Assembly: GCF_000223985.1 (NCBI RefSeq)
Contig: NZ_AFWV01000009.1
Coordinates: 1 to 64,000 of the forward strand
Length of the DNA stretch: 64,000 bases
DNA from: Thiocapsa marina 5811
GTDB taxonomy: Bacteria > Pseudomonadota > Gammaproteobacteria > Chromatiales > Chromatiaceae
Reading direction: 5' to 3'
This document shows positions 1 through 64,000 of this stretch, in pieces. Position numbers and translations under genes: made by a program. The number at the start of each line of letters is the position of its first letter. Position 1 is the first letter of the stretch. The notes below the pieces were generated by a model. The model did not search any database, was not told where the DNA came from, and saw nothing but the letters and a program-made list of their open reading frames with translations.

Positions 1-318
1 GTCAAGGGCCGCCCGGACTTCCCCTCCGATCCCTTCGACGACGTCGAGGCGGCACGACGCTGGATGACGACATTCACCGCCTGGTACAACACCATCCACC
101 TGCACAGCGCGCTGAAGTTCGTCACCCCGGCACAGCGCCATCGCGGCGAGGATGGCGACCTGCTGGCACGGCGCGACGCGCTCTATCGAGCCGCCAGAGA
201 CGACAACCCGACGCGCTGGTCCGGACCCACCCGCAATTGGACGCCACCCGCTTCGGTCTTGCTCAACCCGGGAAAACCCCCTCGTGACCAGGAGAAGGCC
301 GACACGAACATGACATGA
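1..318 (+). CDS. IS3-family transposase, C-terminal part (cut by window edge)
   Basis: The open frame enters from the left edge and ends in TGA. The visible ~105 residues look like the end of an IS3-family integrase-core (rve, DDE) transposase: a W-x-x-x-Y-N-x-x-H-x-H-S-A-L block followed by VTPAQRH and a tail with RNWTPP and VLLNPG, all typical of IS3 OrfB C-termini. The N-terminal catalytic residues lie outside the window. The element has inserted into the ritC recombinase gene on the opposite strand, so it is a late arrival here. Family assignment is by recognised pattern; the IS3 subgroup was not determined. Confidence 0.8.
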   Translation, partial: VKGRPDFPSDPFDDVEAARRWMTTFTAWYNTIHLHSALKFVTPAQRHRGEDGDLLARRDALYRAARDDNPTRWSGPTRNWTPPASVLLNPGKPPRDQEKADTNMT

Positions 319-341
319 AGGATGCGACAACTACCTTGACA
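1..341 (+). mobile_element. Right end of an IS3-type insertion sequence
   Basis: The right terminus is placed at base 341, where the sequence ends ...CTACCTTGACA. It reads TGTCAAGGTAG from the outside, matching the TG...CA ends usual for IS3 elements. The opposite-strand recombinase frame is in register with its family up to the codons for GKGRGK and then runs into this terminus. The left end, and therefore the target duplication, is outside the window. Confidence 0.7.
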
Positions 342-926
342 CTTACCGCGTCCTTTGCCGTGCAAATGCACACAAGCAGACGCCTCCAATACAACATCGG
401 CGACCCGCACGGCGATGATCTCCGAGACGCGCGCCCCGGTGTTGTAGAGCATGGTCAACAACAGGTGGTCGCGCTGCGACGTCCAGGTCGCGCCTGGGTC
501 GCCAATCACCGCGGTCATCTCTTCGCGCGACAGAAACCCCAACATGGGACGCTCGAAGCGCTTCATCGGCACGCCGAGCGCCTGTTCGACGCTCAACAGG
601 GAGGCGACATCACGCCGTCCGGCGAACTTCAGGAACGCGCGCAGGGCGGTCAGGCGTAGATTGCGGCTGCGCACCGAGTTGTTGCGCCGCTGTTCCAGAT
701 CGTCGAGGAATGCCAGGATCAAGTCCGGCTCGAGATCCGTTAGGCGCAGTTCAGTCGGCATCTTGCCCAGGCGTTCGTACGCGAAGTCCAGAAACAGCCG
801 CATCGCATCCCGATAGGACGCGACGGTGTTAGGGCTCATGGCGCGCTGAGCGAGCAGGTAGTCGGTGAAAAACTGCTGGACCAGTGCCGCAAACGAAGGC
901 ATGCGTACTAAAGTGGCTTCAGACAT
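183..926 (-). pseudogene. ritC: RIT tyrosine recombinase C, C-terminus lost to IS insertion
   Basis: This is the third member of a recombinase trio. The start ATG at 926 has a good AGGAGG-type ribosome site and overlaps the end of ritB by 8 bp. The N-terminal SAM-like (core-binding) domain and the first catalytic arginine (NTGARVSEI) are present. After GKGRGK, about base 342, the frame enters the IS terminus and continues to a chance stop at 183. The H-x-x-R box and nucleophilic tyrosine are missing, so the product cannot be an active recombinase. In RIT elements the three recombinases are thought to act together, so this insertion probably inactivated the element (inference). Confidence 0.85.
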
Positions 927-1884
927 GGCTGACCTCCTTGCTTGGCAGCGGTTCGAACCGCTCGGCGGCCAGTGCCAACAGCGCGGGCACCGCGGTGATG
1001 TACCAGTAGGTGTTGGTCACCATCGCATGGCCGACGTAGGTAGACAGGGCCAGCATCTGCTGGTCAACATCGATCCCCTGCGCCTGCCAGAGCAGCATGC
1101 GGCGCACGACGAACGTGTGTCTCAGGTCATGAATGCGCGGTGCGTGATGGGCGCCGCGGTTGACCCACGCCAATCGGTTGCATAAGCCACGGAACACCCG
1201 ATCGACCTGGCGCAGACACAGCACACATCCTTGCCGCGGAGCGCGTGTGCCGACAAAAAACGGCGTCTCGTCGGTACGCGCGACCTGCTGATCGCGCAGC
1301 AGACGGTACGCTCTTAGCACCTCCAGCGTGCTCGGATGCAGTGGTACCTGGCGGGATTTGGCGAACTTGGTCCGGCGGACCGCCAGCAGGCCAGATCGTA
1401 GATCAACATCCGCGTCGAGGAGATGCACCGCCTCGGAGACGCGCAGGCCGGTTGCCGCCAGCAAGCCGAACAGCGTCTCATAGGTGGCGCCGCGCAATGG
1501 CGGGCACAGGCCACGCGCGGCGATCAGCAAGTCGGCGATCTCCTCCTGAGTGTAGATGTGGGGTGCCAAGCGCTGGTCGACGCTGCCGAAGACGCTGTCG
1601 TCCGGCACCTCGGTGCCCGGCTCGAATTGCTGCAGCCAGCGGGCGAAGGGACGCAGGATCTTCAGTCGCCGCGCCCAAGTCAGCGGATTGTCGCTGCCAT
1701 TGTTCGGGCAGCGTGCCCACGCGGCCATGACCTCGACGGTGAGCGGCCCCTGCGTTTCCAGACGATCGATGTCGCGGGCGAAGCTCCCAAGGGCATACCT
1801 CATCGAGCGCGAGGCAAGCCCGAGCCGCCGACGTTCGTCCAGAAATTGCGCAACGTACGTTTGCAGGGCGGTCGCGGTCTTCAT
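919..1884 (-). CDS. ritB: RIT tyrosine recombinase B
   Basis: A tyrosine site-specific recombinase of 321 aa. The ATG at 1884 was chosen because it has an AGGAGG ribosome site and overlaps the ritA stop as ATGA; upstream in-frame codons only read through ritA. The N-terminal core-binding domain runs to about residue 120. The catalytic domain shows ATGLRVSEA (first Arg), HDLRHTF (His-x-x-Arg) and a C-terminal block GHAMVTNTYWY carrying the likely nucleophilic tyrosine. It is translationally coupled to both neighbours. Coupling of three different tyrosine recombinases is the hallmark of RIT (recombinase in trio) elements. The gene itself looks intact. Confidence 0.88.
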   Translation of the reverse strand: MKTATALQTYVAQFLDERRRLGLASRSMRYALGSFARDIDRLETQGPLTVEVMAAWARCPNNGSDNPLTWARRLKILRPFARWLQQFEPGTEVPDDSVFGSVDQRLAPHIYTQEEIADLLIAARGLCPPLRGATYETLFGLLAATGLRVSEAVHLLDADVDLRSGLLAVRRTKFAKSRQVPLHPSTLEVLRAYRLLRDQQVARTDETPFFVGTRAPRQGCVLCLRQVDRVFRGLCNRLAWVNRGAHHAPRIHDLRHTFVVRRMLLWQAQGIDVDQQMLALSTYVGHAMVTNTYWYITAVPALLALAAERFEPLPSKEVSHV

Positions 1885-3134
1885 GCCGCACCTCCTGGCC
1901 ATGGCAAAGCGACCGCGGTCAGATTCCGACTGTCGAGCTTGGCGTAGATCAGCGTGGTGTTGAGCGAACGATGACGTAGGACATCGGCTACCTCCTTGAG
2001 CGAGCTGCCGCTGGCCAGCAGGCGACTGGCCATGGTGTGGCGCAGCAGGTGCGAGCGGGTATAGGGCAAACCGGCACGGGCGTAGGCTTGGCGGATGGTT
2101 TTGCGCACGCAGTCGGCGCCAAGCGGACGGTCGCAAGGCGCGATGCGGCGAACGAAGACCGCCCGACTGGCGCTCGGCGGGCGTTCGTGCAGGAGATAGT
2201 CGGCGATGGCCTGTCCCGTGGTCGGCGGTAACGGCAAGGTGTCTTCGCGGCGACTCTTGGTCCTGCGCAAGGTGAGCGTACCGGCCTGCCAGTCGATATC
2301 ATCGAGGCCAATCGTGGCGACCTCCCCGCTGCGCATGCCCAGATCCAGGGCACAGCGCACCATGGCATCGGCGCGCCGCGCCGACGGCCCCTCCCAACCG
2401 AGCGAATCCACCAGGCGCCGGACTTCGGCATCGCTCAGGCCCTTCGGCAACGAGGCCAACTGCCAGTTGGCCGGATAGGGGAGCACTCCGATCAGTGCGT
2501 GCACCCGATCGCCACAAGTGGCACGGAAACGACAGTAGCCGCGCAACGCGGAAATCAGCGTGGCGGCGCTCCCCGGCGTGCTGTAGAGCTCGCTCTGGCT
2601 GGCGACGAATCGACGCACGCGCTCGGGCGTGATGGCGTCGAAGTCGATTGCCCCATCGCCGAATTGCTCGACGAGCAGACGACGGACCGTGCGCAGGTAC
2701 AGGGTGCGCGTTGTTGGAGCGAGTCCCTGCGCATGATGCATGCGTTCGTCGAAGCGATGCAGTTCCTCGTCCACAGGCGTGGTCGGCACGATCCGCTCGG
2801 GGATCGCTTCCTCGGCGCGCAGAACGACGAAGAGATGCCCAAGCGCGGCGCTAAGGTCCTCGCGCGTGCGAACGACCGGTGCGGCGCAATCGCACTGCGG
2901 CAGATGGTCGTCGAGAAACTCCGCGATCCGGTCTTCATCAAGGGACTCGACCTGGAGTGGGCGCCGGTGCATCCAGCGCCCGAAGTGGGCCAGGCATCCG
3001 AAATAGGTTGTCGTGGTTTGAGGTGCGTAGTCGCGCTCGTCGAGGTAGCGTGCGAAGGCGTCCACGTAAGGTGCCAGCGGGCTACGACGCAGCCGGCGGA
3101 TTGATCGCTCGGGAAGTTGGCCTACAGTGCTCAT
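1881..3134 (-). CDS. ritA: RIT tyrosine recombinase A
   Basis: A 417-aa tyrosine recombinase and the first gene of the trio, with an AGGAG ribosome site before the ATG at 3134. It has an N-terminal SAM-like core-binding domain and a C-terminal catalytic domain with LGMRSGEVA (Arg I), SHLLRHTMASRLL (His-x-x-Arg II) and RHRSLNTTLIYAK, which holds the catalytic Tyr. Its TGA overlaps the ritB ATG. Upstream lie inverted and direct copies of CTTTACAT that may be the element end or a recombinase binding site. All active-site residues appear present. Confidence 0.88.
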   Translation of the reverse strand: MSTVGQLPERSIRRLRRSPLAPYVDAFARYLDERDYAPQTTTTYFGCLAHFGRWMHRRPLQVESLDEDRIAEFLDDHLPQCDCAAPVVRTREDLSAALGHLFVVLRAEEAIPERIVPTTPVDEELHRFDERMHHAQGLAPTTRTLYLRTVRRLLVEQFGDGAIDFDAITPERVRRFVASQSELYSTPGSAATLISALRGYCRFRATCGDRVHALIGVLPYPANWQLASLPKGLSDAEVRRLVDSLGWEGPSARRADAMVRCALDLGMRSGEVATIGLDDIDWQAGTLTLRRTKSRREDTLPLPPTTGQAIADYLLHERPPSASRAVFVRRIAPCDRPLGADCVRKTIRQAYARAGLPYTRSHLLRHTMASRLLASGSSLKEVADVLRHRSLNTTLIYAKLDSRNLTAVALPWPGGAA

Positions 3135-3177
3135 CGCGGTCTCCTGAAGTGGCTGGGCCTTTCAGTAAACCGCAAAA

Positions 3178-3281
3178 AATATGTAAAGTTTGCTCGCCGC
3201 TCATTCCAGGCACGACCCGCATACACAGCGACTTGCGAGGACGCCCGTGCCACGCTTTACATAGTTGGCAACTTTACATAG
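3178..3281. repeat. CTTTACAT repeats upstream of the recombinase trio
   Basis: ATGTAAAG at 3181-3188 faces two direct copies of CTTTACAT at 3255-3262 and 3272-3279, which are 17 bp apart. The longer match CAAACTTTACATA (reverse of 3180-3192) versus GCAACTTTACATA (3268-3280) is 12 of 13. The arrangement suits terminal repeats or binding sites of the RIT recombinases, 40-150 bp upstream of ritA. The sequence from 3282 to 3778 shows no gene I can support. Confidence 0.55.
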
Positions 3282-3778
3282 GGGTCGTGACTAGACACTC
3301 GTTGAAGCGCGATCGACTTTCCGCTAACAGGATCGAAGAGTCGCCTCCTTTCGGGCGCTGGGTGACCGGTCATGGCCAGTTTCTGCCGTTAGGGTCGCCT
3401 GAACCGACCCAAGATCAGCGGGACCCCGGGTTGCCGCAAAAGTGGTGGACGAATCCGGTAGAGTCAGGGCGGATTACTCTGAGGAATTCTCGTGGAATAA
3501 AGTCATCGACAACCACAGGTCGTCGGGATTCCTGCTCGTGGGCAGCCGGCTTGCTCGCACAGGCAACGGGGTGCGCATCGGCGCCGATTTTCTTGCCATC
3601 CATGGACCTCCAGGCCCGACCAGATAATGGAAGAGGCCGCAACCTATTGCTTTAAATAACTTCTTTTCATTCCGTGTCGCCATTATCCAGCGGCAACGAT
3701 AATGGAGTACTCGCGCAGGCGCTGCTGCCCGGGAAGGCTTTCCGGTACGCCGCGGGACGCTTGCCGCGAGAGTTGCCC

Positions 3779-3892
3779 CTATCGCAACTCATCCAATTTT
3801 TCGCGGACCGTGGCGAAGACCCGCGCCAACGCTTCGAGCTTGGCCAACTCGTCTTCGATGTCGGCGCGCAGCAGTGCGATGTTAGGCGGCAT
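3779..3892 (-). pseudogene. Truncated HEPN (HepT-like) toxin fragment
   Basis: A 37-aa frame, ATG at 3892 to TAG at 3779, overlaps the end of the nucleotidyltransferase gene by 11 bp. Its sequence (ALLRADIEDELAKLEALA) resembles the first helix of HepT-like HEPN ribonucleases, which are normally over 100 aa. The catalytic R-x4-6-H motif that would lie further on is absent, and no continuation was seen in other frames downstream. Gene order (MNT then HEPN, overlapping) is that of HepT/MntA toxin-antitoxin loci. It is probably a decayed toxin. Confidence 0.5.
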
Positions 3893-4289
3893 AGATCACC
3901 TTGCCCCGCGCAATGGCCTTGGAGACAAAACGAGCGTCATCGGACTCGGTGTGGAGATCGATCGGGCGCCCGAAGGTCTCTTCCAGATCGCGCCGCAACG
4001 CCCAGTAGTCGGCAGGGTCCGTTCCAAACACGATCAAATCGATGTCCGAGCGCGCGTGAGCCCGACCTTCGACCAATGAACCGAACGCGGTGGCTCGAGT
4101 TGCGTGGTAGCGGCGAAACACGGCTGCACCCTCGCGTTCGACCTGCTCCAGCAATCGTGCCGACAGACTTGCGGACGCATTGCGCTGCGCGTCCCAACGC
4201 GCTTTGAGTGCGCTGTAGTCGAAGCGGCGCGGGGTAACTGTTTGTCCTCGTGAGGCGCGATCCGATGCTGGCGGGTGCGGGTGTGTCAT
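3882..4289 (-). CDS. MNT-type nucleotidyltransferase (MntA-like antitoxin)
   Basis: A 135-aa protein from the ATG at 4289; a TTG at 4301 in the same frame is an alternative start. The minimal nucleotidyltransferase signature is clear: FGSLVEG followed by HARSDIDLIVFG, giving the G-S-x(10)-D-x-D metal-binding pattern. Such proteins adenylylate and neutralise HEPN ribonuclease toxins (established for MntA/HepT). Here the adjoining HEPN gene is only a 37-codon stub, so the antitoxin enzyme is an orphan. Confidence 0.75.
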   Translation of the reverse strand: MTHPHPPASDRASRGQTVTPRRFDYSALKARWDAQRNASASLSARLLEQVEREGAAVFRRYHATRATAFGSLVEGRAHARSDIDLIVFGTDPADYWALRRDLEETFGRPIDLHTESDDARFVSKAIARGKVIYAA

Positions 4290-4511
4290 GTGCCGTGACA
4301 ATGGGTTGGGTTGAGCGACGATTCCAATGGAAGCAATGCCGGATCAAACCGGACACCGGCAGCTTAGCAGTTGCGACGTCGCCTGGCCCGGCTCCTTCCC
4401 GCGCCCCGTCTACCGGAAACGCGGATTTCGTCCAGCCCCCGCGCCTACGGGAAGATTGAGTTCGCGCCGCGCCGACCTCGCGTCGGCGCTGTGGTCACGC
4501 GCCCGATCGAG

Positions 4512-5681
4512 TCAATTGCAGAGCCTTGCCGGATGATCTGACGGAGCGAGCGATCGAGACGTCTCTTTCCTCGTCGCGAGCCTCCGGAGGCGCCCGAGCC
4601 AGCGCCAAGGCACCCAGACGAAGGCACCGAGCGCGACCAAGAGGTACAACACCCAATCGGGCACATTGACGAACAGACGCGCAAAGACGTGAATGACGTC
4701 GCCTTTGTAGACCATCTTGCTGCCGCGGGCGGTGAATTTCGCAAACCTCAGTGCACCGACCTTGTCGAGGGCCTGCAGGCCGCCTTTGCCGTAGGTCGCC
4801 GCAACCTTGATGCTGTCGACACCCAGATCACCCGCGCGCTGCGCGGTTCGCACGAAGCTGTTGCCGCCGATCCGGTAGAGGGTCGCGGTTTGATCGCCGA
4901 AGGTATCGGCCAGCTTGGCCATGCGGCGCAGCGAGGCGGCGTCCGTGGTCTTGCTCAACAGGGTCAGGCCACCACGGGTCTTGGCAAGCCGATAGACGTC
5001 GGCGAAGAGATCCGTGACCGCGTCGAGCTTTTTGGTCTGCTTGACCGTCTTGGCGCCTTTGATCAAAGCCTTGCCGAGCCAGGGCGGGAGCTTGCCGAGC
5101 TTGCGGGCAGTCTTGAGGATGATGACGCCGCCCTTGGCCGTGGTGCTCGCCGCGACGGTCGGGGCCGCCGCCCCGGCAGTGCCGACGGTCGCCGCGCCGC
5201 TCGCGAGCTGCGCCGCGGTGGCGACCAGGCCGATAGACGCGAGCGCGGTGACGACCTCGTCGACGTCTTCCCCCTGAGCGAAGTTGGTCGCCTGGTTTGC
5301 GAGATCGCGGATGTCGCCGATAACGAAGAGATCCGTAATGACACTCGCCGCTTGACCGACCGTCTCGTCGCTGGTGCCGTTGAGAAGGCCCTCGGACAAC
5401 TTGCCGGCCTGATAGCTCAGGCTACTGCGCACGGCCTCGATCTCGGCGTGCAATGCCCGAGCGGCCGGATCCTGATCGACGTAGTCGTAGGCCATGAAGA
5501 AATCGAGATAGTCGGCCGCGTCCGCATAGCGCTCCTCGGCCACCATCGTCCGCGTCTCGGGCACGGGATCGATGCGGCTCAAGGCCAGGACGCTCAGTTG
5601 CGCTTGTTGCCAAAGCACGCCTGCCGCGATGGCGGCCAGGAGCAACAGGGTCAATTTTATGGGCAGCTTGAAGAGGATCAT
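4512..5681 (-). CDS. Membrane-anchored protein of unknown function
   Basis: A 389-aa protein. An N-terminal hydrophobic segment (about residues 6-25) follows a short basic leader and acts as a signal anchor. A central Ala/Gly-rich region (about 150-190) could insert in or lie along the membrane. It is followed by a Lys/Arg-rich stretch (KTARKLGKLPPWLGKALIKG) and a second clear transmembrane segment near the C-terminus (about 345-365), with a basic cytoplasmic tail. I recognise no catalytic motif. It stands alone between the MNT gene and a pseudogene fragment. Codon use matches neighbouring chromosomal genes. Function unknown. Confidence 0.6.
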   Translation of the reverse strand: MILFKLPIKLTLLLLAAIAAGVLWQQAQLSVLALSRIDPVPETRTMVAEERYADAADYLDFFMAYDYVDQDPAARALHAEIEAVRSSLSYQAGKLSEGLLNGTSDETVGQAASVITDLFVIGDIRDLANQATNFAQGEDVDEVVTALASIGLVATAAQLASGAATVGTAGAAAPTVAASTTAKGGVIILKTARKLGKLPPWLGKALIKGAKTVKQTKKLDAVTDLFADVYRLAKTRGGLTLLSKTTDAASLRRMAKLADTFGDQTATLYRIGGNSFVRTAQRAGDLGVDSIKVAATYGKGGLQALDKVGALRFAKFTARGSKMVYKGDVIHVFARLFVNVPDWVLYLLVALGAFVWVPWRWLGRLRRLATRKETSRSLAPSDHPARLCN

Positions 5682-5914
5682 GGGTGTCGTCCTTGGATGA
5701 TCGAAAGGGCGCGCACAGGGTCGGCGCGCCGCGTGAAAATATCCTTCATTCGATCGATGAATATCGTGTACTGGTGCTCGTTTCGTAACCTACCGGCAAG
5801 CCGCGCAAAGGGGACGAGCAACAGGCGCGAGCCGCGTTTCGGTCCGACGGGTTCGCCGCGCGCTCGCCGAGGACTACAATCTCACCGTGCCATCTCGCCG
5901 TTCAGACCCATTCC

Positions 5915-6130
5915 ATGACCCGGAAGATCCTGCCCATCGGTATCCAGACCTTTCTCTTCGAGCTCGAGGTGCTCGAGATCGAGCCCGAGGGCCGGGCCTT
6001 GCAGAAGATCAAGGACCGCGGCTACGCGAACAAATACCGCGCCGACGGCCGACCCCTTCATCTGATCGGCGTAGAGTTCAGTCGCGGGCGGCGACAGGTG
6101 CTCGGCTTCGCGGTCGAGAGCGGGGATTGA
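5915..6130 (+). pseudogene. C-terminal fragment of an AAA-ATPase-like/PD-(D/E)XK (DUF1703) protein
   Basis: The 71-aa frame contains EGRALQKIKDRGYANKYR followed by RPLHLIGVEFS and a VLGFAVES end. This block closes the nuclease-fold (DUF1703) domain of the AAA-ATPase-like proteins that are abundant in large-genome bacteria. The full proteins are about 500-600 aa; the P-loop and the catalytic Asp/Glu/Lys core are not present upstream. I read it as a leftover 3' end. It ends 7 bp before the IclR gene and could be transcribed with it. Confidence 0.6.
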
Positions 6131-6137
6131 CCCGACC

Positions 6138-6935
6138 ATGACCGATCACTCCAAACCCGATCAGATCCAAGCCCACATCCAGGTCATCGACCGCGCCGCC
6201 GCGCTGCTCGACGCCATCGCCCGTTATTCCGATCCCGTGAGTCTGAAGATCCTGGCCGCCGAGACGGGTCTGCATGCCTCGACCGCGCATCGTATCCTCG
6301 CCTCGCTGATCCAGAACCGGTTCGTCGAGAAGGACGCGGTCGGACGCTACCGACTCGGACTGCGGTTGCTGCAGCTGGGTGTAAGACTGCACGCCAACGT
6401 CGATGTCCGGGCCATCGCGCGACCCGTGATGGAGGCGCTGCGCGACCGGCTTGGGGAGACCGTGAACTTGACCATCCGCGAGGGCGACGCGGTAGTCTAC
6501 ATCGAGAAGGCGACGCCGAACCGAATGATCCACGTGCAGCAGCTGGTCGGCTCCCGTGCCCCTCTGCACGTCACCGCGGTCGGCAAGCTGATGCTGGGTG
6601 CCGCCGGCGAGGAGGCGATCCGCGCCTATGCCGCACGCACCAATCTGCCCGCCTACACCCGCAACACGGTCAGCACCCTCCCCCGCCTGCTCGCCGAATG
6701 CCGAGACGCCCTGGCGCAGGGATATGCGTTGGACAACGAGGAGGCCGAGCTCGATGTCGGCTGTATCGGCGTGCTGCTCTTCGACAGCACGGGCAACGTG
6801 AGCGCCGGGCTGTCGGTCTCCGCCCCGATCGAGCGCCGCCGGCTCGAGTGGACCGCGGACCTCATCGAGGCCGCGGAACGGATCTCGGCGCAGCTCGGAC
6901 ATCAGCCGCTGCACCCGCAAACCCACCCGGCCTGA
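6138..6935 (+). CDS. IclR-family transcriptional regulator
   Basis: A 265-aa DNA-binding regulator. The N-terminal winged helix-turn-helix is at about residues 14-72 (VIDRAAALLDAIAR, then HASTAHRILASL as recognition helix). The C-terminal effector-binding domain (about 85-250) has the family's hallmark stretches: LRDRLGETVNLTIREGDAVV, HVTAVGKLML, a Y-A-L-D-N-E-E block, CIGVLLFDS and SAGLSVSAP. IclR proteins usually control a nearby catabolic operon in response to a small acid; no obvious target adjoins it, and the next genes are the MoxR/Bat operon 600 bp downstream. The start at 6138 fits the family N-terminus. Confidence 0.9.
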   Translation: MTDHSKPDQIQAHIQVIDRAAALLDAIARYSDPVSLKILAAETGLHASTAHRILASLIQNRFVEKDAVGRYRLGLRLLQLGVRLHANVDVRAIARPVMEALRDRLGETVNLTIREGDAVVYIEKATPNRMIHVQQLVGSRAPLHVTAVGKLMLGAAGEEAIRAYAARTNLPAYTRNTVSTLPRLLAECRDALAQGYALDNEEAELDVGCIGVLLFDSTGNVSAGLSVSAPIERRRLEWTADLIEAAERISAQLGHQPLHPQTHPA

Positions 6936-7533
6936 CCGGTCCGCCCATCCAGTCATCGCGCTTTTCGCAACTTAGCCGCAACACCTCTGCCCCGCACTCG
7001 CAACTGCACGGCAACACATCTGCATCAGTAGGCATTTCGGAGATGCCAACAGAACCTGTGGATAAGGATGTGGAGAAAGTCTGATCAACGTGCCTGAAGG
7101 CTTACGGTTGCTCGACCGAAAACAGATCGGTCAGATCTTGATCGCTTGAAATCGACACTTTTAAAACAGACGCTTGACGTTTCGTGGACGATCGGAGCAC
7201 ACCCTTTAAGAACATCAATGGCTCGGCGAAATCAGGCTTCGGATCCATGTGTACAACCGCTTTGTCAAGACTTGCGCAAGGTCTGTTCACCGCCGAGTCG
7301 ATGGACGGGGCTCGCCACCCGATGCGCATGCGTCAGCCCGCGCCGATGTCGCAGGCAGCGAATGAAAACATCTGAATATACTGATAAATCGAGCAAGCCC
7401 GCCGATCCGGACGAGGCTTGCACTTGCCCGGGAAAAGGCACAGCATTAGGCGGTCGGACGCGACCGGTCGGAAGAATCGGCGATCCACGCCCCCCCTGAA
7501 GCAGTCAGCCACCCGGACAAGACGTAACAGAGC
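6936..7533. other. Gene-free interval before the MoxR/Bat operon
   Basis: About 600 bp with no convincing gene. Short open frames on both strands lack family resemblance and ribosome sites. It contains a single perfect DnaA-box consensus (TGTGGATAA, 7057-7065), without the clustering expected of an origin. The promoter of the downstream operon must lie here but could not be located confidently. Confidence 0.4.
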
Positions 7534-8490
7534 ATGACGCCAAGCGATCTCAAGCCCGTTCGCGACCACATCGCCTCCCGCATCATCGGACAAGCATCCT
7601 TCATCGACAGCATGCTGATTTGCCTGCTGAGCGACGGGCATCTCTTGGTCGAGGGCATGCCGGGTCTAGCCAAGACCACCGCTGTGAAGGCCCTCGCCGA
7701 TGCGCTGGAGGGCGACTTCCACCGCATCCAGTTCACGCCGGATCTGCTGCCGTCGGATCTGATCGGCACCGACATCTATCGGCACGAAAAAGGCGAGTTC
7801 GAGTTTCGCCCCGGCCCGCTCTTTCACAACATCCTGCTCGCCGACGAGGTCAACCGCGCGCCGGCCAAGGTCCAATCGGCCTTGCTGGAGTCGATGGCCG
7901 AGCACCAGATCACGGTCGGGCTGAAAACCTATCCGCTGCCCAAGCTGTTCATGGTGCTGGCGACCCAAAACCCGGTGGAGCAGGAAGGGACCTATCACCT
8001 GCCCGAGGCACAGCTCGACCGCTTCCTGATGCAGGCGGTCGTGACCTATCCCACCCGCGACGAGGAGCTGATGATCCTCGAGCTCGATGCCCGCCAGCAG
8101 AAGGAGCCCGAAATCGCGCCGGTGGAGCGCCTGAGTCAAGCCGATCTCTTCGCCATGCGTCGCGACGTCGCCGGGCTCTACCTGGATCCGAAGCTGCACA
8201 GCTATATCGTCGACCTGGTGCAGGCGACCCGCCAGCCCAAGCTCTATGATGACGATCTGGGGCGCTGGTGCCGGTTCGGCGCATCTCCGCGTGCCAGTAT
8301 CGCGGTCGCCCGCTGCGCCCGCGCCCGCGCCTGGCTCGACGGCGACGACTTCGTTGCACCTCATCACATTCAGGCCGTCGTCCCCGAGATCCTGCGCCAT
8401 CGTCTGCTGCTGACCTTCGAGGCCGAGGCCGAGGGGGTGACCACGGATGTCTTCGTGAATCGACTCCTCACCCTGGTGGCCATCCCCTGA
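7534..8490 (+). CDS. moxR: MoxR-type AAA+ ATPase
   Basis: A 318-aa AAA+ chaperone ATPase. Walker A is EGMPGLAKTT (about residues 45-54), Walker B is ILLADEVNRAP (about 107-117), and sensor/arginine motifs follow (ATQNPVEQEGTYHLPEAQLDRF). MoxR proteins of this group work with von Willebrand A-domain proteins encoded beside them to assemble or activate envelope or metal-cofactor enzymes. It is first in a seven-gene plus-strand run with 16-bp or overlapping junctions, so one transcription unit is likely. The length is normal and all ATPase motifs are intact. Confidence 0.93.
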   Translation: MTPSDLKPVRDHIASRIIGQASFIDSMLICLLSDGHLLVEGMPGLAKTTAVKALADALEGDFHRIQFTPDLLPSDLIGTDIYRHEKGEFEFRPGPLFHNILLADEVNRAPAKVQSALLESMAEHQITVGLKTYPLPKLFMVLATQNPVEQEGTYHLPEAQLDRFLMQAVVTYPTRDEELMILELDARQQKEPEIAPVERLSQADLFAMRRDVAGLYLDPKLHSYIVDLVQATRQPKLYDDDLGRWCRFGASPRASIAVARCARARAWLDGDDFVAPHHIQAVVPEILRHRLLLTFEAEAEGVTTDVFVNRLLTLVAIP

Positions 8491-8506
8491 GATCGGCCGC
8501 GGCACG

Positions 8507-9424
8507 ATGAGTCTTTATCCCCGTCTCGACGACCTGCTGGAGCTGCGCCATCAGGCGCATACGCTCGGGCTGCCCTCACACCATCTGGTCAACTCGACCT
8601 TCGCCGGACTCTATGCGTCGGTCTTCCGCGGCGCCGGGGTCAACTTCGAGGAGGTGCGCGAGTACCGCGAGGGCGACGACATCCGCTATATGGATTGGAA
8701 GGTGACGGCCCGCACCAACGAGCCGCACATGAAGATCTTCCGCGAGGAGCGCGAGCGCTCGGTGGTGCTCTGTGTGGACAAGGGTCCGCACATGGCCTTC
8801 GGCACGCGCGGGACCTTCAAATCTGTGCAGGCGGCCCGCGCGGCGGCCCTGATCGGCTGGGCGGCGAGCCGGCTCAACGACCGGGTCGGCGGACTCGTCT
8901 TCGGCGATCCGTCCACCGGACTTCAGCACTTCCGCCCCTCGCGCGGTCGCCGAGCACTCTGGCAACTGCTGCGCACCCTGACCGTGCCCGGCGCCGAGCT
9001 GGATCCCTCGGTCGATTGTCTCGGCGGCGCGCTGCGGCGCGCGACCTCGGGTCTGCCCACCGGCTCGCTTGTCTTCGTGATCGCGGATCTGAATCGCGAT
9101 GCCATGGGCTTGGAGGCAATCCTCGGTGATCTGGGACAACGCAACTCGGTCGCGCTCATCCCGGTCGACGACCCGGCCGACTGGGAGATCCCGGCGATGG
9201 GCATCGCCACCTTTACCGGCACCGACGGCATCCTGGTGGAGATCGACACCGACGACCCCGAGGCTCGGCGTCGCTATCGCGCGGCATGGGAGGAGCGGCG
9301 GAGCCTGCTCCAAGCGGTCGTCCATCGTCTCGGGATCATCCTCCTCCCGGTGCGGACCGATGCCGAGATCCACCTCAGCCTGATCCGCGCCTTGGAGCAG
9401 CGGGCGCGCTCCCGGGCGGTGTGA
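8507..9424 (+). CDS. DUF58 domain protein
   Basis: A 305-aa protein with the DUF58 signature EYREGDDIRYMDWKVTART at about residues 55-75, followed by a degenerate vWA-like fold (VVLCVDKGPHM; LVFVIADL). DUF58 proteins pair with MoxR ATPases in almost all bacteria. This one has no membrane segment. Its TGA overlaps the next start (TGATG), indicating translational coupling. The molecular function is not established; a role as a MoxR co-factor or adaptor is inferred from context. Confidence 0.9.
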   Translation: MSLYPRLDDLLELRHQAHTLGLPSHHLVNSTFAGLYASVFRGAGVNFEEVREYREGDDIRYMDWKVTARTNEPHMKIFREERERSVVLCVDKGPHMAFGTRGTFKSVQAARAAALIGWAASRLNDRVGGLVFGDPSTGLQHFRPSRGRRALWQLLRTLTVPGAELDPSVDCLGGALRRATSGLPTGSLVFVIADLNRDAMGLEAILGDLGQRNSVALIPVDDPADWEIPAMGIATFTGTDGILVEIDTDDPEARRRYRAAWEERRSLLQAVVHRLGIILLPVRTDAEIHLSLIRALEQRARSRAV

Positions 9425-10050
9425 TGGACCCGATCCTCACCCCCTCGCCCCCGGTCGCGATGCTGCGCGATATCCACGACATCCCGCCCATCCCCTGGTG
9501 GCCGCCGGCCCCGGGCTGGTGGCTGCTGGCGATCGCCCTGACGCTGCTCGTCCTCCTGGTTTGGCGCTCGCGTGCCCGGCTCAGTCTGCGCATCCCCATC
9601 CCCGGCATCACGCTCGGCACTTGGCGTTGGGAGGCCGCAGCCGCGCTGCGCGATCTCAAGCGCCGCGCCGGCAAGGGGCAGGACGCCAAACAGACACTCG
9701 GCGAGCTCTCCGAGCTGCTGCGCCGCATCGCCATGGCGCGACTCGGGCGTGCGGCCTGCGCGGGCCTCGTCGGAACGGCTTGGCTTGATTGGCTCTCGGC
9801 ACAGGATCCGAACGGCTTCCGCTGGCATGAGCGGGGACGCATCCTGATCGACGCTCCCTATGCACCGGCCGGCACGCTCGGCAGCAGGGTCGGCGCCAAG
9901 GATCTGCTGTCTTTGATCGACGCGGCGCTCCCCTGGGTCGAGGTCCGCGATCCGCAACGAGAGCGGCACCACGGCCTGATCCAGCGCCTGAGCCAGAGCA
10001 TCACCCGACGCCTGCCGTGGCTCCGAGCACGGGGGAATGCCCGTGGTTGA
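9424..10050 (+). CDS. DUF4381 domain membrane protein
   Basis: A 208-aa protein starting at the ATG that overlaps the DUF58 stop; an in-frame upstream extension to 9286 only shadows that gene. The N-terminus has the Pro-rich lead (IHDIPPIPWWPPAPGWW) followed by one transmembrane helix (about residues 34-55), then a basic cytoplasmic domain with an LGELSELLRRIAM helix, as in DUF4381 proteins of Bat operons. It probably tethers part of the MoxR/Bat assembly to the inner membrane (inference). Confidence 0.85.
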   Translation: MDPILTPSPPVAMLRDIHDIPPIPWWPPAPGWWLLAIALTLLVLLVWRSRARLSLRIPIPGITLGTWRWEAAAALRDLKRRAGKGQDAKQTLGELSELLRRIAMARLGRAACAGLVGTAWLDWLSAQDPNGFRWHERGRILIDAPYAPAGTLGSRVGAKDLLSLIDAALPWVEVRDPQRERHHGLIQRLSQSITRRLPWLRARGNARG

Positions 10051-10058
10051 GATCCGCC

Positions 10059-11102
10059 ATGTTTGAGTTTCATTGGCCCTGGGCCGCACTCCTCTTGCCG
10101 TTGCCGCTCCTGTTACCCTGGCTCTGGCCGGAGCGCGCACGGGATCCAGGCGAGGCGACGCTCGAAGGTCAGCGTGTCACCCTGCTGCACCCGCAGATCG
10201 TCGCACTTCAGGCCGCCTTTGCCGCTCGACGCCCCGCTCTTCAGCTCACCGGCTGGCTGTATCGGGCATTGCTGTATCTGCTCTGGATCGCGCTGGTCTT
10301 GGCGTTGATGCGCCCGCAGTGGCTGACGCCTTACACCGAGATCAGCACACCCGGTTACGACCTGATGATTACGGTCGACGCCTCGCACTCGATGGAGGCC
10401 CTGGATTTCACGGTCGACGGCCGTCCGGTCAACCGCATGAGTGTGGTGCGCGGTGTCATGGGCCGTTTTATCGAGGGCCGCAACGGCGATCGCGTCGGTC
10501 TGGTCGTCTTCGGCAGCCAGGCGTTCGTGCTCTCGCCCCTGAGCCTGGACCGGCTGGCCGTGCGTCAGCTGCTGGACGGGATCGTCCCGAGCATCGCCGG
10601 TCCGGCGACCGCGCTGGGCGACGCCATCGCGCTCGGGGTGGTGAAGCTGCGCGAGCGTCCCGAGGGATCGCGGGTCATGATCGTCATCGCCGACGGGGAC
10701 AACAATGCCGGACGTTTCGCACCAAGCGAGGCGGCGACGGTGGCCCGACAGAACGGGGTGCGCGTCTACGTGATCGGGGTCGGCAGCAAGCAGGCGAGCA
10801 TCCCGATCCTCGAAGAGGGCACGGTGCGCTACCGCGACGATCTGACGATGGACGAAGGCGCCTTGGAGGAGATCGCCGAGCTCACCGGAGGCGCCTATTT
10901 CCGCGCCACGGACACCCGCGCGCTCGAGGAGATCTCGGCGCGCATCGGCCAGCTCGAGAAGACCGAGGCCGAGACGCGCACCGCCTATCTGCCTCAGCCG
11001 CTCTACCGCTGGCCGCTCGGGCTCGCCCTGGTCGCGCTGCTCGGCCTCGGTCTCTTCCCCGAAGGTCGCAAGCGCTTCGTCGGGAGGACTGCCGGTGTTT
11101 GA
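10059..11102 (+). CDS. batA: vWA-domain membrane protein BatA
   Basis: A 347-aa protein. The ATG at 10059 was chosen because translation from it gives the usual BatA N-terminus (MFEFHWPWAALLLP) with two membrane helices (about 8-24 and 65-85). The vWA domain carries a complete MIDAS motif D-A-S-H-S (residues 107-111), TPGYDLMITV before it, and later the GPATALGDAI and VIVIADGDNNAG strands. A final transmembrane helix (WPLGLALVALLGLGL) anchors the C-terminus. The domain faces the periplasm in the family model. The stop overlaps the next start by 8 bp. Confidence 0.9.
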   Translation: MFEFHWPWAALLLPLPLLLPWLWPERARDPGEATLEGQRVTLLHPQIVALQAAFAARRPALQLTGWLYRALLYLLWIALVLALMRPQWLTPYTEISTPGYDLMITVDASHSMEALDFTVDGRPVNRMSVVRGVMGRFIEGRNGDRVGLVVFGSQAFVLSPLSLDRLAVRQLLDGIVPSIAGPATALGDAIALGVVKLRERPEGSRVMIVIADGDNNAGRFAPSEAATVARQNGVRVYVIGVGSKQASIPILEEGTVRYRDDLTMDEGALEEIAELTGGAYFRATDTRALEEISARIGQLEKTEAETRTAYLPQPLYRWPLGLALVALLGLGLFPEGRKRFVGRTAGV

Positions 11103-12126
11103 AGGCGGCTTTCACTTCGAGCAACCGCTATGGTTCCTCGGCCTCCTGGCCGTGCTCCCGGTCGCCTACTGGCTCAAGCGCAGCGCGGCGCGTGCTGCTC
11201 AAGGCCCGCTGCACCGCTATGCCGATCCGCACCTGCTGCCGCACCTGACCGGAACGCGCGACCTGCGCACGACCGAGCGCTGGGGGCGATTTCTCACTTG
11301 GAGTCTCTTGTGGACGCTCGTCCTCACCGCGATGGCCGGCCCACGCTGGGACGCCACCGACGTGCGGCTCTTCCATCCCGGGAACAACCTACTGATCCTG
11401 CTCGACATCTCGCGCTCCATGCAGGTCACCGACGTGACCCCGAGCCGCCTCGGCCGCGCCCGTCACGAGATCAGCGACCTCATCCGCAAGAACCGCGAGG
11501 CCCGCATCGGACTCATCGTCTTCGCCTCCGTGCCGCACGTGATCTCGCCGATCACCGAAGACACCCAGACGATCCTCAACGCCCTGCCCGCCCTCTCGAG
11601 CGACCTCGCCGACCCAAACCTGCAGGGCAGTCGCGTGGGCGCGGCACTCGTGCGCGCCGAGCAACTCCTCGCGGGACTCCCCGAGGACAGCGCCCGCTCG
11701 ATCCTCTTGATCTCGGACGGCGATTTCGAGGAACCCGACCTTCCCGAGCAGTTCACGGGACTGGCATCGCGAGGGATCCGGATCCACACCCTCGGCATCG
11801 GGACGCCGGAGGGCGGCTTGGTGCCGGGGCCGGCCGGCGGAGTCATCCGCGATCTCGGCGGCGAACCGATCCGCTCTGCGCTCGATGCCCCACTCTTGGC
11901 GAGTCTGGCGGAGGCCGGTACCGGCATCCATTGGATCGCCGACTATCGAGACTCGGACTCGGACGCCATCCTGCGCGCAGTCTCGGTCTCGCGCCTGCCG
12001 CCGCAATCGAGCGACGAGCGTACCCGGGTGTGGAACGAGCGCTATTGGATCCCTGTCGTTCTCGTCATGCTCCTTCTGCTGAGCCGCTTCCGCGCACCGA
12101 TTCTGCGACGGAGGTCCTCCACATGA
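11095..12126 (+). CDS. batB: vWA-domain membrane protein BatB
   Basis: A 343-aa protein starting with GTG at 11095 inside the end of batA. Two N-terminal membrane segments (about 10-27 and 64-82) precede a vWA domain with an intact MIDAS motif D-I-S-R-S (residues 104-108), GLIVFAS and ILLISDGDFEEPDL. A C-terminal helix (WIPVVLVMLLLLSRF) closes the protein. BatA and BatB form a vWA pair in Bacteroides-type aerotolerance operons; the role in proteobacteria is less clear. The TGA overlaps the next ATG as ATGA. Confidence 0.9.
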   Translation: MFEGGFHFEQPLWFLGLLAVLPVAYWLKRSAARAAQGPLHRYADPHLLPHLTGTRDLRTTERWGRFLTWSLLWTLVLTAMAGPRWDATDVRLFHPGNNLLILLDISRSMQVTDVTPSRLGRARHEISDLIRKNREARIGLIVFASVPHVISPITEDTQTILNALPALSSDLADPNLQGSRVGAALVRAEQLLAGLPEDSARSILLISDGDFEEPDLPEQFTGLASRGIRIHTLGIGTPEGGLVPGPAGGVIRDLGGEPIRSALDAPLLASLAEAGTGIHWIADYRDSDSDAILRAVSVSRLPPQSSDERTRVWNERYWIPVVLVMLLLLSRFRAPILRRRSST

Positions 12127-13829
12127 GCACCCCGTCGATCCTACGCCACGGCGCTCCGTCCCGCGCGGTCGCGGCGTGCATGGTGCTCGTCTTCTGCGTG
12201 CCGTATCCGGCAGCCGCCGGATGGTTCAAGACCTCCGAGCAAGAGGCGCTCGAGATCTATCAGGCGGGTGACTTCGACGCTGCCGCGGAGTCCTTCTCGG
12301 ATCCCTATCGGCAAGGCGTGGCCCTGTATCGCGCGGGACGACTCGAAGAAGCGGAACACGCCTTCGGCGAGGCCGAGCACGGCAAGGAGGGTCAGTCGGC
12401 CCGTTACAACCTGGGCAACACCCGTTTCGAGCGCGGCGACTATGCGGGCGCCGCAGACGCCTATGAGTCGGTTCTGCGCGAGAATCCGAGTCATGCCGAC
12501 GCGGCTCACAATCTCGCAATCACCCGTGCCACCTTGGCGAGGCTCGAGCAGGAGCAGTTTCGCGACGAGTCGGAACAAGAGGACGGTGACGATCCGACAC
12601 AAAGCCCCGAGGAACGGGATCGGGAATCACAAGAGGAACCGCAGCCGGAGACGCAATCGCCGCAACAAGAGTCCGAGGATGAGCAGAAGTCCGAGGATGA
12701 GCAGGAGTCGGAGTCGGAGGACGAGAAAAAATCCGAGGAGGACAAGCCGTCCGAGGACCAGCAGCAGGGCGATCAGCAACAGGAATCCGAGCAAGAAGAA
12801 GGCTCCGAGCAACAACAAGACTCCGAAGGCGAGGAATCCGGCAACGAGCAGGGCGAGGACAGCGGCTCGCAGGATCAATCCTCCGACGGCTCGGGCCAGC
12901 AAAGCGAGTCGCAGACCGAGAGCGAAGGCGACGAGGTGGGTCAAGGCCAAGGCACCGACACGTCCGAAACGGCCGAAGGCCAGGCGCAGGGCGAGTCCAG
13001 CGACGCACGCGGCGCCGATGACACCGACGAGACCGGCTCGGCATCGGACAGCGCGACCGACTCGGAGACCGGCGAATCCGATCAACCCGAAAGCGACAAC
13101 GATCGAGGCGATGCGGGGGATCGGGCGACGCCGGAGGGCACGTCCGGCGAGGAGCTCATATCCGACCCGGAGTCGGGAAAGGACAACGAGCCCCGCGATT
13201 CGACCGCCCCTGACGAGACCGAGGGCGGAGGCGAAGACAAGAGCGAATCCGAGCCATCGACCACCTCCTCCGTGAATCCGCCGGAGGACACGCCCGCGGA
13301 CGGCGAAGAGGATCCGACCCAAGCACCGCGAGACGAATCGTCCGGGGATGAAGCAGAAGACGGGCGTGACCCGAGTCGCGGCGAGCCCGAATCACCCGAC
13401 CGAAACGGCGAAGAGCCGGATTCAGCCGATCAGGGGCGCTCGGACGCCCCGGGCTCGGATCCGAGCCGGCCCGACCGTGACGAGGGCGGCTCAGAGGACG
13501 CCGGCGGGCGGACACCCCGTGGGAGCCCAACCCGTCCGGCACAGATGAAGCCGCTGGAAGCGCTCGGAACAGAGGAGCAGCCGGAGGCCGCCGAGCAATT
13601 CGATCAACTCGGCGATCGGTCCGGCGACCAAGTAGGGGAGGATGCTGAACACGAGCGAGGCGCAATGGACGGATCGCCCGCCCTGGGAGCAGGCATGGCC
13701 GTGATGGAGCAGCGCCTTAAGCAGGTGGAGGGCGACCCGTCACTCTTGATCCGAAATCAGTATCGCCTCGAGGAGCTGCGTTGGATGCAGAGCACGGGTG
13801 CGCCTATCCTGGAGAACCGTCCGTGGTAA
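12123..13829 (+). CDS. batC: TPR protein BatC with a very long acidic tail
   Basis: A 568-aa protein. The ATG overlaps the batB stop; open sequence upstream in this frame is a shadow of batB. A signal peptide (about 1-32, ending YPAAAG) suggests export. Tetratricopeptide repeats at about 36-140 (SARYNLGNTRFERGDYAGAA) match BatC/BatE. From about residue 148 to 520 the chain is almost entirely Glu, Asp, Ser, Gln, Gly and Pro, for example SEDEQESESEDEKKSEEDK: a strongly acidic, presumably disordered segment far longer than the TPR part. A short conserved C-terminal helix region follows (MEQRLKQVEGDPSLLIRNQY), as is usual for these proteins. The stop lies inside the next gene's start region. Confidence 0.85.
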   Translation: MSTPSILRHGAPSRAVAACMVLVFCVPYPAAAGWFKTSEQEALEIYQAGDFDAAAESFSDPYRQGVALYRAGRLEEAEHAFGEAEHGKEGQSARYNLGNTRFERGDYAGAADAYESVLRENPSHADAAHNLAITRATLARLEQEQFRDESEQEDGDDPTQSPEERDRESQEEPQPETQSPQQESEDEQKSEDEQESESEDEKKSEEDKPSEDQQQGDQQQESEQEEGSEQQQDSEGEESGNEQGEDSGSQDQSSDGSGQQSESQTESEGDEVGQGQGTDTSETAEGQAQGESSDARGADDTDETGSASDSATDSETGESDQPESDNDRGDAGDRATPEGTSGEELISDPESGKDNEPRDSTAPDETEGGGEDKSESEPSTTSSVNPPEDTPADGEEDPTQAPRDESSGDEAEDGRDPSRGEPESPDRNGEEPDSADQGRSDAPGSDPSRPDRDEGGSEDAGGRTPRGSPTRPAQMKPLEALGTEEQPEAAEQFDQLGDRSGDQVGEDAEHERGAMDGSPALGAGMAVMEQRLKQVEGDPSLLIRNQYRLEELRWMQSTGAPILENRPW

Positions 13830-15616
13830 CGCGCTCCGCGGTTCTCCGGCACTTTTCTGCCCTGTTCGGCATGATGCTCCAGACGCCGAATCCGATTCCG
13901 GGCCTGATCCGGATCCCGATCCTGGGACTGATGCTCGGGTTGTTCGGCCAAACGGCGAGCGCATGGCCCTACGGCCCTCAGGGACAGCCGCCCTTCCCGC
14001 CACCGGGACCCTACGGCCAACCCCCGCCCCAGGCCGGAGCCTGGCAATTCCGACCCCAAGCTCCGACCAATGCGCAAGGCACCCCGCCGGCCTATCCGGC
14101 AGGCCAGATGCCGAACCAGGCGCCCGGGCAGCCACAGGCACCCGCATATGGCCAGTATCCGAGTCAGTTCCAGGGCCAGTACCCGAGCCACTATCCGACC
14201 CAGTATCGGACGCAACCCCAAGCAACACCGCCTCGGCTCGAAGCGACACTCGACGAGCCGGAGCCATACCTGCAGCAACCCCTGCTGCTGCGTCTTCGGC
14301 TCATCACCTCGGCGAACCCCGAGGAGGCCACGCTCGATCTCCCGGCGACCGGAGACGCACTGCTGAGGCGCATCGATGGACCAACCCCGGAGTCGCGTCT
14401 CGGGGAGGGAGGCCGGCGCGAGATCGTCAACACCTTCGTCCTGACCCTGATCCCGTTGCGGCCGGGCGATATCGAGATTCCGCCCATCAAGGTGACAGGA
14501 ACCGTGCGAAGCACGGGCGGAGGCATGCAGCGCTTCGAGTCGGCGACCGACCACCCCATTCGCCTTCGGGTCCGACCGGCGATGAGCGCCGTGATCCCTT
14601 GGCTGCCCCTGAAGTCCTTGAGCCTCAAGGCCGACATCGACCGCGAAACCACCTTGGTCCCGGGGCAGCCCGTCACGCTGGCGTTGGAGCTGGCCGCCGT
14701 GGGCGGCACGGCGGCTCAGCTGCCGAGCTTGGAAGATCAGCTCGCCGGACCGGATCACCGGGTCTATCGCGAGCAGGTTCTGACGGAAAGCGGCCTCTCG
14801 GCGGACCGCCGCGATCTGGTTGCACGCCGAACCGAGTACTACACCCTGGTCCCTCAGTCCTCCGGTCGACTGACCCTTCCGGAAATCGGCGTACCCTGGT
14901 GGAACACCGATTCGGGCACGCGAGAGATCGCGAGTCTGCCCATGCGCACCTTGAGCATCGCCGGCGACAGCGGGCCCTTGGGCATGCCCTCCTCCGTCAT
15001 GACCGCCCAAGACTGGAGCGTTGTCTGGCTCCCTCTGGCGGGGCTTGTGCTGGTGATTGCCGGTTATTGGGGCGGTGTCTTCTACGCCACCAGGCGAAAA
15101 ACGGGAGATCGAGCGCGAACGCCTCCGGCGGACGCGCTGCTCGGCAGACTCCGGGCCTTTGCCGTCGTCATAGGCGCGCGCTTCGGTCGCCTCGCCCGTC
15201 GCCTGCAACCCGAACCGCTGGTACCGCGCATACGCGCCGCCGTGGCCTCGGCACTCCCGCCAAGCAGCCGGTTTCTGATGTGCGTGCGCCACGCCAATGG
15301 CGCATCGGAACCCGTCGACTGGTGCGACCGCTTCGAAGCGGACGCCCGTAGCCGACTGCGTTTCCAGGGGGAGGCCACCCAGCCCAATCTGACCCGACTC
15401 ATCCTGAGCTTGCGTCCGCATGCGGAGCCGGCAACCTTGACCCGACTGATGCAAGAACTGGACGCCGCACTCTACGGTCGACAGGGTCTCGACTTCGCGC
15501 GATGGAAACGCGACTTCATGCGACAAGTCGGCCGCGGCGCCCGGTTGCGACCGCGCAAGGGCCGCGTTGCCCGGATCAAACGCGCCGCTTTGCCCGCGCT
15601 GAACCCCGGTCGTTGA
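13823..15616 (+). CDS. batD: BatD-like oxygen-tolerance membrane protein
   Basis: About 597 aa from the GTG at 13823, which overlaps batC by 7 bp; an ATG at 13871 is also possible. The order is: a hydrophobic signal or anchor (about 22-45), a Pro/Gln/Gly/Tyr-rich low-complexity linker (about 48-135, many QxP and PxQ units), a periplasmic region with the BatD beta-domain stretches (LDEPEPYLQQPLLLRLRLI; GDIEIPPIKVTG; TLPEIGVPWWNT), a transmembrane helix (WLPLAGLVLVIAGYWGGVFY) and a basic cytoplasmic tail. It is the last gene of the MoxR/Bat operon. The Pro/Gln linker is an unusual embellishment. Confidence 0.85.
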   Translation: MVTRSAVLRHFSALFGMMLQTPNPIPGLIRIPILGLMLGLFGQTASAWPYGPQGQPPFPPPGPYGQPPPQAGAWQFRPQAPTNAQGTPPAYPAGQMPNQAPGQPQAPAYGQYPSQFQGQYPSHYPTQYRTQPQATPPRLEATLDEPEPYLQQPLLLRLRLITSANPEEATLDLPATGDALLRRIDGPTPESRLGEGGRREIVNTFVLTLIPLRPGDIEIPPIKVTGTVRSTGGGMQRFESATDHPIRLRVRPAMSAVIPWLPLKSLSLKADIDRETTLVPGQPVTLALELAAVGGTAAQLPSLEDQLAGPDHRVYREQVLTESGLSADRRDLVARRTEYYTLVPQSSGRLTLPEIGVPWWNTDSGTREIASLPMRTLSIAGDSGPLGMPSSVMTAQDWSVVWLPLAGLVLVIAGYWGGVFYATRRKTGDRARTPPADALLGRLRAFAVVIGARFGRLARRLQPEPLVPRIRAAVASALPPSSRFLMCVRHANGASEPVDWCDRFEADARSRLRFQGEATQPNLTRLILSLRPHAEPATLTRLMQELDAALYGRQGLDFARWKRDFMRQVGRGARLRPRKGRVARIKRAALPALNPGR

Positions 15617-15821
15617 GCCGCGGCGTCTTCGGTGGGTAATCGCTGCGATGCCTGTGCTGATGCAGGTCTCTACACAGGCTGCAAGGCGCAGAATCAACGA
15701 CGATCCCTAAGGATGAATCATCTGAAACGCGTGGAAGCCGACAGGCGTCGGTCGGCATGAGCCCGAGATCCGCTCCGCCCCCGCATACACCAGGGGACGC
15801 GTTTTAGATCCGCGGCCTCGA

Positions 15822-16586
15822 TCACCAGTCCAGCTCGGCCGGATACTTTCGACGCGCGTTGACCTGCACCTCCTGCACCCGACCGTCGGCCAACCGGATG
15901 ACCCGATCGGCCATGTCGGCGATCACGGCGTTGTGCGTGATGACGGCCGTGGTGGTGCCGAGATCCCGGTTGATCTGTTGGATGACCTGCAGGACACGGA
16001 TACCTGTTTTCGAGTCCAAGGCACCAGTGGGCTCGTCGCAAAGCAGCACGGCCGGGCGCTTGGCGACGGCGCGGGCGATGGCCACGCGCTGCTGCTCGCC
16101 GCCGGAGAGTTGCGACGGGAAGTGGTCCAAACGATCGTCGAGCCCGACCAGGGCGAGTGCGTCTTCCGGGGTCATGGGGTCAGGGCTGATCTCGGTGACG
16201 ACGGCGACGTTCTCGCGCGCGGTCAGGCTGGAGATGAGGTTGTAGAACTGGAAGACGAAGCCGACATGTCGACGCCGGAAGGCGGTCAGCGCCTTGTCGT
16301 CGGCACCTGTCAAGTCCTGGTCGAGATAGCGGACCCGGCCGCCGGACGCACGGTCGAGTCCGCCGAGGATATTCAGCAGGGTGGATTTGCCGGAGCCCGA
16401 TGCCCCGAGCATGACCGCCAGCTCCCCGGCATAGAGCTCGATGTCGACGCCGCGCAGGGCTTGGATCTCGACCTCCCCCATGACGTAGGTCTTGACGAGG
16501 TTCTCGACGGCGAAGACGATCCGGCCGGGTGCCCGACATTCGCCGCGTCGCGTCTCATCGCCGGATGGGAATTCGGCCTGTACCAT
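15822..16586 (-). CDS. ABC transporter ATP-binding protein (MacB/LolD type), orphan
   Basis: A 254-aa ATPase. Walker [11 protein letters not shown]-loop FQFYNLI, signature [14 protein letters not shown], Walker [13 protein letters not shown] and the switch His (TAVITHNAV) are all present. The [18 protein letters not shown] stretch and tail place it with LolD/MacB-type exporters, which work with FtsX-like permeases. No permease adjoins it: the intergenic space ends in repeat copy A 20 bp upstream and the convergent batD lies downstream. It is either an orphan or serves a permease encoded elsewhere. The last codons (15822-15830) and start were not otherwise constrained. Confidence 0.88.
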
Positions 16587-16605
16587 ATCGATTCGGCGAA
16601 TGCGT

Positions 16606-16799
16606 TTAAACCGCGCCCGGCGCGGCGTGCGATGTTCTTGGATAGTATCGGCCTCGGCAGACTTGACGACAGCCTGAGTCGGCGCGGTTTAAAATGTTAA
16701 AAAATAATCATCTTAAACCGCGTCGCCGCCAAGGGTTGTAGATGCACCAAACGTCGAACTCACTCGAAAATGACGCATGTTGTTCCGGACGCAGTTTAA
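16606..16799 (+). repeat. Composite TTAAACCGCG repeat, copy A
   Basis: 194 bp. Module 1 (16606-16692, 87 bp) is bounded by TTAAACCGCGCC and GGCGCGGTTTAA. An AT-rich linker follows at 16693-16712. Module 2 (16713-16799, 87 bp) is bounded by TTAAACCGCGT and CGCAGTTTAA. It fills the gap between the orphan ABC gene (start 20 bp away) and the stop codon of the YihY gene (5 bp away). Four relatives lie at 20.4, 22.6, 28.5 and 29.2 kb. Confidence 0.9.
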
Positions 16800-16804
16800 G
16801 GCGA

Positions 16805-17731
16805 TCACCGAACGAATTCCTGCATGACCCTGACCGCCGATTTTCGGGGGACGACGGGTTTTCCGCGCGCATGGAGATACATGCGTGTGAAGGCCGCCCC
16901 CAGCAAGAGGATCAACGCCGAGTAGTACACCCAGAACAGGACGATGACGAGCGAGGCTGCCGCTCCGAAGGTAGACGCCTTCGCGGTGTGAGCAAGAAAC
17001 AGGGTAATGCCGTAGCGCCCGATCGCGAACATCAGGGCGGTGACGACGGCACCGATCATCACGTCCCGCCAGGAGAGGACGACGTCCGGCAGCACCTTGA
17101 AGAGGGTCGCGATGAAGGCCGTCGCGATCAGCAGTGAAATCGCCGATTGTCCGCTGTTCCACAACAGCTCCAAGCCCGGCAGCGAAAGGTCCAAATAGGG
17201 CGCGATGGCACCCAGCGCCGAGCTGATGACGCTGTAGAGCAACAACGCCAGGCCGATCAAGAGCACCACGAACAAGGCCAAGAGCCGCGTCATGGCCATG
17301 CGCAACAGTCCGCTGCTTTCGGGATTTGGTCTGACGCCCCAGATGGTGTTGAGCGAGAAGCGCAATTGGGTGAATACGGTGGTTGCACCCACTACGACGG
17401 CACCGATCCCGAGCAGGGTCGGCATCACGCCCGTCTTGTCCACGCGCGACATCAAGACCGCATGCTCGATCGCTTTGGCTGCGCCAACCCCGATGGTGTC
17501 CTGCAGTCGGGCGGCAATCTCGCCTTGGGCCGCACTTTCGCCCAGCACCAGGCCCAAGACCGCGACGACGATGACCAAGGTCGGTGCGAGTGAGAACAGC
17601 GTGAAGAAGGCCAATGCGCCGGCATGACTGAAGGCGTTGTGCTCGAGCCAAAGTCTGCCGGCATCCCGGGCGAGTTGAAATCCCTCGATCGATTTCGGCG
17701 CAAGAGGCTTCGAAATTTCCGTCATTGCCAT
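16805..17731 (-). CDS. YihY/virulence factor BrkB family inner-membrane protein
   Basis: A 308-aa polytopic membrane protein with about six transmembrane helices. Family hallmarks are the N-terminal H-x-A-F-S-H-A-G-A-L-A-F-F-T-L-F-S-L-A-P run, GATTVFTQLRFSLNTIWGV and the C-terminal FGAAASLVIVLFWVYYSALI. The tail is basic. Function is not settled: the family was once misnamed RNase BN, and transport roles have been proposed. Its start overlaps the end of a small outer-membrane-protein remnant, and its stop is 5 bp from repeat copy A. Confidence 0.9.
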   Translation of the reverse strand: MAMTEISKPLAPKSIEGFQLARDAGRLWLEHNAFSHAGALAFFTLFSLAPTLVIVVAVLGLVLGESAAQGEIAARLQDTIGVGAAKAIEHAVLMSRVDKTGVMPTLLGIGAVVVGATTVFTQLRFSLNTIWGVRPNPESSGLLRMAMTRLLALFVVLLIGLALLLYSVISSALGAIAPYLDLSLPGLELLWNSGQSAISLLIATAFIATLFKVLPDVVLSWRDVMIGAVVTALMFAIGRYGITLFLAHTAKASTFGAAASLVIVLFWVYYSALILLLGAAFTRMYLHARGKPVVPRKSAVRVMQEFVR

Positions 17732-17845
17732 TGATATCCGAGTTTGAGGAGCAGGGTGGTATCGGTGGTGAGTGCCTGATCGGACGGCTTGCTGTCGTAC
17801 TCGATCTGGTATTCCAATTGCCGCGGTCGCTGGTCAGCGAGGCAT
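17722..17845 (-). pseudogene. 3' fragment of a DUF481-like outer-membrane protein
   Basis: The minus frame ending at 17722 gives LEYQIEYDSKPSDQALTTDT and then LLLKLGYQW. This is the typical closing strands of DUF481/YdiY-like beta-barrel proteins, which end in an aromatic residue. Upstream in this frame the sequence runs into the end of the symporter gene without resemblance, so only about 40 codons remain. The TGA overlaps the YihY start. Interpreted as a deletion remnant. Confidence 0.45.
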
Positions 17846-20044
17846 TCAATCGAGCCACCCGAGAACGTTGCGGGCGATCGACCAGCGCGGCTCGCGCGTG
17901 GTGTCGAGTTCGCCGAGCATCCAATAGCGATAGAGCACGTCGACAGTGCCGTATCCCTTTGCATTGTCGAGCCAGGCATTGAAGAAGGTCAGAAGCTGCG
18001 GATCGGCATCCCGTGCGAGCGCATAGCCGAACGGGATCATGAGGATCGGTGTCGGTATGGTCAGGTTGAGCCGCGGATAACGGATGGTCCAGGCGGCCCC
18101 TTCCTCGGCGGCCATCAGGATGGCATCGAAGCGTGGTGGATCTTCGGTCAGGAGGGCGTCGAGGGCCACGTTGTCCTGCAGGATGACCTGCTGCGCATCG
18201 GGCAGCATGCGGTCGAGAAAGCGCGGGGTGGCGCGATTGTCGGTGGTCGCGATGCGGATGTCGCCGGCCGCCGCGATGGCCTCCCAGCTCTCGAACTCGC
18301 GCCGCCGATAGTCCGGCATGATCATCCCGATCGGGCCGTCGATGACCGGCACCGTCATCGCAAAGCTCAGGGTCATCTCCGGGACGATCGGCAGCAAGGA
18401 CATGAAGATATCGCACGTACCCTTATCGAGGGACGCCTCGGCGTCCGAGATCGAGTCCACGGGGATAAAGTCCACGCGGGCGTCGAGCCTCCTCGCGAAG
18501 CGATGGGTCATCTCGATATCGAAGCCGACCAGATCGCCGTGGCGATTGAAGAAGGACGAGGGATAGTCGCTGCGCTGATAGCAGGCACGCAGCACCCCGG
18601 TCTCCTGAATACGGGCCAGTGTCGCCGGTGCGCGCGGGGTCGTCTCGGGCGGCACCTCGCGATAAACCCTGTGCGGCTGAGGCGCCCGCAGCAAGGAGAG
18701 CCCTGCGAGCACCTGGTCCTTGGTGAAGGGGGCAACGAAGACGTAGGTATAGAAGGCACGGATCCCGATCAGGACCGCCAGCACCATCACCACGGAGAGG
18801 AGCGCGAAACGCACCAGGCGCCCCACGCGCACCTTCAGCGCGCCCTCCATGGCGTAGGCACCGATCAGGGCAATGGCGATGATATGCATGCCGGCCAGGA
18901 GTGTGCCGAAGCGGGCGCCGATGACGTCGACCGTGATGAAGACCTGGAACAGGTCGGCCGGCAAGCGCAGCAGATCGAACAGAAACGGTAGGGCCAGGAT
19001 GGTGCTGCCGAAGAGACTGGCGAGTCCGGCCCCGGCGATCAGCAGATAATCGCTGGCCGCGACGGACGCGCCGACGAACCAGCCGCCGAAGAGCACGAAC
19101 ATCAGAGACAGGACAAGGCCGAGGTTGGGAAAGGGAAAGGCCGCCGGGATCAGGATATCGATGGCGGACTCTTCCTGCTCGCTCGGCTCGCCGTCCTTCC
19201 CGTCGGTCTCGGCGACCAGCCGTTTGGCGTCGGCCGCCAGCACGGGCAGCACGATCAGCACGTTCGCCGTCGCGAAGGCCGTGATCAAGGGGCCGCGAAA
19301 GGCGCGAACAACGCTCGTGTAGCTCAGCGGCGTCAGCGCCGCGATCAGCCCGGGAATGATCCAGAGGCTGAGGATCAGGGCCATGGACACATAGGTCACG
19401 ATATAGACCTGGAGTCGCGCCAGATCGCCGATGTCGATGGTGCCGGCCGCCGCCGCGGTGATGGCGAACACCCCGTAAGGCGCGAGTCGGCCGATGAACC
19501 CTGTCATGGTCATCAAGGTATCGCCGACCGTGGAGAGCAGGTCGACGAAGCGCGCTTTGTTTTTGACCCCGATCAGGGCCACCCCGAAGAGGATGCTGAA
19601 GACGACGACGGCCGGCACGATCGCGAAGGCCAGGGAGGCGAAGATGTTCGAGGGGATATAGAGCTTGAGAAAATCGACCGCCGCGGGCTCCTGGATCTGG
19701 CTGGTGCTGAAGAAGGAGGCGGAGGCCCAGTTCGGGAAGGCCAAGGGGGACGACAAGACCACGGCCAAGCCGATGATCCAGAGCAGCAGCAGCACGCCGC
19801 CGGCCTTCAGACCGAGATGTTTGGCCTCGTCCAGGGTCAGTCGACCCAGCGACGTGATCAGGGCGACGATCACGTAGGGGATGACGGTCACCTGCAGCAA
19901 GGCGATGAAGATATCGCCTCCGAGCTGGAGGAAGGCCACCTCCTCGCCGAAGAAGAGACCGACGAGGATCCCCGCGCCCAGACCGATGAAGACCTGGGTC
20001 GCGATACCGAGCCTGCGTCGAGGCTGTCCGTTTTTCGGGCCCAT
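17846..20044 (-). CDS. Dicarboxylate-symporter-like protein fused to a periplasmic solute-binding domain
   Basis: A 732-aa fusion. Residues 1-400 are a DAACS (Na+/H+:dicarboxylate, GltP/DctA-like) transmembrane domain (LGIATQVFIGLGAGILVG; VIPYVIVALITSLGRL). An extra helix (about 411-430) follows and would carry the next domain outside. Residues about 475-720 form a type-3 extracellular solute-binding domain (GVLRACYQRSDYPSSFFN; LVGFDIEMTHRFARRLD). The substrate motifs of classical carriers are not conserved: the serine-rich SSSAATLP position reads FATANVLIVLP (257-267) and NMDGT is replaced by FPFPNLG (303-309). It may be a receptor or a carrier with altered specificity. The ATG at 20044 begins the conserved region. 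Confidence 0.85.
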   Translation of the reverse strand: MGPKNGQPRRRLGIATQVFIGLGAGILVGLFFGEEVAFLQLGGDIFIALLQVTVIPYVIVALITSLGRLTLDEAKHLGLKAGGVLLLLWIIGLAVVLSSPLAFPNWASASFFSTSQIQEPAAVDFLKLYIPSNIFASLAFAIVPAVVVFSILFGVALIGVKNKARFVDLLSTVGDTLMTMTGFIGRLAPYGVFAITAAAAGTIDIGDLARLQVYIVTYVSMALILSLWIIPGLIAALTPLSYTSVVRAFRGPLITAFATANVLIVLPVLAADAKRLVAETDGKDGEPSEQEESAIDILIPAAFPFPNLGLVLSLMFVLFGGWFVGASVAASDYLLIAGAGLASLFGSTILALPFLFDLLRLPADLFQVFITVDVIGARFGTLLAGMHIIAIALIGAYAMEGALKVRVGRLVRFALLSVVMVLAVLIGIRAFYTYVFVAPFTKDQVLAGLSLLRAPQPHRVYREVPPETTPRAPATLARIQETGVLRACYQRSDYPSSFFNRHGDLVGFDIEMTHRFARRLDARVDFIPVDSISDAEASLDKGTCDIFMSLLPIVPEMTLSFAMTVPVIDGPIGMIMPDYRRREFESWEAIAAAGDIRIATTDNRATPRFLDRMLPDAQQVILQDNVALDALLTEDPPRFDAILMAAEEGAAWTIRYPRLNLTIPTPILMIPFGYALARDADPQLLTFFNAWLDNAKGYGTVDVLYRYWMLGELDTTREPRWSIARNVLGWLD

Positions 20045-20439
20045 GCCGATGACCTCTCCTCGGGAAGGGCGCAGGCGGCGCAGACCGCATCTTGGCCGAA
20101 TCCCTTAGGCTCGATGGGTCGGACTCAGCCCTTGATGTCCGATACCCTTATGTGAGGGTCTTGCGGAATCGATGGCCTCGTCGCGACGCTCGACGAGCGT
20201 TTCGGTTGGTTGCAGGACCCGGGACGCGCCGCCCGGTCCATCGGGATCCGGCCGCATAGGATACGAGCCAACTGCAGAGGTTGAGCGGCGGTGTCGATCA
20301 CCGCATGCCCCGACTGGCCGGCAGGTAAACCCTGGATTCCGGCGAGCGTTCGGGGGTTGGTTCTGGACGCGTCGATCGCGATGCGACGAACGCGCCCGGT
20401 GGAGAACAGGTTACGGCCCGCCTTCGAGCCGATCAAGCC
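20045..20439. other. Interval without a supported gene
   Basis: About 395 bp between the divergent-facing symporter start and repeat copy B. A 103-codon open frame on the minus strand (20125-20436) has no recognisable domain and no ribosome site, so I did not call it. The symporter promoter must be in this segment. Confidence 0.4.
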
Positions 20440-20631
20440 ATAAACCGCGCCCAGCGCGGTATGCGATGTTTTTGAATGATATCGGCCCCGGCGGACTTGA
20501 CGACCGTCGGAGTCGGCGCGGTTTAAGATTTTAAGAAATAAATCATTTTAAACCGCGTCCGCCAAAGATCGTGGATGCCACATAGGACGAGCTCGCTCGA
20601 CAACGAGCATGTCGCTCCGGACGCGGTTTAG
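20440..20631 (+). repeat. Composite TTAAACCGCG repeat, copy B
   Basis: 192 bp. Module 1 is 20440-20526, the AT-rich linker is 20527-20547, and module 2 is 20548-20631. The orientation is the same as copy A. Its right end overlaps the last codon of atpA: the TAA stop at 20628-20630 is part of the repeat terminus (CTAAACCGCG on the minus strand). Confidence 0.9.
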
Positions 20632-22562
20632 GTCGTCATCGCGTCGATCTCGGCGAGCAGACGCGTGTAATCCGGTGATTCGGGTGCGGCGTAGTGGAAG
20701 TTCTTGAAGAGTCCGGTCAGCTTGTTGAAGTGGTGTCGCACCGCGGTCTTGTCCTCGAAGCTACGCTCCTGCTCGACGATGTCCCAGACGCGGTCGAAGG
20801 TGAGTTTTTGGCGATCCATGGGGACTGCGCCGTCGACAGCGTCGAAGGCGTCCTGCTGGAGGAAGACCATGTCGAGAAAGAGCGCCTTTTGATAGACGAC
20901 ATAGTCGTCCGTCGTGATGCCCTCCTCGCCCGTCACCTGCATCATCTGCTGAACGCTGTCGCCGCGGACGAGAAGATCCTTGAGGGCCTTGACGCGCTCG
21001 GTCCAGGTCGGGTCGAGGTTGCGGGCGTACCAGTCGGACAACTGCTCCAGGTAGCGCGACCAGGAGATCAGCGGATCGATCGCCGGGTAGAAGCGGCGGT
21101 ACGCCCGATCGTAGGAGAGCCCGAGGAAGCTCTTGACCGTGCTGAGTGTGCCCTGCGTGACCGGCTCTTCGAAGTTGCCCCCGGCCGGTGAGACCGTGCC
21201 GATCATGGTCAGGCTGCCCGAGCTGCCGTCGGCACTTCGGATCAGACCGGCGCGCTCGTAGACGCTGCGGATCGCCGATTCCAGATAGGCCGGGAAGGCC
21301 TCCTCGCCCGGGATCTCCTCCAGACGCCCCGAGGTCTCGCGCATGGCCTGTGCCCAGCGCGAGGTCGAATCGGCCAGCAGCAGAACGTGGTAGCCCATCT
21401 GGCGGTAATACTCGCCGATGGTGATGCCGGTGTAGATGGACGCCTCGCGCGCCGCGACCGGCATGGAAGAGGTGTTGCAGATGATGATGGTGCGGTCCAT
21501 CAGCGAGCCGCCGGTCGCCGGGTCCTTGATGCGCGGGAACTCCTGGATGGTTTCCACGACCTCGCCGGCACGCTCGCCGCAGGCGACCACGAGCACGATA
21601 TCCACCGCCGCGTGCTTGGCCAGCGAGTGCTGCAGGACGGTCTTGCCGGCGCCGAAGGGGCCGGGGATGCAGGCCGTCCCGCCGCGCGCGACCGGGAAGA
21701 AGGTATCGACGGTACGCATCGTCGTGATCATCGGCTCGTTCGGATAGAGCCGCTCGGTCGTGCGCTCGCGCAACATATGCTCGGTCAAGGGGCGGCGGAC
21801 CGGCCAGCGCTGGGTCAGGTCGAGCGAGTGCTCCTCGCCTCGGCCGTCGCGGATGCGCGCGACCGGCGTGTCGAGCGTCACGCTCCCTTCCTGAATCCAG
21901 GTGACCTCGACCTCGCCGGCCTGGTCGAACGGCACCATGATCTTGTGCGTGAAGCGGCCTTCGGCGACCGTTCCGAGCAGACCCCCGGCCCTCAGGCGCG
22001 CCCCTTGCGAGACGGCGGGGACGAAGGACCACTTGCGCTCTCGGTCCAATGGATCGACATCGACACCGCGCGGCAGGAAGATGCCGTGCTCGATGGCGAT
22101 CTTGTCGAGCGGGCTTTGCAGGCCGTCGTAGACCTGACCGAGCAGGCCCGGGCCGAGGATGACCGACAACATCTCGCCGGTCTGCTCGACCGGGTCGCCG
22201 ATGGTGATGCCGCGCGTGTCTTCGAACACCTGGACGTCGGCGGTATACCCGCGGACCCGCAGGACCTCGGCCTTGAGCCGTTCCTGGCGTCCGTCGGCGG
22301 CGACCCGCCCCGGCAGGATCAGGACCACCTCGTTCTTCATCAGGGAGCGACGCGTCCCCTTCTCCCAGCCGGCCTCGATGGTCACCAGGCTCTCCTGCAC
22401 CGCCACGACATGCGCGAGTGCGTCGGCCTGTGCGGGAGGGGTCGGCGGGGCGGTCCGGGCGTTGTCGTCCATCGCTGCGAGGTCCTGAGTCCGTGGGGCG
22501 CCGTCGGACGCACGCGGCCGCTCCTCATGCTTTGGTTTGCCTCGGGTCGTATGTCTTGCCAT
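20628..22562 (-). CDS. atpA: V/A-type ATPase catalytic subunit A
   Basis: About 644 aa from the ATG at 22562; a TTG at 22595 and an ATG at 22472 are alternatives, the last giving a length nearer the family norm. It is the catalytic, ATP-hydrolysing subunit of the V1/A1 head. The P-loop reads [17 protein letters not shown]; catalytic and nucleotide-contact stretches [23 protein letters not shown] and [16 protein letters not shown] are intact. The family's non-homologous insert region ([14 protein letters not shown]) is present. It is the last gene of the operon, separated from the preceding subunit gene by repeat copy C; its stop codon comes from repeat copy B. Confidence 0.95.
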
Positions 22563-22608
22563 GGGTAGATCCAGTAGGGCGCCGACGTCGAGCAAACGGT
22601 CGACAGGG

Positions 22609-22813
22609 TTAAACCGCGTCTAAACCGCGTCCAGAGCGAGATGCGCACTTTCGAGTGAGCTTAACGTTTGGTGCATTCACGGCCCTTAGCGGAAACGCGG
22701 TTTAGAACAATATATTTTTTAATATCTTAAACCGCGCCGGCTCCAGCGGTCGTCAAAACTACCGGGGCCGATCCCGTCCGAAAACATCGCATACCAGACA
22801 GGGCGCGGTTTAA
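22609..22813 (-). repeat. Composite TTAAACCGCG repeat, copy C (inverted)
   Basis: In the opposite orientation to the other four. On the plus strand, module 2 is 22620-22705, the AT-rich linker is 22706-22726, and module 1 is 22727-22813. An extra partial terminus TTAAACCGCGTC (22609-22620) precedes module 2, a tandem duplication of the end. It sits inside the V-ATPase operon between the DUF2764 gene and atpA, and its right end supplies the TAA stop of the DUF2764 gene (22810-22812). Confidence 0.9.
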
Positions 22814-23523
22814 GCGCGGACGGGTCGGGCGGTGTCGGCGGACGGCCGCAGGCTCTTCTCGACCCCCGCCATCGCCTGCTCGACCAGCTCGTCGAAGCGT
22901 CGCGCGGCCTCCTCGCCGTCGTACGTCGTCCAGCGCGCGATCATGTCCCAGCGCAAGACATAAATGACAACGGCCTCGAAATCGAGATAGTGCCCGTCGC
23001 TGCAGCTCTCCAAGTGGTTCCACACCGCGCCGAGCAGCAGGCGCTCGAGATCGACGGTGCCGCCGCGTGCAAGCAGACGCTCGGCCTCGGGCAGCCAGGG
23101 AAAGGCGCGCTCGAGACCGAAGGCAGGCTCGTTCCAGTGCTGCATGATCCGGCTCGTCCAGCGCCCGAATCCCCAGCGGCGGTCGCGCGGCGCGGACTCG
23201 CCGCGGTGGCGCCGCCGCAGGGCGGCGACCAGCGTGCGCAGCTCGAGCCGCCAGGTCACCAGATCGCGGATGAAGGGGTTCGTAATCCCCTCGATGACCT
23301 GTTTCGCCCGGACCACGGACTGTGCGTCGGTTCGGTCGGGCTCCTGTTGCGCCCACTCGAGCAATCGTCTGGCGTGGCGCAGACAGTCGGCCTCGTCTGG
23401 ATCGAGCAAGGCGAGACGCTGGTTCAGCCGGATGCGCGACAAGGGGGTCTGCGTCGCACCGAAGAGCGGGCCGTGATACGGCAACGCGCTCAGGAGCATC
23501 GCGTAACGGTCGGAGTGCGCCAC
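22810..23523 (-). CDS. V-ATPase-associated DUF2764-like subunit (subunit C equivalent)
   Basis: A 237-aa soluble protein encoded between atpE and atpA. In Chlamydia-type bacterial V-ATPase operons this slot holds a DUF2764 protein, thought to replace subunit C. The N-terminus (LLSALPYHGPLF) matches the LVASLP-type start of that family, and the C-terminal part (YLDFEAVVIYVLRWDMIARW) its F-x-A-I-x-Y-x-L-x-x-x-I-x-x-R-W pattern. The assignment rests on position and these weak motifs. The stop codon is contributed by repeat copy C. Confidence 0.7.
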   Translation of the reverse strand: MAHSDRYAMLLSALPYHGPLFGATQTPLSRIRLNQRLALLDPDEADCLRHARRLLEWAQQEPDRTDAQSVVRAKQVIEGITNPFIRDLVTWRLELRTLVAALRRRHRGESAPRDRRWGFGRWTSRIMQHWNEPAFGLERAFPWLPEAERLLARGGTVDLERLLLGAVWNHLESCSDGHYLDFEAVVIYVLRWDMIARWTTYDGEEAARRFDELVEQAMAGVEKSLRPSADTARPVRA

Positions 23524-23538
23524 GGTCGCCTCGTCTCC

Positions 23539-24243
23539 TTACTTCACCATGCCTTCGAGGATCGCCCGAAAGCGCGGTTGCAGGTGCGCGAGCAGGGTGG
23601 CGGCGACCGTCTCGTCGGTCAGGTCGATGTGCACGTCCTTGCCCTTGAGTGCGAGCCGGATGCCCTTGCCCTCCGTTCCGGCGGCGACCCCGAAGGTCAC
23701 GCCATCGGCCAGGATGTTGCCGGCCAAGGAGAGCACGAAGTGGGACAATGAACCCTCACGCAGCTCCAGCGGGTTGCGACGAAGCTCCTCGGGACTGACC
23801 AGCGCCTTGGGCAACTGGACCTCGACCGCCTGTCCGGCGTCGACCCCGGCCTCCGCGCGTGCCTTGGCGGCCACCTCCAGGATCAAGCGCTCGAGGAATG
23901 CCTCCTGCTCGATCTTGGCGGCGATGAGGCGTTTGACCTCGTCGCTGAAGCGATCGGAAAGGTCGGCCTTGAGCCGCAGCACGGTGTCGCGCATGGCGAT
24001 CCGCAGCGCCTCTTCACCGCCCTTTCGCAGCGCATCGACCTCTTGTTGGGTCTCCTCGCGGATGGCCTTGGCGCGGTTCTCGGCCTCGCGCACGATGCGG
24101 GCCGCCTCGCGCCGCGCCTCCGCCTCGATCCGTTGCGCCTCGGCCTGACCGACCTGCACGCCCTCGTCGCGCAATCGCTCGATCAGCGCCTCGACGCCGG
24201 AGGATGCGAGGCCCTTGAGTGCACCCTTCTCTTCTATGGTCAT
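23539..24243 (-). CDS. atpE: V/A-type ATPase peripheral stalk subunit E
   Basis: A 234-aa protein starting with the ATG at 24243 (MTIEEKGALKGLASSGVEAL); upstream in-frame sequence shadows the proteolipid gene. The first ~110 residues form a long Ala/Arg/Glu-rich amphipathic coiled coil (AQRIEAEARREAARIVREAE), the peripheral-stalk helix that pairs with subunit I or H. The C-terminal globular part (about 180-234) contacts the A/B head. Its length and layout fit bacterial NtpE. It is separated from the preceding proteolipid gene by about 30 bp and from the next gene by 15 bp. Confidence 0.88.
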   Translation of the reverse strand: MTIEEKGALKGLASSGVEALIERLRDEGVQVGQAEAQRIEAEARREAARIVREAENRAKAIREETQQEVDALRKGGEEALRIAMRDTVLRLKADLSDRFSDEVKRLIAAKIEQEAFLERLILEVAAKARAEAGVDAGQAVEVQLPKALVSPEELRRNPLELREGSLSHFVLSLAGNILADGVTFGVAAGTEGKGIRLALKGKDVHIDLTDETVAATLLAHLQPRFRAILEGMVK

Positions 24244-24272
24244 GGTATCGCGCCCCTCGCTGCTCGTGCGGC

Positions 24273-24719
24273 TCATCCGGGGATCCCGCCGGCCAAGACC
24301 AGCGCAAACACGAAGGCGAACACGGCGAAACCCTCGACGATCGCGGCCGGCGCCAGCGAGAGACCGAAGATCTCGGGCTTGGTCTTGCTGGCATGAATCG
24401 CCGAGGCGCACGCCTGGCCCTGACGCATCGCCGAGAAGAGCAGCGCGAGACCCGAGAGCAGACCGATACCGAAGAGCGCCGGTGCGGTCACGGGTGTGAC
24501 GTCGCGCTGCAGGCTGAACATGATGACGATGCCGTAGATGACCTGCGAGGAGGGCATCACCGACACACCGATGTAGCGTCCGTAGCCCGAATCCGTATCC
24601 ACCATGGCGCCGATCGCCGCCTGTCCGGCAACCGCGCAGCCGATGACGCTGCCGATCGCACCCAGGGCCATGGGGGCGAAGAGTCCGGCCCAGCCCAGCG
24701 CAACCACAAATTCGTTCAT
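24273..24719 (-). CDS. atpK: V/A-type ATPase proteolipid subunit K
   Basis: A 148-aa rotor-ring subunit with four transmembrane helices as two hairpins. The ion-carrying glutamate lies in the last helix (AAIVEGFAVFAFVF). Helix 2 carries MPSSQVIYG, aligning with LPGTQGLYG of Enterococcus hirae NtpK, and helix 3 carries FSAMRQGQ, aligning with FSGIAQGK. Thus the residues that bind Na+ in that protein (Leu/Thr/Gln/Gln/Glu) have counterparts Met/Ser/Gln/Gln/Glu. This favours Na+ coupling (inference). Its ATG overlaps the atpI stop as ATGA. Confidence 0.92.
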   Translation of the reverse strand: MNEFVVALGWAGLFAPMALGAIGSVIGCAVAGQAAIGAMVDTDSGYGRYIGVSVMPSSQVIYGIVIMFSLQRDVTPVTAPALFGIGLLSGLALLFSAMRQGQACASAIHASKTKPEIFGLSLAPAAIVEGFAVFAFVFALVLAGGIPG

Positions 24720-26521
24720 TCGCGCAACTCCGTCCGTTTAAAGGGTTTGAAGGGGTAGCCTTCGCCGGCCAGGGCCCAGTTGTAGAATTCGATGAAGTTC
24801 AGCCGCAGCCCGTGGACCACGCCGCTCATGAGCGCGAGCAGCAGATTCAGCGCATGTCCGGCCAGGAGGATGAGGATGGCGAGCAGCAGTCCCAGGCCCG
24901 GCAGCTCGGTTGCGACGTCCCGGGCCAGTCCGTTGAAGGTCATCGCCATCGAGGCGGAGGCCAGGCCGAGTGCGAAGAGCCGCAGATAGGAGAGCACGTC
25001 CCCGAAGACCTGCGTCACCCGCACCAGGTTGCTCAGACCATCCAGGCCGCGCAGGGCCAACGCCTTCACGCCGTCCACGCGCCGATCGCTGCCCATGAGC
25101 AGGACCACGGCGAACCCGAGGCCCATCAGGATCTGCGCCGAAAGGACGACCCACTCGGGTGCCCCGGCATCACCCGCAATCCAGAGCGTGAAGCCGCCGA
25201 CCATCACCGCGATCCAGCCGATGGCCACACGTCCGGCAGCTCGGCCGCGTTGCGCGCCGGCCATCTCGAGGTTGGCGAGGATCAGATGGACCACGCCGAT
25301 CCCGACCGAGAGCTGCATCATGACCTCGAAATCGTTGATATCGAGGAGATGCAGATGCCCCGGGAGGCTGTCCGGGCGGGGCGCGAAACCGAAATAACTC
25401 CCCACCAGGACACCCCAGACCACGGATGTGCCGACCAGCGCCGCGGCCAGGATGCGCAGGCGCCCGCCGAGCGCGCTGCGGCCGATCTTGCGCCAATAGG
25501 CGAGCAGCAAGACGCCCAAGAGGGCCGCGTAGCCGGCATCGGAGAGGATCATCGCGAAAAAGGCCGCGAAGGAGAAGAACAACACCCGCGAAGGATCCCA
25601 GGAGTCGTAGGCCGGCATCTGGTAGAAGGCCACCAGGTCCTGGCCGGCGGCGATGGGGCCGGGATTGTCGAGCAGGGTCGGCGGTGCGTCGTCCGGTCCG
25701 GGCGTCTCCGTCAAGAGTGCCAGGCCCTGTTGCTCGGCGAGCGCCTGGACCGGCTCGACCGCGTCTTCGGGGACCCAACCCTGCACCAGGAATAGGGACT
25801 CCTCGTCGCGTGTCTGCGCCTGTGCGTGGCGAAGCTGGGCCGCGTCCTCGGCCTGGGCGAGATGTGTCGAGATGAGATAGATCCAGCGTGTCAGGGCAAC
25901 GTGCTCGGCCCGGATCTCTTCGAGCTCGAGCTCGGCCGCCTCGAGACGACGGCGGACCTCGGAGAGACTCAAAGCCCCGGCCAGGGTGCGCGGCACCGGC
26001 AGGGCATCCCGCGGCGGCTCGTCCGGGTGGATCACCACGACCCAGGATTGACGGTTGTCGCGATGCACCACCTGCCAAGGGAGCTCGAGCGCTGCGAGCT
26101 GCGCCATCTGGCGCTGCGGCACGATGTAGAACCAAAACTTGCGCCCGGCCAGATCCGGCTCGGGCGGTAGTGTGAAATCGCCCCAGGGCTCAAGCTCGGC
26201 GATGCGCTCGACGAGGGCATCGCGGCGGTCGCTCGTGTCGCGCAGGCGTTGCTGATTCTCCAGGACGGCCGCGATGGTACCGGGCAGATCGAAGCCCTCC
26301 GGGTCACGGACCTGTCGACGCTTCTCGCGCGAGTCCTGTAGATACCGCAGGGCCTGCAGCGCATCGACGGCATGGCTGGCGGGCTCCTTCTCGGGCTCCC
26401 GCGGTGCCGGTCGCAAGGGGATCAGATGCAGACAGCCGAGCGTTTGGAGCTGCTCGAGGACGGCATCCTTATCCGTGGCGAGACCGGCCAAGGTCAGGCG
26501 CGTCAGGCGTTGAATGCTCAT
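24716..26521 (-). CDS. atpI: V/A-type ATPase membrane subunit I (a-subunit)
   Basis: A 601-aa subunit combining a cytoplasmic N-terminal arm (about 1-290, with coiled-coil LEAAELELEEIRAEH) and a C-terminal membrane domain of about seven or eight helices that forms the ion half-channels. Landmarks are FFAMILSDAGYA (first helix loop), FGDVLSYLRLFALGLASASM (helix bearing the essential Arg) and NLLLALMSGVVHGLRLNFIEFYNW near the end, all typical of V/A a-type subunits. The start overlaps the end of atpD (ATGA). It is intact and of normal length. Confidence 0.93.
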   Translation of the reverse strand: MSIQRLTRLTLAGLATDKDAVLEQLQTLGCLHLIPLRPAPREPEKEPASHAVDALQALRYLQDSREKRRQVRDPEGFDLPGTIAAVLENQQRLRDTSDRRDALVERIAELEPWGDFTLPPEPDLAGRKFWFYIVPQRQMAQLAALELPWQVVHRDNRQSWVVVIHPDEPPRDALPVPRTLAGALSLSEVRRRLEAAELELEEIRAEHVALTRWIYLISTHLAQAEDAAQLRHAQAQTRDEESLFLVQGWVPEDAVEPVQALAEQQGLALLTETPGPDDAPPTLLDNPGPIAAGQDLVAFYQMPAYDSWDPSRVLFFSFAAFFAMILSDAGYAALLGVLLLAYWRKIGRSALGGRLRILAAALVGTSVVWGVLVGSYFGFAPRPDSLPGHLHLLDINDFEVMMQLSVGIGVVHLILANLEMAGAQRGRAAGRVAIGWIAVMVGGFTLWIAGDAGAPEWVVLSAQILMGLGFAVVLLMGSDRRVDGVKALALRGLDGLSNLVRVTQVFGDVLSYLRLFALGLASASMAMTFNGLARDVATELPGLGLLLAILILLAGHALNLLLALMSGVVHGLRLNFIEFYNWALAGEGYPFKPFKRTELRE

Positions 26522-27123
26522 GCCGATGCCTCTCTGAGTCGTTTGCCCTTCGCGATCTTCGAGCGCACGATCGCCGCGCGCTCGGCGTCGGAGAGGTGGA
26601 CGCGAATCCGCTTGATGTTCTCGCGTGTGCGCGGGATCAATACCTTGTCGAACAGATTCACCCGTTGAGTGACCTTGCGCACCGCTTCATCGAGCAAGAC
26701 GAGACGCCGATCGTGCAGCGCCAGTTGTGCTTGGAGCGTCAGCATCTCGGAGAGTGCATCGACCAAGACATCCACCCAATGGGGCTTGCTCAAGAAGCCG
26801 TAGTCGCGTTTCACGAGATCGAGCCCTTCGAGCACGGGCAACCGCGTCCCGAGAAGGTTTTCCTCGCCGAGGCGTGCGCCGCGCACATGCACCAGGTTGC
26901 TCAGCTCGATCTCACGGTTGGCGAGCATGGGCAAGTTCTCCGTCACGCGCGTGCGCAGCACTGTAATCTTGCGACGGGTTTCCTCTTGGGCCACGACCTC
27001 CTTGGCGCGCTCGGTCATGATCTGTTTGCGCTTCAGATCGAGCGAGGGCAGGTAGCGCTCGTAGGTCTGGAGCGCGCGGTTCTGCTTGGCGAGCGAGGAT
27101 TTGCTGAGACTCACGCGTGACAT
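26518..27123 (-). CDS. atpD: V/A-type ATPase central rotor subunit D
   Basis: A 201-aa central-axle subunit, long helical throughout: an N-terminal helix (MSRVSLSKSSLAKQNRALQT) and a C-terminal helix (VNLFDKVLIPRTRENIKRIR) forming the antiparallel coiled coil that turns inside the A3B3 head. The highly conserved RVNLFDKVLIP block identifies subunit D. It follows atpB by 18 bp and overlaps atpI. Confidence 0.93.
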   Translation of the reverse strand: MSRVSLSKSSLAKQNRALQTYERYLPSLDLKRKQIMTERAKEVVAQEETRRKITVLRTRVTENLPMLANREIELSNLVHVRGARLGEENLLGTRLPVLEGLDLVKRDYGFLSKPHWVDVLVDALSEMLTLQAQLALHDRRLVLLDEAVRKVTQRVNLFDKVLIPRTRENIKRIRVHLSDAERAAIVRSKIAKGKRLREASA

Positions 27124-27141
27124 GCGATGGACTGCTCCGCG

Positions 27142-28512
27142 TCAAGCCGCCGCTTGGATCCGCTCGTCGTCGTCGAGCGTCGGGAGGTACTTATCGATCA
27201 GGGTCTCCTTCATCAGCAGCTCGTCGCGATCGAAGCATTCGGCAAGGGTCCGCCAGCACAGATCCAAACCCTTCTCCAACGGGATGCTGACATCGATATC
27301 CATGAAGCGCTCCCGGAAGAGGTTCCCGAACTTGATCAAGCGGATGTCGAATTCGGACAGATCGAAGGCCATCGCCTGTTTCTGCTCGGCATCGCGGGCG
27401 CCGGAGTAGAAGCGGATCATGGTGTTCATGATCTGGCTGTGGTCCTCGCGGGTGACCTTGCCGATCACGTGCTGCTTCAAGCGCGAGAGCGAGCCGAAGG
27501 GGTCGAGCATGCCGTCGTGGAGATAGAACTGGCCCTCCGTGATGTAGCCGGTATTGTCCGGCACCGGGTGCGTCACATCGCCGCCCGGCATGGTGGTCAC
27601 GGTGAGGATGGTGAGCGAGCCGCCGTCCTTGAAGTCGGCGGCCTTCTCGTAACGTCGTGCGAGCTGGGAGTAAAGGTCGCCCATGTAGCCGCGATTGGAC
27701 GGCACGGCCTCCATCGCGATGCCGACCTCCTTCATGGCGTCGGCATAGGCGGTCATGTCGCTGAGCAAAACGAGGACGCGCTTGCCCTCCTCCACCGCGA
27801 ACCGCTCGGCAACCGCAAGGGCCATATCCGGAACCAACAGACGCTCGACCACGGGGTCGGATGCGAGGTTGACGAACATGACGGTGCGGGCGAACACGCC
27901 CGCGTCCTCGAAGCGACGCAGAAAGAAGTGATAGTCGTCGAAGATGAGACCGAGCCCGCCGAAGACGACGATGTCGGCATCGGCCTGGATGCCGATGCGC
28001 GCCAGCAGCGCGTTGTAGGGCTCTCCGGCAACCGAGAAGATCGGGATCTTCTGACTCTCCACCAGAGAGTTGAAGATGTCGATCATGGGGACGTCGGTGC
28101 GCACCATCTTGGAGGCAAGCGAGCGTCTGGCCGGGTTGGCCGAGGGGCCGTCGATCTCGATCTTGGGGTCTTGAGCAAGGCCGGGCCCGGTATCGAACGG
28201 GGTGCCGTCGCCGCGAAAGACGCGACCCAGGACGTTCGGCGAGTAGGTCACGCGCATCGGGTGACCGAGGAAGCGGACCGACGCCTGCGTGGAGAGCCCC
28301 TTGGTCCCCGAGAAGACCTGAAGCGACACCAGCTCGCCTTCGAGCCTGATGACGCGCGCCATCGATTTGAAACCGCTCGGGTCCTCGACCCATCCCAGGT
28401 CGCCGAACGCGACCCGTTCGCCCTGCTCGGACACCGGGGGCGGAACCAGGACCTTGAGGAGGTCGCCGACGATCTCGACGACCTTGGAGTAGCGCACGAG
28501 CGTGTGGGACAT
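27142..28512 (-). CDS. atpB: V/A-type ATPase regulatory subunit B
   Basis: A 456-aa non-catalytic nucleotide-site subunit of the A3B3 head. It has the family N-terminal beta-barrel, a region without a canonical P-loop at the A-subunit position (FSVAGEPYNALLARIGIQAD), and conserved blocks VMFVNLASDPVVERLLVPDM, VLLSDMTAYADAMKE and NRGYMGDLYSQLARRYE. It is the first gene of this V-ATPase operon, which is unusual because subunit A normally precedes B. Repeat copy D lies 21 bp upstream of the start. Confidence 0.94.
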   Translation of the reverse strand: MSHTLVRYSKVVEIVGDLLKVLVPPPVSEQGERVAFGDLGWVEDPSGFKSMARVIRLEGELVSLQVFSGTKGLSTQASVRFLGHPMRVTYSPNVLGRVFRGDGTPFDTGPGLAQDPKIEIDGPSANPARRSLASKMVRTDVPMIDIFNSLVESQKIPIFSVAGEPYNALLARIGIQADADIVVFGGLGLIFDDYHFFLRRFEDAGVFARTVMFVNLASDPVVERLLVPDMALAVAERFAVEEGKRVLVLLSDMTAYADAMKEVGIAMEAVPSNRGYMGDLYSQLARRYEKAADFKDGGSLTILTVTTMPGGDVTHPVPDNTGYITEGQFYLHDGMLDPFGSLSRLKQHVIGKVTREDHSQIMNTMIRFYSGARDAEQKQAMAFDLSEFDIRLIKFGNLFRERFMDIDVSIPLEKGLDLCWRTLAECFDRDELLMKETLIDKYLPTLDDDERIQAAA

Positions 28513-28533
28513 CGGACGTGTTTCCCCGCGTGT

Positions 28534-28726
28534 TTAAACCGCGCCCGTCGCGGTATGTGATGCTTTTGAACGGGATCGGCCTCGGCAGACTCGACGATTC
28601 TCGGAGGCGGCGCGGTTTAAAGTTTTTGAAAAATAAACTGCAAACCGCGTCTCCGTTAAGGATCTGAAAAATCCCCGACCCCGACACGACGTGAGAATGA
28701 TGCGTGTCGCTCCGGACGCGGTTTAA
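28534..28726 (+). repeat. Composite TTAAACCGCG repeat, copy D
   Basis: 193 bp. Module 1 is 28534-28620 (87 bp), the AT-rich linker is 28621-28640, and module 2 is about 28640-28726. The left edge of module 2 is degenerate (TGCAAACCGCG). It lies directly upstream of atpB, so it overlaps the region where the V-ATPase promoter would be expected. It abuts a different palindromic element on its right. Confidence 0.88.
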
Positions 28727-28967
28727 CCTAGATCCGGCAGTTGAACGCCCCCTGGAGTGCGTCCCGCGCGGTGTCCGGCAAGGCGCAACGAGGCGGCGTA
28801 GTGGTTCTACGCCAACGCGTTGCAACGCAGCCGGGCGCCGCGCGGGGCGTGCTCCAGGGGGCGTAGCGGCCCTCACCCGACGGGTGATCCCTCGGACGAC
28901 CACGAACTTCAAGGCAGTCAAAGCCTTGCATGAAGCACGAAGCGGTCAACTGCCGGATCTAGGTTTA
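28724..28967. repeat. Nested palindromic element with TTAAACC-like ends
   Basis: Outer arms of about 20 bp (28725-28745 and 28946-28965) read AACCTAGATCCGGCAGTTG and its reverse complement, ending in TTTAACC/GGTTTAA. Inner arms of 26 bp (28746-28771 and 28838-28863; about three mismatches) enclose further small hairpins such as CGTAG-TGGTT-CTACG. No credible gene lies inside. The termini resemble those of the adjoining composite repeat, but the internal sequence is unrelated. From 28968 to 29151 nothing is recognised. Confidence 0.75.
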
Positions 28968-29151
28968 AGTGCCTATCTCAGGTCATGGAAGTTGCGCGAC
29001 TGTAGGTCCTCTGATCCCGAGTCTATGCGGCGCTCATTCAAGGATCAAATGAAACTCGATGTGCGGACCGCGACTTCGGCCTGATCTTCGTGTGGTGTCC
29101 GCGGTCCTGCAAGGGGCCGTGTCGTCGCCGCCGAGTCGTCTCGCCGCAGCG

Positions 29152-29347
29152 TTAAACCGCGCCCCATTTGGTATGCGATGTTTTCGGACGGGATCGGCCC
29201 CGGTCGTTTTGACGACCGCTGGAGCTGGCGCGGTTTAAGATATTAAAAAATACATTAGTCTAAACCGCGTTTTTCCGCTAAGGGCCGTGGATGCACCAAA
29301 CGTCAAGCTCACTCGAAAGTGCGCATCTCGCTCTGGACGCGGTTTAG
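29152..29347 (+). repeat. Composite TTAAACCGCG repeat, copy E
   Basis: 196 bp. Module 1 is 29152-29238 (87 bp), the AT-rich linker is 29239-29259, and module 2 is 29260-29347. It is the closest relative of copy C in sequence (shared GTATGCGATGTTTTCGGACG and ATGCACCAAACGT segments), but in the other orientation. It lies about 55 bp beyond the stop of the split permease gene. Confidence 0.9.
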
Positions 29348-30103
29348 GCTCGATCGCGAGTGCCCCGAACGAAGGCCGCGAGCAGCTAGGCGCAGCAGGC
29401 CATCATGACTCCCGCAAAGCCGTCGTGACCGGAAGACTCGCGGCGCGAAGCGCCGGGAAGATGCCCCCGATGAATCCAATGCCGAGCGCCCACTGAAGGC
29501 CGCGGATCAAGAGCTCCGGGGTCACCTGGAACTGGAAGACGACCTGACTGAAATTCGAACCCAATGTCGAGACCGTGAAGCCTTGAAACAAGGCCCAGGC
29601 GATTCCGGCCCCGAGCAGCCCCCCGGCCGCGGCAAGGGTCATGGTCTCCAGCATGACCGCGACCACCACGGGGAGTCCGGTGAAGCCCAAGGCCCGCAGC
29701 GTCGCGATCTCGCGTGCTCGGCTCGCGACTGCCGCATACATGGTATTGAGCGCGCCGAAGACGGCGCCGAGCGCCATCAGGACGGCCACGCCGATCCCGA
29801 CCGCACGGATCACACGGGTGAGACGCTCCGACTGCTTGCCGTAATACTCGCGCGTGGTCTGCACCTCGACCCGTAGGCGCGGGTCGGCGCTCAGCGCCGC
29901 ACGAAGGGTCTCGAGCGCCGCCGGCGAGGTCAACCGCACGGCCACGGACTGGAAGCCGTTGCGCCGGTAGGCGCCGGCGATGGATTCGGCGTCGCCCCAG
30001 ACCTCGGACTCGTGCGTGTCGCCCGAGGCGAACACCCCGACGATCTGCCACGCCTGATTGTTCAACACGAGACTGTCGCCGATGTCCAGTCCGCTGAACT
30101 GTC

Positions 30104-32020
30104 GAGCCATTTGCGCTGCTGCGTTTTTCCTGGACCTGGTGAGCATCGTCGAGGGTCAAGCCGGCCGGCACGGCGGGTTTTTCACGCCTTCGCGGACGCC
30201 CGGCAGCGCGCCAGGGCCCACAAATGCGACTCACTCTCAATAAGGCCGGGCGACGAACAGCCGCGCCCGCAGGCGACGCCGCGGCAGCCTGGCCGGGAGG
30301 ACCGAGCGGTCAACGCTAACCGGTCGCGGGAATCGGTTGCACCAACGAGCGCATCTGTTCGATGCGCCCCTGCCGGACATGCCCCAAGGCCATCGCCATC
30401 ATGACCGCCAGGGCCAAGCCGACGCGGGTGGTCATCTTCGCCCGCCCCCGAATGAAGTGCCGCTCGAAGCCGAAGCTGTTGTCGATGCGGTTGTTGATCC
30501 GTTCCAGGGCGCTGCGCCGGTTGTAGTCGCGCTGCCAACTCGGGCTGCCGTGGGGCGTGGGCACGAAGCTGCGCCGATCGTGCTCGTCGAGGCGGATCCG
30601 CACGATGCGCCCGTAGGCGCCGGGCGAGACGCCGCCGGCTTGATGACAGGCGTCGCGGCCCTGGCAGTCCAGGTCATAGGCGGCGGCCGGGCAGCGGTAT
30701 TTCAGGGCGTTGCGATCGGCCTCGAAGCCTTGGAAGGCCAAGTCGCGCTGCGTGCCGGTCTGCGGGCAAATGCAGTGGACGCTGCCTTTTTCGGTATGCA
30801 CGATGGTGTCGACCCGCTCGGGGAAGAGGGGGCGCGTGATCGGCTTGGACGGATCGTAGTCGGGGTGTTGCTTCTCTTCGCGCCACAGCTCGCGGGTGTC
30901 GATCAAGGGGCGGATGGCGTACTCATCCCACAACAGCGCCTTGGTTTCGGCGCTGTCCAGACCGCGATCGGCGCTGAAGTCGCCGCAGCGCTGCGCCAAC
31001 GCGGGGGTCTCGGCGAACAGCTCCTTGATCATCGCCCGCAGTTCGGGCTGCTCGGCGTGGGAGGCCGGGGTCAGGTGCATCGCCACGGGGATCTCGTAGC
31101 GGGTGTCGGCGATCAGGTGCAGACCGTAGCCGAACCAGCTCTTGACCTTGCTCCAAGCCTTGCCGGTGCGCGCATCGATCCCGCCGCTCTCGTGCTTGCC
31201 CCAATCGGCATCCGGATCGGAGGTTGTCCCGGTGGTGCGACTGGTCCGCCCGGTACTGTGGCTCTCGATGGCCTTGCCGTCATAGCCGAGATGACAGCCG
31301 AAATCCGGCAACGCCGCCATCAACTGCTCGCGCAGGATCCCGATCATCCCCGTCACCATCCCCAACGTCTCCTCCAATTCGACGACGTTGGCCAGAAAAC
31401 GCGAGAAGCTCGAACTGGTAGGCACCGCCGCCTGCGGATCGGCCGGCGCCTCGCGCACCGCCTGCAGGCGTCCGGTTGCCGGATCGCGCACCAACTGCGT
31501 GACGGGTTTGCGTTGGATCGGCAAGACCGCAAAGCCGCACGCCTGCAGCAACGCCGGGTTGCGCCCCAGTTCGCGCAGCAGCGCTTCCACCGAGGGATGC
31601 TGGAAGACCACCCCGGCGATCAGTGCATTCCACATCGCCGCCACCGGGTAGTCGTCGCGGCCCGCCCCGCGCATGACTTCCAGGTATTGCAGCAGCCGCG
31701 CATCCGGGAGATGATCCCGCGCCAAATAGAAGCGATCCAAATCGCTGCGCGCGTCCACATCCCGCCAGTCAAACAAGCTCGGTTCAATGGTCGCCATGGG
31801 GTCCTCCTGCAAAGGATCGTCTCGACAACGATATGATCCCTTGGCGACCGCCTCTTTGCACGCCCCGCGAGGCCGGGGTGACTGTTCGCCCACCGCCCGA
31901 AACCGCGCACGTAAGTGACTGATCGATCGTCGATGCCGGGGCCGGAACCGGGGTAAACGAAAATGCCTCGACCCGGTGCAGCCTGTTACTTCAGTAGCTT
32001 ACTGACAGCGCAAAGGGCTC
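30104..32020 (-). mobile_element. Complete insertion sequence, 1917 bp
   Basis: Terminal inverted repeats GAGCCATTTGCGCTG (30104-30118) and, reversed, GAGCCCTTTGCGCTG (32006-32020) differ at one base. Both sides carry the direct repeat ACTGTC (30098-30103 and 32021-32026), a 6-bp target duplication. Excision in silico restores the host permease frame exactly. It contains a single transposase gene. The IS family was not determined with certainty. Confidence 0.9.
30316..31797 (-). CDS. IS transposase with DDE domain
   Basis: A 493-aa transposase from the ATG at 31797 (MATIEPSLFDWRDVDARSDL). A DUF772-like N-terminal part precedes a DDE catalytic core: HLGYDGKAI (first Asp), FSADRGLDSAETK (second Asp) and RRSALERINNRIDNSFGFER (Glu), followed by a C-terminal helix. 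A Cys/His-containing insert (CICPQTG; CPAAAYDLDCQGRDACH) lies between the second and third acidic residues, as in IS1182/ISNCY-like enzymes. The frame is intact, so the element could still be mobile. Confidence 0.85.
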   Translation of the reverse strand: MATIEPSLFDWRDVDARSDLDRFYLARDHLPDARLLQYLEVMRGAGRDDYPVAAMWNALIAGVVFQHPSVEALLRELGRNPALLQACGFAVLPIQRKPVTQLVRDPATGRLQAVREAPADPQAAVPTSSSFSRFLANVVELEETLGMVTGMIGILREQLMAALPDFGCHLGYDGKAIESHSTGRTSRTTGTTSDPDADWGKHESGGIDARTGKAWSKVKSWFGYGLHLIADTRYEIPVAMHLTPASHAEQPELRAMIKELFAETPALAQRCGDFSADRGLDSAETKALLWDEYAIRPLIDTRELWREEKQHPDYDPSKPITRPLFPERVDTIVHTEKGSVHCICPQTGTQRDLAFQGFEADRNALKYRCPAAAYDLDCQGRDACHQAGGVSPGAYGRIVRIRLDEHDRRSFVPTPHGSPSWQRDYNRRSALERINNRIDNSFGFERHFIRGRAKMTTRVGLALAVMMAMALGHVRQGRIEQMRSLVQPIPATG

Positions 32021-32675
32021 ACTGTCGCAACGCGCCCTGCCCGACGATCAGCTCGCGCAATCCCGGCCGAAAGCCTCGGCCGGCGATGATCCGCACCTGC
32101 GGACGCAGCTCCCGGACGGCAGGACCGACCCCGCGGACCTCGAGGTTCGCATCCGTCCCCGTCGATCGTTTGGGGACGCTGGCCACCACGACGACCTCGG
32201 CCGATGCGATCGGGTGTCCGTCGGCATCGCGTGCAATCCCGGGGGCCTGGATGATGAGTGTCGTCGACGGACGATCCAGCGCGGAGGAGAGTTCGGCGTT
32301 GGCCGCGGCCCGCAGCACCAAGGCCGTGTCGTCGCTGCCCGCGCCCGTGAGCGTCGCCTCGAAGCCCGCCGCCATGGCCTGCAGAGCCACCAGCACCCCC
32401 ACCACGCCGGCGATGCCCACCACGACGACCGAGGTCGCGCCGAGACGCTCCGGTACCGTGCTCAACCCGACCCGTGCGACCGCCAAGGCCTGTCGACCGG
32501 TCCGCGTCAGGAGCAACCAGCCGAGGAACAGGGCCCCAAGACCGCCGACGAGACGGGGGGCGAGGACCCAAGCCCCGACGAAGGCCGCGACGGCGAGAGT
32601 CGCGGCAATCATCGGCCAAGCCGATGTCAGTGCGGCGGTCACCGAGCGTCGTTTCATTCCGATCTCATGCGGCGC

Positions 32676-33836
32676 TCATCGGCCCGCGAGGGCATCCACG
32701 ATGCGCAGTCGCATCGCCTTGAGCGCAGGCGGCAGTCCGACCAGGGTGCCGATCGCCAGCATCAGACCGAGCCCCAGCGTCCAGCTCGCGGGTTGCAGCG
32801 CGACATCCAGTTGTCCGGAGCTTGCCTCGCCGATGATCGGAAGGGCCAGATACGCGAGTACCAGACCGAGCAGACCGCCGATCAGGAGCATCACGAGCGC
32901 CTCGCTCAAGACCAGGACGAGCACGGCCCGGTTGGTGAAACCCAGGGTCTTGAGCACCGCCAGCTCCGGGATTCGCTCGCGGATGGACTGTGCCATGGTG
33001 TTGCCGGTGAGCAGCACGAGCGTGAAGAAGACCGCCGCCATGATGGCCGTGACGATGAGCCCGATGTCCCCGATCTGCTTGGCGAACGAGAGCTGAAACT
33101 CGCGCTCGCTCTGGGTGCGGGTCTCGAAGGCCGAGTTGTCGAATTGATCGTCGATCGCCTGCGCCACCTGGTCCGCCCGCGCCGGATCCTCGACCCGCAC
33201 GACATACCAACCGACCGTGCCTTGGCCGATCTCGCGTCCTTCGTCGAAATAGGTATGGTTGAAGAGCATCTGTTTCTCCGAGCCGCGCAGCTCGGGCTGC
33301 GCCGCCTTGAAGATGCCGACCAGGTCGAAGGTCCAGACGTCTCCGCCGTCGCGATGCGGATAGATGGTCGGGCGCAACGGGATCTTGTCGCCGACCTTCC
33401 AGCCGAACAGGTCGGCGAGACTCTGTCCGACGACGGCGCCCGTGCGGGTCTTGATGAAGGCCTGACGTTGCACATCCGGCAGGACCAGCTCGGGGTACAT
33501 GTCGAGATAGCTCTCGGGCTCCACCGGAAAGTTGGGAAAGAAGTTTTTCGGGTCTTGGTAGATGCCGCCGAACCAACTGGCATAGGTGACCGCCTTCACG
33601 CCCGGGGTCGAGGCGATGCGCGCCAAATCCGCATAGGGCAGGGGCTGGATCAACGACAGACGCGAGGAGGTGATCAGCCGATCGATCCCGATCACGCTCT
33701 GCGGCGCGTTGAAGGCGACCCGCACCGCATCGAGCATGCCGAAGAGTGCGAAGGCTGCGGCCACCGAGAGCAGGGTGAGCAGCGTGCGCGTCCGCTTGCG
33801 CATGAGTGCGGCGAAGAGCAGGGGCAGGTATTTCAT
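32676..33836 (-). CDS. ABC transporter permease, FtsX/MacB-like
   Basis: A 386-aa permease. An N-terminal transmembrane helix (about 18-36), a large periplasmic MacB-type domain (about 40-265) and three C-terminal helices (GLIVTAIMAAVFFTLVLLTG; LSEALVMLLIGGLLGLVLAYL; LGLGLMLAIGTLVGLPPAL) give the type VII ABC exporter layout. The conserved RIPELAVLKTLGFTNRAVL coupling region contacts the ATPase. It lies between the ATPase gene and the split second permease gene, which it precedes by 18 bp. It is intact. Confidence 0.9.
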   Translation of the reverse strand: MKYLPLLFAALMRKRTRTLLTLLSVAAAFALFGMLDAVRVAFNAPQSVIGIDRLITSSRLSLIQPLPYADLARIASTPGVKAVTYASWFGGIYQDPKNFFPNFPVEPESYLDMYPELVLPDVQRQAFIKTRTGAVVGQSLADLFGWKVGDKIPLRPTIYPHRDGGDVWTFDLVGIFKAAQPELRGSEKQMLFNHTYFDEGREIGQGTVGWYVVRVEDPARADQVAQAIDDQFDNSAFETRTQSEREFQLSFAKQIGDIGLIVTAIMAAVFFTLVLLTGNTMAQSIRERIPELAVLKTLGFTNRAVLVLVLSEALVMLLIGGLLGLVLAYLALPIIGEASSGQLDVALQPASWTLGLGLMLAIGTLVGLPPALKAMRLRIVDALAGR

Positions 33837-34002
33837 CTCGGGGGGAGCCGCCTGCCGGTCGGTTTATCGAAGCACGGGCGTCGCTTGCCGAATATTTGTC
33901 GAGTCAACGGACACATGCCTGAGGTCTCGGAATCGTCCAGCGGGCGGCGCGTAGCCGGAGGCGGACGGCTGGCGGCTGGCGGATTCGCATGAGACCGGAC
34001 GT

Positions 34003-34758
34003 TCACGCCGACGTTCCCGCCTGCTCCACCAGAGTCCCCTTGTCCAGATGCAAGACCCGCTGCGCGAACTCGGCCGCCTTGGGATCGTGGGTGACCATGA
34101 TCATGGTCTTGCCGTAGTCGCGATTAAGCCGCTGCAGGAGCATCAGTACCTCCTCGGCCGAGTGGCGGTCGAGATCGCCCGTGGGTTCGTCGCACACCAA
34201 GAGCGTCGGGTCGGAGACGATCGCCCGGGCGATGGCGACGCGCTGCTGCTGGCCGCCCGAAAGCTCGCTGGGCTTGTGCGAGGCGCGGTCCGCAAGCCCG
34301 ACCAGGTCGAGCGCAACGGCCGCGTTGCGTCGACGCCGCACCGCCGAAAGCCGCGTCAGCAGCAGCGGCAGCTCGACGTTCTTCTGGGCCGAGAGTGCCG
34401 GCAGCAGGTTATAGAACTGGAAGACGAAGCCGACGTGGGCCGCCCGCCAGCGCGCCAGCTCGGCCGAGGACATCCGGTCGATCCGGCGCCCGGCGACGCT
34501 CAAGGTGCCTTCGCTCGGCAGATCCAGACCCGCGATCATATTGAGCAGGGTGCTCTTGCCCGACCCGGACGGCCCCATCAGGGCGAGGAAGTCGCCCTCG
34601 GGGATATCCAGATCGACATGATGCAGCACCTCGATGCGCTGTCGACCGCGCTCGTAGACCTTGCTCACGCCGCGGATGGCGACCAAAGGCCCGCGTACGT
34701 CCGGTCGTACCGCCGAGGGTGTCTCAGGCATCGGCTCGGGCTCGCGCTTCGTCTTCAA
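34003..34758 (-). CDS. ABC transporter ATP-binding protein (MacB/LolD type)
   Basis: A 251-aa ATPase with Walker [29 protein letters not shown] at the Q-loop, signature [14 protein letters not shown], Walker [13 protein letters not shown] and switch His MVTHDPKAA. It powers the FtsX-like permeases encoded downstream. Its ATG overlaps the adaptor's stop (ATGA), so the pair is translationally coupled. It resembles but is distinct from the orphan ATPase at 15.8 kb. Confidence 0.92.
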
Positions 34759-35972
34759 ACCCCGTCGCGCGGGGAGACGCGCATCCCGTCGGTCAGCTCG
34801 AGCGGCGGATCGCGCACCACCCGCTCACCCGCGGAAAGCCCGTGCTCGACCAGGCGTCGATCGCCGAGCTCGCTTCCGGCGACGACCTGTCGTTCGCGCA
34901 CATGGTCCCCGTCCAGCACGAAGACGATGCGTTCCTCGCCGTGCTCGCGAATCGCGCTCGCCGGCACCAGAACGCCTTCGCTCGCCTGCACCGGACCGTC
35001 CTCGACATCCTGCATGAAGGAGACCCGCACGCCCATCTCCGGGATCAGGCGCGGATCCTTCGCGTCGATCCGGATGCGCACCCGCACCGTCGCCTTGCTG
35101 CGATCCGCCGTGGGGATGATCGCGATCACCGATGCCGGGATCGTCCAATCCGGGTAGGCATCGAGCACCGCCTGCACGGGTTGGTCGGGGCTGACCCGGT
35201 TGATGAAGGCCTCGTTGACGTCGACCTCGATCTCGAGCGAGTCCATGTCGACGATGGTGCCGATCCCGGTGCGGGTGAAGCCGCCGCCGGCCGACATCGG
35301 CGAGACGATCTCGCCGGGCTGAGCGGCCTTCGCCACGATGATGCCGGCGAAGGGCGCGCGCACGACCGTGTTGTCGTAGGCGACCTGTGCAACCTGCACC
35401 TCGGCCTCGGAGACACGCACCTGACTGCGCTGGGCCTCGAGTTGGGCGGCCAGGGTCTCGACCTGCGTCTCGGCGGTTTCCAGGGCCTCTTCGGACGCCA
35501 ACTGACGCGACCGCAGCTCGGTCTGTCGCTTCAGGCCTCGTCGACCTTGTTCCAGTTGGACCTGGATCTCGGCGAGCCTGGCCTGCGCCGCGGCCAGCCG
35601 TGCCCGCGCAAGATCGAGCTGCGCCTTCGCGTCCGTGTCGTCGAGGCGTGCAAGCACCTGATCCGCTTCGACCTCGACGCCCTCTTCGATCAAGACCTCG
35701 GCGAGCTTGCCCGAGATCTTGCTCGACACCGTCGCCTGGCGTCGCGCGATCACATAGCCGGTCGCGTCCAGGACGGCCGTCGGACCCGCGTCCGGCGCCT
35801 GCGCGACCGCGACATCCACCGGGGTCGGGCTGTCGGAGACCGCATAGTAGGTGCCGCCGCCGAGTGCGCCGACGACGAGGAGCAGGAGAACGAGCCAAAG
35901 CCCGCGGCCACCGCCGCCCTCACGGTCGGCCCGGTCGATGTGAAGCTCTTTGAGGGGGTCTTGCGCCGACAT
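34755..35972 (-). CDS. Periplasmic adaptor (HlyD/MacA-like membrane fusion protein)
   Basis: A 405-aa adaptor. A single N-terminal transmembrane helix (about 26-45), a biotinyl-lipoyl half-motif (ARRQATVSSKISGKLAEVLI), a long helical hairpin (about 105-200, LDLARARLAAAQARLAEIQ), the second lipoyl half (VVRAPFAGIIVAKAAQPGEI) and beta-barrel domains follow in order. It would link the inner-membrane ABC exporter to an outer-membrane channel, none of which is encoded here. First gene of the four-gene efflux operon; its start is about 20 bp from the attL copy of the island to its right. Confidence 0.9.
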   Translation of the reverse strand: MSAQDPLKELHIDRADREGGGGRGLWLVLLLLVVGALGGGTYYAVSDSPTPVDVAVAQAPDAGPTAVLDATGYVIARRQATVSSKISGKLAEVLIEEGVEVEADQVLARLDDTDAKAQLDLARARLAAAQARLAEIQVQLEQGRRGLKRQTELRSRQLASEEALETAETQVETLAAQLEAQRSQVRVSEAEVQVAQVAYDNTVVRAPFAGIIVAKAAQPGEIVSPMSAGGGFTRTGIGTIVDMDSLEIEVDVNEAFINRVSPDQPVQAVLDAYPDWTIPASVIAIIPTADRSKATVRVRIRIDAKDPRLIPEMGVRVSFMQDVEDGPVQASEGVLVPASAIREHGEERIVFVLDGDHVRERQVVAGSELGDRRLVEHGLSAGERVVRDPPLELTDGMRVSPRDGV

Positions 35973-35990
35973 GCGTCTGTCCGAAGGAGG

Positions 35991-36046
35991 ATGGTGCCCG
36001 GGGCGGGAATCGAACCCGCATGACCGAAGTCGAGGGATTTTAAGTC
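35991..36046 (-). repeat. attL: detached 3' portion of tRNA-Leu
   Basis: Identical over 56 bp to the 3' half of the tRNA-Leu(UAA) gene at 47.4 kb (anticodon loop, variable arm, T arm, acceptor 3' strand, CCA). Beyond base 46 of this block the two sequences diverge, so no 5' half exists here and it cannot form a tRNA. Confidence 0.9.
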
Positions 36047-36172
36047 TCTTTTAGGCGCGGTCCGAAAGGACCAGGAGATACCCAAAAGTTCTTTCTCGCG
36101 CTCTGATTCTAAAGGATTTTTCGCTTTTCGAGTCCACCTGTCCTATCCTGTCCTCAGAGGGTATTTCCGGTC

Positions 36173-36198
36173 CTGAAAGGACCCTGAAAGGATCCAGG
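36173..36198 (+). repeat. Putative integrase arm-site repeat, left copy
   Basis: Contains CTGAAAGGACC followed by CTGAAAGGATCC, a tandem of a TGAAAGGA-type unit. The same 26-bp block, with one mismatch, occurs at 47358-47383 near the other end of the island and in the same orientation. A related GGTCCGAAAGGACC palindrome lies at 36058-36072. Likely accessory binding sites for the integrase (inference). Confidence 0.5.
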
Positions 36199-36221
36199 AA
36201 AAGTCAAGAGGGACAGTCATC

Positions 36222-37523
36222 ATGCCGCGCATCGCCGAGAACCGCAGAAACCTGACCAAGGAACTGGTCTCCCGCATCAAGCCGCAAGCGACCAAGTATA
36301 TCGTTTGGGACGAGGCGATCCCGAATCTAGGTCTGCGCGTCTACCCGACCGGCAACAAGTCCTATGTGCTGCGCCTGTGCTTCACGGACGCCAAGGGCAA
36401 GACCTCGCAGCGCATGGAGACGTTGGGCGCTGCCGAAGATTTCAAGACGCCCGAAGCGGCACGCGCGAAACCATTGGAGCTGCGCCAACGCTACAAGGCC
36501 GGCGAGGACGTGAAGGAGACCAAGAAAGCCGTGAAGGTCTCGACCAAGACCCTGCGCGAATGCTTGGAGCTGTACTTGACCGCGCGCGCCAGCGGAACCC
36601 TCCCGATGAAGGCGTCAACGGCCGATGACATGCGCGCCAAGATGGGGTTCGGGCTGGCGGCACTCATAGACAAACCGATCAAGGATCTCGATGCCGCGCG
36701 CATGGTGGAGTGGCATCGCGAGCGCAAACTGACCGCACCGACGCGCGCCGACGTCGAAGCGCGGTATCTGCGCGCGGTCTGGAACTGGACCCGCGAAGAA
36801 CTCCCGGCGCTGAAACTGGAGCCGTGGCCGACCTCGCGATGGGCAAAATAGAAGGAATGGAGCCCGGCGAAGCGTCGGACCCGTCGCCTGAACCGGCAAA
36901 CTGCTCCCGTCTGGATGGAGACGACGCAAGCATGGCCGAGCCCGCGAGAGCGCGCACTGTTCACCCTGCTGTTCTTCACCGGGCTGCGCATCAGCGAGGC
37001 CACCGGGCTTCACTGGTGCGACGTTGACCTGGACCGAGGCCGAGTGACGTTGCACGACCCTAAAGGGCGGCAGACCGTCACCCTCCCGCTGGCGCGGCAA
37101 GCCGTCGATGCCTTAAAGGATCTCGAACGACAGACCGAATGGGTCTTTCCCGCCGTCAAACGGACAGGCGAGGTTGCTTCGATGGGGTATCCAAGCAGCG
37201 GCGTTTCCGGCCGGCATACCGCCGAGTCGGGCGTCGAGTGGTCCCCTCACGATCTGCGCCGGACCTTCATCTCGGTCGGCGAGTCGATCGGCGTGCCGAG
37301 TGCAGCCGTGCGGCGCCTGACGAATCATGTAGTCGACCGACGCGATGCACACGACGGCCACATCGACTTCGACGCCGACGATCTGGCCCCGCATGTGCAG
37401 CGCGTCGCCGACGCCTTAGAAGGGCTCGCCAGCGGCACCAGGGGCGATGTCGTGACACTGCGCCCGAACACCGACAGGCCGACCGAGCAGCCGGGCGATG
37501 CCGCGTTGCAGTCCCGAGGATGA
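36222..37523 (+). pseudogene. int: P4-type tyrosine integrase with an internal amber codon
   Basis: One reading frame runs from the ATG at 36222 to 37523 (434 codons) with a single TAG at 36849-36851, after RWAK. The N-terminal part carries the DUF4102-like arm-binding domain (NLGLRVYPTGNKSYVLRL). After the stop the frame goes on with KEWSPAKRRTRRLN and the catalytic domain: FTGLRISEATGLHW (Arg I) and WSPHDLRRTFISVGE (H-x-x-R). The terminal His/Tyr region (VVDRRDAHDGHIDF) is degenerate, and no clear Y-nucleophile context was found. The integrase adjoins attL and reads into the island. It is probably inactive unless the amber codon is read through. Confidence 0.82.
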
Positions 37524-37567
37524 CGACCACAGCCCGCAGCTCACGGCAACCAACGGGGAACCATGCC

Positions 37568-37795
37568 ATGAACACCCACCACCTTGACTCGACCACTACG
37601 GCTCGCCTGCACGCCCTGGCGAGACTGACCGGGCGCCCGGAGTCCGATCTACTGCGCGAAGCGGTGACGGCTTACCTGGAGGACCTGGAGGACATTCGCG
37701 CGACCGAGGAATCCTTGCGCGAGATCGAGAGCGGAGCCAAGCCGCCGACGTTGGCCGAGTTGGACGAGTACCTGGATCGTGACCTGGCGCGTTGA
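37568..37795 (+). CDS. Ribbon-helix-helix antitoxin (RelB/ParD-like)
   Basis: A 75-aa protein. STTTARLHALARLTGRPESD then LLREAVTAYLEDLED is a CopG/RHH DNA-binding fold of the type found in RelB-like antitoxins of RelBE pairs. The acidic tail (EESLREIESGAKPPTLAELD) would wrap the toxin. The following toxin frame starts inside its end, as usual for such operons, but is broken. The ATG at 37568 is preferred over longer in-frame sequence that shadows the integrase. Confidence 0.75.
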   Translation: MNTHHLDSTTTARLHALARLTGRPESDLLREAVTAYLEDLEDIRATEESLREIESGAKPPTLAELDEYLDRDLAR

Positions 37796-37886
37796 AGTCG
37801 CCCCGCGAGCGGTCCTCACACTGGCCGGGCTGGACTCCGCGGTACGGACCCCGAGCGACGGCGGCAGATGTATGCCGAGACGGTGA
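37779..37886 (+). pseudogene. Truncated RelE-family toxin
   Basis: A GTG at 37779 inside the antitoxin gene starts VTWRVEVAPRAVLTLAGLD, the characteristic beginning of RelE/ParE-like toxins (T-W-R-V-E-x-x-x-x-A-x-x-x-L-x-x-L-D). The frame stops after 35 codons, at 37886, where about 85 are expected. Sequence to 38172 contains open frames (for example MYAETVKLGIAAYD from 37868) that may be frameshifted or unrelated remnants. The toxin is non-functional. Confidence 0.6.
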
Positions 37887-38172
37887 AGCTCGGAATCGCG
37901 GCCTACGACGCGCCGGAGCAGGTCGAGGATGCCTCTGCGACAGCCACATGCACCTCCCGCGCCCATTGGACTCCGAGCCCGGTCAATCCAGCGGGGGCAT
38001 GGGGCGATGCCTCGTCGGCGCTCCTGCGAGTCGGAGGGTCGGGAGTCTCTGGCCCTGGCCGGATGCCGTGGTTGCCTGCCCCGAGTTCCAGATGGACTCG
38101 GGCACGACGGGTTTACTCTTCGGTCGACGCGGCAGTACATTGGCAACACCTTCGTGACTGTCCGGCAACCGC

Positions 38173-38394
38173 ATGGCGCGCATCAAGAGCGAAGTCCTCA
38201 CCATTCGCACCACCCCCAGGGTCAAGGCGCTGCTCAGGCTCGCCGCCGAGCATGAGCATCGCTCCCTGGCCTCGATGATCGAGGTGATGGTCCTGAACTA
38301 CGCGGGCACGCACGGCCTTGCCGTTCCCGATTTCAACCAGCCCGCACGCACGGAGTCTTCTCTCGATGTCCGTGAAGCCAAGGATCCAGAATGA
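38173..38394 (+). CDS. Small ribbon-helix-helix-like protein upstream of hsdM
   Basis: A 73-aa protein. VLTIRTTPRVKALLRLAAEH then RSLASMIEVMVLNYAGTHGL has the length and pattern of Arc/CopG-type RHH proteins. Its TGA overlaps the hsdM start by 4 bp (ATGA), so the two are co-translated. A role as an autoregulator of the restriction operon is possible but inferred only from position and fold. Confidence 0.65.
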   Translation: MARIKSEVLTIRTTPRVKALLRLAAEHEHRSLASMIEVMVLNYAGTHGLAVPDFNQPARTESSLDVREAKDPE

Positions 38395-40571
38395 CGGGGA
38401 ATGCCCTCAAAGACATCGAGCAGGTCGAAGCCAGCCTCTGGGAGGCCGCCGATCAGCTCCGCGCCAACTCCAAACTGACCTCCAGCGAATATGTGATGCC
38501 GGTGCTCGGCATCATCTTTCTGCGACACGCCTTCAATCGCTACGAAGCGGCCCGCGCCGCCATCGAGGCCGATCAGGCGGCGGGCCGGATGCCCAGGCGC
38601 CCACTGGTCAAGGCCGATTTTCTCAAGCGGCGGGCGATGCTGCTGCCCCCGGAGGCGCGGTTCGACGCTCTGCTCGAACGGCCGAAGGACGCCAACCTCG
38701 GCGCGGCGCTGGTCGGGGCCATGAAGGCCATCGAGGCCGAATTCGCGCCGCTCGCCGGTCAACTCCCCAATGACTACGAGGGCTTCGACCCCGATCTGCT
38801 CGAAAACCTGCTGCGCATCTTCGACAGCGAAGCCCTGCGCACCGCCTCGGGTGACGTCTTCGGGCGCATCTACGAATACTTCCTGATGAAGTTCGCCATC
38901 CAGGGCGCGCAGGACAGCGGCGAGTTCTTCACGCCGCCCTCCCTGGTGCAGACCATCGTCAATGTCATCGAGCCCGATCATGGCATCGTCTTCGACCCCG
39001 CCTGCGGCTCGGGCGGCATGTTCGTGCAGTCCAGCCACTTCATTGAGGATCGCGGCGGGGACACCAGCCATCGGGTGACCTTCTACGGTCAGGAGAAGAC
39101 CGGCACCACCATCCGGCTGGCCAAGATGAATCTCGCCGTGCATGGTCTGGAGGGTGACATCCGCGAGGCCAACACCTTCTACGAGGATGTCCATCATCTC
39201 AAGGAAGGGAAGCCGATCTGGGGGAACTGCGACTTCGTCATGGCCAATCCGCCCTTCAACGTGGACATGGTCGATGCCTCCCGCGTCTCGGGTGATCGCC
39301 GTCTCCCCTTCGGGCTTCCAGGCACCACGAAGAACAAGCAGACCAAGAAGGAGACCGTCTCCAACGGCAACTATCTCTGGATCTCCTATTTCTGGAGCTA
39401 CCTGAACGAAACGGGCCGGGCCGGGTTCGTCATGTCCTCCCAGGCGTCCAGTGGCGGCCATGGGGAGGCGTTGGTACGCCGCAAGCTGGTCGAGACTGGC
39501 GACGTGGACGTGATGATCGCGATCCGCTCCAACTTCTTCTACACCCGCACCGTCCCCTGCGAGTTGTGGCACCTGGACCGGGGCAAACCGGAGGAGCGCC
39601 GCGACCAGGTACTGATGATCGACGCGCGCAACGTCTATCGGAAGGTGACGCGCAAGATCTACGACTTCAGCCCGGAGCAGCTCGCCAATCTGACCGCCAT
39701 TGCCTGGCTCTACCGGGGCCAGCGGCAACGCTTCCTGGATCTGGTCGCGGGTTATGTCGAGCGCATCCGCGACGAGATCGCCCTGATCGAGGAGACCGTG
39801 CTCGCGTTCGAGGAACGGCTCGTCGAGATCGAGGACGGGCTCAAGACCTTCGCCGATGGCATCGGCGCCCTCGCGGACATCGAGGAGGCGCAACGGCAAC
39901 CGCTGACCGATGCACTGGCCGAGTTGACCGAGGCCGAGAGCGCCTACGAGACTGACCGCGCGTCCTTGATCGACGCCTTGGCGACCTTCGCCGCGATGAC
40001 AGCCAAGACACCGCTCGCCAGCAACGCGGATCAGCACGCCACCCGGCACACCTTCGCCCCGCTGGCCGAGCGCATCAAGGGCCTGGTCAAACAGATCGAC
40101 CTGCTCTACAAGCTCGCCGCCCGCGCGGCGCAACTGGCTCAGGATCTCGCTCGCGACGAGCCTGTAGGGGCGAATTCATTGGAGCTTGTAGGGGCGAATT
40201 CATTCGCCCGCTACGCCAAGGCCCTGTCACGCCGCCTCAAGCCGCTCGACGCCGAGCGCAAGACCGCCGTCGAGCAGATCAAGCTTGCGGTCTATTTTCA
40301 CCGTCAGATCCTCTGGCTCCAGGAACGCTTCCCCGAGGCCGAATTCGTCGCCGTGCCGGGTCTGTGCAAGGCCGTCACCCGCGCCGAGATCGAGGCCGCC
40401 GACTGGAGCCTGACACCCGGCCGCTATGTTGGCGTCGCCCCGCCCGAGGAGGACGAGGACTTCGACTTCGAGCAGACCTTGCGTGATATCCATGTCGAGT
40501 TGGCCGATCTGAATCGTGAGGCGGCCGAACTGGCGGCAAGGATTCAGGCAAATTTCGATGAAATCCTGTAG
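38391..40571 (+). CDS. hsdM: Type I restriction-modification DNA methyltransferase subunit
   Basis: A 726-aa N6-adenine methyltransferase. The HsdM N-terminal helical domain (about 8-170) is followed by the SAM-binding motif I FDPACGSGGMF (201-211) and catalytic motif IV NPPF (286-289). A long C-terminal helical extension (about 430-720) exceeds the common 500-aa HsdM. Residues about 591-607 (VGANSLELVGANSFA) are translated from an inserted palindromic repeat that kept the frame. The present TAG stop also belongs to such a repeat. Remnants of the original end, closing EELGV with a stop overlapping hsdS, lie at 40748-40786. The catalytic core appears intact. Confidence 0.92.
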   Translation: MTGNALKDIEQVEASLWEAADQLRANSKLTSSEYVMPVLGIIFLRHAFNRYEAARAAIEADQAAGRMPRRPLVKADFLKRRAMLLPPEARFDALLERPKDANLGAALVGAMKAIEAEFAPLAGQLPNDYEGFDPDLLENLLRIFDSEALRTASGDVFGRIYEYFLMKFAIQGAQDSGEFFTPPSLVQTIVNVIEPDHGIVFDPACGSGGMFVQSSHFIEDRGGDTSHRVTFYGQEKTGTTIRLAKMNLAVHGLEGDIREANTFYEDVHHLKEGKPIWGNCDFVMANPPFNVDMVDASRVSGDRRLPFGLPGTTKNKQTKKETVSNGNYLWISYFWSYLNETGRAGFVMSSQASSGGHGEALVRRKLVETGDVDVMIAIRSNFFYTRTVPCELWHLDRGKPEERRDQVLMIDARNVYRKVTRKIYDFSPEQLANLTAIAWLYRGQRQRFLDLVAGYVERIRDEIALIEETVLAFEERLVEIEDGLKTFADGIGALADIEEAQRQPLTDALAELTEAESAYETDRASLIDALATFAAMTAKTPLASNADQHATRHTFAPLAERIKGLVKQIDLLYKLAARAAQLAQDLARDEPVGANSLELVGANSFARYAKALSRRLKPLDAERKTAVEQIKLAVYFHRQILWLQERFPEAEFVAVPGLCKAVTRAEIEAADWSLTPGRYVGVAPPEEDEDFDFEQTLRDIHVELADLNREAAELAARIQANFDEIL

Positions 40572-40740
40572 GGGCGAATTCATTCGCCCAGAGTCCCGCG
40601 ATTGGCGACGGGGCGAATAAATTCGCCCCTACAATGATGCCGTGCGGCATCCAGATCGGGCCGATCGATCCGAGCCGTGAGACCGCGGATCTGACGGCGC
40701 GAATTCAGGCAAACCCTGTAGGGGCGAATTCATTCGCCCC
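40161..40740. repeat. Cluster of short palindromic repeats (core GGGCGAATTCATTCGCCC)
   Basis: Five units: two in tandem inside hsdM (40161-40183, truncated, and 40185-40210), one forming the hsdM stop (40566-40590), one degenerate inverted copy (about 40609-40635), and one at 40716-40740. Between them, fragments of the hsdM 3' end (ARIQAN codons) appear three times, showing local duplication. This is a REP-like dispersed unit; wider distribution cannot be judged from one window. Confidence 0.85.
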
Positions 40741-40782
40741 GTCGACGGCGCGGATTCAGGCGAATTTTGAGGAGTTGGGGGT

Positions 40783-41943
40783 GTGAACGTAAGCCTAGCT
40801 ACAAGCTGCCGTTGGCGAGACGCGACGCTTCAAGATTTGGTGTTCTTCCAGCGCGGGTACGACATCACAAAAGCCCAGCAACACTCTGGCAATATTCCCG
40901 TAATCTCTTCTTCCGGTATAACAAGTTTCCACAATGAAGCGAAAGCTCAGGGACCAGGGGTTGTTATCGGAAGAAAAGGTACCCTCGGATCGGTTCACTA
41001 TTCAGCGCAGGATTATTGGCCACACGACACGACGTTATGGAGTCGTGATCTTCGAGGAAACATTCCGCGTTTCGTTTACTATTTCCTGCACACCATCGAT
41101 TTCAAGCGGTTCGATGTTGGCAACTCCAACCCAACACTGAATCGCAACCATATTCACGCTCTGCCGATCAAGGTTCCGCCATTGGATGTGCAGGAGTCAA
41201 TTGCTTCGATCCTCTGCGCCTACGACGACCTGATCGAAAACAACCGCCGGCGGATGGCGCTGCTGGAGGAGGCGGCACGGCAGCTCTACCGAGAGTGGTT
41301 CGTCCGGCTGCGCTTTCCTGGCCATGAGCACACTCGCATCATTGACGGCTTGCCGGAAGGGTGGGAGCGGAAGTCATTCAATGAAGTCTGCCAAACTGTC
41401 GGAGGAGGAACCCCATCAACCACGAAATCCGAGTATTGGGACGATGGCGATATCATCTGGGTAACGCCGACTGACATCACTCGGAATCCGTGTCTCGCAC
41501 TGCTAGACAGCGAAAAAAAGATCACCGAGGCGGGCCTGAAGCACTCGTCCGCGAAGATGCTACCGCCCAACACAATCATGATGACTAGTCGAGCGTCCGT
41601 GGGATTCTTCGGACTGATCGACAAGGCAGCTTGCACGAATCAGGGATTCATTAGCGTTGTCCCGAACGAACCTTTTTCGCAAATGTACCTGCTGCACAAT
41701 TTGATGCACCGGGTCGATGAGATTCGCTCTCATGCGGGTGGCGCTACCTATAAGGAGATCAGCAAAAGTAAATTCAAGGCGCTACCGGTTGTGATGCCAT
41801 CCTTGTCTCTGCTTAGAGATTTTGGGGAGCAAACGGCGGAGCTTTTGAGGCAGATTAGAACGCTTCACACAATGAATGTCAGGTTAAATCAGGCTCGGGA
41901 CATCCTCCTCCCCCGCCTCATGAGCGGCGAGATCGCCGTATGA
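40783..41943 (+). CDS. hsdS: Type I restriction-modification specificity subunit
   Basis: A 386-aa DNA-recognition subunit starting with GTG at 40783. It has two target-recognition domains (about 5-130 and 190-330), each followed by a conserved spacer helix: LPPLDVQESIASILCAYDDL with IENNRRRMALLEEAARQLYREW after the first (written here in parts), and a shorter one near the C-terminus. The recognition domains are visibly AT-richer than their surroundings, typical of exchanged hsdS segments. The GTGA overlap with the ancestral hsdM end shows former translational coupling, now weakened by the repeat insertion. It overlaps the next gene by 4 bp. Confidence 0.9.
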   Translation: MNVSLATSCRWRDATLQDLVFFQRGYDITKAQQHSGNIPVISSSGITSFHNEAKAQGPGVVIGRKGTLGSVHYSAQDYWPHDTTLWSRDLRGNIPRFVYYFLHTIDFKRFDVGNSNPTLNRNHIHALPIKVPPLDVQESIASILCAYDDLIENNRRRMALLEEAARQLYREWFVRLRFPGHEHTRIIDGLPEGWERKSFNEVCQTVGGGTPSTTKSEYWDDGDIIWVTPTDITRNPCLALLDSEKKITEAGLKHSSAKMLPPNTIMMTSRASVGFFGLIDKAACTNQGFISVVPNEPFSQMYLLHNLMHRVDEIRSHAGGATYKEISKSKFKALPVVMPSLSLLRDFGEQTAELLRQIRTLHTMNVRLNQARDILLPRLMSGEIAV

Positions 41944-42464
41944 CGCCTCAGAAGAAGATCGTCATCATCGCCGGCCCCAATGGCGCGGGCAAGACGACCT
42001 TCGCCCGCGAGCTGCTGCCCAATGAGGCCAACTGTCCGGTCTTCGTGAACGCCGACCTCATCGCCGCCGGCCTGTCCCCGTTCCGCCCGGAAGCGGCGGC
42101 GTTCCGCGCCGGACGGCTGATGTTGGAGGAGATCCGCCGCCACGTCGCTAACGGGCACAGCTTCGCCTTCGAGAGCACGCTGTCCGGGTTGACCTATGCC
42201 GCCATGATCGACCGCTGGCGTGCCGATGGCTATGTGGTGAAGCTCATTTTTCTGTCGCTGGCCTCGGCGGAAGAGGCCGTCGCCCGAGTGGCCGTGCGCG
42301 TGCGTCAGGGTGGCCACGATGTCCCGGCTGATACCATCCGACGACGCTTCGCGTCCGGCCTTGATCACTTCCAGCAGGTTTACCGTCAGCGCGTCGATTT
42401 CTGGCAATTGTTCGACAACGGCGGCGAATCGCCACTCCTGTTAGCCGAGGGGAAGACTCCATGA
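41940..42464 (+). CDS. Zeta-toxin-like P-loop kinase
   Basis: A 174-aa P-loop ATPase. Walker A is AGPNGAGKTTFARELLP (about residues 11-27); VNADLIAAGLSPF and FAFESTLSG follow, the pattern of zeta-toxin/AAA_33 kinases, which in PezT/zeta phosphorylate UDP-GlcNAc. The ATG overlaps the hsdS stop and its own TGA overlaps the next small gene (ATGA). Whether it is toxic or has another kinase role is unknown. Its placement inside a restriction operon is notable. Confidence 0.82.
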   Translation: MTPQKKIVIIAGPNGAGKTTFARELLPNEANCPVFVNADLIAAGLSPFRPEAAAFRAGRLMLEEIRRHVANGHSFAFESTLSGLTYAAMIDRWRADGYVVKLIFLSLASAEEAVARVAVRVRQGGHDVPADTIRRRFASGLDHFQQVYRQRVDFWQLFDNGGESPLLLAEGKTP

Positions 42465-42673
42465 GCAAGCCTGAACATCCCACGCCGGTATCCAATCTGC
42501 CGGATGACGACATGCAGGCCACGCCGCGCGCGCTCGTCCGGGCCGCGCAACGGGCAAGGGAGATCGCGGCCCGGACTGGCACGCCATTGATCATCAGCCG
42601 TGCCGGGCGAATCATCGAATGCCCCGTGACCCGCCGAGATCAGGCGGCTTCCGGCACGGAAGGCTCAGGCTGA
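42461..42673 (+). CDS. Small partner protein of the zeta-like kinase
   Basis: A 70-aa protein with ALVRAAQRAREIAARTGTPL then IISRAGRIIECPV. Small proteins of this type often follow zeta-like P-loop kinases in proteobacterial genomes, so it may be the cognate antitoxin. There is no recognisable DNA-binding motif. It is coupled to the kinase gene by a 4-bp overlap. A 350-bp gene-free stretch follows, ending in a palindrome before hsdR. Confidence 0.6.
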   Translation: MSKPEHPTPVSNLPDDDMQATPRALVRAAQRAREIAARTGTPLIISRAGRIIECPVTRRDQAASGTEGSG

Positions 42674-42982
42674 GGCGTTAAGCCATCGGTGAAAGAAGCG
42701 ATACCTTTGGCTCGGCGCAGCCGGAAATCACGGGAAAAGAACCGCCAAGGCGCGCCAAGGGCGGTAAAACTCCATCATAAGCGACTGTCTTTGCGGAAAA
42801 TTCGTGGACCCTAGCCGGCATGGAATGAGCCAAGATTGAGCCATATCAGTGAGCCAACCCGCGATGGTGACTTACGCCCTTGCTGGCCAGTCGTCTAAAG
42901 GACGTATCCACTGGAAATGTCTTGACCGAAGTCCTTAGACGCCTGGGACTGAGTCGGTAAGATCAAGATTGGAAAGGGTATT

Positions 42983-43016
42983 CATAAAGGACAAGGCGTG
43001 GAGAGTGTCCTTTATG
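42983..43016. promoter_or_regulatory. 11-bp inverted repeat upstream of hsdR
   Basis: CATAAAGGACA (42983-42993) and TGTCCTTTATG (43006-43016) are perfect inverted arms around a 12-nt spacer, 31 bp before the likely hsdR start. The symmetry suits an operator for a dimeric regulator or an mRNA hairpin limiting HsdR synthesis. The rest of 42674-43047 holds no supported gene. Confidence 0.5.
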
Positions 43017-43047
43017 GTTCGATGGAATGTCCGATAGAGGAAATCCG

Positions 43048-46000
43048 ATGGCGCTGACCGACATCAACAGCGAGGACCGCCTGGTTCAACAGACCTTCGC
43101 CGACCACCTGCGTGACGTGCTGGGGTGGGACAGTGTCTATGCCTGGAACCAGGAGACCTTCGGGCCGAACGGCACGCTTGGGCGCAAGGACACGACCGAG
43201 GTCGCCCTGATCCGCGATCTGCGCGCGGCGATTGTCCGGCTCAACCCGGAACTGCCGGAGCAAGCCGTCAACGAGGCCATCGAGACGCTGACCCGGCAGG
43301 ACTTCAGCCGCTCGCTGTTGCAGCACAACCAGGAATTTTACCGCTACATCCGCGACGGGGTGCCGGTCAGCTATCGGGACGCGCAGGGGCGGATGCGCCA
43401 GGGTTATGCCAGGGTCATCGACTTCCGTCAGCCAGAGAGCAAGAACAACCGCTTCCTGTGTGTGCGCGAGCTGAAGATCACCGGACTGCGCACCCCGAAC
43501 TACAACCGCCGCGCCGACCTGATCGGCTTCGTCAACGGTTTGCCGCTGGTCTTTTTCGAGCATAAGGCGGTCTACCGGAACATCCGCGCCGGCTTCGAGG
43601 GGAACCTGCGCGATTATCTGGACGAGCATGTCATCGCCCATGCCTTCCACCACAACGCCTTTCTGATCGTCAGCAATGGCCATCGGGCGCGCTATGGCTC
43701 CATCACCAGCGGTTGGGAGCACTTCGCGGAGTGGAAGCGCCTGGACGAGCGCGACAAGGGTAGCGTGGAGGCCGAGGTGCTACTGAATGGCATGCTCGCG
43801 AAGGACCGGCTGCTCGATCTGGTGGAGAATTTCATCCTCTTCGATGCCAGCAAGCCGGGGGCGATCCGGAAGATCATCGCCAGCAATCATCAGGTTCTGG
43901 GGGTGAATCGCGCGGTTGATGCCGTCATTCGGCAAGAGGCACTGAAACGCGAGTTCTCGGGTGAGAAGCGACTGCGCAGCCGGATCATCGAGTTACCGCT
44001 CGAACCCCAGCGGTTTCCGAAGGCCGCCGAGGCGCCGGCCTCCTACATTCCGGAAGGACCGATCATGCTGATCGAGCGCGCGCATCCGGATCTCGGGCGG
44101 CTCGGTGTCTTCTGGCATACGCAGGGCAGCGGCAAGTCGTATTCGATGGCCTTCTTCACCGAGAAGGTGCGCCGGCGCGTACCGGGCAATTTCACCTTCG
44201 TCCTGATGACGGACCGCAACGATCTGGACGGCCAGATCTATCGGACCTTCGTCGGCTGCGGGGTGGCGGACGAGCGGACGCCGCGGGCGGGCACCGGGAA
44301 GGAACTGGAGCAACTGCTCAAGGAGAACCATCGCTACATCTTCAGCCTGATCCACAAGTTCAACCAGGACGTGAAACGGGACGCGCCCTACAGCAAGCGC
44401 GACGACATCATCGTGATCTCGGACGAGGCGCACCGGACCCAGGCGGGTAAGCTTGCGCGCAACATGCGCCTGGCGCTGCCGAATGCTGCTTTCATCGGCT
44501 TCACCGGGACACCGCTGTTCAAGGACGACGAGCTGACCAAGCGCATCTTCGGCGGCTATGTCTCGCGCTACGACTTCAAGCGTTCCGAGGAAGACGGCGC
44601 CACCGTCAAGCTGGTGTACGAGAGTCGCGGGGAAAAGCTGGGCATCGCCCGTCTCGATCTGAACGACCGCATTGCCGAGAAGATCGATGAAGCCGAGTTG
44701 AACCCCGATCAGGAGGCGTTGCTGGAGAAGCTGCTCGGCAAGGATTACGAGGTCATCACCGCCGACGAGCGCCTGGATAGGATCGCCGATGACTTCGTCG
44801 AACATTGTGCGACGCGTTGGGCGTCCGGCAAGTCGCTGCTGGTCTGCATCGACAAGCCCACCTGCGCCCGTGTCCAGCAGCGGATACTGCCGCGCTGGAG
44901 GGCCAAAACCGAACGGGTACAACGTGCGGCAGCGGCCAAGCAGGCCGACCTCGCCGGCGCGACGGATCCGGAAGTCCGCGAGCGGCTGCGTGCACAGCAC
45001 GACCGCCTGCGGGAGCAGGCCAAGTGGCTGGAGGAAACCCGCATCCAGATCATCATCAGCGAGGCACAGAACGAGGTCGCGGACTTCCAAAAATGGGGCT
45101 TCGACATCATCCCCCACCGGGCGTTGATGAAGCAGGGCTTCGAGACGACGGACGGCAAGCGGGTGGATGTCGAAACGGCGTTCAAGGATCCCCGACACCC
45201 ATTCCGCGTCGCCATCGTCTGCGCCATGTGGCTGACCGGGTTCGATGTGGAGTGCCTGTCCACCCTCTACCTCGACAAGCCGATGAAGGCCCACACCCTG
45301 ATGCAGGCCATCGCCCGCGCCAACCGGCGCTACCCCGGCAAGGACTTTGGCCTGATCGTCGACTACAACGGCATGCTCAAGAGCCTGCGGGCGGCGCTGG
45401 CCCAGTATGCGTTGGGTGACGACGGATCGGGTGGCGATGAGATCGTCACCCCCATCGAGGAGCGGGTACAGGCACTGCTGGAGGCCATCGAGGCAACCGA
45501 GGCGCATGTTCGCGGTCTGGGGTTCGAAATGCCGTCATTGATCGGGGCGCATGGGTTCGTCCGCATCAAAGGCATGGCGGATGCCGTGGAGGCCGTCTAC
45601 ACGAGTGATGAATCCAAGCGGCGTTTCGAGATCCTGGCCCGTCAGGTTTTCATCCGTTTCCGGGCGCTGCTGATGGAGCCGTCGGCGTTCGCCTACGCCG
45701 AACGCCACGACAACATCGAGGCGATCTACAAGAAGCTCACGGAGCGGCGCGACACGGCGGATGTGACCGAACTCTTGAAGGAACTGCACCGCATCGTCAA
45801 CCAGGCGATCCGCGCCGAAGCGCCGGGCGCGGATCAGACCGAAGGACTGATCTTCGACCTCAGTCAGATCGATCTGGAGCGGCTCCGCGACGAGTTCGCG
45901 AAGAAGGTCAGACGCAAGGCAACGGCGGTCCAGGACATCCGCGAGATCGTCGAGCGGAAACTCGCCGAGATGCTGAAGCACAACCCACAGCGGATGGATT

Positions 46001-46443
46001 ACTACAAGCGGTATCAGGCGATCATCGCCGACTACAACCGCGAGAAGGACCGGGTCACCATTGAGAAGACCTTTGCCGATCTGACCGATCTGCTTGCAAG
46101 CCTTGATGAGGAGCAGCGGCGCGCCGCCGAGGAAGGCTTGGACGAGCATGAATTGGCGCTGTTCGATCTGCTGAAAAAGGACCGGCTCGGTCAGGCAGAG
46201 CGCGAGCAGGTCAAACAGGCAAGCCAGCGGCTCTTGGCCGCGCTGCGCGGACTGTTGGCACCACTGGAACGCTGGACCGATAAGGAGCAGACCCAAGCCG
46301 AGGTGGAGATCTTCATTCTGGATCAGCTTTACACTGATCTGCCTTCGCCGTCCTTTACGGAAGAAGACCGGCAGGAAGCGGCGGCGATCGTCTATCGGCA
46401 CGTCTGGCAACAGTCGGTCAGCGGTGCTTTCCTTGCCGGATAG
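43048..46443 (+). CDS. hsdR: Type I restriction enzyme, endonuclease/translocase subunit
   Basis: About 1131 aa from the ATG at 43048, preferred because GAGGAAA precedes it; an ATG at 43027 is in frame. The N-terminal PD-(D/E)XK nuclease core reads RADLIGFVNGLPLVFFEHK. SF2 helicase motor motifs follow: Walker A FWHTQGSGKSYSM, FVLMTDRNDLDGQ, DEAH box VISDEAHRTQ and FIGFTGTPLF, then motif VI MQAIARANRRYPGK. A helical C-terminal region binds the methylase core. With HsdM and HsdS it would cleave unmodified DNA after translocation. The frame is intact. Confidence 0.94.
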   Translation: MALTDINSEDRLVQQTFADHLRDVLGWDSVYAWNQETFGPNGTLGRKDTTEVALIRDLRAAIVRLNPELPEQAVNEAIETLTRQDFSRSLLQHNQEFYRYIRDGVPVSYRDAQGRMRQGYARVIDFRQPESKNNRFLCVRELKITGLRTPNYNRRADLIGFVNGLPLVFFEHKAVYRNIRAGFEGNLRDYLDEHVIAHAFHHNAFLIVSNGHRARYGSITSGWEHFAEWKRLDERDKGSVEAEVLLNGMLAKDRLLDLVENFILFDASKPGAIRKIIASNHQVLGVNRAVDAVIRQEALKREFSGEKRLRSRIIELPLEPQRFPKAAEAPASYIPEGPIMLIERAHPDLGRLGVFWHTQGSGKSYSMAFFTEKVRRRVPGNFTFVLMTDRNDLDGQIYRTFVGCGVADERTPRAGTGKELEQLLKENHRYIFSLIHKFNQDVKRDAPYSKRDDIIVISDEAHRTQAGKLARNMRLALPNAAFIGFTGTPLFKDDELTKRIFGGYVSRYDFKRSEEDGATVKLVYESRGEKLGIARLDLNDRIAEKIDEAELNPDQEALLEKLLGKDYEVITADERLDRIADDFVEHCATRWASGKSLLVCIDKPTCARVQQRILPRWRAKTERVQRAAAAKQADLAGATDPEVRERLRAQHDRLREQAKWLEETRIQIIISEAQNEVADFQKWGFDIIPHRALMKQGFETTDGKRVDVETAFKDPRHPFRVAIVCAMWLTGFDVECLSTLYLDKPMKAHTLMQAIARANRRYPGKDFGLIVDYNGMLKSLRAALAQYALGDDGSGGDEIVTPIEERVQALLEAIEATEAHVRGLGFEMPSLIGAHGFVRIKGMADAVEAVYTSDESKRRFEILARQVFIRFRALLMEPSAFAYAERHDNIEAIYKKLTERRDTADVTELLKELHRIVNQAIRAEAPGADQTEGLIFDLSQIDLERLRDEFAKKVRRKATAVQDIREIVERKLAEMLKHNPQRMDYYKRYQAIIADYNREKDRVTIEKTFADLTDLLASLDEEQRRAAEEGLDEHELALFDLLKKDRLGQAEREQVKQASQRLLAALRGLLAPLERWTDKEQTQAEVEIFILDQLYTDLPSPSFTEEDRQEAAAIVYRHVWQQSVSGAFLAG

Positions 46444-46540
46444 TGGCCTGAACCCCAGAGGCACGGCATCGCTGGACGCGGGATTGTCAACAACGAAGGG
46501 CGTCTACAGGTACCCTGAATCTTTCAGGAGGATTTCAGCA

Positions 46541-46651
46541 ATGGCGAAGTTCAAACCAGGCCAAAGTGGCAATCCTGCCGGCAAACCGCCGGGCACGGCG
46601 AGCCAGTCCACCAGGCTGCGACGCAGCATCGAGCAGCACATAGAGAATTAA
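46541..46651 (+). pseudogene. DUF5681-type protein, truncated after 36 codons
   Basis: A strong AGGAGG site precedes the ATG. The product starts MAKFKPGQSGNPAGKPPGTA, the unmistakable N-terminus of DUF5681 proteins found beside phage and island genes, but a TAA follows after 36 residues. Downstream in another frame, ALEQETIAREVVLIVVGRPT suggests the remainder is frameshifted. Considered broken. Confidence 0.6.
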
Positions 46652-46788
46652 GGCCCTGGAGCAGGAGACCATCGCCCGCGAGGTCGTGCTGATCGTGGTC
46701 GGCCGACCGACGACTGAACAGGAGCGCAAGATCCAGCAAGGCAGGTATGGGGCCGTGATTCAGATTCCCGACAACCGGAGGGATCGCC

Positions 46789-47052
46789 ATGCAGCAGATT
46801 GAACGACGGGTGATCGCACTCGAACGGCGATCCATCCATGTCGCTGATGGGTTCGTCAAGCACTTAAACGCTGATGATGCCAAGTTCAACCGTCGAATCG
46901 CGCGCCGTCATAGCGCATCCGGGCTCGACTTCGATCTGTTCGTGCGGATCATGCCAGATGACGATGTTCGGCGCCTTCACGCGCTGCACATGGGTGTGCT
47001 CGCGAAACTCGGTGTCAGCATCGATGATCTACCCAATGACGACTCACCATAG
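46789..47052 (+). CDS. Small hypothetical island protein
   Basis: An 87-aa protein preceded by a GGAGG site. It is hydrophilic and probably helical (MQQIERRVIALERRSIHVAD). No family recognised. It could belong with the DUF5681 remnant upstream as part of a degraded phage-like segment. Confidence 0.5.
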   Translation: MQQIERRVIALERRSIHVADGFVKHLNADDAKFNRRIARRHSASGLDFDLFVRIMPDDDVRRLHALHMGVLAKLGVSIDDLPNDDSP

Positions 47053-47143
47053 CAGTGACCGGCGATCCGAGCGGTCAGTTTCGTTTAGGGCGATGTGAGA
47101 ATCCGTCGAGGCCATCGAGTCACACACTCAGGGAGCAAGGAGC

Positions 47144-47776
47144 ATGAGTTCGAGATTCGCCAGCGCGGAGCAGTATAAGAGCGTCGAGGAGGTCCGAGAC
47201 GCCTATCCGGGAGCCGTCGAGATCATGGAGGTCGAGGCCGGATGGATGGTCTTCGCGACCGAGGCGCAGTTTGCGAGCTGGAGGCGAAAGCAGTACGCGA
47301 CGTTGCAGTCACGACCCCGGCTCGGCTCGGGGCTGGTTTTTTTAGCGGATTCCGCGGCTGAAAGGACCCTGAAAGGACCCAGGGCAGAGAGGCTACTCTC
47401 GGTTCGGCGATGCCGCATCCAACTCTTTGTTTTTGAATGGTGCCCGGGGCGGGAATCGAACCCGCATGACCGAAGTCGAGGGATTTTAAGTCCCTTGCGT
47501 CTACCAGTTTCGCCACCCGGGCGCGGCGTGAGGCTTGGGGTTGTCGGCAGGGTCCACTTTTCGGTGCGTCATCCGATCCTCGGTGAGCGGCAAGGGGCGA
47601 CACTATCCGAGCAGACGATCGACGAAGAGTTCCGGCGGGGGTTGATGATGGAGGCTGAGGTCGGCGTCAAACCGGGGTACATGGCCTTGCAGTCTGTTCT
47701 TGCTCCTTCCCTCGCACTCCATCCGGCTTCTTGCCAAACCTTCAGTCCGTTCTCAACGGGCATCAGTGTCCCGTAG
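47144..47776 (+). CDS. Hypothetical island-end protein; 3' end uncertain
   Basis: An AAGGAG site precedes the ATG. The first ~65 residues (YPGAVEIMEVEAGWMVFATE then AQFASWRRKQ) resemble small phage/island proteins. The open frame then passes a likely terminator and the whole antisense tRNA-Leu gene before stopping at 47776, so the last ~120 codons are almost certainly not natural. The original gene probably ended within the island and lost its stop by integration or mutation. Confidence 0.4.
   Translation: MSSRFASAEQYKSVEEVRDAYPGAVEIMEVEAGWMVFATEAQFASWRRKQYATLQSRPRLGSGLVFLADSAAERTLKGPRAERLLSVRRCRIQLFVFEWCPGRESNPHDRSRGILSPLRLPVSPPGRGVRLGVVGRVHFSVRHPILGERQGATLSEQTIDEEFRRGLMMEAEVGVKPGYMALQSVLAPSLALHPASCQTFSPFSTGISVP
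47315..47343 (+). terminator. Possible Rho-independent terminator
   Basis: A short GC stem, CCCCGG...CTCGGGG (47315-47332), is followed by seven T (47337-47343). Read on the plus strand it would end transcription leaving the island before the tRNA gene. Confidence 0.4.
47358..47383 (+). repeat. Putative integrase arm-site repeat, right copy
   Basis: CTGAAAGGACC repeated in tandem, then CAGG. It is the counterpart of 36173-36198 (25 of 26 identical, same orientation), about 55 bp inside attR. Confidence 0.5.
47437..47492 (-). repeat. attR: island-end copy within tRNA-Leu
   Basis: A 56-bp block identical to 35991-36046, spanning the anticodon loop to the encoded CCA of the tRNA plus one flanking base. 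The crossover occurred within this block. Confidence 0.88.
47438..47522 (-). tRNA. tRNA-Leu (anticodon UAA)
   Basis: 85 nt including an encoded CCA. The acceptor 5' strand GCCCGGG pairs with CCCGGGC. The D loop reads GGCGAAACTGGTAGACGC, as in leucine tRNAs. The anticodon loop ACTTAAAAT gives UAA. A long variable arm (CCCTCGACTTCGGTC) marks it as class II, and GGTTCGATTCC is the T loop. The island inserted at its 3' end and the duplicated sequence restored the gene. Confidence 0.95.
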
Positions 47777-47904
47777 ACATGGCGGCTTTGCAAGCCGCAA
47801 CCGCAGTCGGTCGACTGTATTGCAGATGCATTCGTCGTCGCCCGGATGCAGTGCGCGCCGGCGTGCCGTCATAGGGCGCCCCGCCGGCGATCGTGGTTCG
47901 CCGT
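47523..47904. other. Interval without a supported gene
   Basis: About 380 bp between the tRNA 5' end and the hydrolase stop codon. Only overlapping short open frames without family resemblance were seen. The tRNA promoter should lie just right of 47522. Confidence 0.4.
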
Positions 47905-49524
47905 TCATTCGAAGATCGTCTTTAGCCGGGCTACCTCGGCGTCGCTCCAGCCTTTCGGTTCGGTCAGCGCCAGCCATGCGTCGATGTAGTGCGCCGGCGC
48001 GAATTCGTGACCGAAGCCTTTCGGGCTGACGCCCGCCACCATGTCGGCGGCCAGTTGCAGCATCGTCACGAGTGGAAACCAGCGTAGGTCAGGCGACACG
48101 TCGGGGCCGCGAGGTGCCTGCAGCCAATCGGGCTCACGCCACGCCGACTGCGGACTGAAGAAGGTGATCGGATCGCTCGCGTACTGGAGGAAAGCGATCC
48201 GAAAGGCGCCCCAGGGTTGGTCGCCGCTCTCCAATCCGCCGTCCTGGTTCATGAACCGAACCACCGACCCACCACGGAAACGAGGCAGCCACGCCGGCGA
48301 TCCGGGATCGCGCTGAGCCGTCATGCGCCTCCAGGCGTCGTTGCGGAAGGGTGGGCCGCTCCAGAGTGCGCCGTTGAATGGGTCATCGATGATGTCGTAG
48401 AGATCGAACGACAGATCGGAGTTCAACGAACCCAGGCTCAGGCCGTTGAGGTAGAGCCTCGGCCTCGCGTCGCGGGGAAGGCGACGCCAGTAGCCATAAA
48501 TTTCCGCGAACAGGGTACGGGCCATCTCAGCCCCATAGGCGCCCTCGGTCAGCAGTGCGAGCGGGCTGTTCAGATAGGAATACTGGGCGGCCACGGTGGC
48601 AATGTCGCCACGGTGCAGGTACTCGACCGGATCTTGCGAAGCTGCATCGATCCAGCCGGTGCCGGTCGGTGTCACCAGCAGCAGTGTCGAGCGTTCGAAG
48701 CCGCCCACGCGCTTCAACTCATCCAGTGCCAGACGTGCCCGCTCTTCAGGGGTATCGGCTGAGTTTAAGCCGACATAGACGCGAATCGGCGCCGGCATCG
48801 GGGCCGAAAAAAAACCGCTCAGGTCTTCGGCGTCGGGCCCGCCGGCAACGAACTTACGGCCCTGGCGGCCGAGGTCTTCCCAATTGATCAAGGACGCCAG
48901 ACTGCCGGTCTGGTCGGGATCGGTCGGGCGCGGCAAATCGTCCTGAATCAGCGCATCGAGCTCCTGAAACGAACGATCGGCCACGCGCAGCAGGCTGCTC
49001 AGCAAGACGCCGTCGATCACGGACCAGAAGAGCGCCGCTGCGGCGACGATACCGAGCAGATGTGAAATTCTCGGCGGCATGAAACGCCGCAGTTTGACCG
49101 CAAGCACCCGAAACACCCAGCGAAACGCGCGCGCGAGCGCCAGCAGGATCAGGAACAACAACACCGCGATCGGGCCGAGCAGCAAGGGTTGCAGGCCGGC
49201 TTGCTCCTCCATGCCCATCAGCTCGCGAAGCGCGTTCTGCCAATGGTTCGCCTGCCATAGAAAGCTCACCGCGACAACCAGGCACAGCAGTGCTGCGATG
49301 GACTTGATGACGAGCGCGGTACGCTTGCGCAACACTGGCAATTGCAGATAGTTCCACAGGGCGACCGTCGCAACGCCAAGACCATAGCCTGCCGAAAACG
49401 ACAGGCCGGAAAGAATGCCCTGAATGAAAAACGGTCTTGGCAGCAGCGAGGGCGTCAGCGAAAAGGCAAAGAAAACGTTTCCGACGAGTAGACCGACAAT
49501 GTTTAGCTGCATTGAATTCGTCAT
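47905..49524 (-). CDS. Membrane alpha/beta-hydrolase family protein (Abhydrolase_9 type)
   Basis: A 539-aa protein with the ATG at 49524 (MTNSMQLNIVGLLVGN). Five or so N-terminal membrane helices (about 8-170) precede a C-terminal serine-hydrolase-like domain with the nucleophile elbow GLSLGS, ALWSGPPF and RFMNQDGGL; a late GHEF motif may supply the catalytic His. This layout is that of Abhydrolase_9 proteins of unknown substrate. It is a single gene facing the AI-2E-type permease gene's end. Confidence 0.82.
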   Translation of the reverse strand: MTNSMQLNIVGLLVGNVFFAFSLTPSLLPRPFFIQGILSGLSFSAGYGLGVATVALWNYLQLPVLRKRTALVIKSIAALLCLVVAVSFLWQANHWQNALRELMGMEEQAGLQPLLLGPIAVLLFLILLALARAFRWVFRVLAVKLRRFMPPRISHLLGIVAAAALFWSVIDGVLLSSLLRVADRSFQELDALIQDDLPRPTDPDQTGSLASLINWEDLGRQGRKFVAGGPDAEDLSGFFSAPMPAPIRVYVGLNSADTPEERARLALDELKRVGGFERSTLLLVTPTGTGWIDAASQDPVEYLHRGDIATVAAQYSYLNSPLALLTEGAYGAEMARTLFAEIYGYWRRLPRDARPRLYLNGLSLGSLNSDLSFDLYDIIDDPFNGALWSGPPFRNDAWRRMTAQRDPGSPAWLPRFRGGSVVRFMNQDGGLESGDQPWGAFRIAFLQYASDPITFFSPQSAWREPDWLQAPRGPDVSPDLRWFPLVTMLQLAADMVAGVSPKGFGHEFAPAHYIDAWLALTEPKGWSDAEVARLKTIFE

Positions 49525-49643
49525 CGCACTGAAGTGTTCGGGACGGACACGCAAACCGACTCGACGAGTCGACAGCCGCAGGGGCGGACCTTGCGCGAAA
49601 AATCGGTCGAGGGCAACGCCGCTACCTTCTTTCGGCTCCGCTG

Positions 49644-50693
49644 TCAGAGCCCCGCGGGCTCCTCCGTAATCGCTGGCCCCATCAAGATCGCGAGCGGGCG
49701 GGTATGCGGGCTCGCATCGAGCGCGATGATCAACGCCGTGGTCAACGGTACGGCCAGGAACATGCCGACGGTGCCGAACAGCCAGCCCCAGAACAACAGT
49801 GCGATGAAGACTGCCAGCGTCGAGATGCCAAGCCCCTTACCCATGATCCGCGGCTCGATGACGTTGCCGATCGCGGTATTAATCACCAGGTAACCGGCCG
49901 CAACCATCAGTGCCGTGACCAAGTCGACCTGCACGAGTGCCAGCAGGACGGCTGGGATCATCATGACGATGTTGCCGACGACCGGCACGAAATTCAGAAA
50001 AAAGGCGATCACCGCCCAGAGGATGGCGAAATCGATACCGAAGAACTTGAGCAAGAGCCAGACACAGACCGCGGTGGCGAAGCTGGTCATCGTCTTGATC
50101 AACATATAGCGGTTGATGTTGTCGAGCAGCCGCTTCAGTCGCGCTTCGCCCGTCTCGGTCAGATTGAAAGCCGCCTTCAGCTTGCCCGGTATCGCCGGCA
50201 CCTCGAGTAGGATGAAGATCACCGTGAGCAGCACCAACAGACCGGTCGCAAAGACGCCGCTGGCACTGGACAACAATCCCGGCACCAGGGCCGTGAGCCT
50301 GGACGGGTCCAACAGGTCCGTCGCTGCCTCGGCCGGGTTGTCGACGCCGGTGCCCCCCATCAAACCGCCGAATTGCTGGGCCAGCGCCGCGAAACGTTCC
50401 TGATAGGTCGGCAGGCTATCCTGAAAGCCCTCGAGCGCCCCGGTCGTAATCAGCGCGAGCAGGCTGCCGACATCAAGCAGCACAAAGGCGATCACGAACA
50501 GCGCGCCCCATTTCGGCATCCCTTTGCGACGCATCCAGGCCAGCGCCGGGGTGGCGACGATCGCGATGAAGATGGCGAGCAGGATCGGCGAGAGCAGCGG
50601 CGCGGCGGTCTTCAACAAGGTCACGACCAGCGCGACGGCACCGGCGACAACCAGGCCGCGCGCGGGCGCACTGAAGGTGGATAGCACATTCAT
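49644..50693 (-). CDS. AI-2E/PerM-family membrane transporter
   Basis: A 349-aa protein with about eight helices; the ATG at 50693 (MNVLSTFSAPARGLVV) was chosen, since further upstream in-frame sequence belongs to remnants. Typical family segments are FFLNFVPVVGNIVMMIPAVLLAL (in parts), GNVIEPRIMGKGLGISTLAV and FWGWLFGTVGMFLAVPLT. Family members include the AI-2 exporter TqsA and a Na+(Li+)/H+ antiporter, so substrate cannot be predicted. Single gene. Confidence 0.88.
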   Translation of the reverse strand: MNVLSTFSAPARGLVVAGAVALVVTLLKTAAPLLSPILLAIFIAIVATPALAWMRRKGMPKWGALFVIAFVLLDVGSLLALITTGALEGFQDSLPTYQERFAALAQQFGGLMGGTGVDNPAEAATDLLDPSRLTALVPGLLSSASGVFATGLLVLLTVIFILLEVPAIPGKLKAAFNLTETGEARLKRLLDNINRYMLIKTMTSFATAVCVWLLLKFFGIDFAILWAVIAFFLNFVPVVGNIVMMIPAVLLALVQVDLVTALMVAAGYLVINTAIGNVIEPRIMGKGLGISTLAVFIALLFWGWLFGTVGMFLAVPLTTALIIALDASPHTRPLAILMGPAITEEPAGL

Positions 50694-50787
50694 GGGGCGA
50701 TTGCTCCTCAGTTGGGTTGATTCCTCGACACGGAAGCCCGCACCCGGGTGAGCGATTGGGGCTGGTCGATCGACGATCTCGCGTCGA

Positions 50788-50990
50788 CTAGGCGAGCGCC
50801 TTCTCCTTGAGCCTGTCGAACTCACCCTGGTTGATCGTGCCCACATCGAGCAGCATCCTCTGCAGCGATAGCCGGCGAGCAGCAGTACCAGCGGGTGAAT
50901 CAGCACCAGGAGAAGCGCAACGAAACCGATCTGTTTATGAACGAGTTGCAGGGCATCGAGCCAGAACGCTGCGGTTGCGCTCTTTACCCG
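50788..50990 (-). pseudogene. Remnants: ferric-reductase-like helix and SHOCT-like tail
   Basis: Two minus-strand fragments in different frames. At about 50877-50990, LDALQLVHKQIGFVALLLVL then IHPLVLLLAG resembles a haem-binding helix of ferric-reductase-like membrane domains. At 50788-50856, MLLDVGTINQGEFDRLKEKA ends like SHOCT-type helical tails. Neither is a complete gene. They fill the gap between the permease and the YfcC-type carrier. Confidence 0.35.
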
Positions 50991-51009
50991 GGACAGCAGG
51001 GCCAGATGC

Positions 51010-52611
51010 TCAGGCGATGCTGGCGGCGATTGCAAGCACGGCCGCGGACACGACGAACAGGGCCAACAGCAGCGGCCACATGAAGCGCAGGTATTTGTCG
51101 TACCCCACCTTCGCGATGGCCAGGCCGCCGATAAGGACGACGTTCGTTGGAGAGACCAGGAGCGCGAGCCCGTGGCCCAGGATCCAGGCGGTGATGGTCA
51201 GCGGACGGCCGACCCCGGCGAAGTCGGCCAGCGGCGTCAGCAGGGGCATCGCCAGCGCGGCATGTCCGGAGCTCGACGGGATCAAGAAGGCCAGCGGGAC
51301 GTTCACCACCATGGTCGCGACGGCAAAGGCCCCCGCGGACGAGCCGGTGATCAGCTGCTCCATGGCGTGCAGGATGGTGCCCAGGGTCTGGGTGTTGGTC
51401 AAGATCACCGAGACACCACCCGCGAGGAGGATGACCATGGCCGGACCCATCATGTCCGAGGCACCCGCCTTGATGAGCCGCACGATCTCTTTCTCGTCCA
51501 TCCGCGCGACCAGGCCTACCAGCACCGATGCGATCAGGAACAGCATCGCCAGTTGCGGGAACCACCAGTCGAGCTCGAACCAGAGGGGCTCGACCCCGGC
51601 GACCTCGTGGGTAACGTAATAGTCGGCCGGGCCGGTGTTGCCGCCGAGGATGCTGGCCCAGGGGATGACCGAGAAGATCATCAGTCCGAACGCCAAGACG
51701 GTGATCGCGAGCACCCATCTCTGGGTGCCGGTGAGGGTCCGATCGGCCGCGTCGGGGTCTAGGTCAGGGTCGGGACTGCCCGCCGTATTATCGGCGGAGG
51801 ACGCGTCCTCCGAGGTCGACTGGTCGAATCCGATCAGGGAGGCGCTCGGGCTCGCCCGCACCCGTGCCGCGTAGCGCAGCACCCAGGCCACCGCCATCGA
51901 GGTCAGCAGAACCCACAAGATCAGCCGCAGCAGGATGCCCTCGCCGATACCGACCCCGGCCTCACCGGCGGCGACCCCGATGGAGAACGGATTGACCGTC
52001 GCTGCCATGACCCCGATCAGCGAACCGACGATGATCATCGCGGCCGTGACCAGGCGGTCATAGCCGAGCGCCGCCATCAGCGGGATGAACAGCGCATAGA
52101 ACCCGAGAGTCTCCACCGAGAAGCCCATGGTGGTGCCTAGCAGGGAGAACAGCACCATGACCGCGGTGATCAGCAGCCAGCCGTGGTTCCTCAGGCGGTT
52201 GGCGAGCGCCGCCACCGCTACCTCCAGGCTGTGGGTGGCAAAGCTGATGGAGATGAAGGCTCCAATGGACATGATGAAGACGATGATGCCGATCTGACCG
52301 AACAGACGCCCGACGATCTCGGTGTCGACGACTCCCGCCACCGGGCTCAGCAGACCGTAGATCCCGTTGACCGGGGCGAGGATGAGCTGCGCGACCCGCT
52401 TATCGAAGGTCAGGGGCGTCTCGATGCGCTCGAAGGTCCCCGGGATCGGGGAGCCGTCGGCGTCCCGGGCATAGCGCCCGGACGGGATGAACAGTGCCGC
52501 CACCCAGACCAGGACCATGACGAACGCCAGGGTCGTCACCGCGCTCGGGAACTGGAACCTAGGCCTCGATGCCTTGGATTGGTTGGTCGTCTTCGGGGTC
52601 GCCTCGGACAT
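51010..52611 (-). CDS. YfcC/ArcD-type basic amino acid or C4-carboxylate carrier
   Basis: A 533-aa polytopic protein (about 12 helices) of the YfcC group in the ion-transporter superfamily. A GGAGGGATGC leader precedes the ATG at 52611. Family landmarks are FPSAVTTLAFVMVLVWVAALFIPSGRY at the N-terminus (given in part here as LVWVAALFIPSGRY), GTTMGFSVETLGFYALFIPL, MGPAMVILLAGGVSVIL and LIPSSSGHAALAMPLLTPL. An acidic loop (STSEDASSADNTAGSPDPD) separates the halves. Its place beside arginine deiminase suggests it carries arginine, ornithine or citrulline (inference). Confidence 0.85.
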   Translation of the reverse strand: MSEATPKTTNQSKASRPRFQFPSAVTTLAFVMVLVWVAALFIPSGRYARDADGSPIPGTFERIETPLTFDKRVAQLILAPVNGIYGLLSPVAGVVDTEIVGRLFGQIGIIVFIMSIGAFISISFATHSLEVAVAALANRLRNHGWLLITAVMVLFSLLGTTMGFSVETLGFYALFIPLMAALGYDRLVTAAMIIVGSLIGVMAATVNPFSIGVAAGEAGVGIGEGILLRLILWVLLTSMAVAWVLRYAARVRASPSASLIGFDQSTSEDASSADNTAGSPDPDLDPDAADRTLTGTQRWVLAITVLAFGLMIFSVIPWASILGGNTGPADYYVTHEVAGVEPLWFELDWWFPQLAMLFLIASVLVGLVARMDEKEIVRLIKAGASDMMGPAMVILLAGGVSVILTNTQTLGTILHAMEQLITGSSAGAFAVATMVVNVPLAFLIPSSSGHAALAMPLLTPLADFAGVGRPLTITAWILGHGLALLVSPTNVVLIGGLAIAKVGYDKYLRFMWPLLLALFVVSAAVLAIAASIA

Positions 52612-52723
52612 GCATCCCTCCGGAGGGGGTATTGAATAGGCGGAGCGGCAACCGCCCCCTTCGATCTCCAAGTAGACGCTTAGGGTCGGTGGAAAAACAA
52701 CTGAAACGCAGTTGTCTGTTTCT

Positions 52724-53881
52724 CTAGAAGGACTTGCGCACGTTCACCCAAATCTCGGTCGCGCTGTAGTCGCTGAACTCCGCGTCACCCTCATCGCGGA
52801 TATACAGCACCTCCGGCCGCAGTGACCAGCCCGGGGCGAACGCATAGGTCAACCCGCCACCGAGCTCGTAGATGTCGAGGTCTGGCCTGAGTCGCCCGGG
52901 GTCGCCAAAGGCGTTCTCGTACGGGATGTCCTCGTGCGTTCCGTTGTGCTCCCAAAAGCCAAACAGAAAGGCGCCAAGGCGTTCGTTGAAGTCCATGCTC
53001 CAGTCGATCTGGGCGCCATAGATGGTTTGATCCCCGCCCTCACGATCATTTGTCGCCCATTCGCGACCGCCATTCACGGTGACGGTCACCGCCGCCCTTC
53101 CGTCCAGCAGGGCGCGTGTCCACCCCAGCCAGGCCTGGGCGATGTCCCGGCTGCGATTGCGCTCGCCGCCGCGGGGGTACTCGCGGGAGCGGACCTCAGC
53201 CTCGATCACGATCTCGTTGTCCGGATCGAGAACGAAGGCCCGATTGACGAACAGACCATAGTCCTGCCGATAGCCGTCACCGCCCCGGTAACTGGCCCGG
53301 CCGCGCACGCCGACCGACTGGCTGCCCGCATCCAGCGACTGGATCACCGCCGCGTTCCAGCGCAGATCCGAGTCGTCCCGCCGGTTGGTGTCGTCGTAGT
53401 CGCGGAACTGATAGTCCAGGCCAGCGTCGATCGAGATGTCGTCCGTCACGATGTAGCCCAATCCGCCGCCGATGCGTGCATTCCAGAACCAGTCACGGGT
53501 GGGGTTACCGCCCAGGGCATTGGTGGTGCGGGTGACGTTCTCACGGTAGAAGCCGCCGCCCGTCTCGGCATAGCCGAAGCCGCTCAGACGTTTGCCTTCC
53601 TTGTAGTCTTGCGCCGCGCGGGAGTAGATCTCGGCCTGCTCGCGCAGGTCCGGGGGCAGGTTGTCGTAGCGCAGGACCTGCTCGAACTCAAGCACCGCTT
53701 TGGCGTATTCGCCTCTGTCCAAAAAGGCCTGGCCACGCTCGAGGTGGCTGGAGATGGAGTCTTGCTTTACCTCGGTCGCGCTGGTCTCCGCGCCCTGTGC
53801 AGGTCCACCCAGAGCGAGCAAGGACGCGATCAAAGATCCCGCAATCCCGGCCCCGACCCCACGGCCTCGATCCCCGTTCAT
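52724..53881 (-). CDS. Outer-membrane beta-barrel protein with an N-terminal TPR-like segment
   Basis: A 385-aa exported protein: signal peptide (about 1-31, cleaving after GPAQGA), a short helical TPR-like region (LERGQAFLDRGEYAKAVLEF, about 46-90), then alternating amphipathic strands ending VNVRKSF with a C-terminal Phe, the mark of outer-membrane barrels. The strand pattern (WNAAVIQSLDAGSQSVGVRG; DIAQAWLGWTRALLDG) suits a DUF560/surface-lipoprotein-type or porin-like barrel. It sits between arcA and the YfcC-type gene and may serve as the outer-membrane pore for that pathway (inference). Confidence 0.75.
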   Translation of the reverse strand: MNGDRGRGVGAGIAGSLIASLLALGGPAQGAETSATEVKQDSISSHLERGQAFLDRGEYAKAVLEFEQVLRYDNLPPDLREQAEIYSRAAQDYKEGKRLSGFGYAETGGGFYRENVTRTTNALGGNPTRDWFWNARIGGGLGYIVTDDISIDAGLDYQFRDYDDTNRRDDSDLRWNAAVIQSLDAGSQSVGVRGRASYRGGDGYRQDYGLFVNRAFVLDPDNEIVIEAEVRSREYPRGGERNRSRDIAQAWLGWTRALLDGRAAVTVTVNGGREWATNDREGGDQTIYGAQIDWSMDFNERLGAFLFGFWEHNGTHEDIPYENAFGDPGRLRPDLDIYELGGGLTYAFAPGWSLRPEVLYIRDEGDAEFSDYSATEIWVNVRKSF

Positions 53882-53994
53882 GCGGTTTTTCCTCTTGATT
53901 GCGTCCGCTATGGGTCGGGCTGCAGCCCGACGACGACGCTTGCCGACCGGCTGGTTCTGTGTCGGACTGAAAGCCAACCCACGGTCCCCGAGCC

Positions 53995-55257
53995 TCAGAA
54001 GTCGACCGCGTCCCGGATCAGCGGGCAGGTCATGCAGTGCCCGCCGCCACGCCCGCGGCCGAGTTCGGCGCCGACGATGGTGATGACCTCCACCCCGGCC
54101 TTGCGCAGCTCGCTGTTGGTCCAGGTGTTGCGGTCGTAGGCGACGACGACGCCGGGGGAGAGCGCGACCAGGTTGTTGCCGCTGTCCCACTGCGCCCGTT
54201 CGGCGGCATAGTGGTCGCCGCCGGTCTCGATGACCCGAAGTTTCTTGAAGTTCAGCGCCTCCGCGACGACGTCGGCAAAGGGCTTCTTCTCCAGGGTCGT
54301 ATCGATGCCGCCGGGCTTGTCGCCGGGCCGCAGCGAGACCGCGTGCACCTGATCCATGATCGGCGCATAGAGCGTGACCAGGTCACGGTCGGCGAAGGTG
54401 AAGACCGTGTCCAGGTGCATGGCGGCTCTTAGCTTGGGCATGGCCGCGACGATGACCCGCTCGGCGGCACCATTCGCAAAGAGCGACGCGGCGACCTGGC
54501 CGATGCCCTGGCGGGAGGTGCGCTCGCTCATCCCGATCAGGACCGCGCCATTGCCGATCGGCATGACGTCACCGCCCTCCACGCTCGCCAACCCGAAGTT
54601 CTTGTCCGGGTCGCCCCACCAGACTTGAATGCCGGCGTTGGCGAAGGACGGATGGAACTTGTAGATCGCGGTGGTCAGCAGGGTCTCCTCCCGACGCACC
54701 GGCCAGTACATCGCATTGAGGGTGACGCCGCCGTAGATCCAGCAGGTGGTGTCGCGCGTGTACAGGGTGTTTGGCAGTGGGGCCAGCAGATACTCTGAGA
54801 CGCCGTGGGCCTCGCGTACCAGGGACAGGTAGCCCGTGGTGCAGTACTCGTCGGGCACATCGACCACCGAGACGCCGCCGATCAAGAAGTCGGCCAGGAT
54901 TCGCGGTTCCAGGCTCTCGAGAAAGGCCCGGGTGCTGTCGATCAGCGCCAGGCCGACGTTGTTCTCGGTCACCTTGCGATCGAGGAGCCATTGCTTGGCC
55001 TCGGGGATGGCCACCGTCTCGGCCAGCAGGTTGTGCATCTCCACGACTTCGACCCCGCGCTCACGCATCTTGAGCATGAAGTCGAAGTGGTCGCGCTTAG
55101 CGTTCGTCACCCACAGCAGGTCATCGAACAGCAGGTCGTCGTTGTTGGTGGGTGTGAGACGGGTATGGGCGAGCCCGGGGGCACAGACCATGACCTTGCG
55201 TAGGGTGCCGACCTCGGAGTGGACGCCATACACGGGCGCATTGCTCGAATTAGTCAT
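53995..55257 (-). CDS. arcA: Arginine deiminase
   Basis: A 420-aa enzyme hydrolysing L-arginine to citrulline and ammonia. The catalytic Cys is at residue 408 in GGGHCMTCP; other active-site blocks are present: [19 protein letters not shown] (Asp/Arg contacts), [22 protein letters not shown] (Asp, Glu) and [11 protein letters not shown] (catalytic His). Length equals that of Pseudomonas ArcA. The partner genes for citrulline breakdown, arcB and arcC, are not in the window. It lies 32 bp after the antiporter gene in the same direction, so probably one operon. Confidence 0.96.
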
Positions 55258-55289
55258 CGCGAAGAGTCCTCTGTTTCAAAGTGACGCAA

Positions 55290-56714
55290 TCAGATGGTGA
55301 TCATGCCGGTGACGAGGCCGTAGATACCGGCCGCCGCGCCGACCACGAAGACGCCAAGCAGCGCGATCTCGAGCGGGCGAAAGATCGTCTGGCCTTGCTC
55401 CCGCCGCGCCAGGATGAACATCAGAGTGCCAGGGGCCAGCAGGATGCAGGCGAGCACCAGGTGCTTGAACCCGCCGGACAGGAGCATGAAGAAGGTGTAG
55501 ACGACCGCGATCGCCGCCCAGGTCATGTCGCGTCCCCAGTCCTTGGAGCCCGGCGCATAGGTCTCGCGGGTCAGTACCAGCTTCAGCGCATAGCCCGCCA
55601 CCAGGATGTAAGGAATCAGCGTCAGTGCGCTGGTCATCTCCAGCGAGAGGTCGAAGGCGTATTGGGAGAAGATCGTCACGATCAGGAAGCACTGCACCAA
55701 GATGTTCGTGATCCACAGTGCCGTGGACGGGACCTGATGCCGGTTCTCGTGGGCGAAGGTCTTCGGGACCAGGCCGTATTTGGCTGCGGAGTAGAGCACC
55801 TCGGCGGCCAGCAGCGACCACGCCAGAAAGGCACCGAGCACGGATACGATGAGCCCGGCGCTGACGAACGTGAGCCCCCAGGGGCCCACCACCGACTCTA
55901 AGGCACCCGCCATCGACGGCTGACGCAGATCCGCGAGCTCGGGCCGCTCGAGCACGCCATAGGGGAGCAGGGTCACCAGCACCAGCAGACAGAGCACCCC
56001 GAGGAATCCCATCACCGTCGCCCAGCCCACGTCCTCGCGAGTCTTGGCATAGCGCGAATAGACGCTGGCGCCCTCGATGCCGATGAAGACGAACACGGTC
56101 ACGAGCATGGTGCTACGCACCTGGTCGAAGACCTGCGAGCCGCTGTAGTCCCCGCCGCCCCAGAAGCTCGCCGCAAACTTGTCGTAATCGAAGGCGAAGG
56201 CCATGAAGGCGATGAAGACAAAGATCGGCAGGATCTTCGCGAAGGTCACCACCTTGTTGATGAATGCGGCCTCCTTGATGCCCCGCAGGATCGTGAAATG
56301 AAAGGCCCACAGGATAACGGACGAGACGACGATGGCCTGGGGCGTATTGCCGTCGCCGAAAACCGGGAAGAAGGCCCCCAGCGTCGACTTGATCAGCACG
56401 AAATAGGTGGTGTTGCCGAGACAGGTCCCGATCCAGAATCCGAAGGCCGCCACGAACCCCAGATAAGAGCCGAACCCCTCTTTGGCATAGGCGAAGATGC
56501 CGGCGTCGATCTCCGGTTTGCGCACCGCCAGCGACTGAAACACGAACGCCAGCATCAGCATGCCGCCGCCGGCGATGATCCAAGCGACGATGGCGCCGAA
56601 GGGTCCGGTGGCCGCGCCGAAGCGGGCCGGGAGCGAGAAGATGCCGGCGCCCACCATGGACCCCACGACCATGGCTGTTAGGGTCAGCCGGGAGAATTTT
56701 TGATCCGCTGCCAT
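55290..56714 (-). CDS. arcD: APC-family arginine:ornithine-type antiporter
   Basis: A 474-aa carrier with about 12-13 helices. Features: LTAMVVGSMVGAGIFSLPAR (unwound helix-1 motif GxGIF), FAYAKEGFGSYLGFVAAFGF, IGIEGASVYSRYAKTREDVG and VSTVxxA-like AFLAWSLLAAEVLY, all typical of the basic amino acid/polyamine antiporter group that includes ArcD and AdiC. The position just before arcA supports arginine/ornithine or arginine/citrulline exchange. The symbol is by function and context; the substrate is not proven. Confidence 0.9.
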   Translation of the reverse strand: MAADQKFSRLTLTAMVVGSMVGAGIFSLPARFGAATGPFGAIVAWIIAGGGMLMLAFVFQSLAVRKPEIDAGIFAYAKEGFGSYLGFVAAFGFWIGTCLGNTTYFVLIKSTLGAFFPVFGDGNTPQAIVVSSVILWAFHFTILRGIKEAAFINKVVTFAKILPIFVFIAFMAFAFDYDKFAASFWGGGDYSGSQVFDQVRSTMLVTVFVFIGIEGASVYSRYAKTREDVGWATVMGFLGVLCLLVLVTLLPYGVLERPELADLRQPSMAGALESVVGPWGLTFVSAGLIVSVLGAFLAWSLLAAEVLYSAAKYGLVPKTFAHENRHQVPSTALWITNILVQCFLIVTIFSQYAFDLSLEMTSALTLIPYILVAGYALKLVLTRETYAPGSKDWGRDMTWAAIAVVYTFFMLLSGGFKHLVLACILLAPGTLMFILARREQGQTIFRPLEIALLGVFVVGAAAGIYGLVTGMITI

Positions 56715-56804
56715 CGGTGTCGCTCCGGTGTGCTGGTTGGGCCAGGCCTGCGCTAAAGACGTGCTGGGTCACCCGCCGCCCTGCCTAGCTGGTACGTTTT
56801 GCCG

Positions 56805-57206
56805 TTACCAGTAGGTTTTCAACAGATAGACCCAAAGCGCGATCAGCAGCAGCGAAACGACGAGCTGCGGCCACATCACCCGCAGGAACCCCTTTTCCTT
56901 GATCCGCTGTTGCCGCTCCACATAGGCCTCCCGTTGGGCTTCTTGCAGCCGGATCAGCCACTCGTCTCCGGCGACCTGTAACTCGTCGCCTTCCGTGTGC
57001 AGAAACACCGTCGCCTTCGAGGTGGCGAGCCAAAACACGAGATACAGGATGCCGCCGAACAACGGGAACAGGAAGATCACGATCAGGAACAGCCACCAGG
57101 CGAACGGCCGGCGTCCCACCAGCGATGCGGTGGTTTCCGTTGTCGTGACCGGCTCCCATCCGTTTGCGACGAGCTCGCCGACACGTTGGCTCAGTTTTGC
57201 TTCCAT
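56805..57206 (-). CDS. Small two-helix membrane protein
   Basis: A 133-aa protein from the ATG at 57206 (GGAGAG site upstream). A cytoplasmic N-terminal segment (MEAKLSQRVGELVANGWEPV) is followed by a hydrophobic pair (about 35-62, PFAWWLFLIVIFLFPLFGGI) and a last helix at the C-terminus (LVVSLLLIALWVYLLKTYW). No family assigned. It is the first gene of the arginine cluster, about 90 bp upstream of the antiporter, and may be co-transcribed. Confidence 0.65.
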   Translation of the reverse strand: MEAKLSQRVGELVANGWEPVTTTETTASLVGRRPFAWWLFLIVIFLFPLFGGILYLVFWLATSKATVFLHTEGDELQVAGDEWLIRLQEAQREAYVERQQRIKEKGFLRVMWPQLVVSLLLIALWVYLLKTYW

Positions 57207-57523
57207 AGAATGTCTCTCCGGCTGGATTAGAACAGCGGTGATAAGTGTTTGTGGTGGGCGACGATCGTGCCGAACCGTGATGTACAAACGAACGCGGCTG
57301 CCCAGACCTCAAGGACTGATAATCAGCGATAGCCAGGAGTGTACGCAGCGGACCCGGAAGGCGGTTATTGCACCTTGGTTAAACACAAGTAACGCGCCTA
57401 GGTTCCTGTCGCCTCGCCCGTCTGGAGGAATAGCAGGTCGGTCAGCTCGGTGAGTTACTGGAGGTAGACGGCTCCGCCGTCCTTGAGGACGCCGCAGGGG
57501 CGCAACGAGGTCGTGGGTGACGG
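57207..57523. other. Interval without a supported gene
   Basis: About 315 bp separating the arginine cluster from vapC. Only short frames without resemblance were seen; the cluster promoter is expected here. Confidence 0.35.
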
Positions 57524-57922
57524 TTAGACTTGCTCGTAGTTCTGGATGGCCAGACCGGGGACATGGGCGAAGGCGCGGTCGGCGGTGATCAGGGTGGCGC
57601 CCTCGGCCATGGCGTGGGCGGCAATCATCAGGTCCAGCGGAGCCAGGGGCCTGCCGAGGGCGGTCAGCTCGGCGCGCAACGGACCGTAACGACGCGCCGT
57701 TGTGGAGTTCCATGGGCGAATGTCGATGCGGCTCAGTACGGCCTCGGCGAGCGCTGTAAATCCGACCCTTTGCGGGCGGCGTGCGAGGCCGAAGCGAATC
57801 TCGCCCTCGGTGACCACGGAAATGCAGAATGGCTCAATGGAGAGGCGCAAGTCTAGGTCGGGAGAACGGGCCTTCATGACCGCCGACAACGCGTTGGTGT
57901 CCAGCATCAGCAGGCCGCTCAT
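57524..57922 (-). CDS. vapC: VapC-type PIN-domain ribonuclease toxin
   Basis: A 132-aa PIN-domain protein. The four metal-binding acidic residues are visible: D8 (LMLDTNALS), E41 (TEGEIRFG), D97 ([12 protein letters not shown]) and D115 (ITADRAF). VapC toxins cleave tRNA or rRNA and are held inactive by VapB. The gene overlaps vapB by 4 bp (ATGA). It is complete, so the pair is likely active. Confidence 0.92.
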
Positions 57923-58185
57923 GGCCAGTCGCGCTCGACATCTTCTCCCTGGTCGCGATCCGCAAGGAATTCGTCCAGCTCCTTGCGCTCTTCCTCCGTC
58001 ATGCTGGCGATCAGGCGGTCGCGCTCGTGCAGCCAGTCACGGAAGGACTTGTTCATCGGGCTCAAGATCACATCGCCGGTCTCCGGATCGCGGCGGATCT
58101 CGACCTCATCGCCCTCGAAGCGGAATTCCGCGGGCAGTCGCACGGCCTGGCTGCGACCGTTCTTGAATAGTTTGGCGGTTTGCAT
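57919..58185 (-). CDS. vapB: VapB-type antitoxin (AbrB/SpoVT fold)
   Basis: An 88-aa protein from the ATG at 58185 ([20 protein letters not shown]), the standard VapB/MazE swapped-hairpin DNA-binding start. The C-terminal part ([20 protein letters not shown] then [17 protein letters not shown]) would bind the toxin. An AGGAGAG site lies upstream, and in-frame sequence further upstream has no resemblance. It is expected to repress its own promoter with VapC. Confidence 0.92.
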
Positions 58186-58367
58186 GTTTAGCTCTCCTGC
58201 CTTCGCGTGGTATAGATCGCGGTATAGTCTAATGCCGGTAAGCGGCTCGACCAAGCTGCACGCGGCGATCGGGACAACCAGCTATTTGAAAATCGACGCC
58301 GATCGAGCAGGCCCACCACCCAAGACGCCAATCCCAAAGACGCCAAATCAAGGCCAGCCGCGCCCTC

Positions 58368-58988
58368 TCACTTTGCCGGCGGCACGCCCAACCGCTGCGC
58401 CAGCCGCACCAGCTCCGCCACCGACCTCAGCCCCAGCTTGCGCATCAGACGCCCGCGGTGGACCTTGATGTTCTGCTCGCCGGTGCCGAGGTCCGCCGCG
58501 ATCTGCTTGTTCATCTTGCCGGCGATGACGTGGCCGAGCACCTCCCGCTCCCGTGGCGTCAGGCACGCGAGTCGCTTCCGCAGGGCCGCCAGTTCCTCGC
58601 GCTCGGAGTGCCGATCCGCGGCGCGTTGCAACGCGCCGCGGATCGCCGGCAGCAGCTCCGCCGCATTCACGGGCTTGGTTAGGAAGTTCTCCGCACCTGC
58701 CTTCATGGCGCGCACGCTCATGGGAATGTCGCCATGTCCGGTGAGGAAGACGATGGGCAGCTCGGCATTGATTTGGTGCAGCCGTTCCTGGACTGCCAAG
58801 CCATCGATGTAGGGCATCGCCACGTCCAGCACCAGACAGGCGGGGCCCTGCTGATGCGCGTGTCCAAGAAACGCCCGCGCACTGCTGAAACCTTGAACCT
58901 GAAACCCCTCCGCGCGGAGCAGTCGAGTCAGAGCCTTCAGCATCTCGGGCTCGTCGTCGAGCAGATAGACCATCGGTTCATCGGTCAT
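58368..58988 (-). CDS. FixJ-type response regulator
   Basis: A 206-aa two-domain regulator. The receiver domain has the acidic pair D11/D12, phospho-acceptor D55 (LVLDVAMP), T83 (FLTGHGD) and K105 (FLTKPV). The LuxR-type helix-turn-helix at about 140-200 begins LTPREREVLGHVIAGKMNKQ and ends VKVHRGRLMRKLG-like. This is the FixJ/TtrR/StyR group. It overlaps the kinase gene by 11 bp and is its probable phosphorylation target. Regulated genes cannot be told from the sequence. Confidence 0.92.
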   Translation of the reverse strand: MTDEPMVYLLDDEPEMLKALTRLLRAEGFQVQGFSSARAFLGHAHQQGPACLVLDVAMPYIDGLAVQERLHQINAELPIVFLTGHGDIPMSVRAMKAGAENFLTKPVNAAELLPAIRGALQRAADRHSEREELAALRKRLACLTPREREVLGHVIAGKMNKQIAADLGTGEQNIKVHRGRLMRKLGLRSVAELVRLAQRLGVPPAK

Positions 58989-60822
58989 GATGCGGCGCCG
59001 TCAGTGGCAGATAGAGGTGCAATGTGGCGCCGCCGCTAGCCGGCGACTCGGCCCAGACGCGCCCGCCGTGGCTGTTCACGATGGAGCGCACAATGGCCAG
59101 CCCCATGCCCAGCCCACCGGGCGTCGTGGAGTAGAAGGTCTCGAAGATGCGTTCCGGATCGGACACGCCGCATCCATTGTCCGTGACCTCGACCAGGACC
59201 CCGTCTGCCTGCGCGCGGGTGGCGACCGAGACCCGGCGATCGCCCGCCGGGTTGCCGGCCACCGCCGCGCAGGCGTTGTTGAGGAGATTGAGCAGAACCT
59301 GCTCGATCAGGATGCGATCCGCCTGCACTGAGGGCAGGTCCGCGGCCAGGCTCAGATCCAAGGTCACGCACTGGTCGTCGATGTCGTTACCGAGCAGCTG
59401 GATCACCCGATCAATCGCATCATCGAGCAACAGGTCTTCTCGGTCAGGTTCGCCGCGCTCGAGGAGCGAACGCAGGTGCCGAATCACGTCGGCCGCACGC
59501 CGGTCGGCGCTGGCGATATCGGCCAGAATTTCCTTGACTTCGGTCAGGTTCGGCGGTGTCTGGGCCAACAGTGCCTGGGCCGCCTCGGCGTTGGTCAGGA
59601 TCATGGCCAATGGTTGGTTCAACTCGTGGGCCAGCGCGACCGACAGCTCGCTTAGGGTCTCTTCCCTAAACACGCGTTCAAGCCGTGCCCGTTGCCGACG
59701 CAGCGCGTCCAGCATCGCCTTGCGTGCCGTCATGTCCACGCTCACGCCCATCAGCGTGCGCGGACCCGCTTCGGTCGGGCCAACGCTGCGACCCAGGCCG
59801 GCGAGCCAGCGAACCCGGCCACCGGGGTCGACGACCCGGAACTCGGTGCGATAGCGCTCGTTCGAGCGTAGCGCCGCCGCGATCAGTTGTTTCACCCGCG
59901 CTTGGTCATGCCGATGCACCCGCTCCAGGAAATCCCCCAGACTCAGCGCCCCCTCGGCAGGCAGCGCGAAGAGCTCGCGCGTCTTTGCCGTGGCCCACAC
60001 CGCACCTGATTGGGCATCGAGGCCCCAGAACCCGGCATCGGCCGCCTCCGCCGCGAGGCTCAGGCGTTGCTCGCTGACGCTTAAGGCGGCGTCCTTCGCC
60101 TGGGCGTCGCGCTCCGCCCGCGCGGCTCGCAACAGCCCGATGCTCAGCTCGGAGCCCATGGCGGCTGCAACAAAGACGAACAACGGCGTGACCAGAATCG
60201 GCCAGTGGGCAAAGTTCCAGAACACCAGCACCGCTTGGGCCGTGCCGACCGCGACGCCGACAAAGATGCTGATCGCCAGTGCGAGCGACCGCACGCCCTC
60301 TCCCCGCCGCCACGCACTGACGCCCCCGTCGAGGATGAACAACATCATCGACAGCAGGGCCGCCTGACCCGTCAGCATCCAAGGATTGGGGACACCCTCT
60401 CCGGCCAGCGCGACCGGCGCTCCGAGGAGCATGACGTGCTCGATTTCGGTCAGCTCGGTGAAATTGAGATTCGGCCCCGATAGGAAGGTCGCTGCCACCG
60501 CGACCGTCCGCAGCCCCACGGCAAGCCACCCCAGCCACAGAAAGCGCGGCCGCAAGCGCAGCGTGACCAAACCTACAATGGCGACAAAGCCGAACCAGAC
60601 CGGAACCTGGAACCAGCGTAATGCGGTTGCATACTCCGCGGGCGTTTGCGCGCGCAGCATCCAGAGCTCCATTCCCGCGAGACCGGCGATGCTGAGCGCG
60701 AGCAACACGAACATGAGATAGGCCCAGGCGCCTCGCTGCATGAGCCAGGCCGCCAGATAGATGCCGGCGATCGTGGCCGACAAGGCCGCCATCATGAGGT
60801 AGAGAATCGTTATCCAGCTCAT
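58978..60822 (-). CDS. Membrane PAS-containing sensor histidine kinase
   Basis: A 614-aa kinase. About seven N-terminal helices (1-230) form a membrane sensor, followed by a PAS domain (about 250-365, with FRVVDPGGRVRWLAGLGRS). The phospho-acceptor H399 is in LSVALAHELNQPLAMILTNA (FixL/DctB-type H-box). The ATPase domain has the N box at about 512-516 (LLNLLNNACAA), G1 DNGCGVSD and GGLGMGLAIVRSIV. It is first of the two-gene system. The ligand is unknown; the membrane module resembles sensors of membrane or redox state only in general layout. Confidence 0.9.
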   Translation of the reverse strand: MSWITILYLMMAALSATIAGIYLAAWLMQRGAWAYLMFVLLALSIAGLAGMELWMLRAQTPAEYATALRWFQVPVWFGFVAIVGLVTLRLRPRFLWLGWLAVGLRTVAVAATFLSGPNLNFTELTEIEHVMLLGAPVALAGEGVPNPWMLTGQAALLSMMLFILDGGVSAWRRGEGVRSLALAISIFVGVAVGTAQAVLVFWNFAHWPILVTPLFVFVAAAMGSELSIGLLRAARAERDAQAKDAALSVSEQRLSLAAEAADAGFWGLDAQSGAVWATAKTRELFALPAEGALSLGDFLERVHRHDQARVKQLIAAALRSNERYRTEFRVVDPGGRVRWLAGLGRSVGPTEAGPRTLMGVSVDMTARKAMLDALRRQRARLERVFREETLSELSVALAHELNQPLAMILTNAEAAQALLAQTPPNLTEVKEILADIASADRRAADVIRHLRSLLERGEPDREDLLLDDAIDRVIQLLGNDIDDQCVTLDLSLAADLPSVQADRILIEQVLLNLLNNACAAVAGNPAGDRRVSVATRAQADGVLVEVTDNGCGVSDPERIFETFYSTTPGGLGMGLAIVRSIVNSHGGRVWAESPASGGATLHLYLPLTAPHHDR

Positions 60823-61093
60823 CTTTCATCCGAGTGCCTGGTTTCCGGGTCCACGCGCTTATCCCGCCTGGTTAACCCTCCTATTAAACCAAAGTACAAT
60901 GTCGCCGAGCTTTCGGCTTGCTTATCTTGGCGTGGTATCGGGGCAACATGGGACAAGCGCGAAGTCGGACCCGACACGACCGTTCGGCTGCTGGCCGAGG
61001 TTGACCGCAACGCCGCAGGCACCGTCTATCGCTGGGTCCAGTCGCTCAAGATCCTCAACTGAGTCGTGTTTTCGTTGTGCCGGTGGACCGAAA

Positions 61094-61927
61094 ATGGCGC
61101 AACGCAATAAGTCGACAAGGGCGTGCTTGCGGGTGGCCTTTGCACTCGCCATAGCGGCGGTGGCGGCCTGGCCGGGCCATGCGGACGATTTCGTGATCCC
61201 GCTGGAACTCCCGCAGGTCAATTTCATCGGGCTCGGTGTGGGCGCCTATCCAGATTACTTCGGGTCCGAGGATTCACGCGTGGGTGCCGCTCCCTTCGGG
61301 CGATTATCCCTGGGTGGTGCGCGCTTTGTTCGCCTGATGGTCAACGACATCCGAGTGAACGTGCTCGATCATCCCAACTGGCAGCTGGGCCCGGTGGCGC
61401 TCTGGCGCTTTGGTCGGGAGGACGTCAGCAACCCGGTCGTCGACAGGGTTCACGCGATCGACGACTCCCTCAGTCTCGGTTTGTTCAGCTCCTACCTCTG
61501 GCGGGACCCACAGGAGTTCCGTCGGACTGCAAGCGTCGGCACCTGGGCGCTCGGTGACGCTAGCGGCGTCTACAATGGCTGGACGGCGGGGCTGAATGCC
61601 CATGCGACGCAGCCCGTTGCGAAGATGGTCACCCTCGCCGGCGGTGCGGCTGTGACCTATGGCAGTAGCCGGTACATGGACGAGTACTTCGGCGTCACGC
61701 CCCGGGACTCGCTCGCCAGCGGCCTACCGGTCTATGTCCCCGGAAGCGGGGTGCGCGACGGGCGAGGCTGGGCCTTGGCGCTGCTCCACCTGAGTCGGCA
61801 ATGGCACATCGGTGCCGGGGTGATGTACTCACGACTCCTGGGCGACGCCGCCGACAGCCCGATCGTCTCTGACGAGGGCTCGAAGGATCAATGGATCTAT
61901 GGAGTGGGGGCGCTTTACGCCTGGTAG
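61094..61927 (+). CDS. MipA/OmpV-family outer-membrane protein
   Basis: A 277-aa protein from the ATG at 61094, with a signal peptide (about 1-30, ending WPGHA) and a barrel of the MipA/OmpV family: INFIGLGVGAYPDYFGSEDS-like opening strand, FVRLMVNDIRVNVLDHPNWQ, an inner R-F-G-R-E-D segment, and the family's VTPRDSLASGLPVYVPGSG. The C-terminal residue is Trp after an aromatic-rich strand. MipA scaffolds murein enzymes in E. coli, but most members are of unknown role. Single gene after a 270-bp gap. Confidence 0.87.
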   Translation: MAQRNKSTRACLRVAFALAIAAVAAWPGHADDFVIPLELPQVNFIGLGVGAYPDYFGSEDSRVGAAPFGRLSLGGARFVRLMVNDIRVNVLDHPNWQLGPVALWRFGREDVSNPVVDRVHAIDDSLSLGLFSSYLWRDPQEFRRTASVGTWALGDASGVYNGWTAGLNAHATQPVAKMVTLAGGAAVTYGSSRYMDEYFGVTPRDSLASGLPVYVPGSGVRDGRGWALALLHLSRQWHIGAGVMYSRLLGDAADSPIVSDEGSKDQWIYGVGALYAW

Positions 61928-62501
61928 GCAGCGTGCCAGCCGCTGCGTCGGCGGAGCCCTCGGTGCCGGGGCGTTCGCTCGGTGCGCGTGACCGACACCT
62001 TGGTGCGGGAGACGGGACCAGTGATCCTGAGCCTCACTCGGGTTTCGGCTACGACCTCAGTCGGCCGAAGCGGGCCGGCTGCGGTTTGTCCCGCCTCCCC
62101 CGGGGGCCGACCGAAGTCGGCGTACCCGGGGGAGGCGGACTTTAGTCCGCGGTGAGGCCCATACGGGCGACGTGAGTCGCCCGACCCAACTCGCCGACGA
62201 AGGGTGCGCTCGGGCGTGTGTCTTGCGGTTTCTGCCGTGCGACGTTGTTTTCAAACGTTCAACGGGGAGACAGCACGCGGATCTCTATGAAGACGTCGTG
62301 TTCGAGACTTGAGCGGGACGACGGCAAACGCATCGCCCCGGGCCTCGGAGTCTCGGATTCTCGGGGCCTCATTCGATGGCCATTGCGCTACCATTGCGCC
62401 GCCGACTGCCTCGTTCATGCCTGGATTTTTCTACCTTGGGAGCGCTGTCCTTGAAGCCCTTTGCCCCGATCCCCTGTCGCGACGTTCGCTCTCCCGCAGC
62501 A
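61928..62501. other. Interval with a cluster of hairpins
   Basis: Gene-free apart from a repeat-like block at 62091-62183 holding three adjacent hairpins: CCGCCTCCCCCGGG/CCCGGGGGAGGCGG (62091-62104 and 62125-62138), GCGGACTTTAGTCCGC just after it, and CGGGCGAC/GTCGCCCG (about 62164-62183). The rest shows no gene. Confidence 0.6.
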
Positions 62502-63722
62502 ATGGCCGGCGCGCCCTTGGCCTGCGTCCTGGCCCTGTTGATCCTGCTCACCGGTTGCCTACCGACCGACGAAGAGGCATCGCAGCCTGTCTCCGAACCC
62601 ATCCGCCCGGTGCGGGTCGTCACCGTCGAAGAATTGCCGGGCGGGGAGCGCGTCACGCTGACCGGGACCGTCCAGGCCCAGGACGATGTCGCGCTGGCCT
62701 TCCGCGTCGGTGGTCAGTTGATCGAACGTACCGTCAATGTCGGCGATCAAGTCAACGCCGGGCAGGTGGTCGCGCGTCTGGATGCGGTCAACGAACGCAA
62801 CGCGGTGGATGCGGCGCGGGCCAACCTGGCCGCCGCAATGGCGCGTCTCGTGGAGGCCCGCAACACGGTGCGACGCTTCGAGCCGATGCTTCCGCAGGGC
62901 TTCGTCGCCCGCGCGGACTTCGACCGGGCGGTCGAGGCGCGCGACGCCGCCCAGGCGCAGGTCGAGGCGGCCCAGGCTCAGGTCGCGACCGCCGAGAACC
63001 AGCTCGGCTTCACCACCTTGCTGGCCGATGGACCCGGCACGGTCACCGAACGCGGCGCCGAGCCCGGCGAAGTGGTCGCGGCCGGGCGCATGATCGTCCG
63101 CCTGGCCCGCGAAGCTGGCCGCGACGCGGTGTTCGACGTGCCGGCTCGGGTGATCGAGTCAGGCTCCGCCGACGACGAGGTCACGGTCGCCCTGAGCAGC
63201 GACCCTAAGGTCAGCACCAGCGGACGCGTGCGCGAGGTCTCGCCCCAGGCCGACCCGGTAACACGCACCTTTCAGGTCCGCGTCGGGCTGGCCAATCCAC
63301 CGGCCGCCATGCGCCTCGGTTCCACCGTGACCGGCAGCATCCAGCTCGGCGGCGCGGCCGGAATCGAGATCCCGAACTCGGCCCTGACCTCGACCCGCGG
63401 GGCGCCGGCGGTCTGGGTGCTGGATCCGCAAACCAACACCGTGGCCCTGCGCAACATCGACGTCGCGCGTTTCGAGCTGGACCGGGTGCTGATTGCGCAG
63501 GGTCTCGACGCCGGCGAGTTAGTCGTCACCGCCGGTGTCCAGACCCTGCGCCCCGGCCAGCAGGTGCGCCGACTCGGTGAACCGGTCCCTGACGAGACCA
63601 GTGCCGAGACCAGCGAACCGGCCATTGGTCAGGTGGGTGAACCGACCAGTGACGAGGCCGGCGACGACACTGGTGATACCGCCAGCGAGCCGTCTGTCGA
63701 AAAGGCCGAGGCCCGTCCATGA
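62502..63722 (+). CDS. RND efflux periplasmic adaptor lipoprotein
   Basis: A 406-aa protein from the ATG at 62502; a longer frame with near-cognate starts exists to 62376. The short leader ends in a lipobox LLTGC (Cys19), so the protein is lipid-anchored. The MFP layout follows: lipoyl half (DVALAFRVGGQLIERTVNVG), helical hairpin (about 95-165, LVEARNTVRRFEPMLPQGFV), second lipoyl half, and beta-barrel. The C-terminal 55 residues are an acidic Ser/Thr/Glu/Asp-rich tail (TSEPAIGQVGEPTSDEAGDD). It pairs with the RND pump gene it overlaps by 4 bp. Confidence 0.9.
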   Translation: MAGAPLACVLALLILLTGCLPTDEEASQPVSEPIRPVRVVTVEELPGGERVTLTGTVQAQDDVALAFRVGGQLIERTVNVGDQVNAGQVVARLDAVNERNAVDAARANLAAAMARLVEARNTVRRFEPMLPQGFVARADFDRAVEARDAAQAQVEAAQAQVATAENQLGFTTLLADGPGTVTERGAEPGEVVAAGRMIVRLAREAGRDAVFDVPARVIESGSADDEVTVALSSDPKVSTSGRVREVSPQADPVTRTFQVRVGLANPPAAMRLGSTVTGSIQLGGAAGIEIPNSALTSTRGAPAVWVLDPQTNTVALRNIDVARFELDRVLIAQGLDAGELVVTAGVQTLRPGQQVRRLGEPVPDETSAETSEPAIGQVGEPTSDEAGDDTGDTASEPSVEKAEARP

Positions 63723-64000
63723 GCGGCTTCAACCTCTCCGACTGGGCCATCCGCAATCGCTCGGTCACCCTCTTCATCATGCTCGCGGTGCTGGTTGCCG
63801 GCGTCAGCTCCTTCTACAAGCTGGGCCGCGCCGAGGATCCACCGTTCACCTTCCGGACCATGGTGGTCAAGGCCATCTGGCCCGGCGCGACGCTCGACGA
63901 GACCATTCGACAGGTCACCGAGCGCCTGGAGCGCACACTGCAGGAGGTGCCCAATCTCGACAACTTGCGTAGCTTCACGCGCGCCGGGTCCACGACCATC
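63719..64000 (+). CDS. RND-family efflux pump, N-terminal part (cut by window edge)
   Basis: The ATG at 63719 overlaps the adaptor stop (ATGA). The visible 94 residues, MSGFNLSDWAIRNRSVTLFI, then MLAVLVAGVSSFYKLGRAEDPPFT (in part) and PGATLDETIRQVTERLERTL, are the first helix and start of the periplasmic porter domain of an AcrB-type RND pump. The LGRAEDPPF form resembles the heavy-metal/HAE-like group often encoded after short adaptors. The remaining ~950 residues lie outside. Confidence 0.9.
   Translation, partial: MSGFNLSDWAIRNRSVTLFIMLAVLVAGVSSFYKLGRAEDPPFTFRTMVVKAIWPGATLDETIRQVTERLERTLQEVPNLDNLRSFTRAGSTTI

Follow-up and report, generated by a model that had tools for sequence, protein, structure and literature searches.

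The repeat examined here, of which five copies lie in the first 64,000 nucleotides of contig NZ_AFWV01000009.1 of Thiocapsa marina 5811 (the whole stretch analysed, hereafter the window), is best read as a small, non-autonomous, MITE-like mobile family that lands on stop codons, where its own end restores termination, a reading to which we assign a probability of about 0.8. Comparison with related genomes establishes the mobility of the unit, its size, its ends, the junction lengths at eight sites and its position on native stop codons.

A first-pass annotation of the window had reported five copies of a composite of two modules joined by an A/T-rich linker, with conserved ends and related but diverged interiors; the placement on stop codons, which is the main feature of the family, was absent from it. 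The five copies are real. The end motif TTAAACCGCG occurs 21 times in the window with at most one mismatch against 2.1 expected, a count reached by none of 100 shuffles, and chance similarity of the short ends, which the annotation had itself raised as an objection, is thereby ruled out. All five copies were also recovered by a gap-free repeat finder, which showed them to be 70–95% identical or complementary along most of the unit. Module 1 measures 87 bp in every copy, module 2 84–88 bp and the A/T-rich linkers 20–21 bp. The reported coordinates were good to ~11 bases, the discrepancy lying at 22609, where the module proper begins at 22620 and the preceding 11 bp are an extra partial end, found beside this copy in the same-genus genome G003 too; G007 holds a remnant with a partial end. 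Some ends also depart from the reported motifs. Module 2 at 28641 has a degenerate inner end (CAAACCGCG), ATAA, CTAA or TTTAG replaces TTAA/TTTAA at four of the ten outer ends, and the first copy closes on the right with GCAGTTTAA. Units of the window and the filled/empty sites discussed below are collected in Table 1.

Table 1. Repeat units of the window (c1–c5, with one partial end) and orthologous sites at which a filled and an empty allele could be compared (S1–S8).
Feature	Position or site	Strand	Parts, or bases at the empty site	Relation to stop codon
c1	16606-16799	+	A arm 16606-16692, linker 16693-16712, inverted B arm 16713-16799	
c2	20440-20631	+	A arm 20440-20526, linker 20527-20547, inverted B arm 20548-20631	
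Partial end copy	22609-22619	+	TTAAACCGCGT, 11 bp, extra, adjoins c3	
c3	22620-22813	- (inverted)	B arm 22620-22705, linker 22706-22726, A arm 22727-22813	
c4	28534-28726	+	A arm 28534-28620, linker 28621-28640, inverted B arm 28641-28726	
c5	29152-29347	+	A arm 29152-29238, linker 29239-29259, inverted B arm 29260-29347	
S1	c5 site		TTCC in G003/G004, TGCC in G010	not a stop
S2	c4 site		TTGG in G001	not a stop
S3	L121/L023 site		CTGA	at stop
S4	G1 169052		TTGA	at stop
S5	c3 site		TTAT in G008	at stop
S6	G10 79758		CTGA (vs C54)	at stop; frame by eye, poorly conserved flank
S7	G010.L263 9698		CTAG in G008	at stop
S8	G010.L270 16993		TCCG in G001; single A arm, 94 bp, not a pair	not a stop

Each unit of ~195 bp consists of two inverted arms of ~87 bp, A and B, with their heads outward, joined by a conserved A/T linker of ~21 bp. 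Module 2 (B) is distantly homologous to module 1 (A) in inverted orientation, with a mean identity of 57% when the arms are read from the outer end; the composite thus forms a single imperfect palindrome that encloses two further inverted repeats. The arms share the end consensus TRAACCGCGYC...GRCGCGGTTYA, giving inverted ends of ~11-12 bp on each arm and on the whole unit; loci were gathered by exact or near-exact ends, so that end conservation is itself not evidence, and the results on frame, position and empty sites are independent of this end-based collection. Profiles built from 252 of the 272 unique modules, in three clusters, found 328 unit occurrences over 2.41 Mb, a figure that includes overlapping loci more than once. 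Among them are 162 heads-outward A/B pairs (82 A+B-, 80 B+A-), whereas the arrangements A- B- and B+ A+ were seen once each. The rest were 64 single A, 28 single B and 50 single C modules (C being a third module type of the profiles), 12 C/C pairs and 12 others. In the 108 unique pairs that passed a gap limit of 10–40 bp, the linker measures 20–22 bp in 98 and exactly 21 bp in 61, with a full range of 15–23 bp and the conserved core ATTAAAAAATAT. Single arms can derive from pairs, as the c4 site demonstrates: G004 carries the A arm alone, joined to the outer end of B at a shared CGCGGTTTA, where G003 and G010 keep A and B. Such copies may arise via recombination between CGCGGTTTAA direct repeats. 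The terminal triplet preceding ACCGCG is TAA in 469 and TGA in 39 of 554 ends, and nine units carry CTGA at both ends in inverted symmetry, which indicates that the outer TAA or TGA is part of the inverted repeat of the element, not a target duplication.

This family of purple sulfur bacteria is abundant and of narrow distribution. Searching for two exact ends facing each other 55–75 bp apart, we found 131 exact-ended modules in the 5.59-Mb genome of the window (62 contigs; G000), and none with the reversed control pattern. The same pattern occurred 210 times in G001, 149 in G002, 145 in G003, 98 in G004, 76 in G007, 58 in G008 and 283 in G010, all of the same genus, and was absent from three more distant members of the genus (G005, G006 and G009). 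In a draw of 57 genomes of the family that included G000 and G004, the other positives were G057 (201 modules), G043 (17) and G055 (3), that is 3 of 55, with 52 genomes free of the pattern; in a class-wide draw of 274 genomes it was found in G000 and in none of the other 273. Both distributions are bounded by the genomes sampled and by the exact pattern. A scan of genome contigs returned at least 108 matching stretches, at least 80 of them with titles, and among the matches listed all were from Chromatiaceae (Thiocapsa, Thiobaca, Thiocystis, Lamprocystis and Chromatiaceae bins); viral contigs returned none. The search of the genome and of related Chromatiaceae that the annotation had proposed disclosed a large family in the relatives, and in the open PMC literature we recognised no paper describing this Thiocapsa repeat.

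Orthologous loci, likewise proposed for comparison, yielded eight usable filled/empty sites. The filled allele reads left flank, TAAACC...GGTTTA, right flank; in the empty allele 2 bp stand in place of the unit, namely TC, TG, TG, TG, TA, TG, TA and CC at S1 to S8, by length accounting with the junctions read by eye. At S1, S5, S6 and S7 one base adjoining the 2 bp also differs, and the replaced stretch may therefore be 3–4 bp. The flanks of S8 are identical at 60 of 60 bases scored, and S6 was retained despite a right-flank score of only 10. The comparison comprised 30 rows, several per site; rows with flank scores of ~10–26 of 30 and disagreeing or irregular junctions were dropped (three of G002.L271 15552, G010.L263 3259, three further targets of G010.L270 16993, G003.L273 9675 and the G000.L267/L002 rows), and those of G007 were left out of the count because they represent a remnant, not an empty site. 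A search for target-site duplications of 2–9 bp in the flanks found none that was clear, the largest excess over shuffled pairs being 0.071 (at 2 bp).

Within the window, the V/A-type ATPase region is collinear in relatives, and the state of each site can be followed. Copy c5 is a recent gain: its site is empty in three related species (G003, G004 and G010), the flanks closing up cleanly, from which it follows that the unit was gained as one piece. The c1 site is filled in G003, G004 and G010 and holds a remnant in G001, and the c4 site is empty in G001. In 28 comparisons of orthologous filled sites, mean similarity was 0.90 for the flanks and 0.83 for the units, against 0.79 for random unit pairs. 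Some of these sites fit vertical descent (unit 0.92, flanks 0.93–0.95), and others are no closer than random pairs, for example c1 against G004 (flanks 0.95, unit 0.79); since units are unlike despite similar flanks, such filled sites appear to have been converted or refilled. These filled and empty sites, the tens to hundreds of exact-ended copies per genome and the lack of an internal gene bear out the suggestion of the annotation that the element is non-autonomous. No transposase was found within the unit, as it had stated, or linked to it, and ~1.4 Mb searched for an autonomous copy with the same ends held none that was convincing (63 orphan ends among 548, ten facing pairs). One 1.3-kb facing pair of ends lies at C54 227599-228898.

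Where a unit abuts coding sequence, its terminal TAA, sometimes TGA, in most cases serves as the in-frame stop of that gene. Among 451 unique sides, 135 abut coding sequence, and the element TAA is in frame in 121 of them (11 and 3 in the other frames). With flanks clustered to remove shared sites, 404 independent clusters remained, of which 120 are coding, 107 in frame and 13 not (TGAACC ends included), against 7 of 74 coding-abutting cases in frame for random stop triplets. In the window, the right end of c2 is the TAA stop (20628-20630) of a V/A-type ATPase subunit gene (20628-22595, - strand), whose orthologues in G008 and G001 end with TGA at the same residue, and the right end of c3 is the TAA stop (22810-22812) of a DUF2764-domain gene (22810-23523, - strand), which in G008, where the site is empty, ends with TAA at the same residue. 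Copy c1 lies 5 bp after the stop of a BrkB/YihY-family gene (16805-17731, - strand), and c4 is upstream of an ATPase subunit gene (27142-28512, - strand), 21 bp from its start.

The share of units with an end that is the stop of a host gene is ~36–48%: at least one end is on a stop in 90 of the 187 units with both flanks usable (both ends in three), and gene calls, made by a crude home-made codon-usage finder, place 36 of 101 units on a stop. A ends (36 of 132) and B ends (31 of 114) are used alike. Distances to gene 3' ends peak at -4/-3, where the element TAA is the stop, with 34 ends against 27 over the next 28 positions, and none of 100 units lies inside a predicted gene, against 80% of random placements (1.19 Mb). 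Relatives lacking the exact end show the same terminal residue in 26 of 31 comparisons (TAA 11, TAG 8, TGA 7), the C-terminus being shifted in the other five by -4, -4, -3, +6 and +19 residues; the element therefore sits on native stops. By hand count the 26 rows represent 16 distinct sites, three of the relatives seem to carry a decayed end, and the 13 distinct non-decayed sites have TAG (5), TAA (4) and TGA (4). In a looser comparison, which admitted elements up to 12 bp from the gene end, the 24 non-decayed orthologue rows have TGA (17), TAA (5) and TAG (2). Five of the eight empty sites (S3 to S7) are at a stop, and about half of the units are not. Real stops make up 9.3% of non-coding Y+stop triplets as against 36 of 101 units, so that stops are ~4-fold over-represented even if any Y+stop triplet were a target. 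At one TAG stop G008 has no unit, and G010 and G000 have it there in opposite orientations, which either separate insertion or inversion in place could explain.

The paired-hairpin, BIME-like anatomy and the RNA element considered in the first-pass annotation fared differently, the former being borne out in part and the latter not supported. The unit folds strongly on both strands (mean RNA energy z of ~-3.8 and -3.5, for 24 of 108 units against a home-made dinucleotide shuffle), but it does so best as one long hairpin and not as a pair. Arm-arm co-variation was not detected (z 0.4 overall and 1.2 in the interior), the arms of a unit matching each other no better than those of other units; the single columns 37 and 42 stand out (6.2 and 4.0) without pattern. 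Alignment folding gave no conserved internal stem beyond the ~11-bp ends, with the interior mostly unpaired in the consensus and little concerted change except at pair 11/77. A structured RNA family was discarded, there being two Rfam matches far below gathering scores and no conserved fold. A coding role was likewise rejected: a six-frame synonymous-change test on subfamilies A2 (141 modules), B1 (69) and B2 (38) gave z from -2.2 to +1.7 with no consistent frame, and a lower conservation at one codon phase in B was gone in that test.

Taken as a MITE-like family, the element moves as a whole ~195-bp unit, in one piece, and its insertion replaces 2 bp by length accounting; a putative transposase or recombinase would act in trans on its ends. 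When the 2 bp open a stop codon, the element end re-creates a TAA stop while the third base stays on the far side; a stop re-created in place leaves the host protein unchanged, and the element can therefore settle harmlessly at gene ends. The bias toward stop codons probably stems from a short, YTRR-like target preference combined with selection for harmless insertions. Target preference for stops and selection cannot be cleanly separated. The combination of the two is favoured over the bolder reading, in which the insertion machinery actively targets stops and swaps their first two bases for a stop-bearing 195-bp unit, without duplication and in either orientation, because about half of the units lie elsewhere and no stop is found at three of the eight empty sites. 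We know of no transposase family that swaps stop-codon bases for a stop-bearing unit, and regard active targeting as a tentative possibility.

At the opposite extreme, insertion might have no target preference at all, selection leaving the harmless insertions and stops being enriched as neutral sites. The absence of units from genes (0 of 100), the inward stop triplet carried by nearly all ends and the existence of non-stop insertions (S1, S2, S8) are what this would predict, yet the stop itself takes more hits than the next 28 positions together (34 vs 27), which should be about equally harmless, and the TAG stop that is empty in G008 and occupied in opposite orientations in G010 and G000 also speaks against it, albeit inversion in place could account for that site; we consider pure selection rather doubtful. 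Host maintenance as 3'-end elements acting in transcription termination or mRNA 3'-end stability, whereby position reflects function, would suit ends lying at or just past stops and the strong predicted structure, and has a precedent in ERIC repeats at 3' ends that affect transcripts (PMC10969869). This appears unlikely in view of the lack of co-variation, the equal use of A and B ends, and the several orthologous sites that are empty, reduced to a remnant or a single arm, or filled with an unlike unit.

Two established transposition systems also have to be weighed. An IS630/Tc1-mariner-type MITE would have the core AACCGCG...CGCGGTT inserted at TA with TA duplication, the stop codons TAA and TAG being simply the TA sites where, in GC-rich DNA, harmless insertion is most often possible. 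The length accounting is compatible with such an element (TA...TA around the core), the outer Y/R bases are compatible with a palindromic YTAR target, TA stands at two of the eight empty sites (S5 and S7), and TA-containing stops make up 19 of the 26 same-length rows and, by hand count, 9 of the 13 distinct non-decayed sites, against 28% of 594 background genes. Six of the eight empty sites are nevertheless not TA, 17 of the 24 rows of the looser comparison end in TGA, and units ending in TGAACC...GGTTCA are inverted-symmetric and not directly duplicated. Among element-free orthologues a switch to TGA was seen in 1 of 27 cases for TAG and in 12 of 28 for TAA, so that later change covers only part of the TGA cases, and an IS630-type origin seems improbable to us. 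Least probable is a repeat of REP/REPIN type, which a Y1 tyrosine transposase (RAYT) would move as single-stranded DNA. The high copy number, the palindromic head-to-head dimers and the absence of target duplication agree with it, and all five element-bearing genomes tested have Y1_Tnp genes; however, around 38 loci (two of them covering one place) of 46 Y1 matches (five genomes, 122.9 kb) modules lie near Y1 at three places, one of them weak, where a background of ~0.1 unit/kb predicts ~12. By inspection, the consensus modules also lack the GTAG/CGTC tag and short-stem anatomy by which PMC3733652 defines these repeats.

The MITE-like reading is compared here with known systems, most of them by description. 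Mycobacterial MIRUs, whose target is DTGA, and the ERIC/Correia elements are the closest analogues, and the unit behaves like a MITE. In the broad sense of that term, it is short and non-coding, has terminal inverted repeats and is mobile as a unit, and it lacks the target-site duplication; a TA target with TA duplication, as in IS630/Tc1-mariner elements, is not what the empty sites show, two of the eight reading TA. According to PMC12548453, MIRUs are short, seemingly mobile repeats that enter start codons, hardly disturb the gene and have an internal ORF to which it is coupled. The Thiocapsa units resemble them as short mobile repeats that sit on a gene-boundary codon (here the stop, in frame in 107 of 120 coding clusters) and hardly disturb the gene. 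Unlike MIRUs, they have no internal ORF and no coding constraint, form palindromes, take the place of 2 bp and provide the gene upstream with its stop. PMC10969869 describes ERIC and Correia (CREE) elements as small intergenic mobile repeats without an internal gene, in tens to hundreds of copies, with terminal repeats that affect transcripts. The small size, the intergenic seat, the mobility, the lack of an internal gene and the copy number are shared; by description, the differences are the two related arms, the fixed linker, the absence of TA duplication at most empty sites and the stop-codon position, and a word search of this MITE review returned no mention of 'stop codon'. QMITE2 of Coxiella burnetii, found mainly in 3' untranslated regions (PMC10969869), is likewise a MITE with 3' placement, with no exact stop-codon replacement reported in that description. 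With REP, BIME and REPIN the family shares head-to-head palindromic dimers and high copy number, whereas its modules measure ~87 bp in place of a tagged 20–40-bp stem-loop, carry no GTAG/CGTC tag and have no association with Y1/RAYT genes at the 38 loci compared. We file the Thiocapsa repeat as a variant among small non-autonomous mobile repeats.

Small mobile repeats crowd the intergenic DNA of bacteria. For this family, how harmless seats arise is in part readable from sequence: each end carries a stop codon, often placed on a native stop, with the protein usually unchanged. Relatives with empty, filled, single-arm and apparently refilled sites make the question of targeting versus selection directly testable. 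Lastly, for annotation, the repeat makes many of the stop codons and 3' ends in these genomes.

Around the units in the window, SDF (dicarboxylate symporter) and SBP_bac_3 (periplasmic solute-binding) domains share a single ORF, seemingly an unusual fusion. The ABC ATPase gene is separated by 13 kb from the FtsX-type permease gene, with the V/A-type ATPase operon between them, and the two products may be components of one transporter. A search of the window for the end motif found no TTAAACCGCG ends past 29347, the side of unit c5 (29152-29347) on which the DDE transposase gene lies.

Features seen in the window and in same-genus genomes
Feature	Location	Strand	Remark
ABC ATPase and FtsX-type permease genes	window 15822-16586 and 29403-30146	-	flank ATPase operon on opposite sides
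SDF + SBP_bac_3 ORF	window 17846-20044	-	
DDE transposase gene (DUF772/DDE_Tnp_1)	window 30316-31893	-	~1 kb from c5
Tandem partial copy of unit end, 11 bp	window 22609-22619		adjoins inverted unit c3
Mini-palindrome, 25 bp, TTAAACCGCGCCCGGCGCGGTTTAG-like	G000 (window's genome):C54 83348-83372 (L206)		
Mini-palindrome, 25 bp, TTAAACCGCGCCCGGCGCGGTTTAG-like	G004 block position 106530		
Two orphan ends, facing	G000:C54 227599-228898 (L213)		1.3 kb apart
Unit in G010	L263 9698-9887		orientation opposite to L262 unit
Unit in G000	L262 10262-10454		orientation opposite to L263 unit

The two mini-palindromes may have arisen from the A arm by internal deletion. An 88-bp A-arm subtype (e.g., loci L035 and L031) differs from the main A subtype in its inner part, which by eye looks like a near-perfect 26-bp hairpin, CCAGCTCCGAC...GTCGGAGCTGG.

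One stop codon (TAG in G008) is occupied in two species, G010 and G000, by units in opposite orientations, reflecting either separate insertion or inversion. The partial end copy beside c3 is also present in G003 and accompanies a remnant in G007; it may be left over from a second insertion at this stop, either nested or repeated. At the site of unit c1 (16606-16799), comparison with G004 (locus L192) revealed flanks that are 95% identical around units only 79% alike, the level of random pairs, so occupied sites apparently undergo refilling or conversion.
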